Shown piece after piece: positions 1 through 41,456 of a stretch of 41,456 bases of DNA. The notes beneath the pieces are model-generated. The model was not told where the DNA came from. It did not search any database and saw only the letters and a program-made list of their open reading frames with translations. Positions within the stretch are counted from its first letter, which is position 1. Each line of letters starts with the position of its first letter. Source of the stretch: a virus; IMG/VR virus record IMGVR_UViG_3300030108_002937, positions 1-41,456 of that record; one strand, given 5' to 3'. Both the position numbers and the translations under genes were made by a program.

Positions 1-288
1 AATCAATGGCTTTACTCTGTTATCCTGGGCTTTGACTTCTACCACTATGAGAGAGACTTTTGGCTGCACTCCTGGGGGAACATCATGCCATACCACCTCG
101 ACACAGGCGACGAATACTCGTATCACAACTTTGTAAACAGTAGTCAGTGGCTTGACGTAGGCTTCGGGCTTGTCTTCGGGACCAAGATTACCAAAAGTCT
201 TGGTATATTTACAGAGGGTAAGTATAACAGATACTGGAACAGAGAGTGGCACGACTTCTCTGTAGGATTAAACTACATACTATTGTAA
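1..288 (+). CDS. Outer-membrane beta-barrel-like protein, 3' part only
   Basis: The frame is open from the first base and ends at TAA 286-288, so the 5' end lies outside the window. The visible 95 residues are rich in aromatic and glycine residues in alternating hydrophobic/polar patterns (WLDVGFGLVFG, then KYNRYWNREWHDFSVGLNYI), typical of transmembrane beta-strands. The protein ends shortly after an aromatic strand, as outer-membrane barrels do. No specific family is recognised. The stop codon overlaps the ATG of the next gene (TAATG), so the two are probably co-translated. A host-derived surface protein or a phage envelope-modifying protein are both possible. Confidence 0.6.
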   Translation, partial: NQWLYSVILGFDFYHYERDFWLHSWGNIMPYHLDTGDEYSYHNFVNSSQWLDVGFGLVFGTKITKSLGIFTEGKYNRYWNREWHDFSVGLNYILL

Positions 289-572
289 TGGCACAGCAAA
301 TCGGAGAGGACACTAAGGTTACGCTAGATCTCAAGACACTTGGGATGGTTGCGGCGGGGATAGGCACGATCGTGGGTATGTGGTTTGCTTTGCAAGCAGA
401 CATAGCGGAGGCAAAGGAACTGCCTCTACCCTCTGAACCTGAAATCACCCGCATGGAGTTTGACATGAAAGATCAGCTAGTGCGTCAAACAATCATGACG
501 ACTCAAGAAGATGTGACTGAGATCAAGGAAGATATCAAGCGCATTGAAGAGAAAATAGATCAACTAAAATGA
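288..572 (+). CDS. Small membrane protein with C-terminal coiled coil (holin/spanin-like candidate)
   Basis: 94 residues from ATG 288; a GTG further upstream at 246 is in frame but lies inside the previous gene, so ATG is preferred. Residues about 15-36 (LGMVAAGIGTIVGMWFALQA) form one transmembrane helix. They are followed by a proline-rich acidic linker and a charged heptad-like C-terminus rich in E, I and K (about 60-94), which predicts a coiled coil. One-TM plus coiled-coil proteins of this size occur as phage holins, spanins or Rz-like proteins, but nothing diagnostic is visible. It sits between a membrane-barrel gene and a secreted protein gene, so an envelope role is plausible. Confidence 0.65.
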   Translation: MAQQIGEDTKVTLDLKTLGMVAAGIGTIVGMWFALQADIAEAKELPLPSEPEITRMEFDMKDQLVRQTIMTTQEDVTEIKEDIKRIEEKIDQLK

Positions 573-575
573 CAA

Positions 576-941
576 ATGAAACTAATATCAACCCTATGTG
601 TATCCTTTGTATTATTGTTGGCGGCGGCCTTTGTGACGCCTGCAGAAAGTAAAGAGCTCTGCGGATCAGGAATCTGTGTTGTTGAGTTCAACGCAAGCTT
701 CAACTCACAAAACAGTGTGCCATGGATAGAAAGCCTGAACGACTGCGAGACTGCCCGTGTGGACATCGCTACTGCTCCAGATCTTCAGAAGAAGCACAAG
801 ATTGTTGTCGTCCCGACGATTGTTATTTTCAACGAGGGAGAGGAACAGGAAAGGTTTCAGGCGAATATCATGATGACGATGGAGGCAACCATTGACGATG
901 TTCAAGAGGCCGTTGACGACATCATGCTGAATGACTTTTAA
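576..941 (+). CDS. Secreted thioredoxin-fold protein without a CxxC active site
   Basis: 121 residues. The first about 25 residues are a signal peptide (positive MK, hydrophobic core VLLLAAAFV, then TPAES). The rest follows a thioredoxin plan: a strand (ICVVEFNASF), a helix, then VVVPTIVIFNEGEE, in which VPT matches the conserved cis-proline loop before a beta-hairpin. The redox CxxC is absent; the only cysteines near the expected site form CGSGIC. It may be a structural thioredoxin-like domain or use these cysteines for a disulfide. It starts three bases after the previous stop. Its last bases overlap the convergent gene that ends at 938. Confidence 0.6.
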   Translation: MKLISTLCVSFVLLLAAAFVTPAESKELCGSGICVVEFNASFNSQNSVPWIESLNDCETARVDIATAPDLQKKHKIVVVPTIVIFNEGEEQERFQANIMMTMEATIDDVQEAVDDIMLNDF

Positions 942-1846
942 CGAAACAAGGTGAGGTGTCCACTCATACTAACCACCTTCGTTGATCTGTGAGTGGTGCC
1001 TTTTATGCTCCAAACGTAAACGCCATCTGGTGCGTAGCTCCATCCAGAAGACCCGTCCCATCCCTCTCTGGGATTATCGGTGCGCCACACTACTTGACCC
1101 CATCGGTTGTACACCGTGCACTCCCATCTCCACCAACAGTCTGGCTTGGTTACTGGCTTCCAGTAGTCGTTCATCCCGTCGTTGTTTGGGGTGATGGCGT
1201 TCGATACGTATATGCAGGGATCGTGGCAGTCGTCTACGATAGGTGGTGGACCAGAAGTATCAGTGCTATCTACGGGGTCTGGACCTGATGGCTGTGGCCA
1301 AGGAGGAAGAGTGCATGCGTCTGCCTCCACAGAGAACTCAAGCCAGTTGTTCGATATGTCTTCATCTGGGTATGCAAAACCAGCGAGGCCTTCGCAAGAT
1401 CCGTCAATGCACTCGCTGTCATTGATTTGCATTATTGTAAGCACCATGCAGTCATCAAAAAATATACCCTCCTGCAAGGCTTGCTCCCAGCACGCGAGAG
1501 TGCCACTGCCTGCCATTGGCGTATCCTCGACTATGTTGAACAGCAGAGTGTCTCCAGACTGCAGCACATCGTCTGACCCCTCACCTATGTCGAAACCAGG
1601 AAAGTCTAGCGGGTAAAGCAGAAGCATCCAATCTTCGTTGCCAAAACAAGGCCACGGCGAGACATCGGGTGGCGGGTTGAATCCAAGCGCGAGTATAAAC
1701 TCACCAATGCTGTCAGCCTCAGTTCCACACTGCCCACCGTTTACTACAAGCAGCAGGTCGGTAGAGACGGGATCAAATCCCAATATCTCCATATCGCACT
1801 GCCCGTAACCGAGTATGGGCAAAAAGAAAAGTAAGAGCTTTTTCAT
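938..1846 (-). CDS. Secreted protein with type IX secretion (type B / gliding-motility) C-terminal sorting domain
   Basis: 302 residues. A signal peptide (MKKLLLFFLPILGYGQ) ends in the YGQ/C pattern common in Bacteroidota exports. The middle is acidic and tryptophan/cysteine-rich with no recognised domain, followed by a proline-rich linker (about 185-205). The last about 90 residues carry the CHU_C/gliding-motility signature: SNAITPNNDGMNDYW, VYNRWGQVVW, GWDG, APDGVYVW and a final GHLTLFR. In this family the domain directs export through the type IX system and attachment to the cell surface, so this gene needs host secretion machinery. Its ATG overlaps the stop of the upstream protease gene (ATGA), so they form one transcription and translation unit. 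Confidence 0.85.
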   Translation of the reverse strand: MKKLLLFFLPILGYGQCDMEILGFDPVSTDLLLVVNGGQCGTEADSIGEFILALGFNPPPDVSPWPCFGNEDWMLLLYPLDFPGFDIGEGSDDVLQSGDTLLFNIVEDTPMAGSGTLACWEQALQEGIFFDDCMVLTIMQINDSECIDGSCEGLAGFAYPDEDISNNWLEFSVEADACTLPPWPQPSGPDPVDSTDTSGPPPIVDDCHDPCIYVSNAITPNNDGMNDYWKPVTKPDCWWRWECTVYNRWGQVVWRTDNPREGWDGSSGWSYAPDGVYVWSIKGTTHRSTKVVSMSGHLTLFR

Positions 1847-3594
1847 TCTTCAGGGCATGGTCCAACACTTGCAAGCATTAGCAGCAAGTCGTGGATATTT
1901 ACAGTTTGGTCGGCATTTGGGTCTGTGTAGCAGTTGCCTTCGCACCCAAGGTCTACAAGAAGCTCCAGAACATCTTGAGAACCAATGTATCCGTCACCAT
2001 CGTAGTCCATGTTGCATTGAGGCAGTGAGTTACAGAACGTTTGTTCCCACAGAGAGAACTCAAGTCCAAAGCCCGTAGCTGCGAGTGTATCAAGGCCTAC
2101 TGTTGCCACGAGGCCATCCCCGCCTATGTCGCAGTTACCGTCGCTATCAAAATCAATAGCGCAGAATCCATCACCGTTGGTGTCTTGAATCACGAATGTG
2201 TAACACTCGTCATAGATGCAAGCCTCATAAAGGTAGTCGGCTATACCAAACGGATACCCGTTATCCTGAACCACGACCTCGTCATTGCTGTCATAGAGCC
2301 ACCAGCTGGTTTCATTAGCCCAGGTGTCTGTTGAAACCTTTATTTCCAAAAGGTCCCCCTCGATAACAGATATAGGCCACCACGAAGCGTCGTTGTCTAA
2401 GAACTGATCAAGACTAGATGTTGTTTGGACTGTAAACTCATCTGCACCTTCGACATATACTGATTCGAACAACACTTGAGTTGACCCAGTCGGCAAGTCA
2501 TACAAGGTGGTTGTACCTTGCAGCCCGTTGCAAAAAATTTGTACGTCCACAAGAGGAATAGTTTGAGTGCCTTGATTTACCACGTCAACCCATATATCTT
2601 GATACGGGGTGCACCACTCTTGCTGGTAATACGCCGAGCCAGCGGTTACATCAAAGTCTACTACGGGAACGCAGGAAAGGTTGTCCACCAGCCCTTGCCG
2701 ACTGCCTTGTAGCATCTCGTGCATGCGCTCAGCCTGACCGACAGTGAAGGCGTCTTTACATGTCTCTGGGCTGTAGTCCATAAAGTTCTCTGTGAGGGCG
2801 TCAGGGCATACGGGATTGTCGCAGCTATAGACATTCGAAAGCGTGGATGGAGTGTCGCACACCTGATCGCCCTGAGTTTCGCAGTTAGTTTCTGAACCAC
2901 ATGAAGACGTGTTGGAGAAGGTATGCCACAAAGACAGGTGATGGCCCATCTCGTGGACGCCTGTAAACCCCAAGGTCCTTCCTGGCTTTTGAACCCCAAC
3001 AGTGCCCGTAGCATTGTACAACACCACAACTCCGTCCCTACAGTCACCAGTTGGGCCCAGGTAAGCAAACCCCTGAATGCCATTTTCGCCGTCGTTGTCG
3101 TTGATCTCGGACACAACGTAGTAGTTGATGTACTCGTCAGGATTCCAGCAGCCAGAAGACTCCTTCATAGCTTCCTGATCCCAGCCTACGCCAGCCATTT
3201 GGCCATTGCTAACACCCTGTGAAACATATTGCTCATTCCAGCTTGCATCGTAACGAGTAATCCCATTGGTCGGATTGCCGTCAGGGTCACGCACGGCCAC
3301 ACAAAACTGAATCTTGCTGTCCTCAAACCCCTCATTCAGCACATCAATCTGAGAGAGTATTTGTTCATCAGATACGTTATTCTCTTGTGCAGACCCAGTG
3401 TGTACAATGTGAAACACGACAGGAAGTGTAACGGTGTCGACTTCATCGAGATCCACATCAACCATCTTCTTGAGTCCCATAACGTATGGCTGCTTCTTGG
3501 TGTGCATGATGGTGCACTCCTGGCCAAACATCTCATTCAGCTGGAAGAACCAAGCGGTCAAAATAACAAACCAAACGACATTGATTTTAAACAT
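1843..3594 (-). CDS. Secreted M43-family (pappalysin/cytophagalysin-like) zinc metalloprotease with dockerin-like tail
   Basis: 583 residues from ATG 3594; a GTG one codon upstream is less likely. The N-terminal hydrophobic stretch with FGQ near residue 25 is a signal peptide. The catalytic signature HEMGHHLSLWH is at 214-224 with the usual third zinc histidine. The Met-turn FMDY follows at about 271-274 after a cysteine-rich stretch, exactly the M43 order. The C-terminal 57 residues contain two calcium-loop repeats (MDYDGDGYIGSQD and DPNADQTVNIHD) resembling type I dockerin units. Family members cleave extracellular proteins. Carriage next to phage replication genes suggests a lysogenic-conversion or envelope-degrading function, which is inference. 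Confidence 0.88.
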   Translation of the reverse strand: MFKINVVWFVILTAWFFQLNEMFGQECTIMHTKKQPYVMGLKKMVDVDLDEVDTVTLPVVFHIVHTGSAQENNVSDEQILSQIDVLNEGFEDSKIQFCVAVRDPDGNPTNGITRYDASWNEQYVSQGVSNGQMAGVGWDQEAMKESSGCWNPDEYINYYVVSEINDNDGENGIQGFAYLGPTGDCRDGVVVLYNATGTVGVQKPGRTLGFTGVHEMGHHLSLWHTFSNTSSCGSETNCETQGDQVCDTPSTLSNVYSCDNPVCPDALTENFMDYSPETCKDAFTVGQAERMHEMLQGSRQGLVDNLSCVPVVDFDVTAGSAYYQQEWCTPYQDIWVDVVNQGTQTIPLVDVQIFCNGLQGTTTLYDLPTGSTQVLFESVYVEGADEFTVQTTSSLDQFLDNDASWWPISVIEGDLLEIKVSTDTWANETSWWLYDSNDEVVVQDNGYPFGIADYLYEACIYDECYTFVIQDTNGDGFCAIDFDSDGNCDIGGDGLVATVGLDTLAATGFGLEFSLWEQTFCNSLPQCNMDYDGDGYIGSQDVLELLVDLGCEGNCYTDPNADQTVNIHDLLLMLASVGPCPEE

Positions 3595-3796
3595 CACTCT
3601 GTTTTTTTATCAGGTCGTAAGTTCTACAATCAAGATCACGAATAGGTTCGATGAAGTTCTTATTGCAGTAATCGTTTATCTTTTTTTGCTGCTCTGCGTT
3701 GTTTGTAACGCACACGTGGGCGGCCTGATACTTTGCGTTTTGCTCAAGAAGCTTGTCTATTTTCATCTTGATTTTTTTGTGGCGATTTGTTTTCAT
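3587..3796 (-). CDS. Small basic hypothetical protein
   Basis: 69 residues from ATG 3796. It is Lys/Asn-rich, starts MKTNRHKKIKMKIDKL, and has three cysteines. It overlaps the start of the metalloprotease gene by a few bases and follows the nuclease gene at 3813 after a 16-base gap, so it belongs to the same leftward operon. No family recognised. Confidence 0.5.
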   Translation of the reverse strand: MKTNRHKKIKMKIDKLLEQNAKYQAAHVCVTNNAEQQKKINDYCNKNFIEPIRDLDCRTYDLIKKQSDV

Positions 3797-3812
3797 GGAC
3801 CAATAAAGATAC

Positions 3813-4310
3813 TCAATATGCTTTATCGTATTCCCACACTCGATAGGACATTAACGACTTGAGGTCGTGTAGTTTAAGTATTGTTATCACATCCTGCCTG
3901 TCTTTTCTCGTGTACTTTTTTAGGTAAGCTTGGCGCTTATCTGTCACCACTTCGTTGCTTATATGTTTCTCACAAAAAAAGGCGAGTTCCTCTCGATCGA
4001 CGATCGCGAACCCACCCTCCTCAGGCATATCAAAGGCAATGATTGTTGCACCTCCATACATCCAGCCAGGCTTACCCTGAACATTCTTAAACTCACACCA
4101 GATCTCATCTGGTAAGTTGTTCCCCTTTACATCAACACCCCATCTATTTCCGTTAGAGGACATGGCGAGCCAGTAATCTATGTGCTCGTGAATGTCTTCT
4201 GTGTGGCTGGACTTGTTTACAAGCAGTCCTTTCTTTCTTGCTGATCGAATAAACCTTACTTCAGCGACTCTACCTGTGGCGTTAGAGTACCGCCTTCTAG
4301 AATTATTCAT
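3813..4310 (-). CDS. PD-(D/E)XK nuclease-fold protein
   Basis: 165 residues. The order GRVAEVRFIRSARKKGLLV (helix, residues 13-31), then EDIHEHIDYWL (39-48), then RWGVDVKG (57-63) is that of small PD-(D/E)XK enzymes such as Hjc/VSR-type nucleases. In this reading D45 and D60-x-K62 are the metal and catalytic residues. A second strand with WCEFKN follows. The family includes resolvases, restriction enzymes and many phage endonucleases; substrate cannot be told from sequence. The start overlaps the stop of the next upstream gene by 8 bases. Confidence 0.65.
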   Translation of the reverse strand: MNNSRRRYSNATGRVAEVRFIRSARKKGLLVNKSSHTEDIHEHIDYWLAMSSNGNRWGVDVKGNNLPDEIWCEFKNVQGKPGWMYGGATIIAFDMPEEGGFAIVDREELAFFCEKHISNEVVTDKRQAYLKKYTRKDRQDVITILKLHDLKSLMSYRVWEYDKAY

Positions 4311-4521
4311 CGAAGCCTTCCCTGTACTCAGACGTCGCGCTCCTTATCGTGTCTATCTCGTGATTCACCCACTCCCTGAAGTCTTTTATGATAGACTCTA
4401 TGTCATCGGATTCGTAACGAGGAGTTCCGTCTCTATGAACGTGCTCGTACATATCTGTAGTCGCTTGGTGGATGCGGTCACATGAATCGAAGATAAGCCG
4501 ACTAAGCTCAAATATCTCCAT
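4303..4521 (-). CDS. Small acidic hypothetical protein
   Basis: 72 residues, mostly predicted helical and acidic, with no recognised motif. It overlaps both neighbours (4303-4310 and 4508-4521), and both neighbours are nucleases, so a partner or regulator of a DNA enzyme is conceivable but unsupported. Confidence 0.6.
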   Translation of the reverse strand: MEIFELSRLIFDSCDRIHQATTDMYEHVHRDGTPRYESDDIESIIKDFREWVNHEIDTIRSATSEYREGFDE

Positions 4522-4966
4522 CTTTGATTGATTTTAGGATTTCTTGAATGGCTTGGTCTACCTGACCGCTGTTCTTCGCTAAAAATACAATGCACTTGGA
4601 GTCTATTCCAACCAAATGCCGAAGAAAAAGCTTCCACCTCATTGGAAAGTCATGATGAGACGGTAGATATCCCTTGGTCTCTATGATCCAACTGTGATCC
4701 TTCCCCACAAAATCAGGAGTGTATGTAATGGGAAGAACGACAGACCCAGATCGGTCTGTCATATCCTTCCTCTTGGATGTCATCTTGAAGTACTTGTTAG
4801 GAAACCTGAACTTTTCAAGCAGTTCATAGGTGTGTTCCTCATAGTCAAAAGCTATCCCGTATTCTTTCAACTGATCAGCACAGTACTTCTCTATCGAACT
4901 TGCGTAACGACCCAAATGTTTTTTTCGGGCTGAACGCCGTTTCGGAGTACGTGTCTTTCTTTTCAC
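4508..4966 (-). CDS. T7 endonuclease I-like Holliday-junction nuclease
   Basis: 152 residues with a GTG start at 4966; an in-frame TAA lies just upstream at 4976-4978 and no ATG is available before the core. The motifs match phage T7 endonuclease I: SSIEKYCADQL with E26 as first catalytic acid, a YEEH strand, then YTPDF with D85, and IIETKGY with E96 and K98. The spacing D-x10-E-x-K is that of the family. The N-terminal 20 residues are strongly basic, fitting DNA binding. The enzyme cuts branched DNA during phage recombination and before packaging. It is next to the primase-helicase gene. Confidence 0.8.
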   Translation of the reverse strand: MKRKTRTPKRRSARKKHLGRYASSIEKYCADQLKEYGIAFDYEEHTYELLEKFRFPNKYFKMTSKRKDMTDRSGSVVLPITYTPDFVGKDHSWIIETKGYLPSHHDFPMRWKLFLRHLVGIDSKCIVFLAKNSGQVDQAIQEILKSIKDGDI

Positions 4967-4997
4967 GAAGCGAAGTTACCAACGCTATTTTTGAAAA

Positions 4998-6803
4998 TCA
5001 ACTGCCTGTGGATAAGAAGCTAAGATTTAGCGGCATCGTCTTGGGCTCTTCGAATGTAATTGGCTGAAACATAGACCGTTGACCGATCCATGAGTGAAAG
5101 CCTGTGTGTGACAAATTCATGATGATACGGTGTGGTTCGTCTAGCGGAGTGGGCCTACCACCCGTCTCTACCTCACGCACCTTTCGTACATGTATCTCAC
5201 TCATCTTGCGTATGTTGTGGTCAGCCGATTGAACCTTTCGGTGAATCGTTACAAAGCAGTCCGCTCTGTTGACAAACTTTCCACCACCTTCCGTGTCTTC
5301 TGCGTAAGGGGCGACGGGCAGTCCATCATCACCCTTGCGGCGCTGAGCCTCTGTCACCGCGTGCATGTTAAGCCACACAGCCACGTTGTTGCTCTTGCTG
5401 AAGGTCAAGAACTCTGACGCTGCCTCGTAGTGGTAGTCATGCACACCGATGCGACTGCCGTTCATGTCTAGCTTGAGACTGTTGTACGGGTCAACAAAGA
5501 TTGCGTCTACTGGCTGTTGCTTCATTACCTTCTCCATAAACACGATGATGTCGCTGTAGCTGTACACCGCATTGTTGTTGATGATAGTGAAGTGGTCTTG
5601 CACCCACTTGTACGCCTGCTTGCGCTGGTGAAAGTTCATGTCGGCTACCTTCTTGTCCATGGCAAACTGCATCAGTTGCATCTTGACAGAGGCTGTGCGG
5701 TTCTCACTGGAGTAAATGATCCACTTCCAGTTGTGCCTGATTGCAGAGTTGGCAATCAAGTACAGGGCTGTGGTTGTCTTTCCGACATTGCTGTGGCCGT
5801 TGATGATGACGAACTCGCGCTTGTACCTGAAGTATTCGTCAAGCTCTCGGTCGCCCGTGTCCAGCCCTAGCTCGATCTTGCCCTGTGAGTAATCGTCAAT
5901 CCACCTGAAGTCTTCGTCATCCGAAGAGATGAAGGACATGTCGCCGTCATTGATGAGCATCTCACGCTTGGCCGCCTTCTCGTCATCAATCAACTGCTTG
6001 ATAGGCAGTGCCTTACCATACTCGATTCCGTCTCTGATGGTGAGCTTGGCGTGCGACTCAGAGTCGATGTCGCGCTTGCATATCTCACGAAGCAGCACCC
6101 GTACTGCCTCATCCTCCTCGATGCGACCCGCAGAGATGTACCCTCCACACAATCTGGCAGCTTGCAGAAGCGCTTGGTGCTTTGAGCCGTCCTCTGCCTG
6201 ACGGATCATGCGTGCTGCAAGATTCAGTCGTTGGTAGTCCGTGTGATCGTAAGCATCATTCGTTGGTGTCTGTGCCTCTGCATGCTCCGATGTAAACGCA
6301 CCAAACTTTTTGAAATCATCTTTGATGATGATGTCTGGGTCATAAGACTCGTAGCATGCACGAGATTCGTTTACACCCGACTCGTCTACTTCGAGGCCGT
6401 GTTGCTTTTCAAAGTACTTGACAAGCGCTCTAAAGTGGTCCCTGTGTCTCTCAGGGTTCGTAATCTTGACCAAAGCCTTGACTCCGTTTCCACTAGGCGA
6501 AGTCCAGCATGAATGAATGAAATCGTCCGTGGCAAGGGAGCGCTTGGTCTGGTCAACGTCAACGTGGTCAAAGTCCAAAACAATAAATCCCGAATGCTCG
6601 AAGAGCGCGTCATCGGAACGCGATGAAAACTCACCGCTGAAGCAGACCACGGGTAGGCTCTTCTTCTTATCCTTTTTACCACTACGTACTTCATCAATCG
6701 TGGTAGACGACTTCCCATCCTGAATCCTCGATAGTGCTGTCTGTAGGGTTATGACGTGAGGGCTCTCCTTGTCGAATACGCTCTTGAATATCGTTACGTT
6801 CAT
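4998..6803 (-). CDS. Primase-helicase: BT4734/VirE-type N-terminal domain plus DnaB-like helicase domain
   Basis: 601 residues from ATG 6803; a TTG at 6815 is also in frame but both lie inside the upstream gene. Residues about 50-170 have FIVLDFDHVD and SPSGNGVKALVKI, the signature of the BT4734-like/VirE N-terminal family of Bacteroidota elements, thought to be primase-like. A helical linker follows. The RecA-fold part starts near 310, with Walker A GHSNVGKTTT at 336-345, SSENRT after strand 2, Walker B AIFVDPY at 434-440 and a motif 3-like LNMHAVTEAQ. This is a replicative helicase with attached priming domain and the core of the replisome encoded here. Its 5' end overlaps the 6694 gene by about 110 bases. 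Confidence 0.85.
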   Translation of the reverse strand: MNVTIFKSVFDKESPHVITLQTALSRIQDGKSSTTIDEVRSGKKDKKKSLPVVCFSGEFSSRSDDALFEHSGFIVLDFDHVDVDQTKRSLATDDFIHSCWTSPSGNGVKALVKITNPERHRDHFRALVKYFEKQHGLEVDESGVNESRACYESYDPDIIIKDDFKKFGAFTSEHAEAQTPTNDAYDHTDYQRLNLAARMIRQAEDGSKHQALLQAARLCGGYISAGRIEEDEAVRVLLREICKRDIDSESHAKLTIRDGIEYGKALPIKQLIDDEKAAKREMLINDGDMSFISSDDEDFRWIDDYSQGKIELGLDTGDRELDEYFRYKREFVIINGHSNVGKTTTALYLIANSAIRHNWKWIIYSSENRTASVKMQLMQFAMDKKVADMNFHQRKQAYKWVQDHFTIINNNAVYSYSDIIVFMEKVMKQQPVDAIFVDPYNSLKLDMNGSRIGVHDYHYEAASEFLTFSKSNNVAVWLNMHAVTEAQRRKGDDGLPVAPYAEDTEGGGKFVNRADCFVTIHRKVQSADHNIRKMSEIHVRKVREVETGGRPTPLDEPHRIIMNLSHTGFHSWIGQRSMFQPITFEEPKTMPLNLSFLSTGS

Positions 6804-7056
6804 TGTCTTTCGCAATCATGAGGAGGATAAGGTAACCTGCCAGATCCTGCAACGTATCCTCCGTTGCGTCGACTAGACCTGAGTTTTTGATGCGCTTCAA
6901 CTTGTCATCAATGCGAATCTTAATAGCTGATATGGCATTAGCTGCAGAGAAAACGTTTAGCGGTTCGAGAGCTGAGTCTCCATACGCCTCGTTCTTTGAG
7001 ACCAATAGTTTCTCCAGCGCCTTGCACTTACTTTTTATTTTGCTTTCTGTGGTCAT
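6694..7056 (-). CDS. Nucleotide-modification-associated domain 1 (DUF1599-like) protein
   Basis: 120 residues. KNEAYGDSALEPLNVF at 21-36, IRIDDKLKRIKN at 47-58 and EDTLQDLAGYLILLM at 66-80 match the helical DUF1599 pattern (K-x-x-YG, then K-x-x-RI, then D-x-x-GY-x-x-L). The family is found in phages and is associated with modified-nucleotide metabolism. It resembles all-alpha NTP pyrophosphohydrolases in its E/D-rich helices. The exact substrate is unknown. The C-terminus overlaps the primase-helicase start and the N-terminus overlaps the next gene by 29 bases. Confidence 0.75.
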   Translation of the reverse strand: MTTESKIKSKCKALEKLLVSKNEAYGDSALEPLNVFSAANAISAIKIRIDDKLKRIKNSGLVDATEDTLQDLAGYLILLMIAKDNERNDIQERIRQGEPSRHNPTDSTIEDSGWEVVYHD

Positions 7057-7276
7057 CTAACGTGAGATTTGAATGAGATATAAGCTTCTTGTCTACGATT
7101 TCCCGAATCATTACGTGTCTTGCCGCCTTTGTGTTGCCGTATAACTCTGATTCAAGTCGGCTCATTGTCTTTGAGTCGTAGTTACGTATGTCATTCGGAT
7201 TGTCGTAAACGGATACTATCCACATAAGACGCTCGTGTACAACCTTCTTTTTTTTGAAGGCGACACGAGCGCTCAT
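7028..7276 (-). CDS. Small basic hypothetical protein
   Basis: 82 residues from ATG 7276, chosen because the longer frame would run into the SSB-like gene, whose stop is at 7296-7298. The sequence is basic (FKKKKVVHERL and a KQNKK end) with no recognised fold. It sits between an SSB-like protein and a nucleotide-modification protein in the replication operon. Confidence 0.6.
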   Translation of the reverse strand: MSARVAFKKKKVVHERLMWIVSVYDNPNDIRNYDSKTMSRLESELYGNTKAARHVMIREIVDKKLISHSNLTLDDHRKQNKK

Positions 7277-7295
7277 GTAGTATATCGGTGCTCCC

Positions 7296-7598
7296 TTAGA
7301 ACGGGAGGTCACTTGATTCGGCTTCTGCCTTTGCCTTCTTTTCGGCACGCTTAGCCTTGGCTGCTTCACTGTTCGGGTCGAACACGCTGCAACATGGCTT
7401 GCCGTTCTTAGACATGAACAGCTTCAGGTACACGTTGCCACCCTGCCCTTCGGCATTCTTTGTGGTGGTGTACTTCTCAAGCATCTCTTTCAGCTCGCTG
7501 TCTTTGAGTTTGACAGACCAAGATGAGAGGTTTTCCTCGTAGTAACGAGGTTCTTCGGTGTACCCTACGAGTACGGAGTCATAGCTTTGATCGCTCAT
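7296..7598 (-). CDS. Probable single-stranded-DNA-binding protein (short, with SSB-type acidic tip)
   Basis: 100 residues. A compact beta-rich N-terminal part ends with GGNVYLKLFMSKNGK. A Lys/Ala/Glu linker (EAAKAKRAEKKAKAEAE) follows and the last residues are SSDLPF. An acidic tip ending in PF after a disordered linker is the protein-interaction tail of bacterial and phage SSBs. The OB-fold itself is not obvious, so this call rests on the tail, the size and the replication context. It could instead be a replisome accessory protein that borrowed an SSB tip. Confidence 0.55.
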   Translation of the reverse strand: MSDQSYDSVLVGYTEEPRYYEENLSSWSVKLKDSELKEMLEKYTTTKNAEGQGGNVYLKLFMSKNGKPCCSVFDPNSEAAKAKRAEKKAKAEAESSDLPF

Positions 7599-7686
7599 GA
7601 TTTAAATTATTTAATTAGGAAAAAGGTTTACGATTGTGTAGTGTACGCAGAACGCAAGCGTTAGGTACCATACGACTTTGAGTGAT

Positions 7687-8445
7687 TTATACAATAAATT
7701 CAGCATAGTGTTCCTCTGTTTTCTTGTCGCCGTCGAGCCATGTCTTGATGTTCTCTAGCGCCTCATGAAACTTCATCTCACCCTTGAATAGTGTCTCTTC
7801 TGAGCACTTGACATCGGCTGGATAGTACGGGTATGCTTTCTCTTGAACAACCCAATAAAAATCCTTGATGTCAAATACCTTGGTGTAGACATACGCTTGG
7901 ATGTCGTAGCTCCAGCTGTTTACGTCATACCTGAACTTGGGTATGGATCGGGCAGACTTCGAGTCAATGATAGAGTCGTCTTGTAGGCAGTCAAGGAACC
8001 CCTTGAGTGGTATGCCGTCGATGTCCACGTTGAACTCTACTTGATACTTACCTCCTGCAAACCTCTTGTCGTAGAGGCCGCAGTCTCTGAGGCGTTGAAT
8101 CATGTCGTGAGCTTTCTTCCAGTCTACCTGGCCTACTACCTCCTTGCCCTTGTTCGCCTCCGCAAACTCCGCTTTCCATTCTCGATAGCGTTTAGTATTG
8201 CGTGGGAACTTACCACCAATAGTATCGACGATATCCAAATCGTCCAAAACAACGTACTTGTCATGAGCTTTTTCTGGTTCAAACAACAACATGTCGTAAA
8301 GGGTGCCAAAGGTAAGGGCTTCTGACTCTTTTTTCAACTGACCTCGCATATACATTTCCCAAAGACGCATGTCTCCGAGTGCATACTTGAGTGATGAGTA
8401 TGACAGGTGTGGTTTACCTACTGCTTCTGTTAGTTTATCTCTCAT
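7687..8445 (-). CDS. RecE-like / DUF3799 PD-(D/E)XK exonuclease
   Basis: 252 residues. HLSYSSLK at 13-20, a GTLYDMLLFEP segment at 47-57, then GFLDCLQDDSIIDSKSA with D152, D161 and K163, and DIQAYVY with Q183/Y185, reproduce the motif order of RecE-type PDDEXK exonucleases of phages and prophages. Such enzymes resect 5' strands of linear dsDNA to give 3' single strands for annealing. The annealing protein is encoded immediately upstream in the operon, separated by one small gene, giving a complete exonuclease/annealase pair. Confidence 0.75.
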   Translation of the reverse strand: MRDKLTEAVGKPHLSYSSLKYALGDMRLWEMYMRGQLKKESEALTFGTLYDMLLFEPEKAHDKYVVLDDLDIVDTIGGKFPRNTKRYREWKAEFAEANKGKEVVGQVDWKKAHDMIQRLRDCGLYDKRFAGGKYQVEFNVDIDGIPLKGFLDCLQDDSIIDSKSARSIPKFRYDVNSWSYDIQAYVYTKVFDIKDFYWVVQEKAYPYYPADVKCSEETLFKGEMKFHEALENIKTWLDGDKKTEEHYAEFIV

Positions 8446-8656
8446 GGTTTAGATTGTGCCAGTTTTTGGTGTATTCTTTTATAGCGTCATACGCCTTGTT
8501 TGGGGACACTGTAAAGTGGTTGCTAACGGCGCCACGTGCGTCTTCATTGCACATGTACTTGACTCTCTTGTAGTATGCCCACAAGATCTCGCGCTCAGCC
8601 TCGATACGCTCGTCAATAAGGTCGTTGATGGTGTCTGGGATAGTCTTCCCTCTCAT
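8435..8656 (-). CDS. Small hypothetical protein between annealase and exonuclease
   Basis: 73 residues, highly charged and helical (NDLIDERIEAEREILWAYY). It overlaps the exonuclease start by 11 bases and the annealase stop by 4 (ATGA). Translational coupling on both sides suggests it is produced with the recombination pair. No family recognised. Confidence 0.65.
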   Translation of the reverse strand: MRGKTIPDTINDLIDERIEAEREILWAYYKRVKYMCNEDARGAVSNHFTVSPNKAYDAIKEYTKNWHNLNHER

Positions 8657-9207
8657 CGAACGAACTTCTGTAGCCCTGCTACTTGCTTCTCAGTCAGCTG
8701 GCCTCCATACTTCTTCGTGATGGAGTCGAAAGCCTTACGCTTGTCTGTCTGACCTTTGATGTAGGCGACCGCCTTGTCCATAATGTTTTCAACGGGGGCG
8801 TCGAGCTTTTTCGCCAGCTTCTGTACATGAGGATTGTCGACCATCTCTTGTTGCTTGGCGATGGCTTCGGTAACCTCGTTGGCCGAGGCGATACTGGTAT
8901 CAATTCCGATTCCGAGCATGGCCAGAGCGCGTCCGACCGCTGATGTTTCGCAGTTTTCAATGTAGCTGGTCTTGTTGATGTTGGACGATCCTTGCACCTC
9001 GTGTGCATGGCCCTGAGCGATTACCTCGCCGCCGCAATTTGTAATCGTGCATTTGCACAGGCACTGGCTGCCATCGAGCATGTTGATATCAGTGTGGATA
9101 CCCCACCCGTCATACTTGTCTTCTTGTCGGAAGAACTTGATGCGTTCGTTGACTTCAACGTACTGCTTGCCACGGATGTTCGTGGTCTTGAATTTGTAAT
9201 TAGCCAT
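8653..9207 (-). CDS. Phage single-strand annealing protein (ERF/Rad52-type)
   Basis: 184 residues. The core has GWGIHTDINML, then CTITNCGGEVIAQGHAHE, then INKTSYIENCETSAVGRAL followed by AMLGIGIDTSIASANEV. This KT-S-Y-I-E-C-E-TSAVGRAL pattern recurs in phage annealing proteins of the ERF/Rad52 superfamily. The C-terminal 70 residues are charged and helical, a typical flexible tail. It should bind ssDNA made by the neighbouring exonuclease and promote strand annealing. Confidence 0.7.
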   Translation of the reverse strand: MANYKFKTTNIRGKQYVEVNERIKFFRQEDKYDGWGIHTDINMLDGSQCLCKCTITNCGGEVIAQGHAHEVQGSSNINKTSYIENCETSAVGRALAMLGIGIDTSIASANEVTEAIAKQQEMVDNPHVQKLAKKLDAPVENIMDKAVAYIKGQTDKRKAFDSITKKYGGQLTEKQVAGLQKFVR

Positions 9208-9210
9208 AAA

Positions 9211-9681
9211 TTAAATTGTTGATGAGTTGTCAAATTTAGCAATTTGCCTTGAGCTTTCCAAACTTTCAATCATCCTATCTCGGCGTGATTGAAGCGCAGC
9301 TATGCTCATGTTGATTGTTCTGATTTCGCTCTCAAGGCTACTGGCACCGCCTCTTTGACCATTTAGTCGAGGCAGTAGCTGATGCCTTCGTGCGAACTTT
9401 TCTACGACCTCTAGGGCCTTGGCATAGTTTCGCCTGTATTGTGGAGAGAAGTTGTGGTACACCTCGTGCTCCTTCATGCAGTGTATCGTAGTGGTGTGGT
9501 TTGCCTTGCCCACCATCGTGGCTAGTTGAGCACACGTTCCGTAAGGCTTGGCGGCGTTTACAAGTGCATTCCTGAGCTCAACCTTGTGCCTACGTCTGCT
9601 ATCTGGCTCAAGATATTCACCCATCTCGTACTCGTAGGAGATGCGTATGTTTTCTAGAATTCTTGGTATGTCAGTATTCAT
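9211..9681 (-). CDS. DnaA domain IV-like DNA-binding protein (replication initiator candidate)
   Basis: 156 residues. SRRRHKVELRNALVNAA (28-44) and GTCAQLATMVGKANHTTTIH (48-67) parallel the DnaA C-terminal domain: basic loop, helix, then helix-turn-helix with the G-x-x-x-HTT-x-IH signature. A coiled-coil-like C-terminus follows instead of an ATPase domain. Phages and plasmids use such isolated DnaA-type HTH domains to mark origins. It is encoded next to annealase and the replication genes. A transcriptional role cannot be excluded. Confidence 0.7.
   Translation of the reverse strand: MNTDIPRILENIRISYEYEMGEYLEPDSRRRHKVELRNALVNAAKPYGTCAQLATMVGKANHTTTIHCMKEHEVYHNFSPQYRRNYAKALEVVEKFARRHQLLPRLNGQRGGASSLESEIRTINMSIAALQSRRDRMIESLESSRQIAKFDNSSTI
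9231..9238 (-). promoter_or_regulatory. Weak candidate -7 box for the annealase operon
   Basis: On the minus strand this reads TAAATTTG, matching Bacteroidota TAnnTTTG, 23 bases before the ATG at 9207. It lies inside the 3' end of the DnaA-like gene, and no clear -33 element is seen, so it could be chance. Confidence 0.3.
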
Positions 9682-10051
9682 CTTCTTTGATTAGTCCGTT
9701 TGCCATGCGTTGCACGTCGATGTAGTGTAGTAGAGACCGCATGATGTCGGTCATTCCGTTACGCATAGCGGCTACACATTCGGCAGGATCGAGGGTAAAT
9801 GTTTGTTCAATGCCTAGGTCGTCTAGGTCTTTTTGCTGTGAGAACATGGTGGTAAAGCTGTCTATTAGGTCCTGAGAAATCTCTTCCGAGACCTGCAGGT
9901 AGCATTCGATAATAGTTTCGGGTGGCATCTCAAGCCAGGTGTCAAACCCGTGCTCGACGATGTCAGCCTTTATCATCCCGAGCGCCGACGTCTCCGCCTT
10001 CGTCCCGTTGAGGTAGCTCTCCATCCAGTCCATCACTTCTTGTTCCGTCAT
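9671..10051 (-). CDS. Hypothetical acidic protein
   Basis: 126 residues, acidic and Met-rich (VMDWMESYL, IIECYLQVSEEISQDLI), predicted mostly helical. No domain recognised. It overlaps the DnaA-like gene start by 11 bases, so it is probably translated with it. Confidence 0.65.
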   Translation of the reverse strand: MTEQEVMDWMESYLNGTKAETSALGMIKADIVEHGFDTWLEMPPETIIECYLQVSEEISQDLIDSFTTMFSQQKDLDDLGIEQTFTLDPAECVAAMRNGMTDIMRSLLHYIDVQRMANGLIKEDEY

Positions 10052-10157
10052 GATGTCTTAGTTTTTGTAGTTCACGTTCCATTAGTCTGCGTCTTGAGCG
10101 GGCGCTACCGCCTTCGCCTTTGGCTAGGTTGCGAAGAAACCTCGTGTACTTATCCAT
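9963..10157 (-). CDS. Possible short overlapping gene, basic N-terminus
   Basis: 64 residues from ATG 10157. The ATG overlaps the stop of the upstream gene (TAA 10150-10152), the coupling style of this operon. It fills an otherwise empty 98-base gap with a plausible basic peptide (MDKYTRFLRNLAKGEGG, then RSRRRLMERELQKLR). The last third overlaps the 9671 gene by 89 bases in another frame and looks non-protein-like. Either a real small gene or a leader-type frame. Confidence 0.4.
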   Translation of the reverse strand: MDKYTRFLRNLAKGEGGSARSRRRLMERELQKLRHHDGTRSDGLDGELPQRDEGGDVGARDDKG

Positions 10158-10530
10158 ACACCTTGCGTTTGTTGGTTACCATGATTCTGAATTTTCTGCC
10201 ATCGGCGTTATTTGTTTTGTCGGTGAACCAGTGTGGATTCTTCCGTGGGTTGTACTTGTAGTGCTCCATGCGAGACAAAGAGGGCACCGAATCTACGACA
10301 ACAACTTCCTCACATGCAACCCAAGCGCATACTGTTTTATTGTCTCCGTTGAAAATTTTCTGTGCAGTTGCGGGTTGATTTCCAAGCAAGCAGTTGCGCA
10401 TGATGATACTGCGCGTCTCAGGATCGTGGTACTCTTTGATGTTTTTCTGCTTGTCGAACACCTGCCACTTCATGAAGTTGTCACCCTTGGCGAGGTGAAA
10501 ACGGACTCTATATCTCTTTAAGTTTTTCAT
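10150..10530 (-). CDS. Hypothetical phage protein
   Basis: 126 residues, basic, beta/alpha mixed, starting KRYRVRFHLAKGDNFMKWQV and ending with FRIMVTNKRKVYG. No family recognised. It is the gene directly downstream of the 41-residue HTH protein, six bases away. Confidence 0.65.
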   Translation of the reverse strand: MKNLKRYRVRFHLAKGDNFMKWQVFDKQKNIKEYHDPETRSIIMRNCLLGNQPATAQKIFNGDNKTVCAWVACEEVVVVDSVPSLSRMEHYKYNPRKNPHWFTDKTNNADGRKFRIMVTNKRKVYG

Positions 10531-10536
10531 TCTGCA

Positions 10537-10662
10537 TTATTTGAGGTTGTATTGTTTTAGTAGCCTATAGAGGTGACGCTCTGTGATACCGAGCCTGGCC
10601 GCAGTCAGGCGTCGGTTACCACAAGAGTCCTCAAGCGCTTGCGCTATCTTTTGCTTCGTCAT
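10537..10662 (-). CDS. 41-residue stand-alone Fis-type (HTH_8) DNA-binding protein
   Basis: ATG 10662 to TAA 10537-10539. The product runs from MTKQKIAQALEDSCGN through RRLTAARLGITERHLYRLLK to QYNLK. ALEDSCGNRRLTAARLGI-T-RHLYRLLK-YNL lines up with the C-terminal helix-turn-helix of Fis and NtrC-class activators (aLe-x-x-GN-x-x-x-AA-x-LGI-x-x-x-x-LYR-x-L-x-x-y). Normally this module sits at the end of a larger protein; here it is the whole gene. GGAG lies three bases before the start. It probably dimerises and binds DNA; targets unknown. Confidence 0.75.
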   Translation of the reverse strand: MTKQKIAQALEDSCGNRRLTAARLGITERHLYRLLKQYNLK

Positions 10663-10678
10663 CTACTCCATGTATTCG

Positions 10679-11443
10679 TCAGTCATTCTTCTTGGTTAGG
10701 TCAATAGTGGTGTCATCAAGCCCGTGGATACGGCACTCGAACTTGTTGTCAGCACACAGGTCGTTGAGGCAGTCCACAACCCACTCTTCGTCGGCGTTGT
10801 CAACAGCCGCGCTACGCAGGAAGTCAAGGTCGAGGTGGTCGTTGAGGTCAACGTACATGCTGAATGACACCTCGAAGTTCCCAACGTGGTCGCTATCCTC
10901 CACCATGATGGAGTCTGCATTGTCAATCTCGTCGCATACGTTGCTTGCACCATACACCATACCCTCACGGAAGATGGCAATGGCTACGTCCTTGGGGATG
11001 ACAGGCATAGTGGGCACGTCTTTCTGCTGTGCCAACTCGTTGTACTTCTTGGTGTAGAACTCGACCTCACCCTTGAGTTTATCGTACTCCTTCTTCCACG
11101 CTTCTGCTTGGGATGTCTTGACGGTGAGGTCACGCTCCAACTGCTTGATGTCGTCGTACTGACCCTGCACCTTGTCTTTGAGGTGCTCGATGGTTTTGCG
11201 CGAGGCAAACGCGGCATCCTTCATCTCATCATAACGCTCCTCAAGGAGGGCACCTGAGGACTTGAGTTTAGAGACCTGATTTTGTAGAGCTTTCTCACGG
11301 CCTGTCTGCTCTTGGTAGCTCTTCTGTGCCATCTCTTGGCGGAACTCCATCGACTCGATGGTTGTCTTGGCAGAGGAGATAGCGTTCTCTGCGTAGCGGA
11401 TAGCCGCTTCAAGCTCGTTCTTGGATTCTTGTGCTGAATTCAT
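10679..11443 (-). CDS. Long coiled-coil protein with acidic C-terminal domain
   Basis: 254 residues. Residues about 5-150 are continuous heptad-like coiled coil (many E/K/Q, hydrophobics every three to four). Then comes VPTMPVIPKDVAIAIFREG and an acidic globular C-terminus of about 100 residues rich in D and V. No catalytic motif is seen. The start overlaps the stop of the next gene (ATGA). A scaffold or binding-partner role during early infection is possible; function unknown. Confidence 0.75.
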   Translation of the reverse strand: MNSAQESKNELEAAIRYAENAISSAKTTIESMEFRQEMAQKSYQEQTGREKALQNQVSKLKSSGALLEERYDEMKDAAFASRKTIEHLKDKVQGQYDDIKQLERDLTVKTSQAEAWKKEYDKLKGEVEFYTKKYNELAQQKDVPTMPVIPKDVAIAIFREGMVYGASNVCDEIDNADSIMVEDSDHVGNFEVSFSMYVDLNDHLDLDFLRSAAVDNADEEWVVDCLNDLCADNKFECRIHGLDDTTIDLTKKND

Positions 11444-11631
11444 GGGTTGATAGGTTTTTTGAGTTTGAGTTCTAATTGTTCTGCCGCATAGTTGATGTGG
11501 CGTTGGGTTGTTACTGACCAGTAGCCAAGTTGTCGCAGGGTGTCACCCTCAATGCGGGCAACAGGTGTCCCGTAGCTGACAACGTAGCCGTTGGTTGTCC
11601 ATAGGTTTTGTTTGTATCGTGGGAATCTCAT
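11440..11631 (-). CDS. Small hypothetical protein
   Basis: 63 residues from ATG 11631, chosen because it overlaps the upstream stop at 11628 as ATGA. The sequence TTNGYVVSYGTPVARIEGDT followed by RQLGYWSVTTQRHINYAAEQL looks like a compact beta-alpha domain of a type often seen as small phage proteins. Function unknown. Confidence 0.7.
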   Translation of the reverse strand: MRFPRYKQNLWTTNGYVVSYGTPVARIEGDTLRQLGYWSVTTQRHINYAAEQLELKLKKPINP

Positions 11632-11867
11632 GCTTGGTAGATGAATGAGAAGTGCTCTCGGATAGCTCTGCCGTAGCGGGTATGAAAGCCATAGCTGTGT
11701 GTGCCAGCCATTGGCTCGTTGGCAAGTAGAAAGCGAAGGACTTTCCACTCGTCAAGGTCAAAGGTGGCGGCGGTTTCCTGTGTTGCTTCGAGGAGCATGC
11801 ACGGATCGTGACGCATGTCTTGCCCGAGGTCAATCTCGATGTAGTCTTGTATGTCTTTACTCGTCAT
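11628..11867 (-). CDS. Small hypothetical protein
   Basis: 79 residues from ATG 11867, which overlaps the stop of the upstream short gene at 11857. A longer frame upstream would overlap that gene completely. Contains FDLDEWKVLRFLLANEPMAG and GFHTRYGRAIREHF. No family recognised. Confidence 0.65.
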   Translation of the reverse strand: MTSKDIQDYIEIDLGQDMRHDPCMLLEATQETAATFDLDEWKVLRFLLANEPMAGTHSYGFHTRYGRAIREHFSFIYQA

Positions 11868-12027
11868 TGTCTTCAAAGTATTCGTTGTACAATTCGTCAA
11901 TCTGCTCGTCGGTGCTGTCTTTGAGGTCTTCCTCAATGGAATCGTAGACGTAGTGGTACATGGTCTTCCAATCCATGCCCTGTACTACGCTTTCGATGTA
12001 GCGGTCAATCTTTTCTTCACGAGTCAT
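11857..12027 (-). CDS. 56-residue acidic hypothetical protein
   Basis: ATG 12027 to TAA 11857-11859. The product begins MTREEKIDRYIESVVQGMDW and ends in a very acidic helix (DSTDEQIDELYNEYFEDNDE). The start overlaps the upstream stop at 12017 and the stop overlaps the downstream start at 11867. It fits perfectly between two coupled genes, which is the main support. Confidence 0.75.
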   Translation of the reverse strand: MTREEKIDRYIESVVQGMDWKTMYHYVYDSIEEDLKDSTDEQIDELYNEYFEDNDE

Positions 12028-12613
12028 AGCTGTCAGAGTTTTTGGGTTTGGGGATACGGAAAGCGTGCATCACGTAGTCGTCGATGTCGATGGACGCATG
12101 ATTGAGTTTGTACACAGACTGGACGAAGTCATTGAACTGCGTAAAAGCGTAGTACATGGCATCAGGGTCACCGACTGCGCTGTGGAATACCTCGCTTGAC
12201 ACACGGGTCACCAAGGACATACACAGGGGGGTGTAGTCCCATGCTTGGGTGGCTTCGAGTTGGTCCCACGTCAACCAACAAGACTCGGTGGAGTCAGAGC
12301 GGTTGGACATGTCAAGCTCGATGACACGGAACACCTCGACACTGACGTCGTCGCCGTTCTCGGCAACCCAGTCGTCGTGCTCCATGTCGAAGGGAACACA
12401 AGCGTGGTAGTCCTCGTACTCACGAGTCATGGTGACATAGATGTCGTCCTCTCGGTGGTCGATGTCTACGCACATCTTATCTGTGCGGTAGCCGCTGAGG
12501 ATTTGCTTGATGTGCTTGTCTGCGAACCCCCGCTTGGGGAAGAACTCACAGGTGGTGTCGGAGTACCCTTCGAAGAGTCCTGCGACAGCGTGGATTACTG
12601 CGTATTGTTTCAT
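12017..12613 (-). CDS. Hypothetical protein, first gene after the structured RNA region
   Basis: 198 residues, acidic, with many Asp/Tyr/Trp; no domain recognised. The ATG at 12613 is preceded, 11 bases away, by the leader motif TCAAACTT/CAA seen before six other genes, and further upstream by the structured region 12645-12937. Its C-terminal codons overlap the next gene by 11 bases. Confidence 0.7.
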   Translation of the reverse strand: MKQYAVIHAVAGLFEGYSDTTCEFFPKRGFADKHIKQILSGYRTDKMCVDIDHREDDIYVTMTREYEDYHACVPFDMEHDDWVAENGDDVSVEVFRVIELDMSNRSDSTESCWLTWDQLEATQAWDYTPLCMSLVTRVSSEVFHSAVGDPDAMYYAFTQFNDFVQSVYKLNHASIDIDDYVMHAFRIPKPKNSDSYDS

Positions 12614-12624
12614 GGTGTATTGAA

Positions 12625-12634
12625 TTGAAGTTTG
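12625..12634 (-). promoter_or_regulatory. Leader motif copy 1 (CAAACTTCAA)
   Basis: Shared early-gene leader motif, 11 bases upstream of the ATG at 12613. Ten of the eleven consensus bases TCAAACTTCAA are present. Confidence 0.5.
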
Positions 12635-12652
12635 TAAAAATTAGTAGCAGAG

Positions 12653-12669
12653 GGTGGAGTCGAACCACC
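12653..12669 (-). ncRNA. T-arm-like hairpin (tRNA-like fragment A)
   Basis: Minus strand GGTGG-TTCGACT-CCACC: a perfect 5-base-pair stem with a 7-base loop identical in form to a tRNA T-arm, followed by CTCTGCT as a possible acceptor 3' strand. The matching 5' acceptor (AGCAGAG) is not found within tRNA distance, so this is not a complete tRNA. Other stems lie upstream (GCGATG-GAGG-CATCGC, positions 12745-12760). Confidence 0.35.
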
Positions 12670-12779
12670 ACACAAGCTCATACTCGTTGCCATAAGCCCT
12701 CGGTAAAGGGTAGAAGGAGTAGCTATTGCCGTGTACACACCGATGCGATGCCTCCATCGCTAGTGTCACTGCCATGTAG

Positions 12780-12861
12780 AAGGGAGGTTGGGATTCGAAC
12801 ACAACTGCCATCTGGAGAATACTTTCAAAAACTCAGATGTACGCACCGACTGCGCTCCCTT
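12780..12861 (-). ncRNA. tRNA-like cloverleaf with abnormal anticodon arm (element B)
   Basis: On the minus strand AAGGGAG pairs perfectly with CTCCCTT, enclosing 82 nt. Inside are a D-arm-like CGC-AGTCGGT-GCG, a stem CATCTG/CAGATG with a 19-base loop instead of 7, and a T-arm-like GTTGTG-TTCGAAT-CCCAAC with one mismatch. The two bases between acceptor and D-arm are missing and no anticodon can be placed. A decayed tRNA, a tRNA with an insertion in the loop, or a deliberate tRNA mimic are all possible. Confidence 0.4.
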
Positions 12862-12870
12862 GAAAAAGGC

Positions 12871-12937
12871 GGGGGGAAGGTCTGACGTTTCAGACCCAAA
12901 GAGAACCTTTAGGTTGCATCCCGAAAGGCGTCCCCCC
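12871..12937 (-). ncRNA. Small three-armed structured RNA (element C)
   Basis: Minus strand GGGGGGA pairs with TCCCCCC over 67 nt, closing a junction with CC-TTTC-GG, AACCT-AA-AGGTT and GGTCTG-AAACGT-CAGACC (all perfect). A TTTTT run follows shortly after on the minus strand (12863-12867). The architecture is cloverleaf-like but lacks tRNA loop signatures. It could be a small RNA with terminator or a leader element for the gene at 12613. Confidence 0.4.
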
Positions 12938-12949
12938 TATGGTCAAACT

Positions 12950-13390
12950 TCAACTAACCAATTCCTCTTCGAGAAGGCCATCCTTGATGATGCCTTCCAT
13001 AATGTGGTCAATGATTCGGTCGATGATGCTTGCTTGGTTGCTCCAATTCCCGTACCCTTGGGCATCCAACAGGAACTCTTGGAGTTCTTTGTGTAGGTCA
13101 CGTGGAATCTCGTAGGCAAGGTACTCTACCATGTCTCTGTAATACGAGTCCATTCGGTACACGTCGTAGTAGCTTCCGTCGCTGTCGTACTCTTCGTCAG
13201 CCCTCCACAGGTTGCAGAAGCCGTTGTTGTAGTAGTCGTAACCGATTCGGGAGATAGCACGGAGGGCTTCGGGCCACCCGTCCTTTGCCTCTCCCGACAC
13301 GGGGATGAGTGCTTTCCATGCGGCGTTGTACTGCTCTTGGTACTTGCCTTCGTTGTCCCAATAGGTCTTGGATGTATTTACGTTACTCAT
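12950..13390 (-). CDS. Hypothetical aromatic-rich protein
   Basis: 146 residues with many Tyr/Trp/Asp (GYDYYNNGFCNLWRADEEYD, DVYRMDSYYRDMVEYLAYE) and a helical acidic end. No domain recognised. Its start overlaps the stop of the upstream gene by 8 bases. Downstream lies the structured RNA region. Confidence 0.7.
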   Translation of the reverse strand: MSNVNTSKTYWDNEGKYQEQYNAAWKALIPVSGEAKDGWPEALRAISRIGYDYYNNGFCNLWRADEEYDSDGSYYDVYRMDSYYRDMVEYLAYEIPRDLHKELQEFLLDAQGYGNWSNQASIIDRIIDHIMEGIIKDGLLEEELVS

Positions 13391-13544
13391 TGTCTTTGCT
13401 TTTATTCAGGTTGAATGTCTTGCTCGCTTGGAACTTGTCGTAGCCAGCTTCGATGGCAGTGTTGAGGGCTTCTGCCTGTGCCCTGTCGATCGCCTGACCC
13501 TGCATACGGGACAGCTCGACAATTACTTCGATGATGTTGTTCAT
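13383..13544 (-). CDS. 53-residue helical hypothetical protein
   Basis: ATG 13544 is chosen because it overlaps the upstream stop as ATGA (TGA 13541-13543). The product MNNIIEVIVELSRMQGQAID continues as an Ala/Lys helix. Unknown function; coupled at both ends. Confidence 0.65.
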   Translation of the reverse strand: MNNIIEVIVELSRMQGQAIDRAQAEALNTAIEAGYDKFQASKTFNLNKSKDNE

Positions 13545-13696
13545 GTCATGTAGTGTGCGTTGTTCATGTTGATTCCGTGGGTGTCCTCCACCCAAATTTC
13601 GATGTCCTCCGTACCATCAGGGTATGTGAATACGTGAGTCAGTTGTGTGGTGTAGTCGAGGACCACCACTTGATTGGGTCCTAGTGTCATGGTCAT
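13541..13696 (-). CDS. 51-residue hypothetical protein
   Basis: ATG 13696 overlaps the upstream stop (TGA 13693-13695) and its own TGA overlaps the ATG at 13544. The product MTMTLGPNQVVVLDYTTQLT continues with HVFTYPDGTEDIEIWVEDTH, a small beta-rich protein. Double ATGA coupling makes the gene convincing despite its length. Confidence 0.75.
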   Translation of the reverse strand: MTMTLGPNQVVVLDYTTQLTHVFTYPDGTEDIEIWVEDTHGINMNNAHYMT

Positions 13697-13953
13697 GAGT
13701 ACTTGTTTTCGATTCGTTGTTGTGTGTCCTCACAGCAGGAGACCCATGCCTCCATGTTGATGAGGGAGATACGCCCGTCTTCACGGGACTTTTGTGCATC
13801 CTCAAGGATTTGGTCCTTGTGTGAGATGTAGTGGTCAAGACCACGCTGAAGGCAGTCAATGATGACCATCTGCACGAGTGCCCCGTGCTTGTTGTACCCC
13901 GTCATGAGGTGGCTGATGAACTCGTCGTTCGTCATGTCTTTGATGTTGTCCAT
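13693..13953 (-). CDS. Hypothetical protein behind hairpin leader 1
   Basis: 86 residues from ATG 13953. A longer frame from a GTG inside the upstream hairpin loop exists but is rejected, because that GTG is part of the repeat. It contains DCLQRGLDHYISHKDQILED and a C-terminal WVSCCEDTQQRIENKYS. The start carries the leader motif 11 bases upstream. Confidence 0.65.
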   Translation of the reverse strand: MDNIKDMTNDEFISHLMTGYNKHGALVQMVIIDCLQRGLDHYISHKDQILEDAQKSREDGRISLINMEAWVSCCEDTQQRIENKYS

Positions 13954-13964
13954 TGGTTTGGAAT

Positions 13965-13975
13965 TTGAAGTTTGA
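13965..13975 (-). promoter_or_regulatory. Leader motif copy 2 (TCAAACTTCAA)
   Basis: Exact copy, 11 bases upstream of ATG 13953. Confidence 0.55.
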
Positions 13976-13985
13976 AAATGTTGTT

Positions 13986-14047
13986 GAGAGGTGTTGTATA
14001 TATCTCTCTTCACTACGTTCAGAGAGAGATATATACTAACACTCTCT
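13986..14047. repeat. Covarying intergenic hairpin 1
   Basis: Arms GAGAG, GTGTT and GTATATATCTCTCT pair with AGAGAGATATATAC, AACAC and CTCTC, leaving single bulged T bases and a 13-base loop TCACTACGTTCAG. The loop is identical in all three copies in this window while stem bases differ in compensating pairs. It lies in the gap between the 14051 and 13953 genes. Confidence 0.85.
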
Positions 14048-14050
14048 AAG

Positions 14051-14263
14051 TCATCGTAGGTCGAACATGGTGTGCTTGAAGGCTTTCTCCAATCGCTCCT
14101 TGTTCGCGCTGTCTGCCTTGAAGTACGCCTCGATTAGCGCACGTTCGAAGCTACCGCAGTTGTTGAGTCGTAGGTAGAGTCGGTCGTACTGACCCACACC
14201 CTCAATCTCGCGGGCTACACCTTCGCTGAAGATGTCGCCGATTTCTCTTGTCTTGTTCTTCAT
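14051..14263 (-). CDS. Hypothetical protein
   Basis: 70 residues, charged and helical (DIFSEGVAREIEGVGQYDRL, LIEAYFKADSANKERLEKAF). It begins six bases after the upstream stop and ends just before hairpin 1. Unknown function. Confidence 0.65.
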   Translation of the reverse strand: MKNKTREIGDIFSEGVAREIEGVGQYDRLYLRLNNCGSFERALIEAYFKADSANKERLEKAFKHTMFDLR

Positions 14264-14269
14264 ATGTCT

Positions 14270-14479
14270 TTAGTTTGGGTTTTGAGAGGGAAGTGTGCTC
14301 CACCACTCAATCTCTTCGTCGTGGAGTCGGAAGCTGTGTGCTTCTTGTAGGTCTTCGTTCCACACGTCGTCCAACCACACTCCGTGGTCGTCGGGTGCCC
14401 CCTGTACATAGGAGGCGCGGTGTCCTGAGTCTTGCAGTGCCTTGACTGCGTTTTCGCATTGTTCTTGTGTCATGTTCAT
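14270..14479 (-). CDS. Hypothetical tryptophan-rich acidic protein
   Basis: 69 residues from ATG 14479, which overlaps the upstream stop as ATGA; a second ATG two codons on is an alternative. A Cys/helix N-terminus is followed by GVWLDDVWNEDLQEAHSFRL and IEWWSTLPSQ. No family recognised. Confidence 0.65.
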   Translation of the reverse strand: MNMTQEQCENAVKALQDSGHRASYVQGAPDDHGVWLDDVWNEDLQEAHSFRLHDEEIEWWSTLPSQNPN

Positions 14480-14790
14480 AGGTCAATGATTACGCCCTTG
14501 GATTCAAGGGCATCGGTTATAAATTCAGGGAGTTCGAAGCATCCGTCGTACCCCGTAAGGCGTACATCTCCGTTGTCATCCCAGTACACTTCGAGGATTC
14601 CGCTTGCATAGAAGCGGTCACCCGCTGTGTCAACGTCGTAGGTTTCGTACCACCCACCATACCTGTGGTTGGGGTCAACCTCGATGGTGGTGTCCATCTC
14701 CACATTCGTGGCGCGGTCAAGGTCCACGTCGTATGCCGTGGTCATAGCTACGTGTGGTAGCGTGGTCTTGAAGTCGTGCTTGAATTTCAT
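14476..14790 (-). CDS. Hypothetical beta-rich acidic protein
   Basis: 104 residues from ATG 14790, which overlaps the upstream stop (ATGA). Asp/Tyr-rich strands such as YGGWYETYDVDTAGDRFYAS and ILEVYWDDNGDVRLTGYDG suggest a small beta fold. No family recognised. A much longer open frame upstream is the shadow of the next gene and hairpin 2. Confidence 0.7.
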   Translation of the reverse strand: MKFKHDFKTTLPHVAMTTAYDVDLDRATNVEMDTTIEVDPNHRYGGWYETYDVDTAGDRFYASGILEVYWDDNGDVRLTGYDGCFELPEFITDALESKGVIIDL

Positions 14791-15032
14791 TCTGAAAATA
14801 GTTCGTTCTCGGCTGCTATCGCGACGTTGGCGTGGACATCCAAGAGGTTGATGATTTGCTGAACTGTGTCGGGGCTGACGTTGGGTACATTTGAGATGAG
14901 AGAGGCATAGCCTTGCACATCCTTTGGCACCTTTCGTGCGGCTCGATTGAGCACAGCGAGATTCTTTCCAAAGTGGAAGTCGTTGAGGTAGAGCACCGCC
15001 GCACCGACGGGGCGTTTGAAGAAGTTGTCCAT
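14787..15032 (-). CDS. Hypothetical protein behind hairpin leader 2
   Basis: 81 residues from ATG 15032 with the leader motif 11 bases upstream and hairpin 2 behind it. Contains VGAAVLYLNDFHFGKNLAVL and VSPDTVQQIINLLDVHANVA. No recognised family. Confidence 0.7.
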   Translation of the reverse strand: MDNFFKRPVGAAVLYLNDFHFGKNLAVLNRAARKVPKDVQGYASLISNVPNVSPDTVQQIINLLDVHANVAIAAENELFSE

Positions 15033-15043
15033 TGAGATTGGAT

Positions 15044-15054
15044 TTGAAGTTTGA
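15044..15054 (-). promoter_or_regulatory. Leader motif copy 3 (TCAAACTTCAA)
   Basis: Exact copy, 11 bases upstream of ATG 15032. Confidence 0.55.
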
Positions 15055-15058
15055 CATT

Positions 15059-15122
15059 GAGAGGTCTTGTATATATACTCTCTTCACTACGTTCAGAGAG
15101 AGTATATATACTAAGACTCTCT
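15059..15122. repeat. Covarying intergenic hairpin 2
   Basis: Same design as hairpin 1 with the identical 13-base loop. The stem GTATATATACTCTCT/AGAGAGTATATATAC is one pair longer, and GTCTT/AAGAC replaces GTGTT/AACAC, a C-G for G-C exchange that keeps pairing. It lies between the genes ending at 15124 and starting at 15032. Confidence 0.85.
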
Positions 15123-15123
15123 A

Positions 15124-15294
15124 TTAAGGATGGTCGGTTGTTCCGATACCAAATTCAGTGAGGTCCATCCATACGTCCTCGTCGTAGGCGTCAGCGACCA
15201 AGGCTACTGCCTCGCGGTCGTCACTGCCTGAGAACTGAACGTATGCGATGACAAGTTCGTCGTGGCAAAGACCACGGAAGGGGTTGTAGTTCAT
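15124..15294 (-). CDS. 56-residue acidic hypothetical protein
   Basis: ATG 15294 to TAA 15124-15126. The product starts MNYNPFRGLCHDELVIAYVQ, then FSGSDDREAVALVADAYDED, ending VWMDLTEFGIGTTDHP. It fills the 190-base gap between hairpin 2 and the 15316 gene. The sequence is a credible alpha/beta small domain. The leader motif lies one base upstream of the ATG. Confidence 0.7.
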   Translation of the reverse strand: MNYNPFRGLCHDELVIAYVQFSGSDDREAVALVADAYDEDVWMDLTEFGIGTTDHP

Positions 15295-15295
15295 G

Positions 15296-15306
15296 TTGAA
15301 GTTTGA
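15296..15306 (-). promoter_or_regulatory. Leader motif copy 4 (TCAAACTTCAA)
   Basis: Exact copy but only one base from the ATG at 15294, unlike the 11-12 base spacing elsewhere. Confidence 0.4.
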
Positions 15307-15315
15307 AGGGTTAAT

Positions 15316-15543
15316 TTACTGATTATCAAAGGGTTTCACTGACTTGATTCTGTGTCCGTCGGGCACAAGGTCGAGTGCCCGTTGCTTGGCATGGTCGAGT
15401 GACCACGCCTTGAACACGATGGCGTCCCAATCGTCGCGGTCATAGCCACGATAGTACACCATTCGATACTCGTCGGTTGGTACCGACTTTGGGAGCCAAT
15501 CGCTCATCGTGCCCCGCTTGGGGTAGCGTTCCCACACGTTCAT
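15316..15543 (-). CDS. Hypothetical protein
   Basis: 75 residues; ATG 15543 overlaps the upstream stop (ATGA). The core YRMVYYRGYDRDDWDAIVFK followed by AWSLDHAKQRALDLVPDGH looks like a compact beta-alpha-beta domain. No family recognised. Confidence 0.7.
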   Translation of the reverse strand: MNVWERYPKRGTMSDWLPKSVPTDEYRMVYYRGYDRDDWDAIVFKAWSLDHAKQRALDLVPDGHRIKSVKPFDNQ

Positions 15544-15938
15544 GTGAGTTTGATTTCGCAGTCGTTATCGAAGTCCCAAATGGCCTCCTCTCCGCGCTCC
15601 CTGCCCAAGGCGATGGCCTCTTCGCGGTCGAACACGATGTCGGCTACCTCGATGTAGACGTAGTTGTCGTCGTTTATCCACGCACCGATTACTTGCATGG
15701 TCGTGTCGGGCTGACGCTCCATGAACTCAATGTTGAGTTTCATGATTTTTTCGAAGTTGTTGTAAGACAACAAGTCGTTGTCCACCATCTCGACGGAGTC
15801 CGTCGCGCCTCCCACTGCATACGCCTCCCGTGTGGGGTTGTAGCCTTTGAGGTTCTTGTCAACGGAGAATCCGTTGCCGCTCTGCACGTTGAAGTAGCGC
15901 AGAGCCATAAGTTCAGGATATGACATATTTTTGCTCAT
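15540..15938 (-). CDS. Hypothetical protein
   Basis: 132 residues from ATG 15938 with the leader motif 12 bases upstream. An alpha/beta protein with NNFEKIMKLNIEFMERQPDT and VYIEVADIVFDREEAIALGR. The second half resembles small cytosolic phage proteins of unknown role. A longer frame upstream runs through a hairpin and is rejected. Confidence 0.7.
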   Translation of the reverse strand: MSKNMSYPELMALRYFNVQSGNGFSVDKNLKGYNPTREAYAVGGATDSVEMVDNDLLSYNNFEKIMKLNIEFMERQPDTTMQVIGAWINDDNYVYIEVADIVFDREEAIALGRERGEEAIWDFDNDCEIKLT

Positions 15939-15950
15939 CTTTGATGAATT

Positions 15951-15961
15951 TTGAAGTTTGA
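15951..15961 (-). promoter_or_regulatory. Leader motif copy 5 (TCAAACTTCAA)
   Basis: Exact copy, 12 bases upstream of ATG 15938. Confidence 0.55.
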
Positions 15962-15966
15962 CATAG

Positions 15967-15999
15967 ACACCACTTCGTGGTGTTTCGCGCATTCAGCGC
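15967..15999. repeat. Two adjacent short perfect hairpins
   Basis: ACACCAC-TTC-GTGGTGT (15967-15983) and GCGC-ATTCA-GCGC (15987-15999) lie back to back upstream of the 15938 start. The first has the GAA/TTC triloop typical of the hairpin-dense region further right. Confidence 0.7.
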
Positions 16000-16024
16000 T
16001 CATCAGTATGCCTGGGAGTTGACA

Positions 16025-16171
16025 TTACATGTCAACCAAGTCTTCCAAGGTCATCTGCTCTAAGCAGTTGAGTTCGTCCCACGTCGCTGTGGCACGCACT
16101 GCGTCGAATGAGAGGTGAGAGTCGAGGAGGTCAGCGATAAGCTGACGGCGGATGCTGTTGTGCATGTCCAT
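16025..16171 (-). CDS. 48-residue hypothetical protein behind hairpin leader 3
   Basis: From ATG 16171: MDMHNSIRRQLIADLLDSHL then an acidic helix ending LEQMTLEDLVDM. The upstream frame extension begins at a GTG inside hairpin 3 and is rejected. Two overlapping leader motif copies precede it. Unknown function. Confidence 0.6.
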   Translation of the reverse strand: MDMHNSIRRQLIADLLDSHLSFDAVRATATWDELNCLEQMTLEDLVDM

Positions 16172-16175
16172 GGTG

Positions 16176-16193
16176 TTGAAGTTTGAAGTTTGA
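16176..16193 (-). promoter_or_regulatory. Leader motif copy 6, doubled
   Basis: Two overlapping TCAAACTTCAA copies (16176-16186 and 16183-16193), 4 and 11 bases upstream of ATG 16171; the distal one has the standard spacing. Confidence 0.55.
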
Positions 16194-16209
16194 AAAAAAT
16201 TGTTGTCTA

Positions 16210-16272
16210 AGAGTGTCTTGTATATCTCTCTCTTCACTACGTTCAGAGAGAGAGATATACTAAGACTCTCTA
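16210..16272. repeat. Covarying intergenic hairpin 3
   Basis: Stem GTATATCTCTCTCT/AGAGAGAGATATAC with the same 13-base loop and GTCTT/AAGAC outer helix. Relative to copy 1, TATA pairs are replaced by CTCT pairs on both arms at once. It lies between the 16278 and 16171 genes. Confidence 0.85.
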
Positions 16273-16277
16273 AGGGG

Positions 16278-16529
16278 TTAGACTGGAAGTCGGTCTTGGA
16301 AGATGGTAATCTTCACCGCGCCGTCCGTAGCGTGGAAGAGGTGGTCTTTCAGGATTTGTAATCCTGCCAACATCTCTCCTGTTTCTCCGTCCTCTTCGTC
16401 ATCGACGAAGGTGTCGAGAATGTCAATGGCTTCGCTGAAAGCGACAGCGTCGAGCTCCGCGTCCTGCGGGTAGGAAGCGGCAATGTAGCTGATGTCTTCG
16501 ACATCAAGGTCAGAAACTAAGTAGTTCAT
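16278..16529 (-). CDS. Hypothetical acidic protein with hairpin-rich coding sequence
   Basis: 83 residues from ATG 16529: MNYLVSDLDVEDISYIAASY, then acidic and helical with DTFVDDEEDGETGEML. Four perfect hairpins of 6-7 pairs lie inside the gene (16299-16314, 16350-16366, 16394-16410, 16490-16506), and a fifth (16525-16539) covers the start codon. No family recognised. Confidence 0.65.
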   Translation of the reverse strand: MNYLVSDLDVEDISYIAASYPQDAELDAVAFSEAIDILDTFVDDEEDGETGEMLAGLQILKDHLFHATDGAVKITIFQDRLPV

Positions 16530-16572
16530 TTTCAATGAATTAAGGGTTAACAATTAAACTAATCCTAAAGGA

Positions 16573-17091
16573 TTAGAAGGGAAGACCATCGTATCCAACT
16601 TCGTTGGAAGGAGAGCCGAGAGTCGTAGACTCCATGTGCACAGCGAGCACTGCGGTGAGAGCCTCGATTTTAGCTTCCAAGGAAGCTACCTTGTCGGCAG
16701 TGTCGGCCTGAGCTTTCAGCTCAGCCTTGCGAGCTGCTCTCTGAGCAGCTCCAGTAGCTTCGCTGACTGCTTTGGCTGATGCCGCAGCTTCCTTAACGGA
16801 AGCTGTCTTAGCCTTCTTCGAAGGCTTGACAGGACCAACTTCGTTGGTCTTGAGTGCCGCTCTGTCTTGGCGGTCTGCCACCTTCTGTGAAGGTGTTCTC
16901 TTCGTCGTCTTACGACGACGCTTCTTCGACTTAGCCTTCTTCGAAGGCTTGTCTTTCACCTCTTCCAAGGAAGAGATGAACTCAACAGCTTCTGAAAGAA
17001 GCTGCAAAGCCAGAGCTTTACGCTCTGCTGTTGGACGGAAAGTGGCTTGGTTGACTGCCTTACGGCAGTCGGAGAACTGGAAGTTATTCAT
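16573..17091 (-). CDS. Lysine/alanine-rich histone H1-like protein with SSB-like C-terminal tip
   Basis: 172 residues from ATG 17091, with the leader motif 12 bases upstream. The N-terminal about 45 residues are a helical domain (PTAERKALALQLLSEAVEFI). Then comes a very basic segment (KDKPSKKAKSKKRRRKTTKR, with KPSKKAK repeated at about 89), an Ala/Lys-rich linker and a C-terminal helix, ending GYDGLPF. The basic low-complexity middle suggests DNA or RNA binding, and the acidic-to-PF end resembles an SSB interaction tip. The coding sequence contains about 16 perfect hairpins, one covering the start codon. Confidence 0.7.
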   Translation of the reverse strand: MNNFQFSDCRKAVNQATFRPTAERKALALQLLSEAVEFISSLEEVKDKPSKKAKSKKRRRKTTKRTPSQKVADRQDRAALKTNEVGPVKPSKKAKTASVKEAAASAKAVSEATGAAQRAARKAELKAQADTADKVASLEAKIEALTAVLAVHMESTTLGSPSNEVGYDGLPF

Positions 17092-17103
17092 CGTAGATGA
17101 AGT

Positions 17104-17114
17104 TTGAAGTTTGA
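17104..17114 (-). promoter_or_regulatory. Leader motif copy 7 (TCAAACTTCAA)
   Basis: Exact copy, 12 bases upstream of ATG 17091, with a partial second copy at 17098-17107. Confidence 0.55.
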
Positions 17115-17133
17115 CTTCCCAAAGGGCCGACTC

Positions 17134-17361
17134 TCAAAGCCCTTTAGGAGGGAATAGAAAGAAGAGAGAGTCATAGACTCCTCTCTCTCTTCTTCCTATC
17201 CCTCTAGTTTTCCACTGCTTCATTCCTCTACGAAGTAGAGTAATGGTTGAGGCCAAATCTCGGTAGTCGCAGGAAGCCAACAAGTTGGCTACGCAGGCTA
17301 CGGCGCTGCACACCGCTCCGCCAAGGGTTTTGCTGTTGGTATTTGTATTGCTAATAGCCAT
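17134..17361 (-). CDS. Possible small gene in the hairpin region
   Basis: 75 residues from ATG 17361 (a longer version starts at 17397): MAISNTNTNSKTLGGAVCSA, then VACVANLLASCDYRDLASTI and a basic TLLRRGMKQWKTRGIGRRER. The middle reads like a helical protein, but the end degenerates into translated hairpin sequence and no leader motif precedes it. It would be the first leftward gene if real; otherwise 17092-17907 is wholly non-coding. Confidence 0.3.
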   Translation of the reverse strand: MAISNTNTNSKTLGGAVCSAVACVANLLASCDYRDLASTITLLRRGMKQWKTRGIGRRERGVYDSLFFLFPPKGL

Positions 17362-17788
17362 AGCTATTAGGATTGTCAACAACATCGGGGTGGTCAATGG
17401 CTACTCAAGTTGGAGTAAGACTCCAAGCTGTTGGACCAAAGGGGGTGATTGTCAACGCATTATGCCCAGGAACAACGCGTTGCCCTTTCAGCAGTTGATG
17501 CTAAAGCATCAGTTTAAGGCTTCAGGTCTAAAGACCTGTAGCACAGCAAGTTGGGGTCAAAACTTAGGGTCGATTAGCTTGCTAATCGTTGGGGAGGGGG
17601 TCTCAGAAAACGAGTTTTCTGTCAGGCTGCTGTCCTCACACGATACATATAATCCCCACCCTACGTAGATCTGATCGTTTTTTTCGCGCTTGACTCCCTT
17701 CAACCAAAAAACATCAGGCCAGGCAGTAACAAGCTAACTATCTGTAAGGCAGTACATTGCGCAGATTGGTTAAAGTATTGCTAGACTC

Positions 17789-17819
17789 TTGACTTTTAAA
17801 AAAAAAGGTTATAACTTTG
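17789..17819 (+). promoter_or_regulatory. Rightward late promoter, Bacteroidota type
   Basis: TTGAC at 17789-17793 and TAACTTTG at 17812-17819 match the TTTG / TAnnTTTG consensus; TTG and the -7 box are separated by 20 bases and an A9 tract. It would give a leader of about 85 bases ahead of the ATG at 17908. Confidence 0.6.
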
Positions 17820-17844
17820 CGACTATTAGTTAGAACAATGCCTA

Positions 17845-17875
17845 GCCTTCTAGTTTGTGTGTGCACACAGAAGGC
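17845..17875 (+). promoter_or_regulatory. Hairpin in the late leader
   Basis: GCCTTCT at 17845-17851 pairs with AGAAGGC at 17869-17875 around an inner GTGTG/CACAC repeat. It lies in the predicted 5' leader of the 17908 gene and overlaps a 20-codon frame starting at 17838. An RNA or protein-binding control element is possible. Confidence 0.45.
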
Positions 17876-17907
17876 AGTATATTGGTTAAATACGGGATAG
17901 CTATATC

Positions 17908-18507
17908 ATGATACTAAAAAGAGCGGCCCAACAGGGTATGCGGGTGCTTACGGGTGACCCCAAGAAGGTGAAAGCGTTGGATGCGCAGGGCAATGTGATC
18001 TATGTAGACGATCCTGAGATGGGGCATGACGTGCCGCAAGACAGTCTCGATGTAGATATGCTGAAGCGTGGCATCAGTATGGCCGAATCTTTGGGAGGGG
18101 TGCTTATGATGAACCCTGAAAGCTCTGCCACGGGACTCTATGGACAGCTTTGGAACGAAGTAAAGGATATGCCGCAGCTGAAAGGCTACGACAGGGAGAG
18201 ATTTGCGAAGGATCTGGAGAAGCAGGAGGAGATATTCAACCTGAGACTGGATGAGGGGATCAGTGGACCGTCTCTTCGTAGGAATGCACTGGAACTCACC
18301 GAGGAATATGCCCCACAACTGGGGGAGGACTGGGGGTACAGCCTCAATGACGTGGCAGCGCTCACCAATTACATAGGTAGGCAGGGAACTAGAGAGTATT
18401 TTGCCTCTATCAGGGACGGTGAGAAGTACGAAGTGCCTGGAACCAACCTCCACCCCGAAGAATATCTGGACAAGTTTAGGAGAGGCAGTATAGCTCAAAT
18501 AGACTGA
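17908..18507 (+). CDS. First late gene, probable virion protein
   Basis: 199 residues. LTGDPKKVKALDAQGNVIYV at the N-terminus and GYSLNDVAALTNYIGRQGTR with EYFASIRDGEKYEVPGTNLH near the C-terminus. The latter helical motif with a conserved-looking aromatic/glycine pattern suggests a folded domain, but no family is recognised. It begins the rightward transcript and precedes internal virion proteins, so a structural or ejected protein is likely. Confidence 0.7.
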   Translation: MILKRAAQQGMRVLTGDPKKVKALDAQGNVIYVDDPEMGHDVPQDSLDVDMLKRGISMAESLGGVLMMNPESSATGLYGQLWNEVKDMPQLKGYDRERFAKDLEKQEEIFNLRLDEGISGPSLRRNALELTEEYAPQLGEDWGYSLNDVAALTNYIGRQGTREYFASIRDGEKYEVPGTNLHPEEYLDKFRRGSIAQID

Positions 18508-18521
18508 TAGGTAAATAGTCT

Positions 18522-18529
18522 TATATTTG
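18522..18529 (+). promoter_or_regulatory. TATATTTG promoter element
   Basis: TATATTTG ends four bases before the ATG at 18534, fitting TAnnTTTG and implying an almost leaderless mRNA. Confidence 0.5.
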
Positions 18530-18533
18530 CCTC

Positions 18534-20039
18534 ATGTCTAAGCAAAAAAGAAGCAGAGCCCTCCTAAGAAACCTTAGGAAGCAGGCGCGTAAGGGTACGC
18601 TGAGTGCCCGAGAGAAGCAACAGCTTGCTTCACAAGAGAAGAAGTTTAGAAAGGCCAGGAAGTCTACGGCCAAGGGTGTCGGTGCAGGGCTTGCAGGTGC
18701 TGCGGCACTGCTTTCTACCACCGCTGGTCAGCAGCTTATGAGTGGCGCAAAGGATTTCATGGGTCGCGCTTCAGATAGAAGGGATGCTAGAGCAGACGGA
18801 AGGTTGGATAGAAAGGTTGCTAGAGCAGACGAGCGTAGCAAGAAGGAGAAGCAGAAGCTTGAGGAGTTGGCTAGACAGAGAGAAGAGGAGACGGGTGTGC
18901 GTATGGCTGAGGGTGCAGATCGCGCCGAAGAGGCAGAGAGAGAAGAGGACAGACAGAAACTTATAGCTCGTGCCGATGAGTTTGAGAGACAGGAGGCCCA
19001 GGATAGAGAACGAGTCACAAGACCTGTCACTGACGTAGACTTTGGCATGGGTGCGGAAGGTCCTTCACGCGAGGAGTTTGATAGACTTCAGATGGACCGC
19101 TCTATGGATTTTTCAGATCCCATCGCCATGGGTGCTGCTAGAGCGTCATCTAGAGACGCAGCTGCAGATTTGGGCAGGGCTGAGTTTGATAGGGCTCAAA
19201 GAATTCTTGCTGGTGGGCTAACAGGTGACTCTAGGGTTGACTTTGGATTCGACATTGAGGATCAACCTAAAGAGCAAGACTTCCCCAATGAGTTCTTCCC
19301 TCTGGATCAAGTTTATGAATCTAGAGAGCGGTCTCGTCGTGAGCGACCAGGATTCAACCCAGATGATAAGGGGCCTATGGGAGACGGGGGTAAGGTCGGT
19401 GTAAGCCATCTTCTAGACTACCTTGAGGGACATGAGGGGCCTATGAGTGAAAAAGATTACAAGGAGCAGAAGGACATACTGTTCAGTATGTACCGTAAAG
19501 GCCACATGGGTATTGATGAATACAACAAAAACCTTGAGAAGCTCAACAGCATGGGATTTACGAAGTCCCAGGAGGACGGAGGTAAGGTAGAGTATGGTAT
19601 AGGGGGTGCCATTATGAACATTGCTGGTAATGCGCTACAGGGCAAAAAATTTGGAGAGGGTCTTTTCGAAGGGACTCTTAAGTCTTTGACCCCTTATGGT
19701 ACGGTCGCAGGCGCAGGCAACTTAGCTCAGGGGCTTGGTCAAAAATTTGATAAGCCTGGACTTGAAAAAATTGGAGGTGCGGTTGAGCAAGGAGCCAATC
19801 TTGTTGGAGGCATTAACGCTCAATTAGCGGGATCAATCTTAGGAAAGATGGGGGTTCCAGGCGGCAATCAGATGGGACAAGCTGTTGCTGGCCTTTATGG
19901 AGGCCAGGGAGGTGGCGGTATCGCTGGACTTCTCGGTGGTCTGTCTGCCGAGAAGGGCATGAAGGTCCAGCAGATGAGACAGGGTGGACGCGCAGCCGAC
20001 CTTAAGAAAATGATTGCCAAGAAATACGGATTTAGATAA
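18534..20039 (+). CDS. Large internal virion / DNA-ejection-like protein
   Basis: 501 residues. A very basic N-terminus (1-45) is followed by a short hydrophobic AAALLSTTAG stretch, a long charged helical region (80-165) rich in R, E and A, an acidic middle, then EDGGKVEYGIGGA and a Gly/Ala-rich C-terminus (about 355-480) with GSILGKMGVPGG and GGGGIAGLLGGLS that could insert in membranes. Basic, helical, Gly-rich proteins of this kind act as internal or ejection proteins in podo-type phages. Stop and next start overlap (TAATG). Confidence 0.6.
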   Translation: MSKQKRSRALLRNLRKQARKGTLSAREKQQLASQEKKFRKARKSTAKGVGAGLAGAAALLSTTAGQQLMSGAKDFMGRASDRRDARADGRLDRKVARADERSKKEKQKLEELARQREEETGVRMAEGADRAEEAEREEDRQKLIARADEFERQEAQDRERVTRPVTDVDFGMGAEGPSREEFDRLQMDRSMDFSDPIAMGAARASSRDAAADLGRAEFDRAQRILAGGLTGDSRVDFGFDIEDQPKEQDFPNEFFPLDQVYESRERSRRERPGFNPDDKGPMGDGGKVGVSHLLDYLEGHEGPMSEKDYKEQKDILFSMYRKGHMGIDEYNKNLEKLNSMGFTKSQEDGGKVEYGIGGAIMNIAGNALQGKKFGEGLFEGTLKSLTPYGTVAGAGNLAQGLGQKFDKPGLEKIGGAVEQGANLVGGINAQLAGSILGKMGVPGGNQMGQAVAGLYGGQGGGGIAGLLGGLSAEKGMKVQQMRQGGRAADLKKMIAKKYGFR

Positions 20040-20506
20040 TGGCTACACTTGTATCAACCATAACAGAGAAGGTAACGCTCAACGGTAAGGAGAGAGGTTC
20101 TGAGATCTCGCAAGAGATCGCATCAGTGACTCAGGTACTGCATCGTATCGTAACCTGCCCCGCCAGTGCGGACACCACCGTGGCTAACTTCCACGCGGCA
20201 GCCAACACGTCAGACAACTCTCTCGACGTGGAGGATGTCAAATACATCAGGGTGACGAACCTTGATGCAAGCAACCCCATCAACCTCTCGCTTCAGATAG
20301 ACGCGGGGGAGGACGATAGTGCAGCTGACGAGTCCGTAACCATTCTTGTAGAGGCGGGACGTAGCTTCATCATGGGCGCGCCTTCTGACGGATTGGCCGT
20401 CAGGGACGACGCCGCCACAATCGAGACAACACTTCACAACTTAGAATCAATACTCGTTGATCCAGGATCTAATGCAGTCAGCGTAGAAATCTTTATAGCA
20501 AGCTAA
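20039..20506 (+). CDS. Small beta-rich virion protein
   Basis: 155 residues. Alternating strands such as VKYIRVTNLDASNPINLSLQ and SVTILVEAGRSFIMGAPSDG resemble the small beta-sandwich proteins at 35296 and 35691, which also have a Y-I-(R/K)-N segment followed by a Gly-anchored hydrophobic strand. It is probably a capsid- or tail-decorating protein. It is coupled to the preceding gene. Confidence 0.6.
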   Translation: MATLVSTITEKVTLNGKERGSEISQEIASVTQVLHRIVTCPASADTTVANFHAAANTSDNSLDVEDVKYIRVTNLDASNPINLSLQIDAGEDDSAADESVTILVEAGRSFIMGAPSDGLAVRDDAATIETTLHNLESILVDPGSNAVSVEIFIAS

Positions 20507-20507
20507 A

Positions 20508-21206
20508 ATGTATCACAAGAGAAAGAATATGGCTATGGGTGGCATGAATATGCCACGAGTCATGAAAAAAAATGAAATGCCAGGAGGCGGTCATGTCGAA
20601 TACGGCATGGGCGGTAAAATGGACTACGGCATGGGTGGCAAGATGGAGATGGGTCACGGTGGTGACATGGCCAGAGCCATCAAGATCTATCTCATGAAGA
20701 AGGGCGGCAAGACCTTTCCCGATCTCACAGGTGACGGAAAGGTAACCTTTGCCGATATCCTCAAGGGTAGAAAGGTGAAACTAAAGAAGAAGTCTCAAGC
20801 TTACGGAGGTAAGGTGATGCAAGAGGGTGGAGAGACTCCAGGCCTTGATGTAAAGACTCGTAGAACTCAGGTCGGATTTGACGTTGAGCGTCAAGAACCG
20901 ATCATGGATGACGCCTCTCAGATCTACATTGACGGTCTGCCCGTGAGTGCCAAAGAGGCTTTGGCCTTTATGAAAGAAAGAGCCGAAGGCAGGGAGGGTC
21001 AGGTGTCATCTAGTCTCGGTGATGCAATGAAAGCAGCCACCATGAGGAGAATGGACGAGATGCAGGGTGGTAGACAGTACATGGGGCCTGGCATGTATCG
21101 TCTGACTGCGGAGCAAGAGCTTGACAGGGATCAAAGATCTGCTGGCGTTGAGGCCCTCATGAAAAGGCTTGGGTCGTATAGTAGCCGAGGCAAAAGAGAT
21201 TTCTGA
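20508..21206 (+). CDS. GGK-repeat virion-associated protein with calcium-loop motif
   Basis: 232 residues. The Met/Gly-rich N-terminus has repeated (M)GGK(M) and (E/D)YGMGG units. Residues 72-83, DLTGDGKVTFAD, form an EF-hand/dockerin-like calcium loop followed by ILKGRKV and a basic stretch. The C-terminal half is helical and charged. GGK units also occur in the 18534, 25838, 34611, 34789 and 35058 products, so they may be a shared virion signal. It ends before a terminator. Confidence 0.6.
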   Translation: MYHKRKNMAMGGMNMPRVMKKNEMPGGGHVEYGMGGKMDYGMGGKMEMGHGGDMARAIKIYLMKKGGKTFPDLTGDGKVTFADILKGRKVKLKKKSQAYGGKVMQEGGETPGLDVKTRRTQVGFDVERQEPIMDDASQIYIDGLPVSAKEALAFMKERAEGREGQVSSSLGDAMKAATMRRMDEMQGGRQYMGPGMYRLTAEQELDRDQRSAGVEALMKRLGSYSSRGKRDF

Positions 21207-21225
21207 TCTAAAATAAAGGTCAAAA

Positions 21226-21247
21226 AAAAGCCCCGAAAGGGGCTTTT
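21226..21247. terminator. Bidirectional rho-independent terminator
   Basis: AAAAGCCCC-GAAA-GGGGCTTTT, 9 pairs with GAAA loop and A/T runs on both sides. It ends the rightward 17908-21206 transcript and the leftward 21251 gene. Confidence 0.9.
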
Positions 21248-21250
21248 CTC

Positions 21251-21604
21251 TTACTGAATGGATAGGTTTGTTAGGCTTCCATTTAGTGATGATGTAACCC
21301 ATGATGTACATCCATCTACTTTGGGGCCTGGGTTAATTACGAAGCTGTCGATAATTTCGCTGTTGTTAGTTACGGTGATGATGAACGTAGAGCTTTGGGC
21401 CGTGATATCCATCATAGAGAATCTGTCTACCGTGACGGGCTGAACCGCTTGGTAGCAAATGTCATTGAAGATCTGATCTACCTCGTAAGTAAACACGTCC
21501 TCCCACATATTTACTGGTTGGACGATGAATGTAGAAGCACACTGTCCGAAAGAAGACAGAGAGATCATTGTGCATAAGGTTGCCACCATCATTGCATTTT
21601 TCAT
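21251..21604 (-). CDS. Small secreted protein on the opposite strand (moron candidate)
   Basis: 117 residues. Signal peptide MKNAMMVATLCTMISLSSFG then Q-C; the FGQ/C pattern matches the two secreted proteins at 938-3594. The mature part is a beta-rich Thr/Ser/Asn domain with SSTFIITVTNNSEIIDSFVI and a C-terminal WVTSSLNGS. No sorting domain. Single gene, opposite to its surroundings, bounded by its own terminator, which is the usual layout of a phage moron. Confidence 0.65.
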   Translation of the reverse strand: MKNAMMVATLCTMISLSSFGQCASTFIVQPVNMWEDVFTYEVDQIFNDICYQAVQPVTVDRFSMMDITAQSSTFIITVTNNSEIIDSFVINPGPKVDGCTSWVTSSLNGSLTNLSIQ

Positions 21605-21789
21605 TGCGATATGTTTTAATTGAATTTTCGTAGATTTGCTGTAGTCGCTGATCTCATTCTATGGACAATTTCTCATACCTGCAAATTTTGGAGTGTAAAA
21701 ATTCCTTAACGTCTTGAAGAAGTTTTACTTCAACCCCAGGAAAAAAAGAAAAGTCTCCAGTGTTGAGAACGAAAAACGACGGATAAACA

Positions 21790-22269
21790 ATGAAGCTGTC
21801 AAAAAATCTATCGCTCGCCGAGGTGACAAAAAGCACCACGGCTAAACGACTCGGCATAAATAATGTTCCAGATGATGAATGGGTTATCGAAAATCTCAAG
21901 TCGATTGCAGAGCACATATTTCAACCTCTTAGGAATGCTTTCGGGTGCCCTATATACGTGTCGTCAGGCTATCGTAGCCCTGAGCTCAACCGTGCTATCG
22001 GCGGTTCGCTTCGTAGTCAGCACATGGAAGGGAGAGCACTCGACCTTGATGCAGACGTATACGGAAAGTGTACAAACTCTGAGATCTTCAACTGGATACG
22101 AGAGAATGTTGAGTTTGATCAGATGGTGTGGGAGTTTGGTGATTCAGACAATCCTGATTGGGTTCACGTCAGTTATGTGTCTGATGGCGTTAATCGTGGT
22201 CGCTGCCTCAAGGCTTGTCGTGACGATGAGGGAAAGGTCTACTATGAAGTAATGTTTAAATCTCTTTAA
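21790..22269 (+). CDS. M15-family peptidase (endolysin candidate)
   Basis: 159 residues. SSGYRSPELNRAIGGSLRSQ with H78, GRALDLDAD with D85, and WVHVS with H126 form the zinc site of M15A/D-Ala-D-Ala carboxypeptidase-like enzymes; E115 in VWEFGD is the likely general base. The family cleaves peptidoglycan peptides and is common as phage endolysin. No signal peptide, so release would need a holin; the 288-572 membrane protein is one candidate elsewhere. Confidence 0.85.
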   Translation: MKLSKNLSLAEVTKSTTAKRLGINNVPDDEWVIENLKSIAEHIFQPLRNAFGCPIYVSSGYRSPELNRAIGGSLRSQHMEGRALDLDADVYGKCTNSEIFNWIRENVEFDQMVWEFGDSDNPDWVHVSYVSDGVNRGRCLKACRDDEGKVYYEVMFKSL

Positions 22270-22276
22270 TATAGTC

Positions 22277-22714
22277 ATGTTAGGATTAGGTACACCAATA
22301 CAGCTTAGTGCGCAGTCAGCAGTAGAATCAGAACGCGCGGGTACTGCATGGACTGAGACATCACACAGCGGCGGAACAACCCCAAACATAAGGCTTTCTG
22401 GAACCCCTACTACTACTGTCATAACATTATTCATTGACGACACAAATGATTGGAGTGGGGATGCGACTGATTACAGCTTAACTTCCGTTGAAGTAAATAA
22501 TACCACAAGCGGTGCTTCTTCTACAGGCAACACCTTTACCTTTAGTACTCAACATGGGGTAGGTAGTGATGGTGAGAGAGAAATACGGACAAGTCAAATA
22601 AGGATCAGCGACTTATTTGCTGCGGGACGAGGTCAAACTATCACAATAACTGGCAACTTGACCAGAACTGGATACGCTTCCCCGCAACTGACTGCGTCAT
22701 TAACTTACTCATAA
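22277..22714 (+). CDS. Small beta-rich virion or fibre-associated protein
   Basis: 145 residues, Thr/Ser-rich strands (TVITLFIDDTNDWSGDATDY, GQTITITGNLTRTGYASPQL). Composition is like phage tail or head ornaments. No family recognised. Seven bases after the endolysin. Confidence 0.6.
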   Translation: MLGLGTPIQLSAQSAVESERAGTAWTETSHSGGTTPNIRLSGTPTTTVITLFIDDTNDWSGDATDYSLTSVEVNNTTSGASSTGNTFTFSTQHGVGSDGEREIRTSQIRISDLFAAGRGQTITITGNLTRTGYASPQLTASLTYS

Positions 22715-22718
22715 TTAT

Positions 22719-23141
22719 TCAGTTACTAAGCATAGAGTAGAATCTCTGAACAAGGAGCCTGGCCTTCTGCGTTATAGCGTATCTCACCCTGTAGTTGTAC
22801 TTCGTCTCGTCTCTAAATAGATGATCCTCGTATGTGTCTGAGGGGGTGAGTTTGTCAAAGTGCTTGTATATGTACCCCTTTTTTACCAGCGGGTATATCA
22901 CCCTGTTGGATAGGTTTGTCTTGTTCATCTCTAATGCCGTAGACGCGTAGTCTATTGTGAAGAACTGTAGGTCGTATGCCCATAGTAAGAACTCTATGTG
23001 ACTGAATCTTAAGCCGCTAGATTCTACCATCAGCCTCTTCGCCCTCTTGAAATTCTTGAGATAGTTCCTCTTGATATATTTGCTATCTTGTAGAGCAAAG
23101 TCACGGAACATTCTCTTTTTTGAGATTTTGCTTTTTGGCAT
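22719..23141 (-). CDS. Winged-helix (MarR-like) DNA-binding regulator
   Basis: 140 residues from ATG 23141; a GTG two codons upstream is less likely. Basic N-terminus. HIEFLLWAYDLQFFTIDYAS, then TNLSNRVIYPLVKKGYIYKH, then YRVRYAITQKARLLVQRFY match the helix-HTH-wing-helix order of MarR-type proteins. It is divergent from the 23166 gene across a 24-base gap, so it may control its own promoter and the rightward genes. Confidence 0.65.
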   Translation of the reverse strand: MPKSKISKKRMFRDFALQDSKYIKRNYLKNFKRAKRLMVESSGLRFSHIEFLLWAYDLQFFTIDYASTALEMNKTNLSNRVIYPLVKKGYIYKHFDKLTPSDTYEDHLFRDETKYNYRVRYAITQKARLLVQRFYSMLSN

Positions 23142-23165
23142 TTTCACTTAATTAACCCACAAGAT

Positions 23166-23450
23166 ATGGAAGAAGACGATTTTTTGATGGAGGTGCAGCG
23201 TCTTTTCATGGAGTACGAGGCGCTTTTAGATCAGTACGAAATGAGAGACCGAGTTCTTTCTATCTTTGTGGCTGGTGTTTTGGAGCCCATCGACGAGAGC
23301 ATGTCTAACATGAGAGCTATGTATAACTACATTCTCGACAATCGCGAAGAGCTCGATACGCTAATTGATTTTATAGACAAGAGCTACGAAGAGAGGAGGG
23401 GTCCAGACCTAGACAACCTCTTAGACGGGCTCGGTATTTCATTGAACTGA
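23166..23450 (+). CDS. Hypothetical acidic helical protein
   Basis: 94 residues, strongly helical and acidic (LFMEYEALLDQYEMRDRVLS, NREELDTLIDFIDKSYEERR). It starts a rightward run; the stop overlaps the next start (TGATG). No family recognised. Confidence 0.65.
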   Translation: MEEDDFLMEVQRLFMEYEALLDQYEMRDRVLSIFVAGVLEPIDESMSNMRAMYNYILDNREELDTLIDFIDKSYEERRGPDLDNLLDGLGISLN

Positions 23451-23686
23451 TGAATGGAGTTATTAGAAAGATTATAATCGGCAGAGACCCGAAGGACGCC
23501 ATGGCATACTATGTCGGTATGCGTGCAGGCTCTGGAGAGGTCAGCGCCATAGTGCTTGATGACGAACATCTTTACAAATACGGAGTGAAGCGGTACCTGG
23601 TTTACATACAGAATGACGGGGGTCAGATGCTATGGAAGTCTGTAGACTGCATGCCGTGTATACTAGAATACGACCTAAACTTTTAA
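23450..23686 (+). CDS. Hypothetical small protein
   Basis: 78 residues, compact alpha/beta pattern (VIRKIIIGRDPKDAMAYYVG, VKRYLVYIQNDGGQMLWKSV). Followed after one base by the next gene. Function unknown. Confidence 0.65.
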   Translation: MNGVIRKIIIGRDPKDAMAYYVGMRAGSGEVSAIVLDDEHLYKYGVKRYLVYIQNDGGQMLWKSVDCMPCILEYDLNF

Positions 23687-23687
23687 G

Positions 23688-24404
23688 ATGGCTAGGTACA
23701 AGAAAAGAAAAACAAGAGGCGGGACTAAGGTTATGCCACCCAGCACAATATGGGAGTGGTATGCTCCAGAAACTATATCCGCTTCGGTGTCATTTGATTC
23801 TAGCCCCTATTCTTCGAACGAAGATGTTCAGCTTGACCTCCTTTCAGTGCTTCAGCAATTTCTAGCAGGCCCCTTTGGAATTTCTTGCAACTTCCCCATA
23901 TACCCCAAGGTGTCTTTCGTGGGGACATTTGTTAGGACCAACATACAGGAATTTGTTCAGTTTGCAGGAGCAGACCTACAAGACATACCTCAGCAGCTTT
24001 CTGATAGCTGTAGACTAGTGAGCCAGAAGAATTCCTACATAGGGTGTGGTCCACCTACAGGCAATCTGAGTCAACCTGAAATCAATATGTTCATATTTGA
24101 CGACAGGCTTAAGATAGCCTCTATAGTAGATCTGGGGGACGGGACCGTTCTAGTTGTCTTTCAGGTCAGCTCGGTTAGAGCTCAGGACATATTTACGAAA
24201 AGCAACACTCAAGACCCTATAGCTTTTCCGTTTTTCCCGTATGACACTAACGTTAATCCACAGCCTGGCGTTCTTGTGGTTGGAGGTGCTTATCTTAACA
24301 ACGGTAAGATGAAGATTGGCGACTTTAGGGCACACTATATACCAGGTAATAAGTACACCCCAAATCCTCCCTCTGCCTTTAATGTGGACTTTAGCATACT
24401 GTAA
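23688..24404 (+). CDS. Probable structural protein
   Basis: 238 residues; basic N-terminus (ARYKKRKTRGG) then a beta-rich body with LVVFQVSSVRAQDIF and VLVVGGAYLNNGKMKIGDFR. No enzyme motif. It lies in the virion module two bases before a Gly-rich protein gene. Confidence 0.6.
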   Translation: MARYKKRKTRGGTKVMPPSTIWEWYAPETISASVSFDSSPYSSNEDVQLDLLSVLQQFLAGPFGISCNFPIYPKVSFVGTFVRTNIQEFVQFAGADLQDIPQQLSDSCRLVSQKNSYIGCGPPTGNLSQPEINMFIFDDRLKIASIVDLGDGTVLVVFQVSSVRAQDIFTKSNTQDPIAFPFFPYDTNVNPQPGVLVVGGAYLNNGKMKIGDFRAHYIPGNKYTPNPPSAFNVDFSIL

Positions 24405-24406
24405 AG

Positions 24407-24736
24407 ATGGTTAGAGAGAATTTGGTGACCGACGGCACAGAGTTTGCAAGACCAGACGGCACCCCGTACTCTGGTCCGTATCATGTGCACATAAGTCAGG
24501 GGGCAATGGTGGGAGGTAGACACGTCTCATCTCCTCACGATATCCTTGTACCGCTTACAGCAGAGGCTGCTCAAAAGATCGTGTCGATACAGATTTCTTT
24601 AAAAAATGAAGAATTTGTTGCAAACGCCCCACGTGTTTCTGTATCTTCGTCAAGGGGCGGAGGTGGAGGCGGATACTCCAGCGGAGGTGGCGGTGGCGGT
24701 GGAGGTGGATCCTCCAGCCCTTCCCCTAGCTACTAA
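24407..24736 (+). CDS. Small virion-associated protein with YxGxYHxH motif and Gly-rich tail
   Basis: 109 residues. GTPYSGPYHVHISQGAMVGG with following RHVSSPHDIL is a motif I have seen in small marine-phage structural proteins (YSG-x-YH-x-H then GA-x-H). The C-terminal 30 residues are poly-Gly/Ser, encoded by GGAGG-rich repeats at 24655-24710. Exact role unknown. Confidence 0.6.
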   Translation: MVRENLVTDGTEFARPDGTPYSGPYHVHISQGAMVGGRHVSSPHDILVPLTAEAAQKIVSIQISLKNEEFVANAPRVSVSSSRGGGGGGYSSGGGGGGGGGSSSPSPSY

Positions 24737-24745
24737 TTAAATAAA

Positions 24746-25351
24746 ATGAAAACCTTCAATTTCTTTGTCGTAAAGCTTGAAAAGCTCATCAACGACACCA
24801 TCACCATGTCCAACGGAACCGAGCTGTACATAGACAGCAAGTGGGACGAAATGGGCGAGTTCAACTACAGGGTTACAGAGGGACCTGTGGTTGCATCTCC
24901 TTTTAAATACGATACAGGCGTAGAGCCTGGGGACACTCTTTATTTTCACCACCTGGTGGTTATGCAGGGTGGTCAAGTTCTCACGGGAGATGATGACCAC
25001 TACATCGTCAAGTACAACGAGGAGGCGCTCAACAATCAAGCCATAGCATACAAGAGCAAGAAGGATGGAAAGATCAGGCCCCTTACAGGGTGGTCGCTCT
25101 TGGAGCCCGTGGATCAGGAAGAACTAAAAACAAAGTCAGATGTTATCGAAGTTGTCGAACTTGAAGAGAAGCTACCTACAAAGGGTCGTGTCGCTTTTAC
25201 GTCTAACGGGATTGAAGATCTTGGACTGAAAGTGGGGGACGTTGTCGGATTCAAAGAAAACCGAGACTACCGCATCAAGATAGACGGTAAGGAGTACTAC
25301 AGAACTAGAACACAAGATCTGCTATATGTCGAAGAAGTTCACAACAGTTGA
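24746..25351 (+). CDS. Tandem GroES-like co-chaperonin-fold protein
   Basis: 201 residues with two similar halves. The first has GPVVASPFKYDTGVEPGDTL then YFHHLVVMQGGQV; the second has GRVAFTSNGIEDLGLKVGDV then VGFKENRDYRIKIDGKEYYR. Both follow the GroES plan of a capping strand, a G-D-x-V/L turn and a final strand ending in LLYVEEV. Phage co-chaperonins assist capsid folding with host GroEL, which suits its place ahead of the capsid genes. The doubled domain is unusual. Confidence 0.6.
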   Translation: MKTFNFFVVKLEKLINDTITMSNGTELYIDSKWDEMGEFNYRVTEGPVVASPFKYDTGVEPGDTLYFHHLVVMQGGQVLTGDDDHYIVKYNEEALNNQAIAYKSKKDGKIRPLTGWSLLEPVDQEELKTKSDVIEVVELEEKLPTKGRVAFTSNGIEDLGLKVGDVVGFKENRDYRIKIDGKEYYRTRTQDLLYVEEVHNS

Positions 25352-25613
25352 TGCCGCCCGAAGACTCTTAGAGAGTATGGAGGATGCCATCAACAACATG
25401 ATAGATGAGATCAAGAAGCCAGTGGACCCCGAGATCAACGGAAGCGCACGTAAGGCAGAGTTGCAGTCTATCAAGCAGACGGCTACAGATTGCAAGGAAC
25501 TCATAGTCGAAAGACAGAGGTTGGAACAAATGATCAAAGACTTACAGGCTAATGGAGGGATCGAAGAAACAAAAGACTACAGCGGAGGTTTCGCTGAAAG
25601 ATTCTCTAAATGA
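25326..25613 (+). CDS. Hypothetical helical protein
   Basis: 95 residues, overlapping the GroES-like gene by 26 bases. Charged helices (DAARRLLESMEDAINNMIDE, ERQRLEQMIKDLQANGG) suggest a coiled-coil hairpin. Possibly a partner of its upstream neighbour. Confidence 0.6.
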   Translation: MSKKFTTVDAARRLLESMEDAINNMIDEIKKPVDPEINGSARKAELQSIKQTATDCKELIVERQRLEQMIKDLQANGGIEETKDYSGGFAERFSK

Positions 25614-25695
25614 TTGGAAAAAAATAGTATGGCAATACAATAGAACAGATTACAAGTTCTGGGAGGATTCCTGGAACGATGAGTTCGAGGACTGA
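25552..25695 (+). CDS. 47-residue Trp-rich acidic protein in overlapping frame
   Basis: ATG 25552 to TGA 25693-25695. Product begins MEGSKKQKTTAEVSLKDSLN then DWKKIVWQYNRTDYKFWEDS and ends WNDEFED. It overlaps the previous gene by 62 bases and fills the gap before the tRNA. The aromatic/acidic ending is not what random sequence gives, but the gene is short. Confidence 0.5.
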   Translation: MEGSKKQKTTAEVSLKDSLNDWKKIVWQYNRTDYKFWEDSWNDEFED

Positions 25696-25743
25696 GTTGT
25701 TGGTTTTCGTCAGGCGGCCCTCTACGCAAATGGGCTTATCAAC

Positions 25744-25817
25744 TGGGGCGTAGTTCAGTTGGTTAGAGCGTCTGTCTTATACACAGGAAGTCGCGGGTTC
25801 AAGTCCCGCCGCCCCAA
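25744..25817 (+). tRNA. tRNA-Ile (anticodon UAU)
   Basis: Complete cloverleaf: acceptor TGGGGCG/CGCCCCA, D-arm GTTC...GAGC, anticodon stem TCTGT/ACAGG with loop CTTATAC (UAU at 34-36), T-arm GCGGG-TTCAAGT-CCCGC. It reads AUA, which the late genes use often. No CCA is encoded. Confidence 0.95.
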
Positions 25818-25825
25818 CAATTTAT

Positions 25826-25833
25826 TATATTTG
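25826..25833 (+). promoter_or_regulatory. TATATTTG promoter element
   Basis: Nine bases after the tRNA-Ile end and four bases before the ATG at 25838; TAnnTTTG match with almost no leader. Confidence 0.5.
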
Positions 25834-25837
25834 TACC

Positions 25838-26065
25838 ATGAAGCTCAAAAAGCGAGACTACGATAAGGAGTACAAGAAGTACGGAAAGGGCGGAAAAGCC
25901 AAAAAGTACAGGGCTTCTTTGAATAAGGTAAACCGCCGTAAGGGTACATACGGAAACGGTGACGGTCTCGACGAATCGCACATAGGTACGTCTGACAAGA
26001 CAACCCCTCGTCCAGAATCTCAAAACAGGGCCAACAACAGGCCCAGGCGTAGGCGGAGCAGGTAA
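25838..26065 (+). CDS. Very basic small protein, HNH-like remnant
   Basis: 75 residues. RDYDKEYKKYGKGGKAKKYR, then LNKVNRRKGTYGNGDGLDES and HI resemble the small phage HNH-type proteins with K-Y-x-x-E-Y, basic helix and a GDG-x-D-x-x-H centre, though the second zinc/metal half is replaced by an Arg/Pro/Asn tail. It may be a DNA-binding virion or packaging protein next to terminase; nuclease activity is doubtful. Flanked by two tRNA genes. Confidence 0.6.
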   Translation: MKLKKRDYDKEYKKYGKGGKAKKYRASLNKVNRRKGTYGNGDGLDESHIGTSDKTTPRPESQNRANNRPRRRRSR

Positions 26066-26071
26066 CCCCAT

Positions 26072-26145
26072 GCGCTCGTAGCTCAGCTGGATAGAGCATC
26101 TGCCTTCTAAGCAGACGGTCACAGGTTCGAATCCTGTCGGGCGTA
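26072..26145 (+). tRNA. tRNA-Arg (anticodon UCU)
   Basis: Acceptor GCGCTCG/CGGGCGT (two G-U pairs), D-arm GCTC...GAGC, anticodon stem TCTGC/GCAGA with loop CTTCTAA (UCU), T-arm ACAGG-TTCGAAT-CCTGT. It reads AGA, frequent in the phage genes. Confidence 0.95.
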
Positions 26146-26159
26146 CTAAATTCAATACA

Positions 26160-26291
26160 ATGGCTAAAATCCAAGTAAACAACTACAAGAAGAAGCGTGT
26201 AAGACGCAAGGGTGTTCACGCTAAGACGAAGCAGTCTAAGAACAAGGGTTCGGTAAACTACAAGAAGTCTTATGCTGGTCAAGGTAGATGA
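26160..26291 (+). CDS. 43-residue basic protein preceding terminase
   Basis: ATG 26160 to TGA 26289-26291: MAKIQVNNYKKKRVRRKGVH then AKTKQSKNKGSVNYKKSYAG and QGR. The pattern R-x-GVHAKT-x-x-SK and a YKK-x-Y-x-GQGR end looks like a conserved small basic phage protein. It overlaps the terminase start by 20 bases, so the two are coupled. Possibly packaging- or head-associated. Confidence 0.75.
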   Translation: MAKIQVNNYKKKRVRRKGVHAKTKQSKNKGSVNYKKSYAGQGR

Positions 26292-28380
26292 CTATGATCA
26301 GGATGTTGTCTCAATTTGCCCCAAGGGTACAACGGGTGAAGTTATTCAACTTGGTGATCTACTCATTGCACTTCCCGCTCAGCCGCCCAAAGAAGAGATT
26401 GCTGGATATGACCGCCCAGACCACCTGCAGCTGTGGGAGAGGCTTCCTATGCCAGAGGAGTTGTCTAGGATTAAATCTATGGATGAGTGGTCCGAGACGC
26501 CCAGAGAGTTTCGAGAAAAGTTTCGTCCGTATATCGAGGAGGAGTTTCGACGCAGGCGTGAAGGTTTTTGGTTTTATAACAACGGTGTCGCTACGTATAT
26601 TACGGGTAGGCACTACATGATGTTGCAGTGGACGAAGCTCGATATAGGGTTTCCTTACTATCTTGCATTCCAGCGGGACATTTTTTTACACATGTCTGCG
26701 TGTGAGGCCGACCCGCGATGTATAGGCCAACTTTACACCAAGTGCCGTCGATCTGGATACACCAACATCTGTGCATCAGTATTGGTAGACGAGGCAACAC
26801 AAGTCAAGGACAAGCTTTTAGGCATACAGTCGAAGACGGGTAAGGACGCGCAGGAGAACATATTCATGAAGAAGGTCGTCTACATGTTTAGACACTACCC
26901 CTTCTTCTTTAAACCCATTCAAGATGGAACGACCAATCCGCGCATGGAGCTGGCTTTTCGCGAGCCGAGTAAGAGAATCACGAAGAAGAATAAGACTTCG
27001 CAGACGGGCGAGGCTCTTAATACGGTCATAAACTGGAAGAACACCACAAACAATGCGTATGATGGGGAGAAGCTCCACATACTGTATCTAGACGAGGCGG
27101 GTAAGTGGGAGAAGCCCACAGACATTCGAGACGCCTGGAGAATCCAGAGGACGTGTCTCATCGTGGGTAGAAAGATTGTGGGGAAGGCGCTGGTGGGCAG
27201 CACCGTAAACCCTATGGACAAGGGTGGAAAAGAATACAAGGACCTCTGGAAAGACTCGAACCCTAACGAAAGAAACGCAAATGGTAGAACTCGCAGCGGC
27301 CTTTACAGGCTATTCATCCCAGCCCATCAGTCACTTGAAGGATTTTTCGATGTCCATGGACAGCCAGTCGTTGAAGATCCTGATAACCCTGTGGGGGGTA
27401 TTGATGGTGATGACATTACTCAGGGATCGAAACAATACCTGAAAAACGAGAGGGACAGTCTGAAGCATGACCCCTCCGAGCTTAACGAGGTTGTAAGGCA
27501 GTTTCCGTTTACCACCGATGAGGCATTTAGAGACAGCATCGAGGGTAGCCTTTTTAACATAGGTAAGATCTATCAGCAGATAGAACACAACGACGAACTG
27601 TTCCCCAACCCCGTGGTCAAGGGTAACTTTATATGGAAGGAGAAGGACAAGGAGGTGGTGTTCTCTCCTGACGTGAACGGTAGGTTCAGGGTGGCATGGA
27701 TGCCTCCTCAAGAGCAAAGAAATGTATCTAAAGTTGATGGCGGACAGAGGGTAGCTCCGTTTGCAGACAGAGGATGTGGAGGTGTAGACTCCTACGACCT
27801 GGATTCCACCGTAGACGGGAGAGGCTCAAAGGGGGCACTGCATCTCTATAACAAGTTTCACATAGAGAACCCTTCTAACATGTTCGTTGTGGAGTACGCC
27901 TCTAGGCCAGACCTGGCCAAGATATTCTACGAAGACGTACTGATGGCTGCGTTCTTCTACGGGTACCCACTCCTCGTGGAAAACAATAAGTACGGTATCG
28001 TAAGATACTTTGAATCAAGAGGTTACGACGGATACCTAATGGACAGGCCAGATCACCTGAAGTCTGCCAACGCCAAGGTGAACGTGAAGACCAAGGGTAT
28101 CCCTTCAAACTCACAGGATGTGATACAGGCTCACGCCCACGCCATAGAACAGTACATATACGATCACGTAGGTATCAACTATGACACAGGCGATATAGGC
28201 AAAATGTATCTTAACAGAACCCTAGAGGACTGGATAGGATTTAAGATCAACGATCGCACCAAGTTTGACCTTACGATAAGCTCTGGCCTGGCTCTTCTTG
28301 CGGCTCAGAAGTCCAAACCCAAAGAGAAGACCGATTTCACTGAGCGTAAGTTTTTTAGACGGTATAAACCAATCGGTTGA
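26272..28380 (+). CDS. terL: Terminase large subunit
   Basis: 702 residues; the packaging motor and headful or site-specific nuclease. N-terminal GFWFYNNGVATYITGRHYMM (98-117) with LQWTK is seen in terminases of Bacteroidota phages. The Walker A-like segment is degenerate (KCRRSGYT, 157-164). Walker B is HILYLDEAGK (269-278) with catalytic E275, and the coupling motif is VGSTVN (308-313). The RNase H-type nuclease has GVDSYD (D506), LLVENN (E570) and a late Asp-rich helix (SQDVIQAHAHAIEQ). Start ATG 26272 lies within the preceding 43-residue gene. Confidence 0.93.
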   Translation: MLVKVDDYDQDVVSICPKGTTGEVIQLGDLLIALPAQPPKEEIAGYDRPDHLQLWERLPMPEELSRIKSMDEWSETPREFREKFRPYIEEEFRRRREGFWFYNNGVATYITGRHYMMLQWTKLDIGFPYYLAFQRDIFLHMSACEADPRCIGQLYTKCRRSGYTNICASVLVDEATQVKDKLLGIQSKTGKDAQENIFMKKVVYMFRHYPFFFKPIQDGTTNPRMELAFREPSKRITKKNKTSQTGEALNTVINWKNTTNNAYDGEKLHILYLDEAGKWEKPTDIRDAWRIQRTCLIVGRKIVGKALVGSTVNPMDKGGKEYKDLWKDSNPNERNANGRTRSGLYRLFIPAHQSLEGFFDVHGQPVVEDPDNPVGGIDGDDITQGSKQYLKNERDSLKHDPSELNEVVRQFPFTTDEAFRDSIEGSLFNIGKIYQQIEHNDELFPNPVVKGNFIWKEKDKEVVFSPDVNGRFRVAWMPPQEQRNVSKVDGGQRVAPFADRGCGGVDSYDLDSTVDGRGSKGALHLYNKFHIENPSNMFVVEYASRPDLAKIFYEDVLMAAFFYGYPLLVENNKYGIVRYFESRGYDGYLMDRPDHLKSANAKVNVKTKGIPSNSQDVIQAHAHAIEQYIYDHVGINYDTGDIGKMYLNRTLEDWIGFKINDRTKFDLTISSGLALLAAQKSKPKEKTDFTERKFFRRYKPIG

Positions 28381-28385
28381 TTTAG

Positions 28386-28393
28386 TATATTTG
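28386..28393 (+). promoter_or_regulatory. TATATTTG promoter element
   Basis: Between the terminase stop (28378-28380) and the portal ATG at 28399, five bases from it; TAnnTTTG match. Confidence 0.5.
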
Positions 28394-28398
28394 TGCCA

Positions 28399-30777
28399 AT
28401 GTATAGCAGCAATAACTCACACAAGAAGGGTTTTCCTGATCCTCTGGCCGATTATTCTGTAAAGCAGGATAAGTCTTATGGGCTTCAGTATGCAAAGGCT
28501 ATGTATTCTCAGTGGGGTCAATCCACTGACACTCATTCTCTGTACGGAAGAAGAAATAAGATATTCAGCAGAAGCAGAGATTACGCAAACGGCACTCAAG
28601 ATACCACCATATACAAGCAGTTGCTGAACTCTCTGTCACCAGAGAAGGGCGACGGAAGCTTGTTGAATCTCGACTACACGCCAGTACCCATACTGCCTAA
28701 GTTTGTAAAGATAGTGCTCAACAAGATACTGTCTAGAGATCCGTATCCAAACCTTGAGTCTACAGACCCTATCTCTTCTTCAGAGAAGAACAAGAGAAAG
28801 GATCGCATCAAGATGCAGGTCCAGGCGCGTAAGGAGCTTCAGTCTCTGAAGGAGCAGGCGGGTGTAGTCCTGGACATGGACCCAGAGTCTATACCAGAGA
28901 CCATGGAGGAGGCCGAGATGTTCATGGATACGAACATCAAAACTGACGCCGAGGTTGCTGCGCAGCTCGCTACGAGCCTCACACTGAACTGGGCGAACTT
29001 CAACGATACTACATTTAGAAGAGCCGTGATGGACATCGTGTCCCTGGGCATGGCCGTAGTAAAGAGAAACAACGACCCTAACAAGGGCATTGACATCGAA
29101 TATGTCGACCCCGCTACGTTCTTGCACAGCTACACCGAAGACCCCAACTTCGGGGATCTTGTATACGCTGGACATATCAAGCGCATCCCCATACAGGAGC
29201 TCAAGAGAATCGCAGGAGATCAGCTCACGGAGGAGGACTACAAGGAGATAGCCAACAAGGTTAAGGATAAGTATTCCAACGATGCGTCTCGATACAACTC
29301 GTCACACTATGACGACAGATACATGCGCACCATCTACGGGTACGACGAATACATGGTGGAGCTGATGGACTTTGAGTTTATCTCTGTAGATGCCATGCAC
29401 TTCGAAGAGAAGGAGAGCAGGTTCGGAAACACTGGCTTCTACTTCAAAGGGATGGACTACAAGCCGAAGGCAAAGGGTGTCTTTGGTAGAAAGCCACACA
29501 GGATGGATATCGCATGTGTCTACGGCGGCACCTTCATCATCGGGACGGATAAGATATTCGACTACGGCAAGAAGAAGAACGTCCCCAAGAACATTCACGA
29601 CCTGTCCAGGGCGGAGCTTTCATACTCCGTCACTGCTACAAACTTTAGGCGCATGGTCCCGAAGTCTCTCGTAGAGAGCTGCACGGGGTTTGCCGACATG
29701 TTGCAGCTGACACACCTTAAGATACAGCAGGCGGTAGCCAAGGCCAAGCCTGACGGGCTGGTCATAGATATCGAGGGGTTGGAAAACGTACAGCTCGGCA
29801 AGGGTGGGGAGCTTCAGCCCTTGGAGATCCATGACATCTACGAGCAGACGGGTGTGTTCTACTACAGGAGCAAGAACCCCGAGGGTGGGTTCCAAAACCC
29901 TCCCGTCAGAGAGATCGGAAATACCATACGAAACATCCAGGAGCTCGTAGCCCTGTACAATCACTACCTACAACTCATCAGAGATACATCGGGTATTAAC
30001 GAGTCCATGGACGGGACGACACCTAAGGGCGACATGCTCGTGGGGGTTCAGCAGAATGCAATCCTTCAGGGCAACAATGCAATCTACGACATCACAAACG
30101 CCTCTATGCTTCTATACAAGAAGGTATGTAGCGATGTTGTCAAGTGCTTGCAGATCGTCCCACAGGAGTCTGTGCTGTACAAGATCTACGAGAATGCTAT
30201 CGGAGAGACGAATATGGGGGTGATGAACTCCTTTAAAAACCTCTCCATGTACAACTTCGGGGTGCAGGTGGTGAAGGAGATGGAGGACAAGGACAAAGAG
30301 TTCCTGGAGCAGAACATACAGATGTCTATCCAGCAGGGCTCTATAGACCTAGAGGATGCCATGGCTGTGCGCTCCCTCAAAGACGTCAACCAGGCGGAGA
30401 GACTCCTTGTCATACGACGCAAGAAGCGCATGAAGCAGCAGCAAGAGGCGGCGGCTCAGAACTCACAGGCTCAGGCTATGCAGGCCCAGCAGGCTGCGCA
30501 GATAGCCTCGCAGGCTAAGCAGCAGGAGATGCAGATGGAGGCTGAGTTCAAGAAGCAGGAGTTGCAGCTCAAGGCTCAGCTCGACATGCAGGTGTTGCAG
30601 ATGGAGCACCAGTTCAAGAAAGAGATTGAAACCATCAAGGCTCAGGCCACGCTCGGATTCCGTGAGGACGATCAGAACTTCAAAGAGAAGCTCGAAGTCA
30701 TGAAGGAGGACGGGAAGAACAAAAGGCTCTCTGAGCAACAAGAAACACAGCAACAAGAACAACAAACCGAAGAGTAA
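28399..30777 (+). CDS. Portal protein
   Basis: 792 residues from ATG 28399 (a GTG two codons earlier is within the promoter box). Placed directly after terminase, long, mixed alpha/beta, with FVKIVLNKILSRDPYPNLES early and a C-terminal Gln/Lys/Met-rich coiled coil (about 680-792, with QAQAMQAQQAAQIASQAKQQ). Size, position and tail match large portals of crAss-like and related podo-type phages. The dodecameric ring it would form is the DNA channel. The stop overlaps the next start (TAATG). Confidence 0.85.
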   Translation: MYSSNNSHKKGFPDPLADYSVKQDKSYGLQYAKAMYSQWGQSTDTHSLYGRRNKIFSRSRDYANGTQDTTIYKQLLNSLSPEKGDGSLLNLDYTPVPILPKFVKIVLNKILSRDPYPNLESTDPISSSEKNKRKDRIKMQVQARKELQSLKEQAGVVLDMDPESIPETMEEAEMFMDTNIKTDAEVAAQLATSLTLNWANFNDTTFRRAVMDIVSLGMAVVKRNNDPNKGIDIEYVDPATFLHSYTEDPNFGDLVYAGHIKRIPIQELKRIAGDQLTEEDYKEIANKVKDKYSNDASRYNSSHYDDRYMRTIYGYDEYMVELMDFEFISVDAMHFEEKESRFGNTGFYFKGMDYKPKAKGVFGRKPHRMDIACVYGGTFIIGTDKIFDYGKKKNVPKNIHDLSRAELSYSVTATNFRRMVPKSLVESCTGFADMLQLTHLKIQQAVAKAKPDGLVIDIEGLENVQLGKGGELQPLEIHDIYEQTGVFYYRSKNPEGGFQNPPVREIGNTIRNIQELVALYNHYLQLIRDTSGINESMDGTTPKGDMLVGVQQNAILQGNNAIYDITNASMLLYKKVCSDVVKCLQIVPQESVLYKIYENAIGETNMGVMNSFKNLSMYNFGVQVVKEMEDKDKEFLEQNIQMSIQQGSIDLEDAMAVRSLKDVNQAERLLVIRRKKRMKQQQEAAAQNSQAQAMQAQQAAQIASQAKQQEMQMEAEFKKQELQLKAQLDMQVLQMEHQFKKEIETIKAQATLGFREDDQNFKEKLEVMKEDGKNKRLSEQQETQQQEQQTEE

Positions 30778-31181
30778 TGGCAACTAAAAAGGCAGTAACA
30801 GATGTAGCTCAGAAGCTAAACATCACGGCTCGCAAGGGTGATACGTTTAGACTTTCCGTTACTTTTAAAGACACTTTTGGCAACGGCATATCGGTTGGTG
30901 CCTACACCTACAGGATGCAGGTAAGAAACTCTCCTGAAGACGATTCTGCTGGTGGGGCGATTATTGATATTAGCACTACTCAGGATACTCCAATAGTTGA
31001 AGGGTTTGACACCAGCGGGTCTCCGACGCTCGTTATAAATATATCCGCAGCCACTATGGCGGGAATAGATGGGGGCAGGTATGTTTACGACCTAGAGGCT
31101 TCGAGCACTACTGGAGAATTAGTTCAAACTTGGTTGAAGGGAAACTTTGTTGTCAACGAAGACGTTACCGTAAACTCATAA
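30777..31181 (+). CDS. Small Ig-like virion protein
   Basis: 134 residues: GDTFRLSVTFKDTFGNGISV, YTYRMQVRNSPED and GGRYVYDLEASSTTGE follow a beta-sandwich pattern (Y-x-x-x-x-x-R then YVYDLE) frequent in phage upper-baseplate and fibre-attachment proteins. Coupled to the portal gene and just ahead of the DUF285 protein, so it may anchor it. Confidence 0.6.
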   Translation: MATKKAVTDVAQKLNITARKGDTFRLSVTFKDTFGNGISVGAYTYRMQVRNSPEDDSAGGAIIDISTTQDTPIVEGFDTSGSPTLVINISAATMAGIDGGRYVYDLEASSTTGELVQTWLKGNFVVNEDVTVNS

Positions 31182-31190
31182 TCTCAAGAT

Positions 31191-34100
31191 ATGCCCTTAC
31201 AGTATGCTGCGAATGCTACCGTAGACATATCTGTCCAGGCGGTAGAGATATCCTTAAATATGTCCCCATCTTCGGCGGACACCACGGTACACATAGTGTC
31301 CGAGGAGGAGACTGTAATTCTGCCCGTATACGGAAGCGATAGCGCTCCGATAACTACAGGAAACCTGAGTGTAATTACCACTCTAGAATTTGAGGATACA
31401 GATCATGTTATCCAGCCTCCTGTAGATGGGTACAAGACCGTAAAGATAGACCCGTTGCCTTCAACAGAGGAGGAGAGCTTTACCTTGGATCTACTGCCTG
31501 TACAGCTCGTCCCGTTTATCTTCGAGGTGCAGACGGATAACTTAGTGTATCACGATTACGATTACTATATTTTTACCAACAATCAGTACGAGCAGCGCAC
31601 GACAGATCCTAATCACGCTACTCTTTCTCTCCAAGTTGTTGATGAAAGCAATGGATTACGGCTTACTGAGATTACGTGGCTACCCTCTGCCACTCCTTCT
31701 CCAGGAGCTGCCGTTATAAGCAGCCCCGCAGACAGCTACACCTTACCTACTGTAGATGGCGGCGTATATAACTGCACCGTAGAGTGGGGAGACGGGACTA
31801 CATCTACCATAACGTCTTGGAATCAGTCCGAGGTGACGCACCAGTACCCTTCCGCTGGCAAGTATAGAATAAAAATATCTGGTCAGTTCGAGGGTATAAA
31901 TTTTCACCGTCACGAAGAGCTCAATCATCACGATCACCTAAAGCTTCTAGATGTAATATCGTGGGGCGATGACAGCAAGATGGATATAGCTGGATATGTA
32001 AGCCCGTTTAATCCTCACGGTGTGATAAGCGATGGGTCGGGTGGTTTTATGACTCAATACGTTGGTATGTTCTGTGGTTGTAAAAACTGGAACGATATAT
32101 CTGGGGGAGCCCCAAACTGGGGTACGTGCGGGACAGCAAAGACGCGGCATCCCGACGGAGACGGGAGAAAATTTGGAGGATCTCCACTTATCACCATCTT
32201 TTACGGAAATTCTTCACTGCAGGCTGATATATCTGTATGGACTACCGAAGACAGGCCGTTTACTGGCAACGCCTACAGGCATTTTGAAACGCGGCCTAGA
32301 GCTTCAGATATAGATACATTTAAGGCTAACTTTCACTGGCTGGTCGGTAACAGCAATCATTGGAAGATGTTTACAAATCGAAGTGTTGTTTCTGCCGAAG
32401 GCAACAGCCTTTTGCGTTCTAACCGCAACTCTAGATTTGAGGTCTCTAACTGGAAGCTTGACCCTGCGGTCCAAAACATTGGCTGGCAAACTACATTTAA
32501 CGGCAACCTTAATATGGACCCCGACGTAAGCAACCTAGTAGGGCCTAAGGTCAACACTGTCGCATATATTTTTAACGGTGCTGATTCGTTTACTGGTCGT
32601 GGCTTAGAAAACTGGGATATATCTGGAATAGATACAAATAATGGCAACTCAGCAGGATTCACCCAGGCTTTTGCGGGCACTGCGATAAATAAAATCCTAC
32701 CCTGGAACTTTGCCTTCGGCGCCAGACTCAACAATATGCTTTTCAACTGTGAGCTATATGACTCTCCGTGTAACGGATGGGATACATCTGGGGTGTACCA
32801 AGCTAGTGGCCTTTTCAATGAAGCATCCAGCTTCAACAACGGGGGAGTCAGTTGGACCGACGCAGACTGGACCAACTGTCAGACATTTGGGTCGATGTTT
32901 AAAAAAACCTTATTTAATCAAGACGTAAGCAGGTGGAAGCTCTCTACGACTAGAGATTTTTCAATGAAAAGCATGTTTATGCAAACTCCTTTCAATCGAC
33001 CCGTGAATACTACCGTAGTCGATGGGGTAAAGTATTGGGATATGTCTCGATGCACGAATACGTCATCAATGTTCTACGGTTGTGGCTCCTTTAATCAGCC
33101 GCTGGACGCATGGGACATGTCTAATGTGACTGACATAAGCACCATGTTCTACCACGCCAGCCAATTTAATCAACCCCTCAATACCTGGAATACGAGTAAC
33201 GTAACTAATATGTCCAGCTTGTTTTACGACGGCAACGACACACACAATTTTAATCAACCTCTAAGCAACTGGGATACCTCAAAAGTCACTCAGATGCAAC
33301 AGCTATTTAGAGCCTGTAGGTCCTTCAATCATCCTCTTGTCACCGACGGAAATAAGTGGGATGTAAGCAAGGTTACTAATATGTCTGGCATGTTTTATCA
33401 TTGCAACGCTTTTAACCAGCCACTTAATTCCTGGGATGTAAGTAGTGTTGTTAATTTTAGCAATACCTTTAATCGTGCCACTGCCTTTAATCAACCCCTT
33501 TCGAACTGGGATACTTCTAGTGCAACAAATATGAGCGGCATGTTTACGTATGCTCCTAGTTTTAACCAAGACCTTTCTACAAATGGAAGCAAGTGGGATG
33601 TTTCGAATGTAACGAACATGGATTATATGTTCATCGGCGCGACGGCATTTGAAGGTCAGGGACTAAGCACCTGGGATGTTTCTAGTGTTGAAAGCATGAG
33701 CCACATGCTTTACAACTGTGACAGTCTTCCATCCACTCTAGACCTCAGTAGCTGGGATGTCTCTAATGTGAAAAAGATGGATCACATGTTTTACGATATT
33801 GATGGCTTAAACCACAACATCGCTGGATGGGTCACATCCTCCCTTACTACCACTAGGCAGATGTTTTATAGTAACAACGCTTTTAACAGGGATCTATCTA
33901 ACTGGGACATGAGTAACGTCACTGATGCCAGAACCATGTTCCAGAACTGTAATTTATTCAATCAAGATCTCTCAGGCTGGAATCTTAGTGGAATTGTCCA
34001 GATTACCGACGGAGACGGCGTTACAGGTACGGTATCTACAGGTAACTCCACGAATAACAACGGAGACTATTCATCAGGCATTATGAAAATCTTTCAAAAT

Positions 34101-34301
34101 ACAGGCATGTCAAAGACTAATCTTGATGCCACCATCAGCGACTGGTGCGACAACTCAGGTATAGTCAGTGGGGCTCAGCTTGGAACGATACCTCTTGACA
34201 ACAGCGGAGCCTCTGAAAGGCTGGACGATACTACTATATCGAAGATGCGGGATAAGAACATGACCGCCCAATATACTGACGGAACTGAGGTTACCTCTTA
34301 A
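31191..34301 (+). CDS. Giant DUF285/BspA-type repeat protein, probable receptor-binding or adhesion protein
   Basis: 1036 residues. N-terminal about 170 residues are beta-rich. A PKD/BspA-type segment follows (VEWGDGTTSTITSWNQSEVT then HQYPSAGKYRIKISGQFEG, about 205-245). From about 430 to 960 there are some 15 DUF285 units with W-D-x-S-x-V-x-x-M-x-x-M-F and F-N-Q-P-L cores. Such repeats form solenoids in surface proteins of Mycoplasma, marine bacteria and eukaryotic commensals. Gene position between portal and capsid genes suggests a virion appendage. Third-base differences between units show old divergence, not recent duplication. Confidence 0.85.
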   Translation: MPLQYAANATVDISVQAVEISLNMSPSSADTTVHIVSEEETVILPVYGSDSAPITTGNLSVITTLEFEDTDHVIQPPVDGYKTVKIDPLPSTEEESFTLDLLPVQLVPFIFEVQTDNLVYHDYDYYIFTNNQYEQRTTDPNHATLSLQVVDESNGLRLTEITWLPSATPSPGAAVISSPADSYTLPTVDGGVYNCTVEWGDGTTSTITSWNQSEVTHQYPSAGKYRIKISGQFEGINFHRHEELNHHDHLKLLDVISWGDDSKMDIAGYVSPFNPHGVISDGSGGFMTQYVGMFCGCKNWNDISGGAPNWGTCGTAKTRHPDGDGRKFGGSPLITIFYGNSSLQADISVWTTEDRPFTGNAYRHFETRPRASDIDTFKANFHWLVGNSNHWKMFTNRSVVSAEGNSLLRSNRNSRFEVSNWKLDPAVQNIGWQTTFNGNLNMDPDVSNLVGPKVNTVAYIFNGADSFTGRGLENWDISGIDTNNGNSAGFTQAFAGTAINKILPWNFAFGARLNNMLFNCELYDSPCNGWDTSGVYQASGLFNEASSFNNGGVSWTDADWTNCQTFGSMFKKTLFNQDVSRWKLSTTRDFSMKSMFMQTPFNRPVNTTVVDGVKYWDMSRCTNTSSMFYGCGSFNQPLDAWDMSNVTDISTMFYHASQFNQPLNTWNTSNVTNMSSLFYDGNDTHNFNQPLSNWDTSKVTQMQQLFRACRSFNHPLVTDGNKWDVSKVTNMSGMFYHCNAFNQPLNSWDVSSVVNFSNTFNRATAFNQPLSNWDTSSATNMSGMFTYAPSFNQDLSTNGSKWDVSNVTNMDYMFIGATAFEGQGLSTWDVSSVESMSHMLYNCDSLPSTLDLSSWDVSNVKKMDHMFYDIDGLNHNIAGWVTSSLTTTRQMFYSNNAFNRDLSNWDMSNVTDARTMFQNCNLFNQDLSGWNLSGIVQITDGDGVTGTVSTGNSTNNNGDYSSGIMKIFQNTGMSKTNLDATISDWCDNSGIVSGAQLGTIPLDNSGASERLDDTTISKMRDKNMTAQYTDGTEVTS

Positions 34302-34305
34302 TGTT

Positions 34306-34313
34306 TATATTTG
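34306..34313 (+). promoter_or_regulatory. TATATTTG promoter element
   Basis: Four bases before the ATG at 34318; TAnnTTTG match heading the microprotein cluster. Confidence 0.5.
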
Positions 34314-34317
34314 CATT

Positions 34318-34611
34318 ATGCCCAAGGTAACCAAGAGAAAAGCCAAGATGCCCAAGATGAAGATGGGTGTCCATAAGAGCAGGTCTGGTGGACTTACTAA
34401 AAAGGGTGTAGCTGCATATCGTAGAGCCAATCCAGGCAGTAAGCTGAAGATGGCTGTTACCACGCCTCCCTCTAAACTCAAGAAGGGGAGCAAGGCGGCA
34501 AAGCGCAGGAAGTCTTTCTGTGCCAGAATGAAGGGGGTCAAGGGCCCTATGAGAAAACCAAACGGCAAGCCTACACGCAAGGCTCTCGCCCTCAGAAAGT
34601 GGAACTGCTAA
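34318..34611 (+). CDS. Lys/Arg-rich conserved phage protein (DUF6321-like)
   Basis: 97 residues, highly basic: SGGLTKKGVAAYRRANPGSK then LKMAVTTPPSKLKKGSKAAK, RRKSFCARMKGVKGPM and PTRKALALRKWNC. This series (GGLT-x-KG, YR-x-x-NPGSKL-x-x-AVT, SFC-R-M-x-G, ALRKWNC) is a recurrent family in marine phages. Two cysteines and a basic surface suggest nucleic-acid or capsid-interior binding. TAATG overlap with the next gene. Confidence 0.75.
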   Translation: MPKVTKRKAKMPKMKMGVHKSRSGGLTKKGVAAYRRANPGSKLKMAVTTPPSKLKKGSKAAKRRKSFCARMKGVKGPMRKPNGKPTRKALALRKWNC

Positions 34612-34802
34612 TGAACGTTGTAAAATACAAGAAGGGCGGTAAGCTCAAGATATCACAGAAGACCGTGTCCGTGGACCCCCCTAAGGGATTTCACTGGATG
34701 CTGGAGCAGGGTAGATACTATTTGATGAAGGGTGACTACAAGCCTCACGCAGGCGCTGTGCCGAAGGCAAAATTTAAAACTGCAGGTCATGCCAAAGTCT
34801 AG
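34611..34802 (+). CDS. Small conserved microprotein of the capsid cluster
   Basis: 63 residues from ATG 34611, which overlaps the previous stop; a GTG at 34599 is inside the previous gene. VKYKKGGKLKISQKTVSVDP then PKGFHWMLEQGRYYLMKGDY. Basic with a compact aromatic core. Part of a four-gene overlapping set (34318-35267). Confidence 0.7.
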   Translation: MNVVKYKKGGKLKISQKTVSVDPPKGFHWMLEQGRYYLMKGDYKPHAGAVPKAKFKTAGHAKV

Positions 34803-35061
34803 AGCACAACAGGCAGCCATAGCCATCTCCATGAAGAAGGCTGGCAAGAAGCCGAAGTCCATGAACAAGGGCGGTAAGAGCTTCAACCCCAAGTATACCT
34901 CTGGTAGTTCTAACGTGGGTGAGAGAAAAAGGTTGATGACCGAGATCTCAAACATCTACAAGAAGCACAGAGGCACCAAAGCCAAGAGAAAGAAAAAAGG
35001 ATTCCCACCAGCCGTAGCTGCAAGATTGAAGAAGCTTATGGCAAGAAGAGATAAGATATGA
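34789..35061 (+). CDS. Basic microprotein of the capsid cluster
   Basis: 90 residues from ATG 34789, overlapping the previous gene by 14 bases. MPKSRAQQAAIAISMKKAGK, then KGGKSFNPKYTSG and a basic KAKRKKKGFPPAVAARLKKL. DNA-binding-like composition. Unknown role. Confidence 0.7.
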   Translation: MPKSRAQQAAIAISMKKAGKKPKSMNKGGKSFNPKYTSGSSNVGERKRLMTEISNIYKKHRGTKAKRKKKGFPPAVAARLKKLMARRDKI

Positions 35062-35267
35062 AGATTATGAAGAAAGGCGGCATGGCTGGACTGTCTGCCG
35101 CACAGAAAGAAGTGTACCGCAGAGGACTGGCCGCGTACATGAGCTCGGGCAACAGACCCAAGGTGTCTCAGCACGCCTGGGCTATGGCCCGTGTGAAGTC
35201 TGCATTTGGTAAGCGAGAGGCAGCTAAAATCAGAGCTGGCAAGGGCAAGAAAAAGAAAAAGAAATAA
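35058..35267 (+). CDS. Basic microprotein of the capsid cluster
   Basis: 69 residues, ATGA overlap with the previous gene. MKKGGMAGLSAAQKEVYRRG and SQHAWAMARVKSAFGKREAA, ending in GKGKKKKKK. It resembles a small helical DNA-binding domain with a lysine tail. Unknown role. Confidence 0.7.
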   Translation: MKIMKKGGMAGLSAAQKEVYRRGLAAYMSSGNRPKVSQHAWAMARVKSAFGKREAAKIRAGKGKKKKKK

Positions 35268-35271
35268 CGCT

Positions 35272-35279
35272 TATATTTG
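35272..35279 (+). promoter_or_regulatory. TATATTTG promoter element
   Basis: Sixteen bases before the ATG at 35296; TAnnTTTG match heading the decoration-protein, scaffold and capsid genes. Confidence 0.5.
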
Positions 35280-35295
35280 TGCAAACTAAACAACT

Positions 35296-35691
35296 ATGGC
35301 TACTACAACCGCAACATTAACGCTTTCAAGCGCCGACCTCTCTGGTGACGCTCTGGCACTCAGCAACACAGCTACCCTTACAAAGGCTGGCACGTTGACT
35401 GGACTGGATCAGACCACAGGTGTCGCTAGAAAGACATACACCACCACGAGCATTCAAACCTTGGTCGATAAGGCAGACTTTGCTGACGACAAGGCTCACA
35501 AGGTGTACATCAAGAATACAAGTAACGTCGCTACAGAAAACCTCATCGTGACCATCGAGTCTCAGCTTTTGGGTAGACTGTACGCTGGCGACTTCATGTT
35601 CATCCCATTCAACGGAGACCAAGACATTAAGATTACCCCAAGTGTTGCTACAGCGATGACTGTAGAGTTCTTGGTCATCTACGAATCATAA
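35296..35691 (+). CDS. Small beta-rich virion protein, paralogue 1
   Basis: 131 residues: ATLTLSSADLSGDALALSNT at the N-terminus, HKVYIKNTSNVATENLIVTI, then LYAGDFMFIPFNGDQDIKIT. Same plan as the next gene (start ATL(T/S)LSSAD, Y-I-(K/R)-N, G-(D/E)-F-x-FIP). Probably capsid decoration or head-tail joining. Stop and next start overlap (TAATG). Confidence 0.65.
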   Translation: MATTTATLTLSSADLSGDALALSNTATLTKAGTLTGLDQTTGVARKTYTTTSIQTLVDKADFADDKAHKVYIKNTSNVATENLIVTIESQLLGRLYAGDFMFIPFNGDQDIKITPSVATAMTVEFLVIYES

Positions 35692-36098
35692 TGGCTTCGG
35701 TACGGGCAACACTTTCACTGTCAAGCGCTGACGTCCTTACGTCTCCGCTAAATGTCGCCGTCAATACATCTCTTAGCGTAGACTCTGGATCTTTGATCCG
35801 AGCCAAGGTTAAGGGTACGGCTGCCGACACCAACGACCTTGCCATATATGTGGCGAACCAGTGCACAGAAAGGGCATACCTGTACATCAGGAATCTTGCT
35901 ACGACTCTTGAGGAATACATTTACGTACACAACGACACCGACACGGGTTTGGTAGCCAAGATAGGCGGTGGTGAGTTTGCGTTTATTCCGATCAATCCTG
36001 ACAAGAAGCACGAGGTGTACGCCACCACGGTAGACACACAAATCGAATACGGTGTGTTCGGTAACGATGATTCAAGCAACCCATACGGAGGCACCTAA
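35691..36098 (+). CDS. Small beta-rich virion protein, paralogue 2
   Basis: 135 residues. RATLSLSSADVLTSPLNVAV, AYLYIRNLATTLEEYIYVHN and GGGEFAFIPINPDKKHEVYA mirror paralogue 1 in order. Tandem duplication followed by divergence. Probable decoration protein. Confidence 0.65.
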   Translation: MASVRATLSLSSADVLTSPLNVAVNTSLSVDSGSLIRAKVKGTAADTNDLAIYVANQCTERAYLYIRNLATTLEEYIYVHNDTDTGLVAKIGGGEFAFIPINPDKKHEVYATTVDTQIEYGVFGNDDSSNPYGGT

Positions 36099-36108
36099 TA
36101 CATAAGAC

Positions 36109-36465
36109 ATGGCAACATTAGCAAATCAAGGAGTAGCCAGCCAGATGGCGTTTGGACAGCACGGTAGTGCGTTTGTGGACGACGGTGGCGCATACGAGCC
36201 GCCTGCGGGAAAAGTTGTAGTGGCTATAACAATGCTAGAGAATACGACATTTACTGTCCTAACCCCTGAGTCCACGGGAGACTGTTTTGGTGTTGCTGCT
36301 AGTAGCGGCCAGGGCACGAACAACGAGCTCGTCGCCTCAGACAATATATTCCCGAAAGGAATGACTATATACGGGAGATGGACTGCAGTAACCGCCGCTT
36401 CTGATACAGACGGGGGCATCATACTGTACCTCGGCCCAGCGAAGAGCCCCGTCTCTACATCTTAA
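36109..36465 (+). CDS. Small virion protein ahead of the scaffold gene
   Basis: 118 residues. QMAFGQHGSAFVDDGGAYEP, PPAGKVVVAITMLENTTFTV and MTIYGRWTAVTAASDTDGGI. The pattern (GQHG, PP-G-x-x-V-x-A-I, TTF, YG-R) is that of small beta-barrel-like head proteins in marine phages. Exact role unknown. Confidence 0.6.
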   Translation: MATLANQGVASQMAFGQHGSAFVDDGGAYEPPAGKVVVAITMLENTTFTVLTPESTGDCFGVAASSGQGTNNELVASDNIFPKGMTIYGRWTAVTAASDTDGGIILYLGPAKSPVSTS

Positions 36466-36487
36466 TTGAAACTAATTTATAAATACA

Positions 36488-37603
36488 ATGGAAGAACAAA
36501 CTAACTCCATTGGCGGCATGGAAGTCTTCAGCTCTCCTGAAGAAATGGTCGCCTCAGAACAGAATGCACAACCACAGGAAGAGGCTCCCCAACAGGAGTC
36601 TCAACCTGTTCAGGAGCCCACCCAGGAGCCTGCTCAGGAATCTACACCTTATGTAGACCCAGAGGCGGCACCTACAACAGAACCTGAAGCTCAGCCACAA
36701 CAGGCCGAGCAACAAAATACAGAACCCGAGTACTCGGACGAGGATATCGAGCAGGTGTTTCTCTCGTATGCTAGCGAAAGGCTAGGTAGAGATGTTACAT
36801 CTTTCGACGACCTCCAGAGTGCTCAGCAGGAGCAAGCTGCTCTTGACGAACGAGTCGCAAAGATTGCAGAGTTTGTCGAAACGACAGGCCGTAGTCCAGA
36901 AGATTGGTTTAGGTATCAGTCCTTGAATCCGTCCGAAATGGACGACCTCACCGCCGTGCGCGTGAGCTTGGCATCAGATTACCCAAATCTCTCAAGCGAC
37001 GAAATCAACCTTCTCGTCAGAAACAGCTACAAGTTGGACCCTGAGAAGCATGACGCCGAACAGGTACAGCTCTCGCAACTGCAACTTAAAGTAGACGCAG
37101 AGAAGGCAAGGAACGGTATCGCGGAACTCCGCAACAGATACATGGCCCCTGCCACCGAGCGTCAAGGCGATGACGAACCTGTCATTGACGAGCAGTGGAT
37201 CTCTACAATGTCCGAGCAGGTGGACAACATTACTGGGTTAGAATTTGACCTCGGTAATGACAAGACCTTCACCTTCGGATTTACTGACGATCACCTGTCT
37301 CGCATCAAGGACAGCAACGCACGTCTGGAGGAATTTTTCGACCCCTTTATCCGTGAGGACGGAGAGTGGGACTTTGACGCATTGTCGTCGCACATCGCAG
37401 TGTCGCAGAACATCGACCAGATTGTAAGCGCAGCTTACAGGCAGGGTATCGGTGACGGACAACGCGGTATCGTGGACAAGGCTGCCAATGTCTCTACTGC
37501 CTCCCCCGATCAAGGCGGTACGATGAATGAATCCAATCCTCTCTCCGATCAGGTGAGAAACATCATGAGGGGTACTTCCTCAGGATTAACATTCAAAATC
37601 TAA
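36488..37603 (+). CDS. Scaffold-like protein
   Basis: 371 residues, directly before the major capsid gene. Residues about 25-85 are extremely Gln/Glu/Pro-rich (EEAPQQESQPVQEPTQEPAQ), followed by acidic helices (YSDEDIEQVFLSYASERLGR) and a basic-hydrophobic C-terminal helix (SDQVRNIMRGTSSGLTFKI) that could bind the capsid protein. Acidic, helical, low-complexity and positioned upstream of the capsid gene is the standard picture of a scaffolding protein. Confidence 0.8.
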   Translation: MEEQTNSIGGMEVFSSPEEMVASEQNAQPQEEAPQQESQPVQEPTQEPAQESTPYVDPEAAPTTEPEAQPQQAEQQNTEPEYSDEDIEQVFLSYASERLGRDVTSFDDLQSAQQEQAALDERVAKIAEFVETTGRSPEDWFRYQSLNPSEMDDLTAVRVSLASDYPNLSSDEINLLVRNSYKLDPEKHDAEQVQLSQLQLKVDAEKARNGIAELRNRYMAPATERQGDDEPVIDEQWISTMSEQVDNITGLEFDLGNDKTFTFGFTDDHLSRIKDSNARLEEFFDPFIREDGEWDFDALSSHIAVSQNIDQIVSAAYRQGIGDGQRGIVDKAANVSTASPDQGGTMNESNPLSDQVRNIMRGTSSGLTFKI

Positions 37604-37616
37604 AAACTAAGAAATT

Positions 37617-39071
37617 ATGGCTAGTATTGGAACTACCAGAGGTACGGACATTCCGAATCTCGACAATACTTTGAGTGTTGCGGATAAGACCGTAAAGAAC
37701 ACTCTCTTGAGCAGAGGCTTTAAACTGACCCCTGACTCATACACAACTGTTGACGATCTCATCAAGGCAACTCGTGAGGACGTCATGCCCGACTTGGTAA
37801 AAGTCTATGGTGACCAAGGATTGACAGGATTCTTGAAGTTGACTGGCGCCGTCAATAACGGCGGATCTTCAGACCAGATCGACTGGTGGGAAGAGGGTCG
37901 TCGTCACAGAGCGTACACCATTTCTGACTCATTGTCTCCAGGTGGTGCATCAACTATGACTGTGTCTGATGCCACCTTTAGAAAGGAGGTTCAGAAGAAC
38001 GACGTCATCATGGACGCAGAGACAGGCACTCGCTTTATCGTAAAGTCTGGCGGTGCTACTACATCTACAAGCTCACCAGACAATGTTGTCTTGGTGAAGA
38101 TGGACGGAACTACAATCGCAAACGACGACGTAACTTCATCTAGCGCCAAGTTTATCGTCATCGGTAACATCTACGCTCAGGGAACTAATCAGCCTACAGG
38201 ATTTACCGATCCAGGTATCGTTCGCTACACCAACCCATACATGATTGTGAAGGATCGCTACGAGGTCAACGGATCTCAAGCAACCAACATCGGTTACGTA
38301 AACTTGGGTGGTGGCGACTTCCGCTGGTTCATGTACGGTGAGAAAGAAGCTCGTGCTCGTTTTGAGGACAAGCGTGAGTTGATGATGCTCTTCGGCGAAA
38401 AGCGTCCTTCTGAGGCTGCTGGTAGTGAGTTGACTAACACTCTCGCAGGATCTGAGGGTTACTTCTCTGCTGTAGAGAACAGAGGTATCAATGTCGCTTC
38501 TGCCGCCTCTAACCCAATGGACTCTTTCTCTGAGTTTGATGACATCATCTTGGAGTTGGACAAGCAGGGTGCTCCTTCCGAGTACGCTATGTACGTGAAC
38601 AGAAAGCAAGACCTCGCTATCGACGACATGTTGGCTGCAGGTATCGCTACTGGTGTGACTGCAGGCCTCCCAGGTCAGTTCGGTTCATTCCAGAACAACG
38701 CAGACATGGCCGTACAGCTTGGATTTAAGAGCTTCACACGCGGTGGCTACACCTTCCACAAGCACGACTGGAGATTGTTGAACGATCCAACCATGTTGGG
38801 TGCAGGTTCTTCTAACTTCATCCAGGGTGCTATGGTGCCTTTGAGAACTGTGAACGACGCCCGCAGCGGTGCTTCTGTTCCTGCACTCTCTATGTACTAC
38901 AAGGAGGCAAACGGTTACAGCCGTGAGATGGAGCACTGGGTAACTGGTGGTGGTGTTCTCGGACACAACAACAACGGTGACCTCGGCACAGACCAGGCTG
39001 TATTCCACTACAGATCAGAAATTGCTCTCTGCGTTCGCGCTGCAAACCAGCACGTATTGATCAAGGGGTAA
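37617..39071 (+). CDS. Major capsid protein
   Basis: 484 residues in the canonical slot after the scaffold gene. The N-terminal arm is followed by KNTLLSRGFKLTPDSYTTVD and IDWWEEGRRHRAYTISDSLS. Later comes a helix plus G-loop region (FEDKRELMMLFGEKRPSEAA) and a C-terminal domain with GGYTFHKHDWRLLNDPT. The layout suits an HK97-fold capsid protein. Codon use is strikingly optimised (almost all GGT/GAC/AAG), as expected for the most abundant protein. The W-W-E-E and R-H-R segment recalls crAss-type capsid proteins, tentative. Confidence 0.85.
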   Translation: MASIGTTRGTDIPNLDNTLSVADKTVKNTLLSRGFKLTPDSYTTVDDLIKATREDVMPDLVKVYGDQGLTGFLKLTGAVNNGGSSDQIDWWEEGRRHRAYTISDSLSPGGASTMTVSDATFRKEVQKNDVIMDAETGTRFIVKSGGATTSTSSPDNVVLVKMDGTTIANDDVTSSSAKFIVIGNIYAQGTNQPTGFTDPGIVRYTNPYMIVKDRYEVNGSQATNIGYVNLGGGDFRWFMYGEKEARARFEDKRELMMLFGEKRPSEAAGSELTNTLAGSEGYFSAVENRGINVASAASNPMDSFSEFDDIILELDKQGAPSEYAMYVNRKQDLAIDDMLAAGIATGVTAGLPGQFGSFQNNADMAVQLGFKSFTRGGYTFHKHDWRLLNDPTMLGAGSSNFIQGAMVPLRTVNDARSGASVPALSMYYKEANGYSREMEHWVTGGGVLGHNNNGDLGTDQAVFHYRSEIALCVRAANQHVLIKG

Positions 39072-39107
39072 TAGTCTTATTGTTTAACTATTAAAACCTA
39101 GATCATT

Positions 39108-39539
39108 ATGGCTACTTTTAGACACGCGACCCCAGGGTCAATCGTTACATCAAGAAGAGTTATCGTATCTGATGCGGTTACTTCTGATGGCAACACCAAG
39201 TTTACCATCCTGCAGCCAGCAAATTCTGCAATCAACAAGGTTATCGTTAGAAATCTTGACGCGATTGCTTTTGATGAAAGCGCTGTGTTGAAGGTGTCTT
39301 GCGGAACTCAGCTTGACGGAACTGAAGTTTTTGGTTTCGACAACCTTGTTTCTGGCGCCTCTCTAGCTGCTAACACATTGCTTGTACCTGGAATTACCAC
39401 AGGGGTAAGCGATGCTGATGGTGGATCAGTTGTAACCGACGAAAGAGATCTTCACTTTACCCTTAATGCCAACGCTACACTTACAGCGACTGGTAACGGT
39501 AGAATTGAGTTCACTGTCGTTTACAGAGTCTTTGACTAA
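39108..39539 (+). CDS. Beta-rich virion protein after the capsid gene
   Basis: 143 residues: VTSDGNTKFTILQPANSAIN, KVIVRNLDAIAFDESAVLKV and LHFTLNANATLTATGNGRIE. Alternating strands with a conserved-looking V-I-V-R-N like the Y-I-(R/K)-N of the 35 kb paralogues. Likely a head or head-tail protein. Followed by a strong terminator. Confidence 0.65.
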   Translation: MATFRHATPGSIVTSRRVIVSDAVTSDGNTKFTILQPANSAINKVIVRNLDAIAFDESAVLKVSCGTQLDGTEVFGFDNLVSGASLAANTLLVPGITTGVSDADGGSVVTDERDLHFTLNANATLTATGNGRIEFTVVYRVFD

Positions 39540-39540
39540 T

Positions 39541-39578
39541 GCGAATGGGGCTTCGGCCCCCTTTGCTTTCTCTTTTTT
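39541..39578 (+). terminator. Rho-independent terminator after the capsid operon
   Basis: GGGGC-TTCG-GCCCC stem-loop extended by GCGAA/TTTGC, then a T-rich run TTTCTCTTTTTT. Confidence 0.9.
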
Positions 39579-39604
39579 AAAAAACACGAAAAACAAAAAT
39601 TATT

Positions 39605-40201
39605 ATGGGACACATTGATGAAATGTTGGTAACCAAAATGGCGGCCAACACAATGAACTCTAGATACCTGGATTTCTGCGGAGGATTCGTAGGAAACCTG
39701 AAGACTGGAACTACAATTACTGATGCAGTTGCTGATGCTGGAACTGGTGGTGATGCTGCAGCAATTCTTGCGGCCACTTTGGTAGACGGTGAAATCGTTG
39801 CATGCGAACACGACGGAGGCGCTGCTGGTACTTTGTACCTGCCAAAGGCCGTTAATGGTGCTTACTGTGCTGTCGAAATCACTGGAGATATTGACGAGGC
39901 TAACGCTTTGACCTTCGAGGCTAGAGGCGCTGCTGTAGCTACGTCTACTGCGGTTTTGGCTAAGCAGTTGATTGGGCCTTTGAATGAGCACGGTGCCTCT
40001 GCTCAAACAGTTGAGACTGCAGGCACGGCTGAAGCCCCTACGTCAGTTAAGTTGATCTACACTGCGGCAGCAGCTAATACTAACTTCTTGGGCGTTGGTA
40101 GCGTTATTCAGTTCTACTGCCCTAAAGATGATCAGTGGTTGGTTAGAGTAACAAATATCGCCGAGGGTGACAGCTCTACTGGTGTTTTTACTGTTGCTTA
40201 A
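39605..40201 (+). CDS. Abundant-codon virion protein
   Basis: 198 residues, Ala/Gly/Thr-rich: MLVTKMAANTMNSRYLDFCG, AAILAATLVDGEIVACEHDG, SVKLIYTAAAANTNFLGVGS. Codon use like the capsid gene, so highly expressed. Single gene between two terminators. It may be a tail tube, decoration or minor capsid protein; not recognised. Confidence 0.65.
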   Translation: MGHIDEMLVTKMAANTMNSRYLDFCGGFVGNLKTGTTITDAVADAGTGGDAAAILAATLVDGEIVACEHDGGAAGTLYLPKAVNGAYCAVEITGDIDEANALTFEARGAAVATSTAVLAKQLIGPLNEHGASAQTVETAGTAEAPTSVKLIYTAAAANTNFLGVGSVIQFYCPKDDQWLVRVTNIAEGDSSTGVFTVA

Positions 40202-40225
40202 TACTGATTCACAATCTTAAGCTAC

Positions 40226-40256
40226 GAGAAAGGCCCTTTGGGGCCTTTTTCTTTTT
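40226..40256 (+). terminator. Rho-independent terminator
   Basis: AAAGGCCC-TTTG-GGGCCTTT, 8 pairs, followed by TTCTTTTTC. Confidence 0.92.
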
Positions 40257-40259
40257 CAC

Positions 40260-40267
40260 TATATTTG
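40260..40267 (+). promoter_or_regulatory. TATATTTG promoter element
   Basis: Fourteen bases before the ATG at 40282 and just after the terminator, so it must start a new transcript. Confidence 0.6.
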
Positions 40268-40281
40268 CGGTACTTTAGTGC

Positions 40282-41456
40282 AATGAAAAAATTCTTCCTG
40301 TTTAAGCGTAAGGACGTCAGCGCGTCGAGTAGTTCTGTATCCGACAACGGAGAAGGGCTAGACATCTTGGCTGTAGCTACAGACAGCCTGGCGTTTATGA
40401 CTGCCTCCTTGGGAAGGGTTCACATTGTATTCAACGACGCCACTATATACGAAGAAAACAGCCTACTCGAAGGTGAGTCATTCAAGAAGACTTCTGTGTC
40501 TGTGGCTTGCGAAGAGGGCAAAGAAGCCAGTGTCATAGAGTCCATCATGAAGTTCGTGTCGTCTGAGAAGACCACAACGAATATCATGAGGTTCGATGCA
40601 GTAGACGGCAAGGCCACCATAGGTGCTGCAAAAGTAAACTCTTTCACCGACGTGGTGTCTGAGGTCAAGCAGCTCCCTACCGTGAGAACCACGCAGGAGA
40701 TCAGCAAGAAGACGTTTATAGGGGGTACGGCAGGCACGGCCCTCGGCACTGGCACAATCATCGCCGACATAGACTTCGGTGAGGGCAACAAGCCTGTTAT
40801 AGACCTCAACGAGACTGGTCTCAGCGAGTCGGGCGGTAACGTAAACGGCTGGACAAACAATGGCTCTGGAGGCAGTACCTACAACATCGCCTCTAGCAAG
40901 GTTACTGGAACTATACCTCTAGACACCTCTACGGGTAGATCCAATAACGGTTTGTCTACACAGGCTGCGGACATGGGGTCTTCGACTAATTTCGAGCTAG
41001 ACAATACGTACACGCAATCGGGTCCGTTTACAATGTTCGCGGTAATAGGTAGGAGCACGTCTGATATACAGGACAATCCAAAGTTTGGGTTCTTGGTGCA
41101 GGGCACTACATCGGGTTCTGGCACTCAGGGGCTTACATTTATGTTTTCTGATCCATTTGATAACAACAACTTCTATTTCCAATTTGCTGGAGAGAAGGGA
41201 GGGTTCTTCAAGGCGCCCACTGCAAGCCCCATAATAGATTCTTCGCTGCCTGCTGCAGAGATGAGAACGGCTTATGTATTTGTGATACGTAGAGATAGCT
41301 CGTCAAACATCTACATATACGACACCACGGGCACGGCAGTGGCTTCCGCTCCAGCCAATACGTCTGGCACGTACAGGACGGATTTGGACGTCAAGGTAGA
41401 GCACCTCGGCAACGGTCAGGGCGAGAAGTTCCAAGGCAACCTTGCGAGGTTTGGGG
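40282..41456 (+). CDS. Tail or fibre protein with lectin-like (LamG/concanavalin-type) domain, 5' part
   Basis: Open from ATG 40282 to the window end (391 codons visible, no stop). The N-terminus is a charged cytosolic-type start (MKKFFLFKRKDVSASS) then an alpha/beta domain of about 110 residues. From about 165 come DIDFGEGNKPVIDLNETG, PFTMFAVIGRSTSD and FMFSDPFDNNNFYFQFAGEK, then RTAYVFVIRRDSSSNIYIYD, the strand pattern of LamG/concanavalin A-like sandwiches that bind sugars. Probably begins the tail module; C-terminal part outside the window. Confidence 0.7.

Follow-up and report, generated by a model that had tools for sequence, protein, structure and literature searches.

Early operons of an IMG/VR virus and of unrelated phages carry perfect DNA-type hairpins in their promoter-proximal part

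Results

The window, i.e. the whole stretch of DNA that was analysed, is a 41,456-bp IMG/VR virus record encoding a primase/helicase, an exonuclease, a portal protein and a terminase, the last of which shares 41–49% identity with terminases of Flavobacterium, Cellulophaga and related podoviruses. According to gene calls made by simple ORF rules, the leftward early genes extend downward from about 17.1 kb and the rightward genes lie from 17.9 kb on. No Pfam match was found for the 172-aa product of the first leftward gene. The rightward operon is putatively served by a promoter-like site located just outside an island of short hairpins. An Rfam search of the window returned two tRNAs and nothing else, and ARAGORN called none in the tRNA-looking stretches at 12.6–12.9 kb. 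The features considered here are as follows.

13986–14046, minus strand: long capped hairpin 1, between leftward genes 14051–14263 and 13693–13953
15056–15124, minus strand: long capped hairpin 2, between leftward genes 15124–15294 and 14787–15032; cap at 15083–15095
about 16206–16276, minus strand: long capped hairpin 3, between leftward genes 16278–16529 and 16025–16171; cap at 16233–16245
17140–17206, minus strand: long hairpin 4, which lies upstream of the first leftward gene and has GAGTC-ATA-GACTC as its inner part
15860–17621, no strand assigned: hairpin island, 33 short perfect hairpins with stems of 6–9 bp and loops of 3–5 nt
16573–17091, minus strand: first of the leftward early genes, encoding a basic protein of 172 aa
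17789–17819, plus strand: promoter-like site of the Bacteroidota type, TTG-N20-TAACTTTG, a consensus match only

The original prediction of three hairpins of about 25 bp with a common 13-nt loop, differing in their stems by paired changes, was confirmed on both counts. Hairpins 1–3 have 24–28 pairs each, also in the fold of the sense strand, and the window contains exactly three copies of the loop TCACTACGTTCAG, one per hairpin; in hairpin 1 the cap TTCACTACGTTCA lies at 14009–14021 and reads TGAACGTAGTGAA on the sense strand. One bulged base separates the GTATATA part of the stem from the GTxTT part, and folding with RNA parameters gives about −29 to −35 kcal/mol. Perfect 12-bp arms around a loop of 9–15 nt were found four times in the window versus 0–1 times in each of 40 Markov-1 resamplings. 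As predicted, each of the three sits after one leftward gene and before the next, starting at most about 6 nt from the upstream stop codon and ending, as measured here, 24–35 nt ahead of the next start codon. The sequence 3′ of each hairpin contains no U-run of the kind expected of an intrinsic terminator, and no promoter was found beside the long hairpins. The fourth long hairpin, which has another loop, and the island of short hairpins had both been missed earlier.

A scan of IMG/VR for TTCACTACGTTCAGA yielded about 25 loci of related phages, mostly on metagenomic fragments, with 1–3 such hairpins each (up to five in one record) at spacings of mostly 1.0–1.3 kb. In the gene-order table the hairpins occupy fixed sites between gene clusters (c3 / hairpin / c0 region; c2/c4 / hairpin / c9; c6 / hairpin / c12), with a further fixed site above c0. 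The sites of hairpins 1, 2 and 3 are all kept in relatives, with the cap TTCATAAATGAA at site 2 in L120 and L028 and a replaced cap at site 3 in L028, L499, L121 and L027. A single site may carry TTCACTACGTTCA, TTCACTTCGTTCA or TTCATAAATGAA, the last of which reads TTCA-TTTA-TGAA on the sense strand, with a TTTA tetraloop. The loop, assumed earlier to be fixed, is therefore not so across relatives, since TTCATAAATGAA or TTCACTTCGTTCA stands at the same junctions in some of them. The bulged base is retained but switches to the other arm in L053, L103 and L105, and the inner part of the fourth hairpin becomes GAATTC-ATA-GAATTC or GAAACC-TAAA-GGTTTC. When 23 distinct long hairpins were folded on the sense strand, not a single G-U pair was present. 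The original prediction hinged on further copies with conserved pairing; many copies were found, with strong conservation of pairing. Occupation of the same gene junctions in relatives indicates that the hairpins are fixed rather than mobile, and the paired changes, the syntenic sites and the lack of a U-run support a selected structure other than a plain terminator.

The hairpin island adjoins the long hairpins and spans coding as well as non-coding DNA over about 1.8 kb, at the same position in all relatives tested. Its densest 1080 bp hold 23 hairpins, versus an average of 2.9 for stretches of that length across the full sequence, and perfect 7-bp stems occur at 11.65 per kb in islands versus 0.29 per kb outside. 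In gene 16573–17091, 14 hairpins were observed versus 1.9 in shuffles that keep the protein and the codon counts (maximum 5 in 300 shuffles), and four relatives gave a similar excess. Across 16 relatives the hairpins of this gene keep to 13 codon positions, 161 of the 208 cells being perfect, and stems are swapped wholesale between relatives, e.g. CACCTTC-ACA-GAAGGTG versus CAGCAA-CGAG-TTGCTG. When named structures were counted, 30 of 99 pairs had changed on both sides, versus 19.3 in shuffles, none of 500 reaching 30; for slid structures the same count was 9–17.

Whether these hairpins are of DNA or of RNA was judged from wobble pairs and loops. Among island stems with a single wobble, 12 have G-U on the mRNA and 17 on the other strand. 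The count of defects at codon positions alone is too small to separate RNA from DNA and was hence redone on all alignment cells, which for the c0 gene gave 47 G-U and 96 A-C cells. Island triloops are GNA in 48 of 131 cases on the sense strand (expected 6.4%, p = 4e-24) and in 27 of 131 on the other strand, while TTTA and CTTG tetraloops occur 10 and 11 times (0.2 and 0.4 expected), GNRA loops 7 times (2.1 expected) and UUCG loops twice (0.2 expected). The GNA and TTTA loops, together with the lack of a preference for G·U over A·C, argue for DNA rather than RNA; this statistical evidence, drawn from the sequences, fits hairpins of DNA that prefer the sense strand.

For the cap TGAACGTAGTGAA itself we propose, from its sequence, a fold on the sense strand comprising a T-A pair, tandem sheared G-A, an A-T and a C-G pair and a GTA triloop, so that positions 1-13, 4-10 and 5-9 would pair around a GNA triloop. 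Among unrelated viral loci, flanking stems of at least 4 bp accompany 111 of 187 paired caps but only 1 of 97 single mutants; by form, the values are 76 of 86 for A-T, these 86 including the window family, and 35 of 101 for G-C, versus 0 of 49 and 1 of 48 single mutants. In 179 copies of a bacterial repeat that bears the cap, of which 103 carry the query sequence itself, so that the variants are the informative part, pair 4-10 is AT in 134, GC in 40 and otherwise in 5; pair 5-9 is CG in 168, TA in 6 and otherwise in 5; and pair 1-13 is TA in 170, CG in 6 and TG in 3. The cap has the closing C-G pair around GNA and the complementary next pair that characterize GNA minihairpins, and it came out unfolded on its own with the DNA parameters of ViennaRNA, which do not model tandem G-A. 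Minihairpins of the C-GNA-G type, such as d(GCGAAGC), are extraordinarily stable in DNA. The phage cap resembles them in its C-GNA-G triloop on a short stem and differs in its tandem G-A mismatch and in its setting within long natural stems. A reading of the cap as necessarily an RNA signal was rejected, given its mixed orientation to genes at unrelated loci and its reversal in replication-initiator genes.

The cap also occurs in intergenic long hairpins of other phages and, in phages of other lineages, in the linker of replication-initiator proteins (DUF1376, Phage_rep_O and several PHROG initiator families), where it encodes SSLRSE, has varying perfect stems and is oriented opposite to the reading frame. 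In bacteria it is borne by REP-like repeats of the form TGTCATTC-TGAACGTAGTGAA-GAATCT, found in Bacteroidota, Ignavibacteria, Planctomycetota, Nitrospina, cyanobacteria and Clostridia; the six genomes counted hold 7–117 copies each and none of the reversed pattern. The bacterial copies were retrieved with TTCACTACGTTCA, and this sequence is also their commonest apex. The tag of these repeats matches the CGTC/TGTC-tagged REP superfamily, some copies of which lie inside replication genes (Di Nocera et al. 2013, PMC3733652). Both these repeats and the phage hairpins have paired stems and the same apical 13 nt. Unlike them, the hairpins of the window family lack a GTC tag in their flanks and adjoin a hairpin island, and instead of dispersed copies with an 8–9 bp stem the window has three copies with 24–28 bp stems at fixed junctions.

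Islands, taken as at least 8 hairpins per kb, were present at 6 of 7 loci with a long-stem cap versus 8 of 265 others among 272 viral loci outside the window family (Fisher p = 4e-8). The loci were fetched by cap-like patterns and are thus no random sample, and several of the 6 (L045/L050/L096, L051/L080) are closely related to one another, so that the p-value overstates the evidence. Three of the 8 other island loci (L023, L075 and L082) also bear longer capped stems. No protein is common, at 1e-5, to the window family and L023, L082, L093, L050, L173 and L075, and the terminase and head genes of these six, where present, fall in different PHROGs. In HMO-2011, a cultured phage of a SAR116 host, an island lies at 53.5–55.3 kb, and on the circular record there are capped long hairpins at positions 54110, 17 and 1217, with spacings of 1189 and 1200 bp; one of its island genes holds 8 hairpins versus 0.62 in shuffles, and L082 has island hairpins in common with it. 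Cap variants (GAACGAAGTGA, GAACAACGTGA, GAACTTTAGTGA, GATACTTTAGTGA and GAACATAGTGA) retain GA-(N)-AC...GT-GA. In the parts read of T7, an elemovirus, MW202828, CRP-2, P12053L, a cobavirus and DSL-LC04 there was no island; phages without one include the cultured phages closest to that of the window. A blastn search of INPHARED with the hairpin region found no match; short-query blastn gave chance-level matches, those in Pectobacterium and crAssphage having neither the cap nor an island.

Discussion

In independent phages, perfect DNA-type hairpins are selected or maintained in the promoter-proximal part of early operons; they combine perfect pairing, paired change and an excess over codon shuffles with DNA-type loops, a sense-strand preference and recurrence in unrelated phages. 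As a tentative explanation, they may be DNA elements of an early region that becomes single-stranded, in an R-loop or at an origin. The sense strand of the promoter-proximal early operon would then be single-stranded at some stage of infection, most likely in one of these two settings, either of which would expose it, since it is both the non-template strand and the lagging-strand template of a co-directional fork. The dense short hairpins would hold this strand folded and outside the duplex, and the GA-capped long hairpins every ~1.1 kb could be stronger versions at which replication proteins land or prime. The exposure in vivo, its origin or R-loop setting and any priming role are what we infer from these patterns. 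Origins of the lambda type lie in initiator genes, and the presence of the cap in such genes points to the origin or single-stranded DNA reading too. Several points stand against it: the sense-strand bias of the loops fits mRNA as well, the cap in initiator genes runs against the reading frame, islands are absent from many phages, T7 and the closest cultured relatives among them, and the ~1.1-kb spacing may come from gene sizes alone. The hairpins may also be a binding site for a DNA-binding protein, as was suggested originally; in appearance the caps resemble a minihairpin of DNA. The ssi sites of G4/phiX174 and of plasmids are strand-specific DNA hairpins to which primase or a primosome is recruited where single-stranded DNA is exposed. 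The way of working proposed for the phage hairpins would resemble theirs, and the dozens of hairpins and the overlap with coding DNA in the phage have no counterpart there.

The main rivals of the single-stranded DNA reading are palindromes that perfect themselves and structure in the mRNA. According to the former, which is rather unlikely, the hairpins have no function: in a region that is often single-stranded, quasipalindrome correction copies mutations from one arm to the other and leaves perfect, drifting hairpins. Perfect pairing, the scarcity of intermediates and wholesale stem replacement in place are what such copying would produce, and stable DNA loops would nucleate it. It accounts poorly for codon positions that stay fixed in 16 relatives despite wholly different stems, for the junctions, bulge and capped form retained by the long hairpins, and for two distinct stable caps alternating at one site. 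Self-perfecting palindromes would likewise imply single-stranded exposure.

It is unlikely that the hairpins act in the early mRNA, the long ones as RNase III or 3′-protecting sites as in T7 and the short ones by stiffening the message. The early RNase III sites of T7, R0.3 to R1.3, are long hairpins that separate early genes at intervals of about 1 kb, a layout which the window shares; the long hairpins stand directly 3′ of stop codons in a leftward operon, their two-turn stems would suit RNase III, and the sense strand is the one preferred by the GNA loops and the folded caps. In contrast to the T7 sites, those of the window are perfectly paired without G-U, carry DNA-type caps and accompany an island, which T7 lacks. 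RNase III processing, a candidate of the original prediction, is not favoured: G-U is missing from the sense folds of all 23 long hairpins and does not exceed A-C in the island. Stems with one wobble have no sense bias (12 vs 17), A-C is commoner than G-U in c0, and the excess of GNA triloops and TTTA is far more marked than that of GNRA or UUCG.

It is highly improbable that the hairpins are promoters of a virion RNA polymerase, as in phage N4. N4 uses DNA hairpins with a GNA-like triloop on the template strand, upstream of early genes. The long hairpins agree with these in their small number, their position upstream of early genes and their GNA triloop, and one relative has a giant virion gene (2618 aa). 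Yet the stems of the window family are several times longer, cap and loop lie on the non-template strand, and the giant proteins contain neither single-subunit polymerase motifs nor a match to a solved polymerase; searches of PHROGs, Pfam and PDB sequences with the large proteins of relative G001, a weak test confined to sequence, found no virion RNA polymerase. The least credible reading, REP-like mobile elements spreading among intergenic sites, has in its favour a cap common to the bacterial TGTC-tagged repeats and was dropped, together with the mobile hairpins proposed earlier, since the tag is absent, stems differ and the synteny table shows fixed sites in all relatives. The PeSL cassettes of T4-type phages also place stem-loops between early genes; the hairpins of the window differ from them in having no adjacent promoter that could be found and in positions that do not shuffle.

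The layout of an island with capped hairpins about 1.1 kb apart, in several unrelated phages, is apparently undescribed. The open literature searched held no description on point of hairpin-rich phage regions, which is weak evidence of novelty, and raw sequence strings retrieved primers only. It is plausible, though still tentative, that unrelated phages share a structural code of perfect DNA-type hairpins that overlaps the protein code at the start of the early operon and is joined by GA-capped long hairpins at ~1-kb intervals, the common mechanism being one of single-stranded DNA at an origin or in an R-loop.

Phage early regions, phage replication-initiator genes and the REP-like repeats of bacteria are linked by the cap, which offers a testable case of a DNA minihairpin that recurs as a part in biology. 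Protein-coding genes under a DNA-structure code would mislead analyses of codon usage and selection. If the hairpins are functional at the DNA level, they mark where the phage genome becomes single-stranded, and this would give a handle, from sequence alone, on the origins or R-loops of uncultured marine phages.

The early genes are overlapped by a dense island of short perfect hairpins, both in the window (15860–17621, with stems of 6–9 bp and loops of 3–5 nt) and in its relatives at loci L496, L501, L503, L007, L120 and L497. The main explanation proposed for the hairpins takes in this island. The contig L027 is an inverted duplication of itself and carries identical hairpins on both strands, and this duplication is probably an assembly artefact.

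The cap, that is, the 13-nt apical loop common to the three long intergenic hairpins, also occurs within phage replication-initiator genes, where it encodes the SSLRSE of a protein linker (L005, L008, L012, L013, L020, L035, L098 and some 40 further viral loci). The stems around it are perfect there, yet differ between viral loci, and short tandem microrepeats, for example CCAACACCAACACC and GAGAAGAGAAGA, are found upstream. Among bacteria, AGATTCTTCRCTNCGYTCAGAATGACA is a REP-like repeat present in at least six phyla (genome_contigs loci L371–L490; genomes G013–G018), with 117 copies in one Calothrix genome and covariation among its loop variants.

Elsewhere in the window, the minus-strand genes at 938–3597 encode an M43 peptidase domain and the type IX secretion signal domain CHU_C, an unusual cargo in phage DNA, and a 1036-aa ORF (31191–34301) contains degenerate repeats of 75–84 nt at 32900–33930. 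The relative G001 (IMGVR_UViG_3300020414_001395) encodes at 18929–26783 a giant virion-type protein of 2618 aa with an LPD38 domain close to its C-terminus.

Follow-up and report, generated by a model that had tools for sequence, protein, structure and literature searches.

Genes and hairpins at the early-late junction

The window analysed here is a stretch of 41456 nucleotides of DNA from an uncultured phage (IMG/VR record IMGVR_UViG_3300030108_002937), in which leftward early genes, among them those for a primase/helicase and an exonuclease, give way to rightward late genes near 17.7 kb. A single-copy conserved block (17643–17684, minus strand) consists of an A-tract, a GAG-like element and GTGGGGATTATATGTA. 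The leader that runs from it to the P0001 gene (17092–17621, minus strand) has no conserved gene; it includes a C-rich stretch, assigned to the minus strand (17591–17600; GGGGAGGGGG on the plus strand), which recurs after the block in relatives. The P0001 gene (16573–17091, minus strand) encodes a Lys/Arg-rich protein of 172 amino acids with a conserved N-terminal helical pair. No family match or PDB relative was found for P0001, and its structural model, with a pTM of only 0.28, predicted a helical pair, a basic linker and a long helix. Further minus-strand ORFs encode an acidic protein of 91 amino acids (16278–16553, for which an internal ATG start, MNYLVSDL, is also possible) and proteins of 70 (16025–16237) and 150 amino acids (15540–15992). 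A conserved rightward promoter of flavobacterial type (TTGACTTTT..TATAACTTTG; 17789–17819, plus strand) was found again in many relatives. A CAAACTTCAAACTTC-like motif (minus strand; 17101–17117, 16179–16195 and 15946–15962) was present directly ahead of several leftward start codons and is a possible translation signal. Longer imperfect inverted repeats of the TATATCTCTCTC-TGAACGTAGTGAA-GAGAGAGATATA type, possibly terminators or operators, were located between small early genes (16201–16265 and about 15050–15110), with similar repeats in genomes G007, G008 and G009.

The initial annotation had described a forest of short perfect hairpins between 16299 and 17621, which proved to be real. For the main counts, hairpins were defined as non-overlapping, with a perfect stem of at least 6 bp and a loop of 3–6 nucleotides. 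This region contained 29 of them, compared to 1.5±1.2 in dinucleotide shuffles (n = 100, maximum 5), and 19 with stems of at least 7 bp, compared to 0.44; all seven hairpins given as examples were exact at their coordinates. The whole forest extends from 15724 to 17621, has no assigned strand and comprises 36 perfect hairpins, with a density peak at 16594–17101 and a leftward fade; the region from 15601 to 16298 contained 7 hairpins where 0.6 were expected. As the forest also covers about 15724–16298 and fades on this side, a sharp edge exists only on the right (17621), next to the block, and the drop originally reported at both ends holds for that edge alone. The rest of the window was near background, with 30 hairpins (15.2 expected) between 1 and 16000, a range that takes in the first forest hairpins, and 27 (20.5 expected) between 18000 and 41456. 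DNA folding gave z-scores of -8.8 and -7.3 for two 500-nucleotide forest blocks and -0.2 just outside the forest; the rightward promoter also lies outside.

The hairpins run across coding and non-coding DNA alike. The P0001 gene contained 14, compared to 1.9 when its codons were shuffled (maximum 6 in 1000 shuffles), and the ORF for the 91-amino-acid protein contained 5; the 70- and 150-amino-acid ORFs lie in the fading part, the latter with 5 hairpins compared to 0.6 in codon shuffles. Neither dinucleotide nor codon shuffles, the control that had been proposed, reached the observed density. Chance and base composition were rejected by the former, and codon usage and amino-acid composition by synonymous-codon shuffles of the forest genes, in agreement with the original view that codon bias cannot explain the hairpins. 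Nearly all stem sequences in the window differed and a single whole hairpin was present twice; a REP-like repeat family was rejected, the stems being unrelated.

Distribution of the field and the conserved block

Searches with P0001 (172 aa) and a P0001 alignment yielded 58 IMG/VR loci from uncultured, mainly marine phages, which carried the same field, weaker in distant loci. Almost all of them had a clear hairpin excess around the P0001 gene, with about 20–37 hairpins per locus in close relatives and 4–20 in distant ones, some counts being reduced where contig ends cut the field. Four of four near-complete genomes (58–65 kb) had one field each. An assembly artefact is unlikely, since the 58 loci come mostly from separate metagenomes. 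Among annotated phages, the terminase of the window was most similar to that of a phage from Manatee Spring (49%), followed by those of the elemo phages of Flavobacterium (41%) and of Cellulophaga phages (about 35%), with crAss-like phages more distant. No forest was found in the cultured relatives MW202828, elemoF, phi13:2, phi38:1, Gundel_1, phi14:2 and crAss001, for each of which 42–50 kb was covered, and a DNA search in phages and a P0001 search of bacterial genomes revealed no relatives.

The block (consensus AAAAAA..GAG.AAT..GTGGGGATTATATATA, minus strand of the window) bordered the field in the majority of the 59 sequences, GGGGATTATAT being almost unchanged among them, and the forest began 10–71 nucleotides past it in most loci. 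Averaged over 48 loci, density was 0.04–0.23 hairpins per 100 nucleotides before the block and 1.5 in the first 100 nucleotides after it, peaking at 2.6, then decayed on this one side to background by about 2.2 kb. In most loci the rise at the block was about tenfold.

A DNA scan with the block alone recovered 41 contigs, some with no hairpins past the block and others with up to about 20 per kb; the block is thus conserved in more phages than the forest is. P0001 was mostly missing from block-bearing sister phages whose hairpin excess was small or nil: no P0001 match was found in the forest-poor genomes G014 and G015 or in the contigs behind loci L204 and L209, and G016 had a weak match and a few hairpins. 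Three loci (L026, L029 and L075) encoded a diverged P0001-like protein and had only 4–7 hairpins. P0001 and several small early genes differed in the forest-poor genomes, a comparison confounded by clade. Forest-poor phages, too, had no convincing gene over a long stretch past the block.

Many contigs (L099–L156 and L173–L212, several near genome length) stopped about 0.1–3 kb past the block. A fixed genome end was rejected, as the contig ends cluster there at varied positions; assemblies may have been broken by the hairpins or strain variation, or the genome may end close by. The choice of contigs may also be biased by the requirement of IMG/VR for late hallmark genes.

Turnover of stems and loops

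A given place could hold a hairpin in as many as 27 of 28 relatives, and the hairpins at one place had as many as 15 different sequences; in the leader, places were kept while stems turned over. Covariation was 0.122, compared to 0.069 after shuffling (0/500 as high) and at most 0.067 in slid controls; the test structure came from the window itself, which biases the percentage paired in its favour, and relatedness among sequences inflates such shuffle tests. Comparison with relatives, suggested at the outset as a check, found the stems conserved as pairs with compensatory changes. Perfect hairpins outnumbered those with one interior defect by about twelve to one (671 and 57, in 29 loci). Among 35 unique perfect-to-perfect pair changes, 18 were transitions and 17 transversions, a mix resembling that of the linkers. 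Of 15 unique multi-site loop changes, 7 were exact inversions, where 1.7 were expected; looser grouping gave 21 of 157 (10.3 expected). Template switching is described as producing arm homogenisation and spacer inversion (PMC8604942), and the co-change of arms and the loop inversions seen here support the earlier suggestion of such replication errors.

In about 900 nucleotides of leader, three C:G to A:T changes, all within 36 bp, separated the window from L099; two of them affected the paired bases of one stem. A tiny recombination tract is a possible source; the changed stem was seen in no other aligned locus. The gene for the 91-amino-acid protein (about 16266–16620) had strongly diverged between these two sequences, the remainder of the 3 kb compared being almost identical, and this difference is a recent allele swap.

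The hairpins could also be a mutational by-product. A template-switch hotspot next to the block, at a stalled fork or an R-loop, would then write and re-perfect functionless hairpins, and the forest would be an extreme case of a known process. Arm co-change with a linker-like mix of transitions and transversions, exact loop inversions, the paired change in a near-identical pair and the phages that have the same block without the forest are all consistent with this, and there are precedents in yeast (PMC8604942) and in Nematomorpha mitochondria (PMC6649704). We nevertheless consider it rather unlikely, because it sits poorly with the lack of a comparable excess in the rest of the genome, with the conservation of places during stem turnover, with the scarcity of decayed hairpins and with the enrichment of stable loops over hairpins elsewhere. 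The last three argue for some selection. The perfect stems are probably due to template switching from arm to arm together with selection, two processes that are not fully separable from sequence alone.

Triloops dominated among the loops. C-GNA-G was among the leading loop classes, yet most loops differed, and the minus-strand C-GAA-G loop, initially described for many hairpins, was common but accounted for 6 of 36 hairpins between 15724 and 17621. Loops of the G..A type followed the gene strand inside P0001 but lay on the opposite strand in the leader, a pattern that coding may partly drive; with polarity shifting in this way, neither strand stands out as the one used. Helical-phase spacing was weakly apparent in the gene part (R 0.42 at 11 nucleotides) and absent in the leader, and was dismissed as probably a product of shared ancestry.

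If the block were an early promoter, hairpins in the first 2 kb of leftward transcript could control mRNA stability, translation or RNase access. In favour of this, the forest starts shortly past a promoter-like block in most loci, fades with distance and crosses the first leftward genes, and RNA folding gave z-scores of -6.1 and -10.8. Antisense folding, however, was equal to or better than sense, and the leader loops point to the opposite strand. A structured RNA should also tolerate G.U on the transcribed strand and covary mainly by transitions, neither of which was seen. Single-arm changes gave 43 G.T and 48 A.C, there was no G.T excess at the pair just past the stem end, and G.U was favoured on neither strand, including over A.C on the gene strand, so RNA-level selection for G.U is unsupported. 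Half of the paired changes were transversions, which is unlike the usual path of RNA covariation. We regard structured early mRNA as improbable, and the structured-RNA regulator first proposed is disfavoured by the G.U results. The absence of a G.U preference, the transversion-rich pair changes and the triloops, many of them C-GNA-G, favour hairpins formed by DNA. In phage N4, a loop-closing C-G pair with a 5′ G and 3′ A in the loop allows small hairpins to extrude at physiological supercoiling (PMC4496689).

Candidate role of the field and known systems

We tentatively prefer to read the forest as an array of small DNA hairpins that would function when single-stranded or strongly supercoiled, beside a block that is a candidate replication origin or early promoter. 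The array starts at this unique conserved block, which as an early promoter would open the region, and runs about 2 kb one way into the early genes; the neighbourhood of this origin or early launch site would become single-stranded. The hairpins would be selected, probably as sites of strand initiation, protein loading or pausing in early replication, and are perhaps bound by P0001, the basic protein whose gene lies in the array. Template switching between arms together with selection would keep stems perfect, and the differences between stems would limit recombination between hairpins. The lambda O gene, which contains its own origin, is a parallel for a protein encoded within the array that it would bind.

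An origin or early launch site fits the locus because of the unique block, the one-sided decay, the divergence of early and late genes and the gene-poor stretch; an AT-rich block that is unique and conserved, with no convincing gene over a long stretch behind it, would also fit a long-leader promoter. In near-complete relatives GC skew turned elsewhere and did not switch at the block, and so was negative as evidence for an origin. The block's own function does not depend on the forest, since sister phages have the block with few or no excess hairpins. The original proposal of an origin or strand-initiation zone is favoured as a candidate, with the skew and these sister phages against it. It is possible, though somewhat less likely than the array reading, that the forest is a self-maintaining structural field of DNA, in which dozens of hairpins are free in sequence and inherit their shape by arm-to-arm copying during replication. 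This would give a shape-only array by a phage origin, superimposed on genes, to which a protein with its gene in the array might bind.

The statement in the initial annotation that no named element looks like this found no counter-example: no report of such a hairpin field was found in the literature searched, of which coverage was incomplete, and the nearest systems were N4 promoters, Nematomorpha palindromes and quasi-palindrome mutation. The F plasmid Frpo and ssi sites are single-strand DNA hairpins beside a one-directional start site, but they are one or a few sites rather than a dense array, and no nick or transfer is known for the forest. REP/BIME elements are likewise many small palindromes, but these repeats share sequence, whereas the forest stems are nearly all unrelated and also occur inside genes. 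Template switching has been proposed for palindromes in Nematomorpha mitochondrial genes (PMC6649704), which are perfect inverted repeats within functional genes, with some midpoints common across species and concerted arm evolution. Their arms are at least 15 bp (mean 43) and they are spread over the mitochondrial genes, whereas the forest has arms of 6–9 bp in one bounded, block-anchored field. Quasi-palindrome mutations (PMC8604942) show the same arm homogenisation and loop inversion, but are scattered single events in yeast genes and not a dense field kept across 58 loci.

The early promoters of the N4 virion RNA polymerase, with stems of 5–7 bp and 3-nucleotide loops, resemble the forest in their short stems, many variable stem bases and adjacent early genes; their C-GNA-G loops correspond to one leading loop class of the forest, in which most loops differ. 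The hairpins could be multiplied promoters of this type, recognised by a virion RNA polymerase; hairpin size is similar, and Crassvirales have been described with a broadly N4-like transcription programme (PMC10136315). This is very improbable, as the N4 promoters are three single sites in which certain bases are conserved, whereas the forest has 20–40 hairpins, many within genes, no conserved stem bases and no such polymerase detected. In sequence searches of the giant virion proteins tested, the 2668-amino-acid protein matched LPD38 only, with no PDB relative and no T7-like virion RNA polymerase, and no polymerase was recognised in the 2088-amino-acid protein.

As each of these systems differs in a main respect, we judge the anatomy of the forest to be new in kind. 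If this is true, it would be a genetic element whose identity lies in DNA shape and not in sequence, one that many phages retain, that overlaps genes and that is tied to a single site. The maintenance of perfect hairpins by template switching and selection could be studied in it as a natural system, and it points to a candidate origin or early control region in a large group of uncultured phages.

Among Rfam families, the window matched two tRNAs only and the forest had no known RNA family match. The tRNAs, tRNA-Ile (anticodon TAT) and tRNA-Arg (TCT), are located between 25744 and 26146, immediately ahead of the terminase gene. Additionally, the early arm encodes a Peptidase_M43-like protein (1843–3597) and the late arm a protein of 1036 amino acids with DUF285 repeats (31191–34301).
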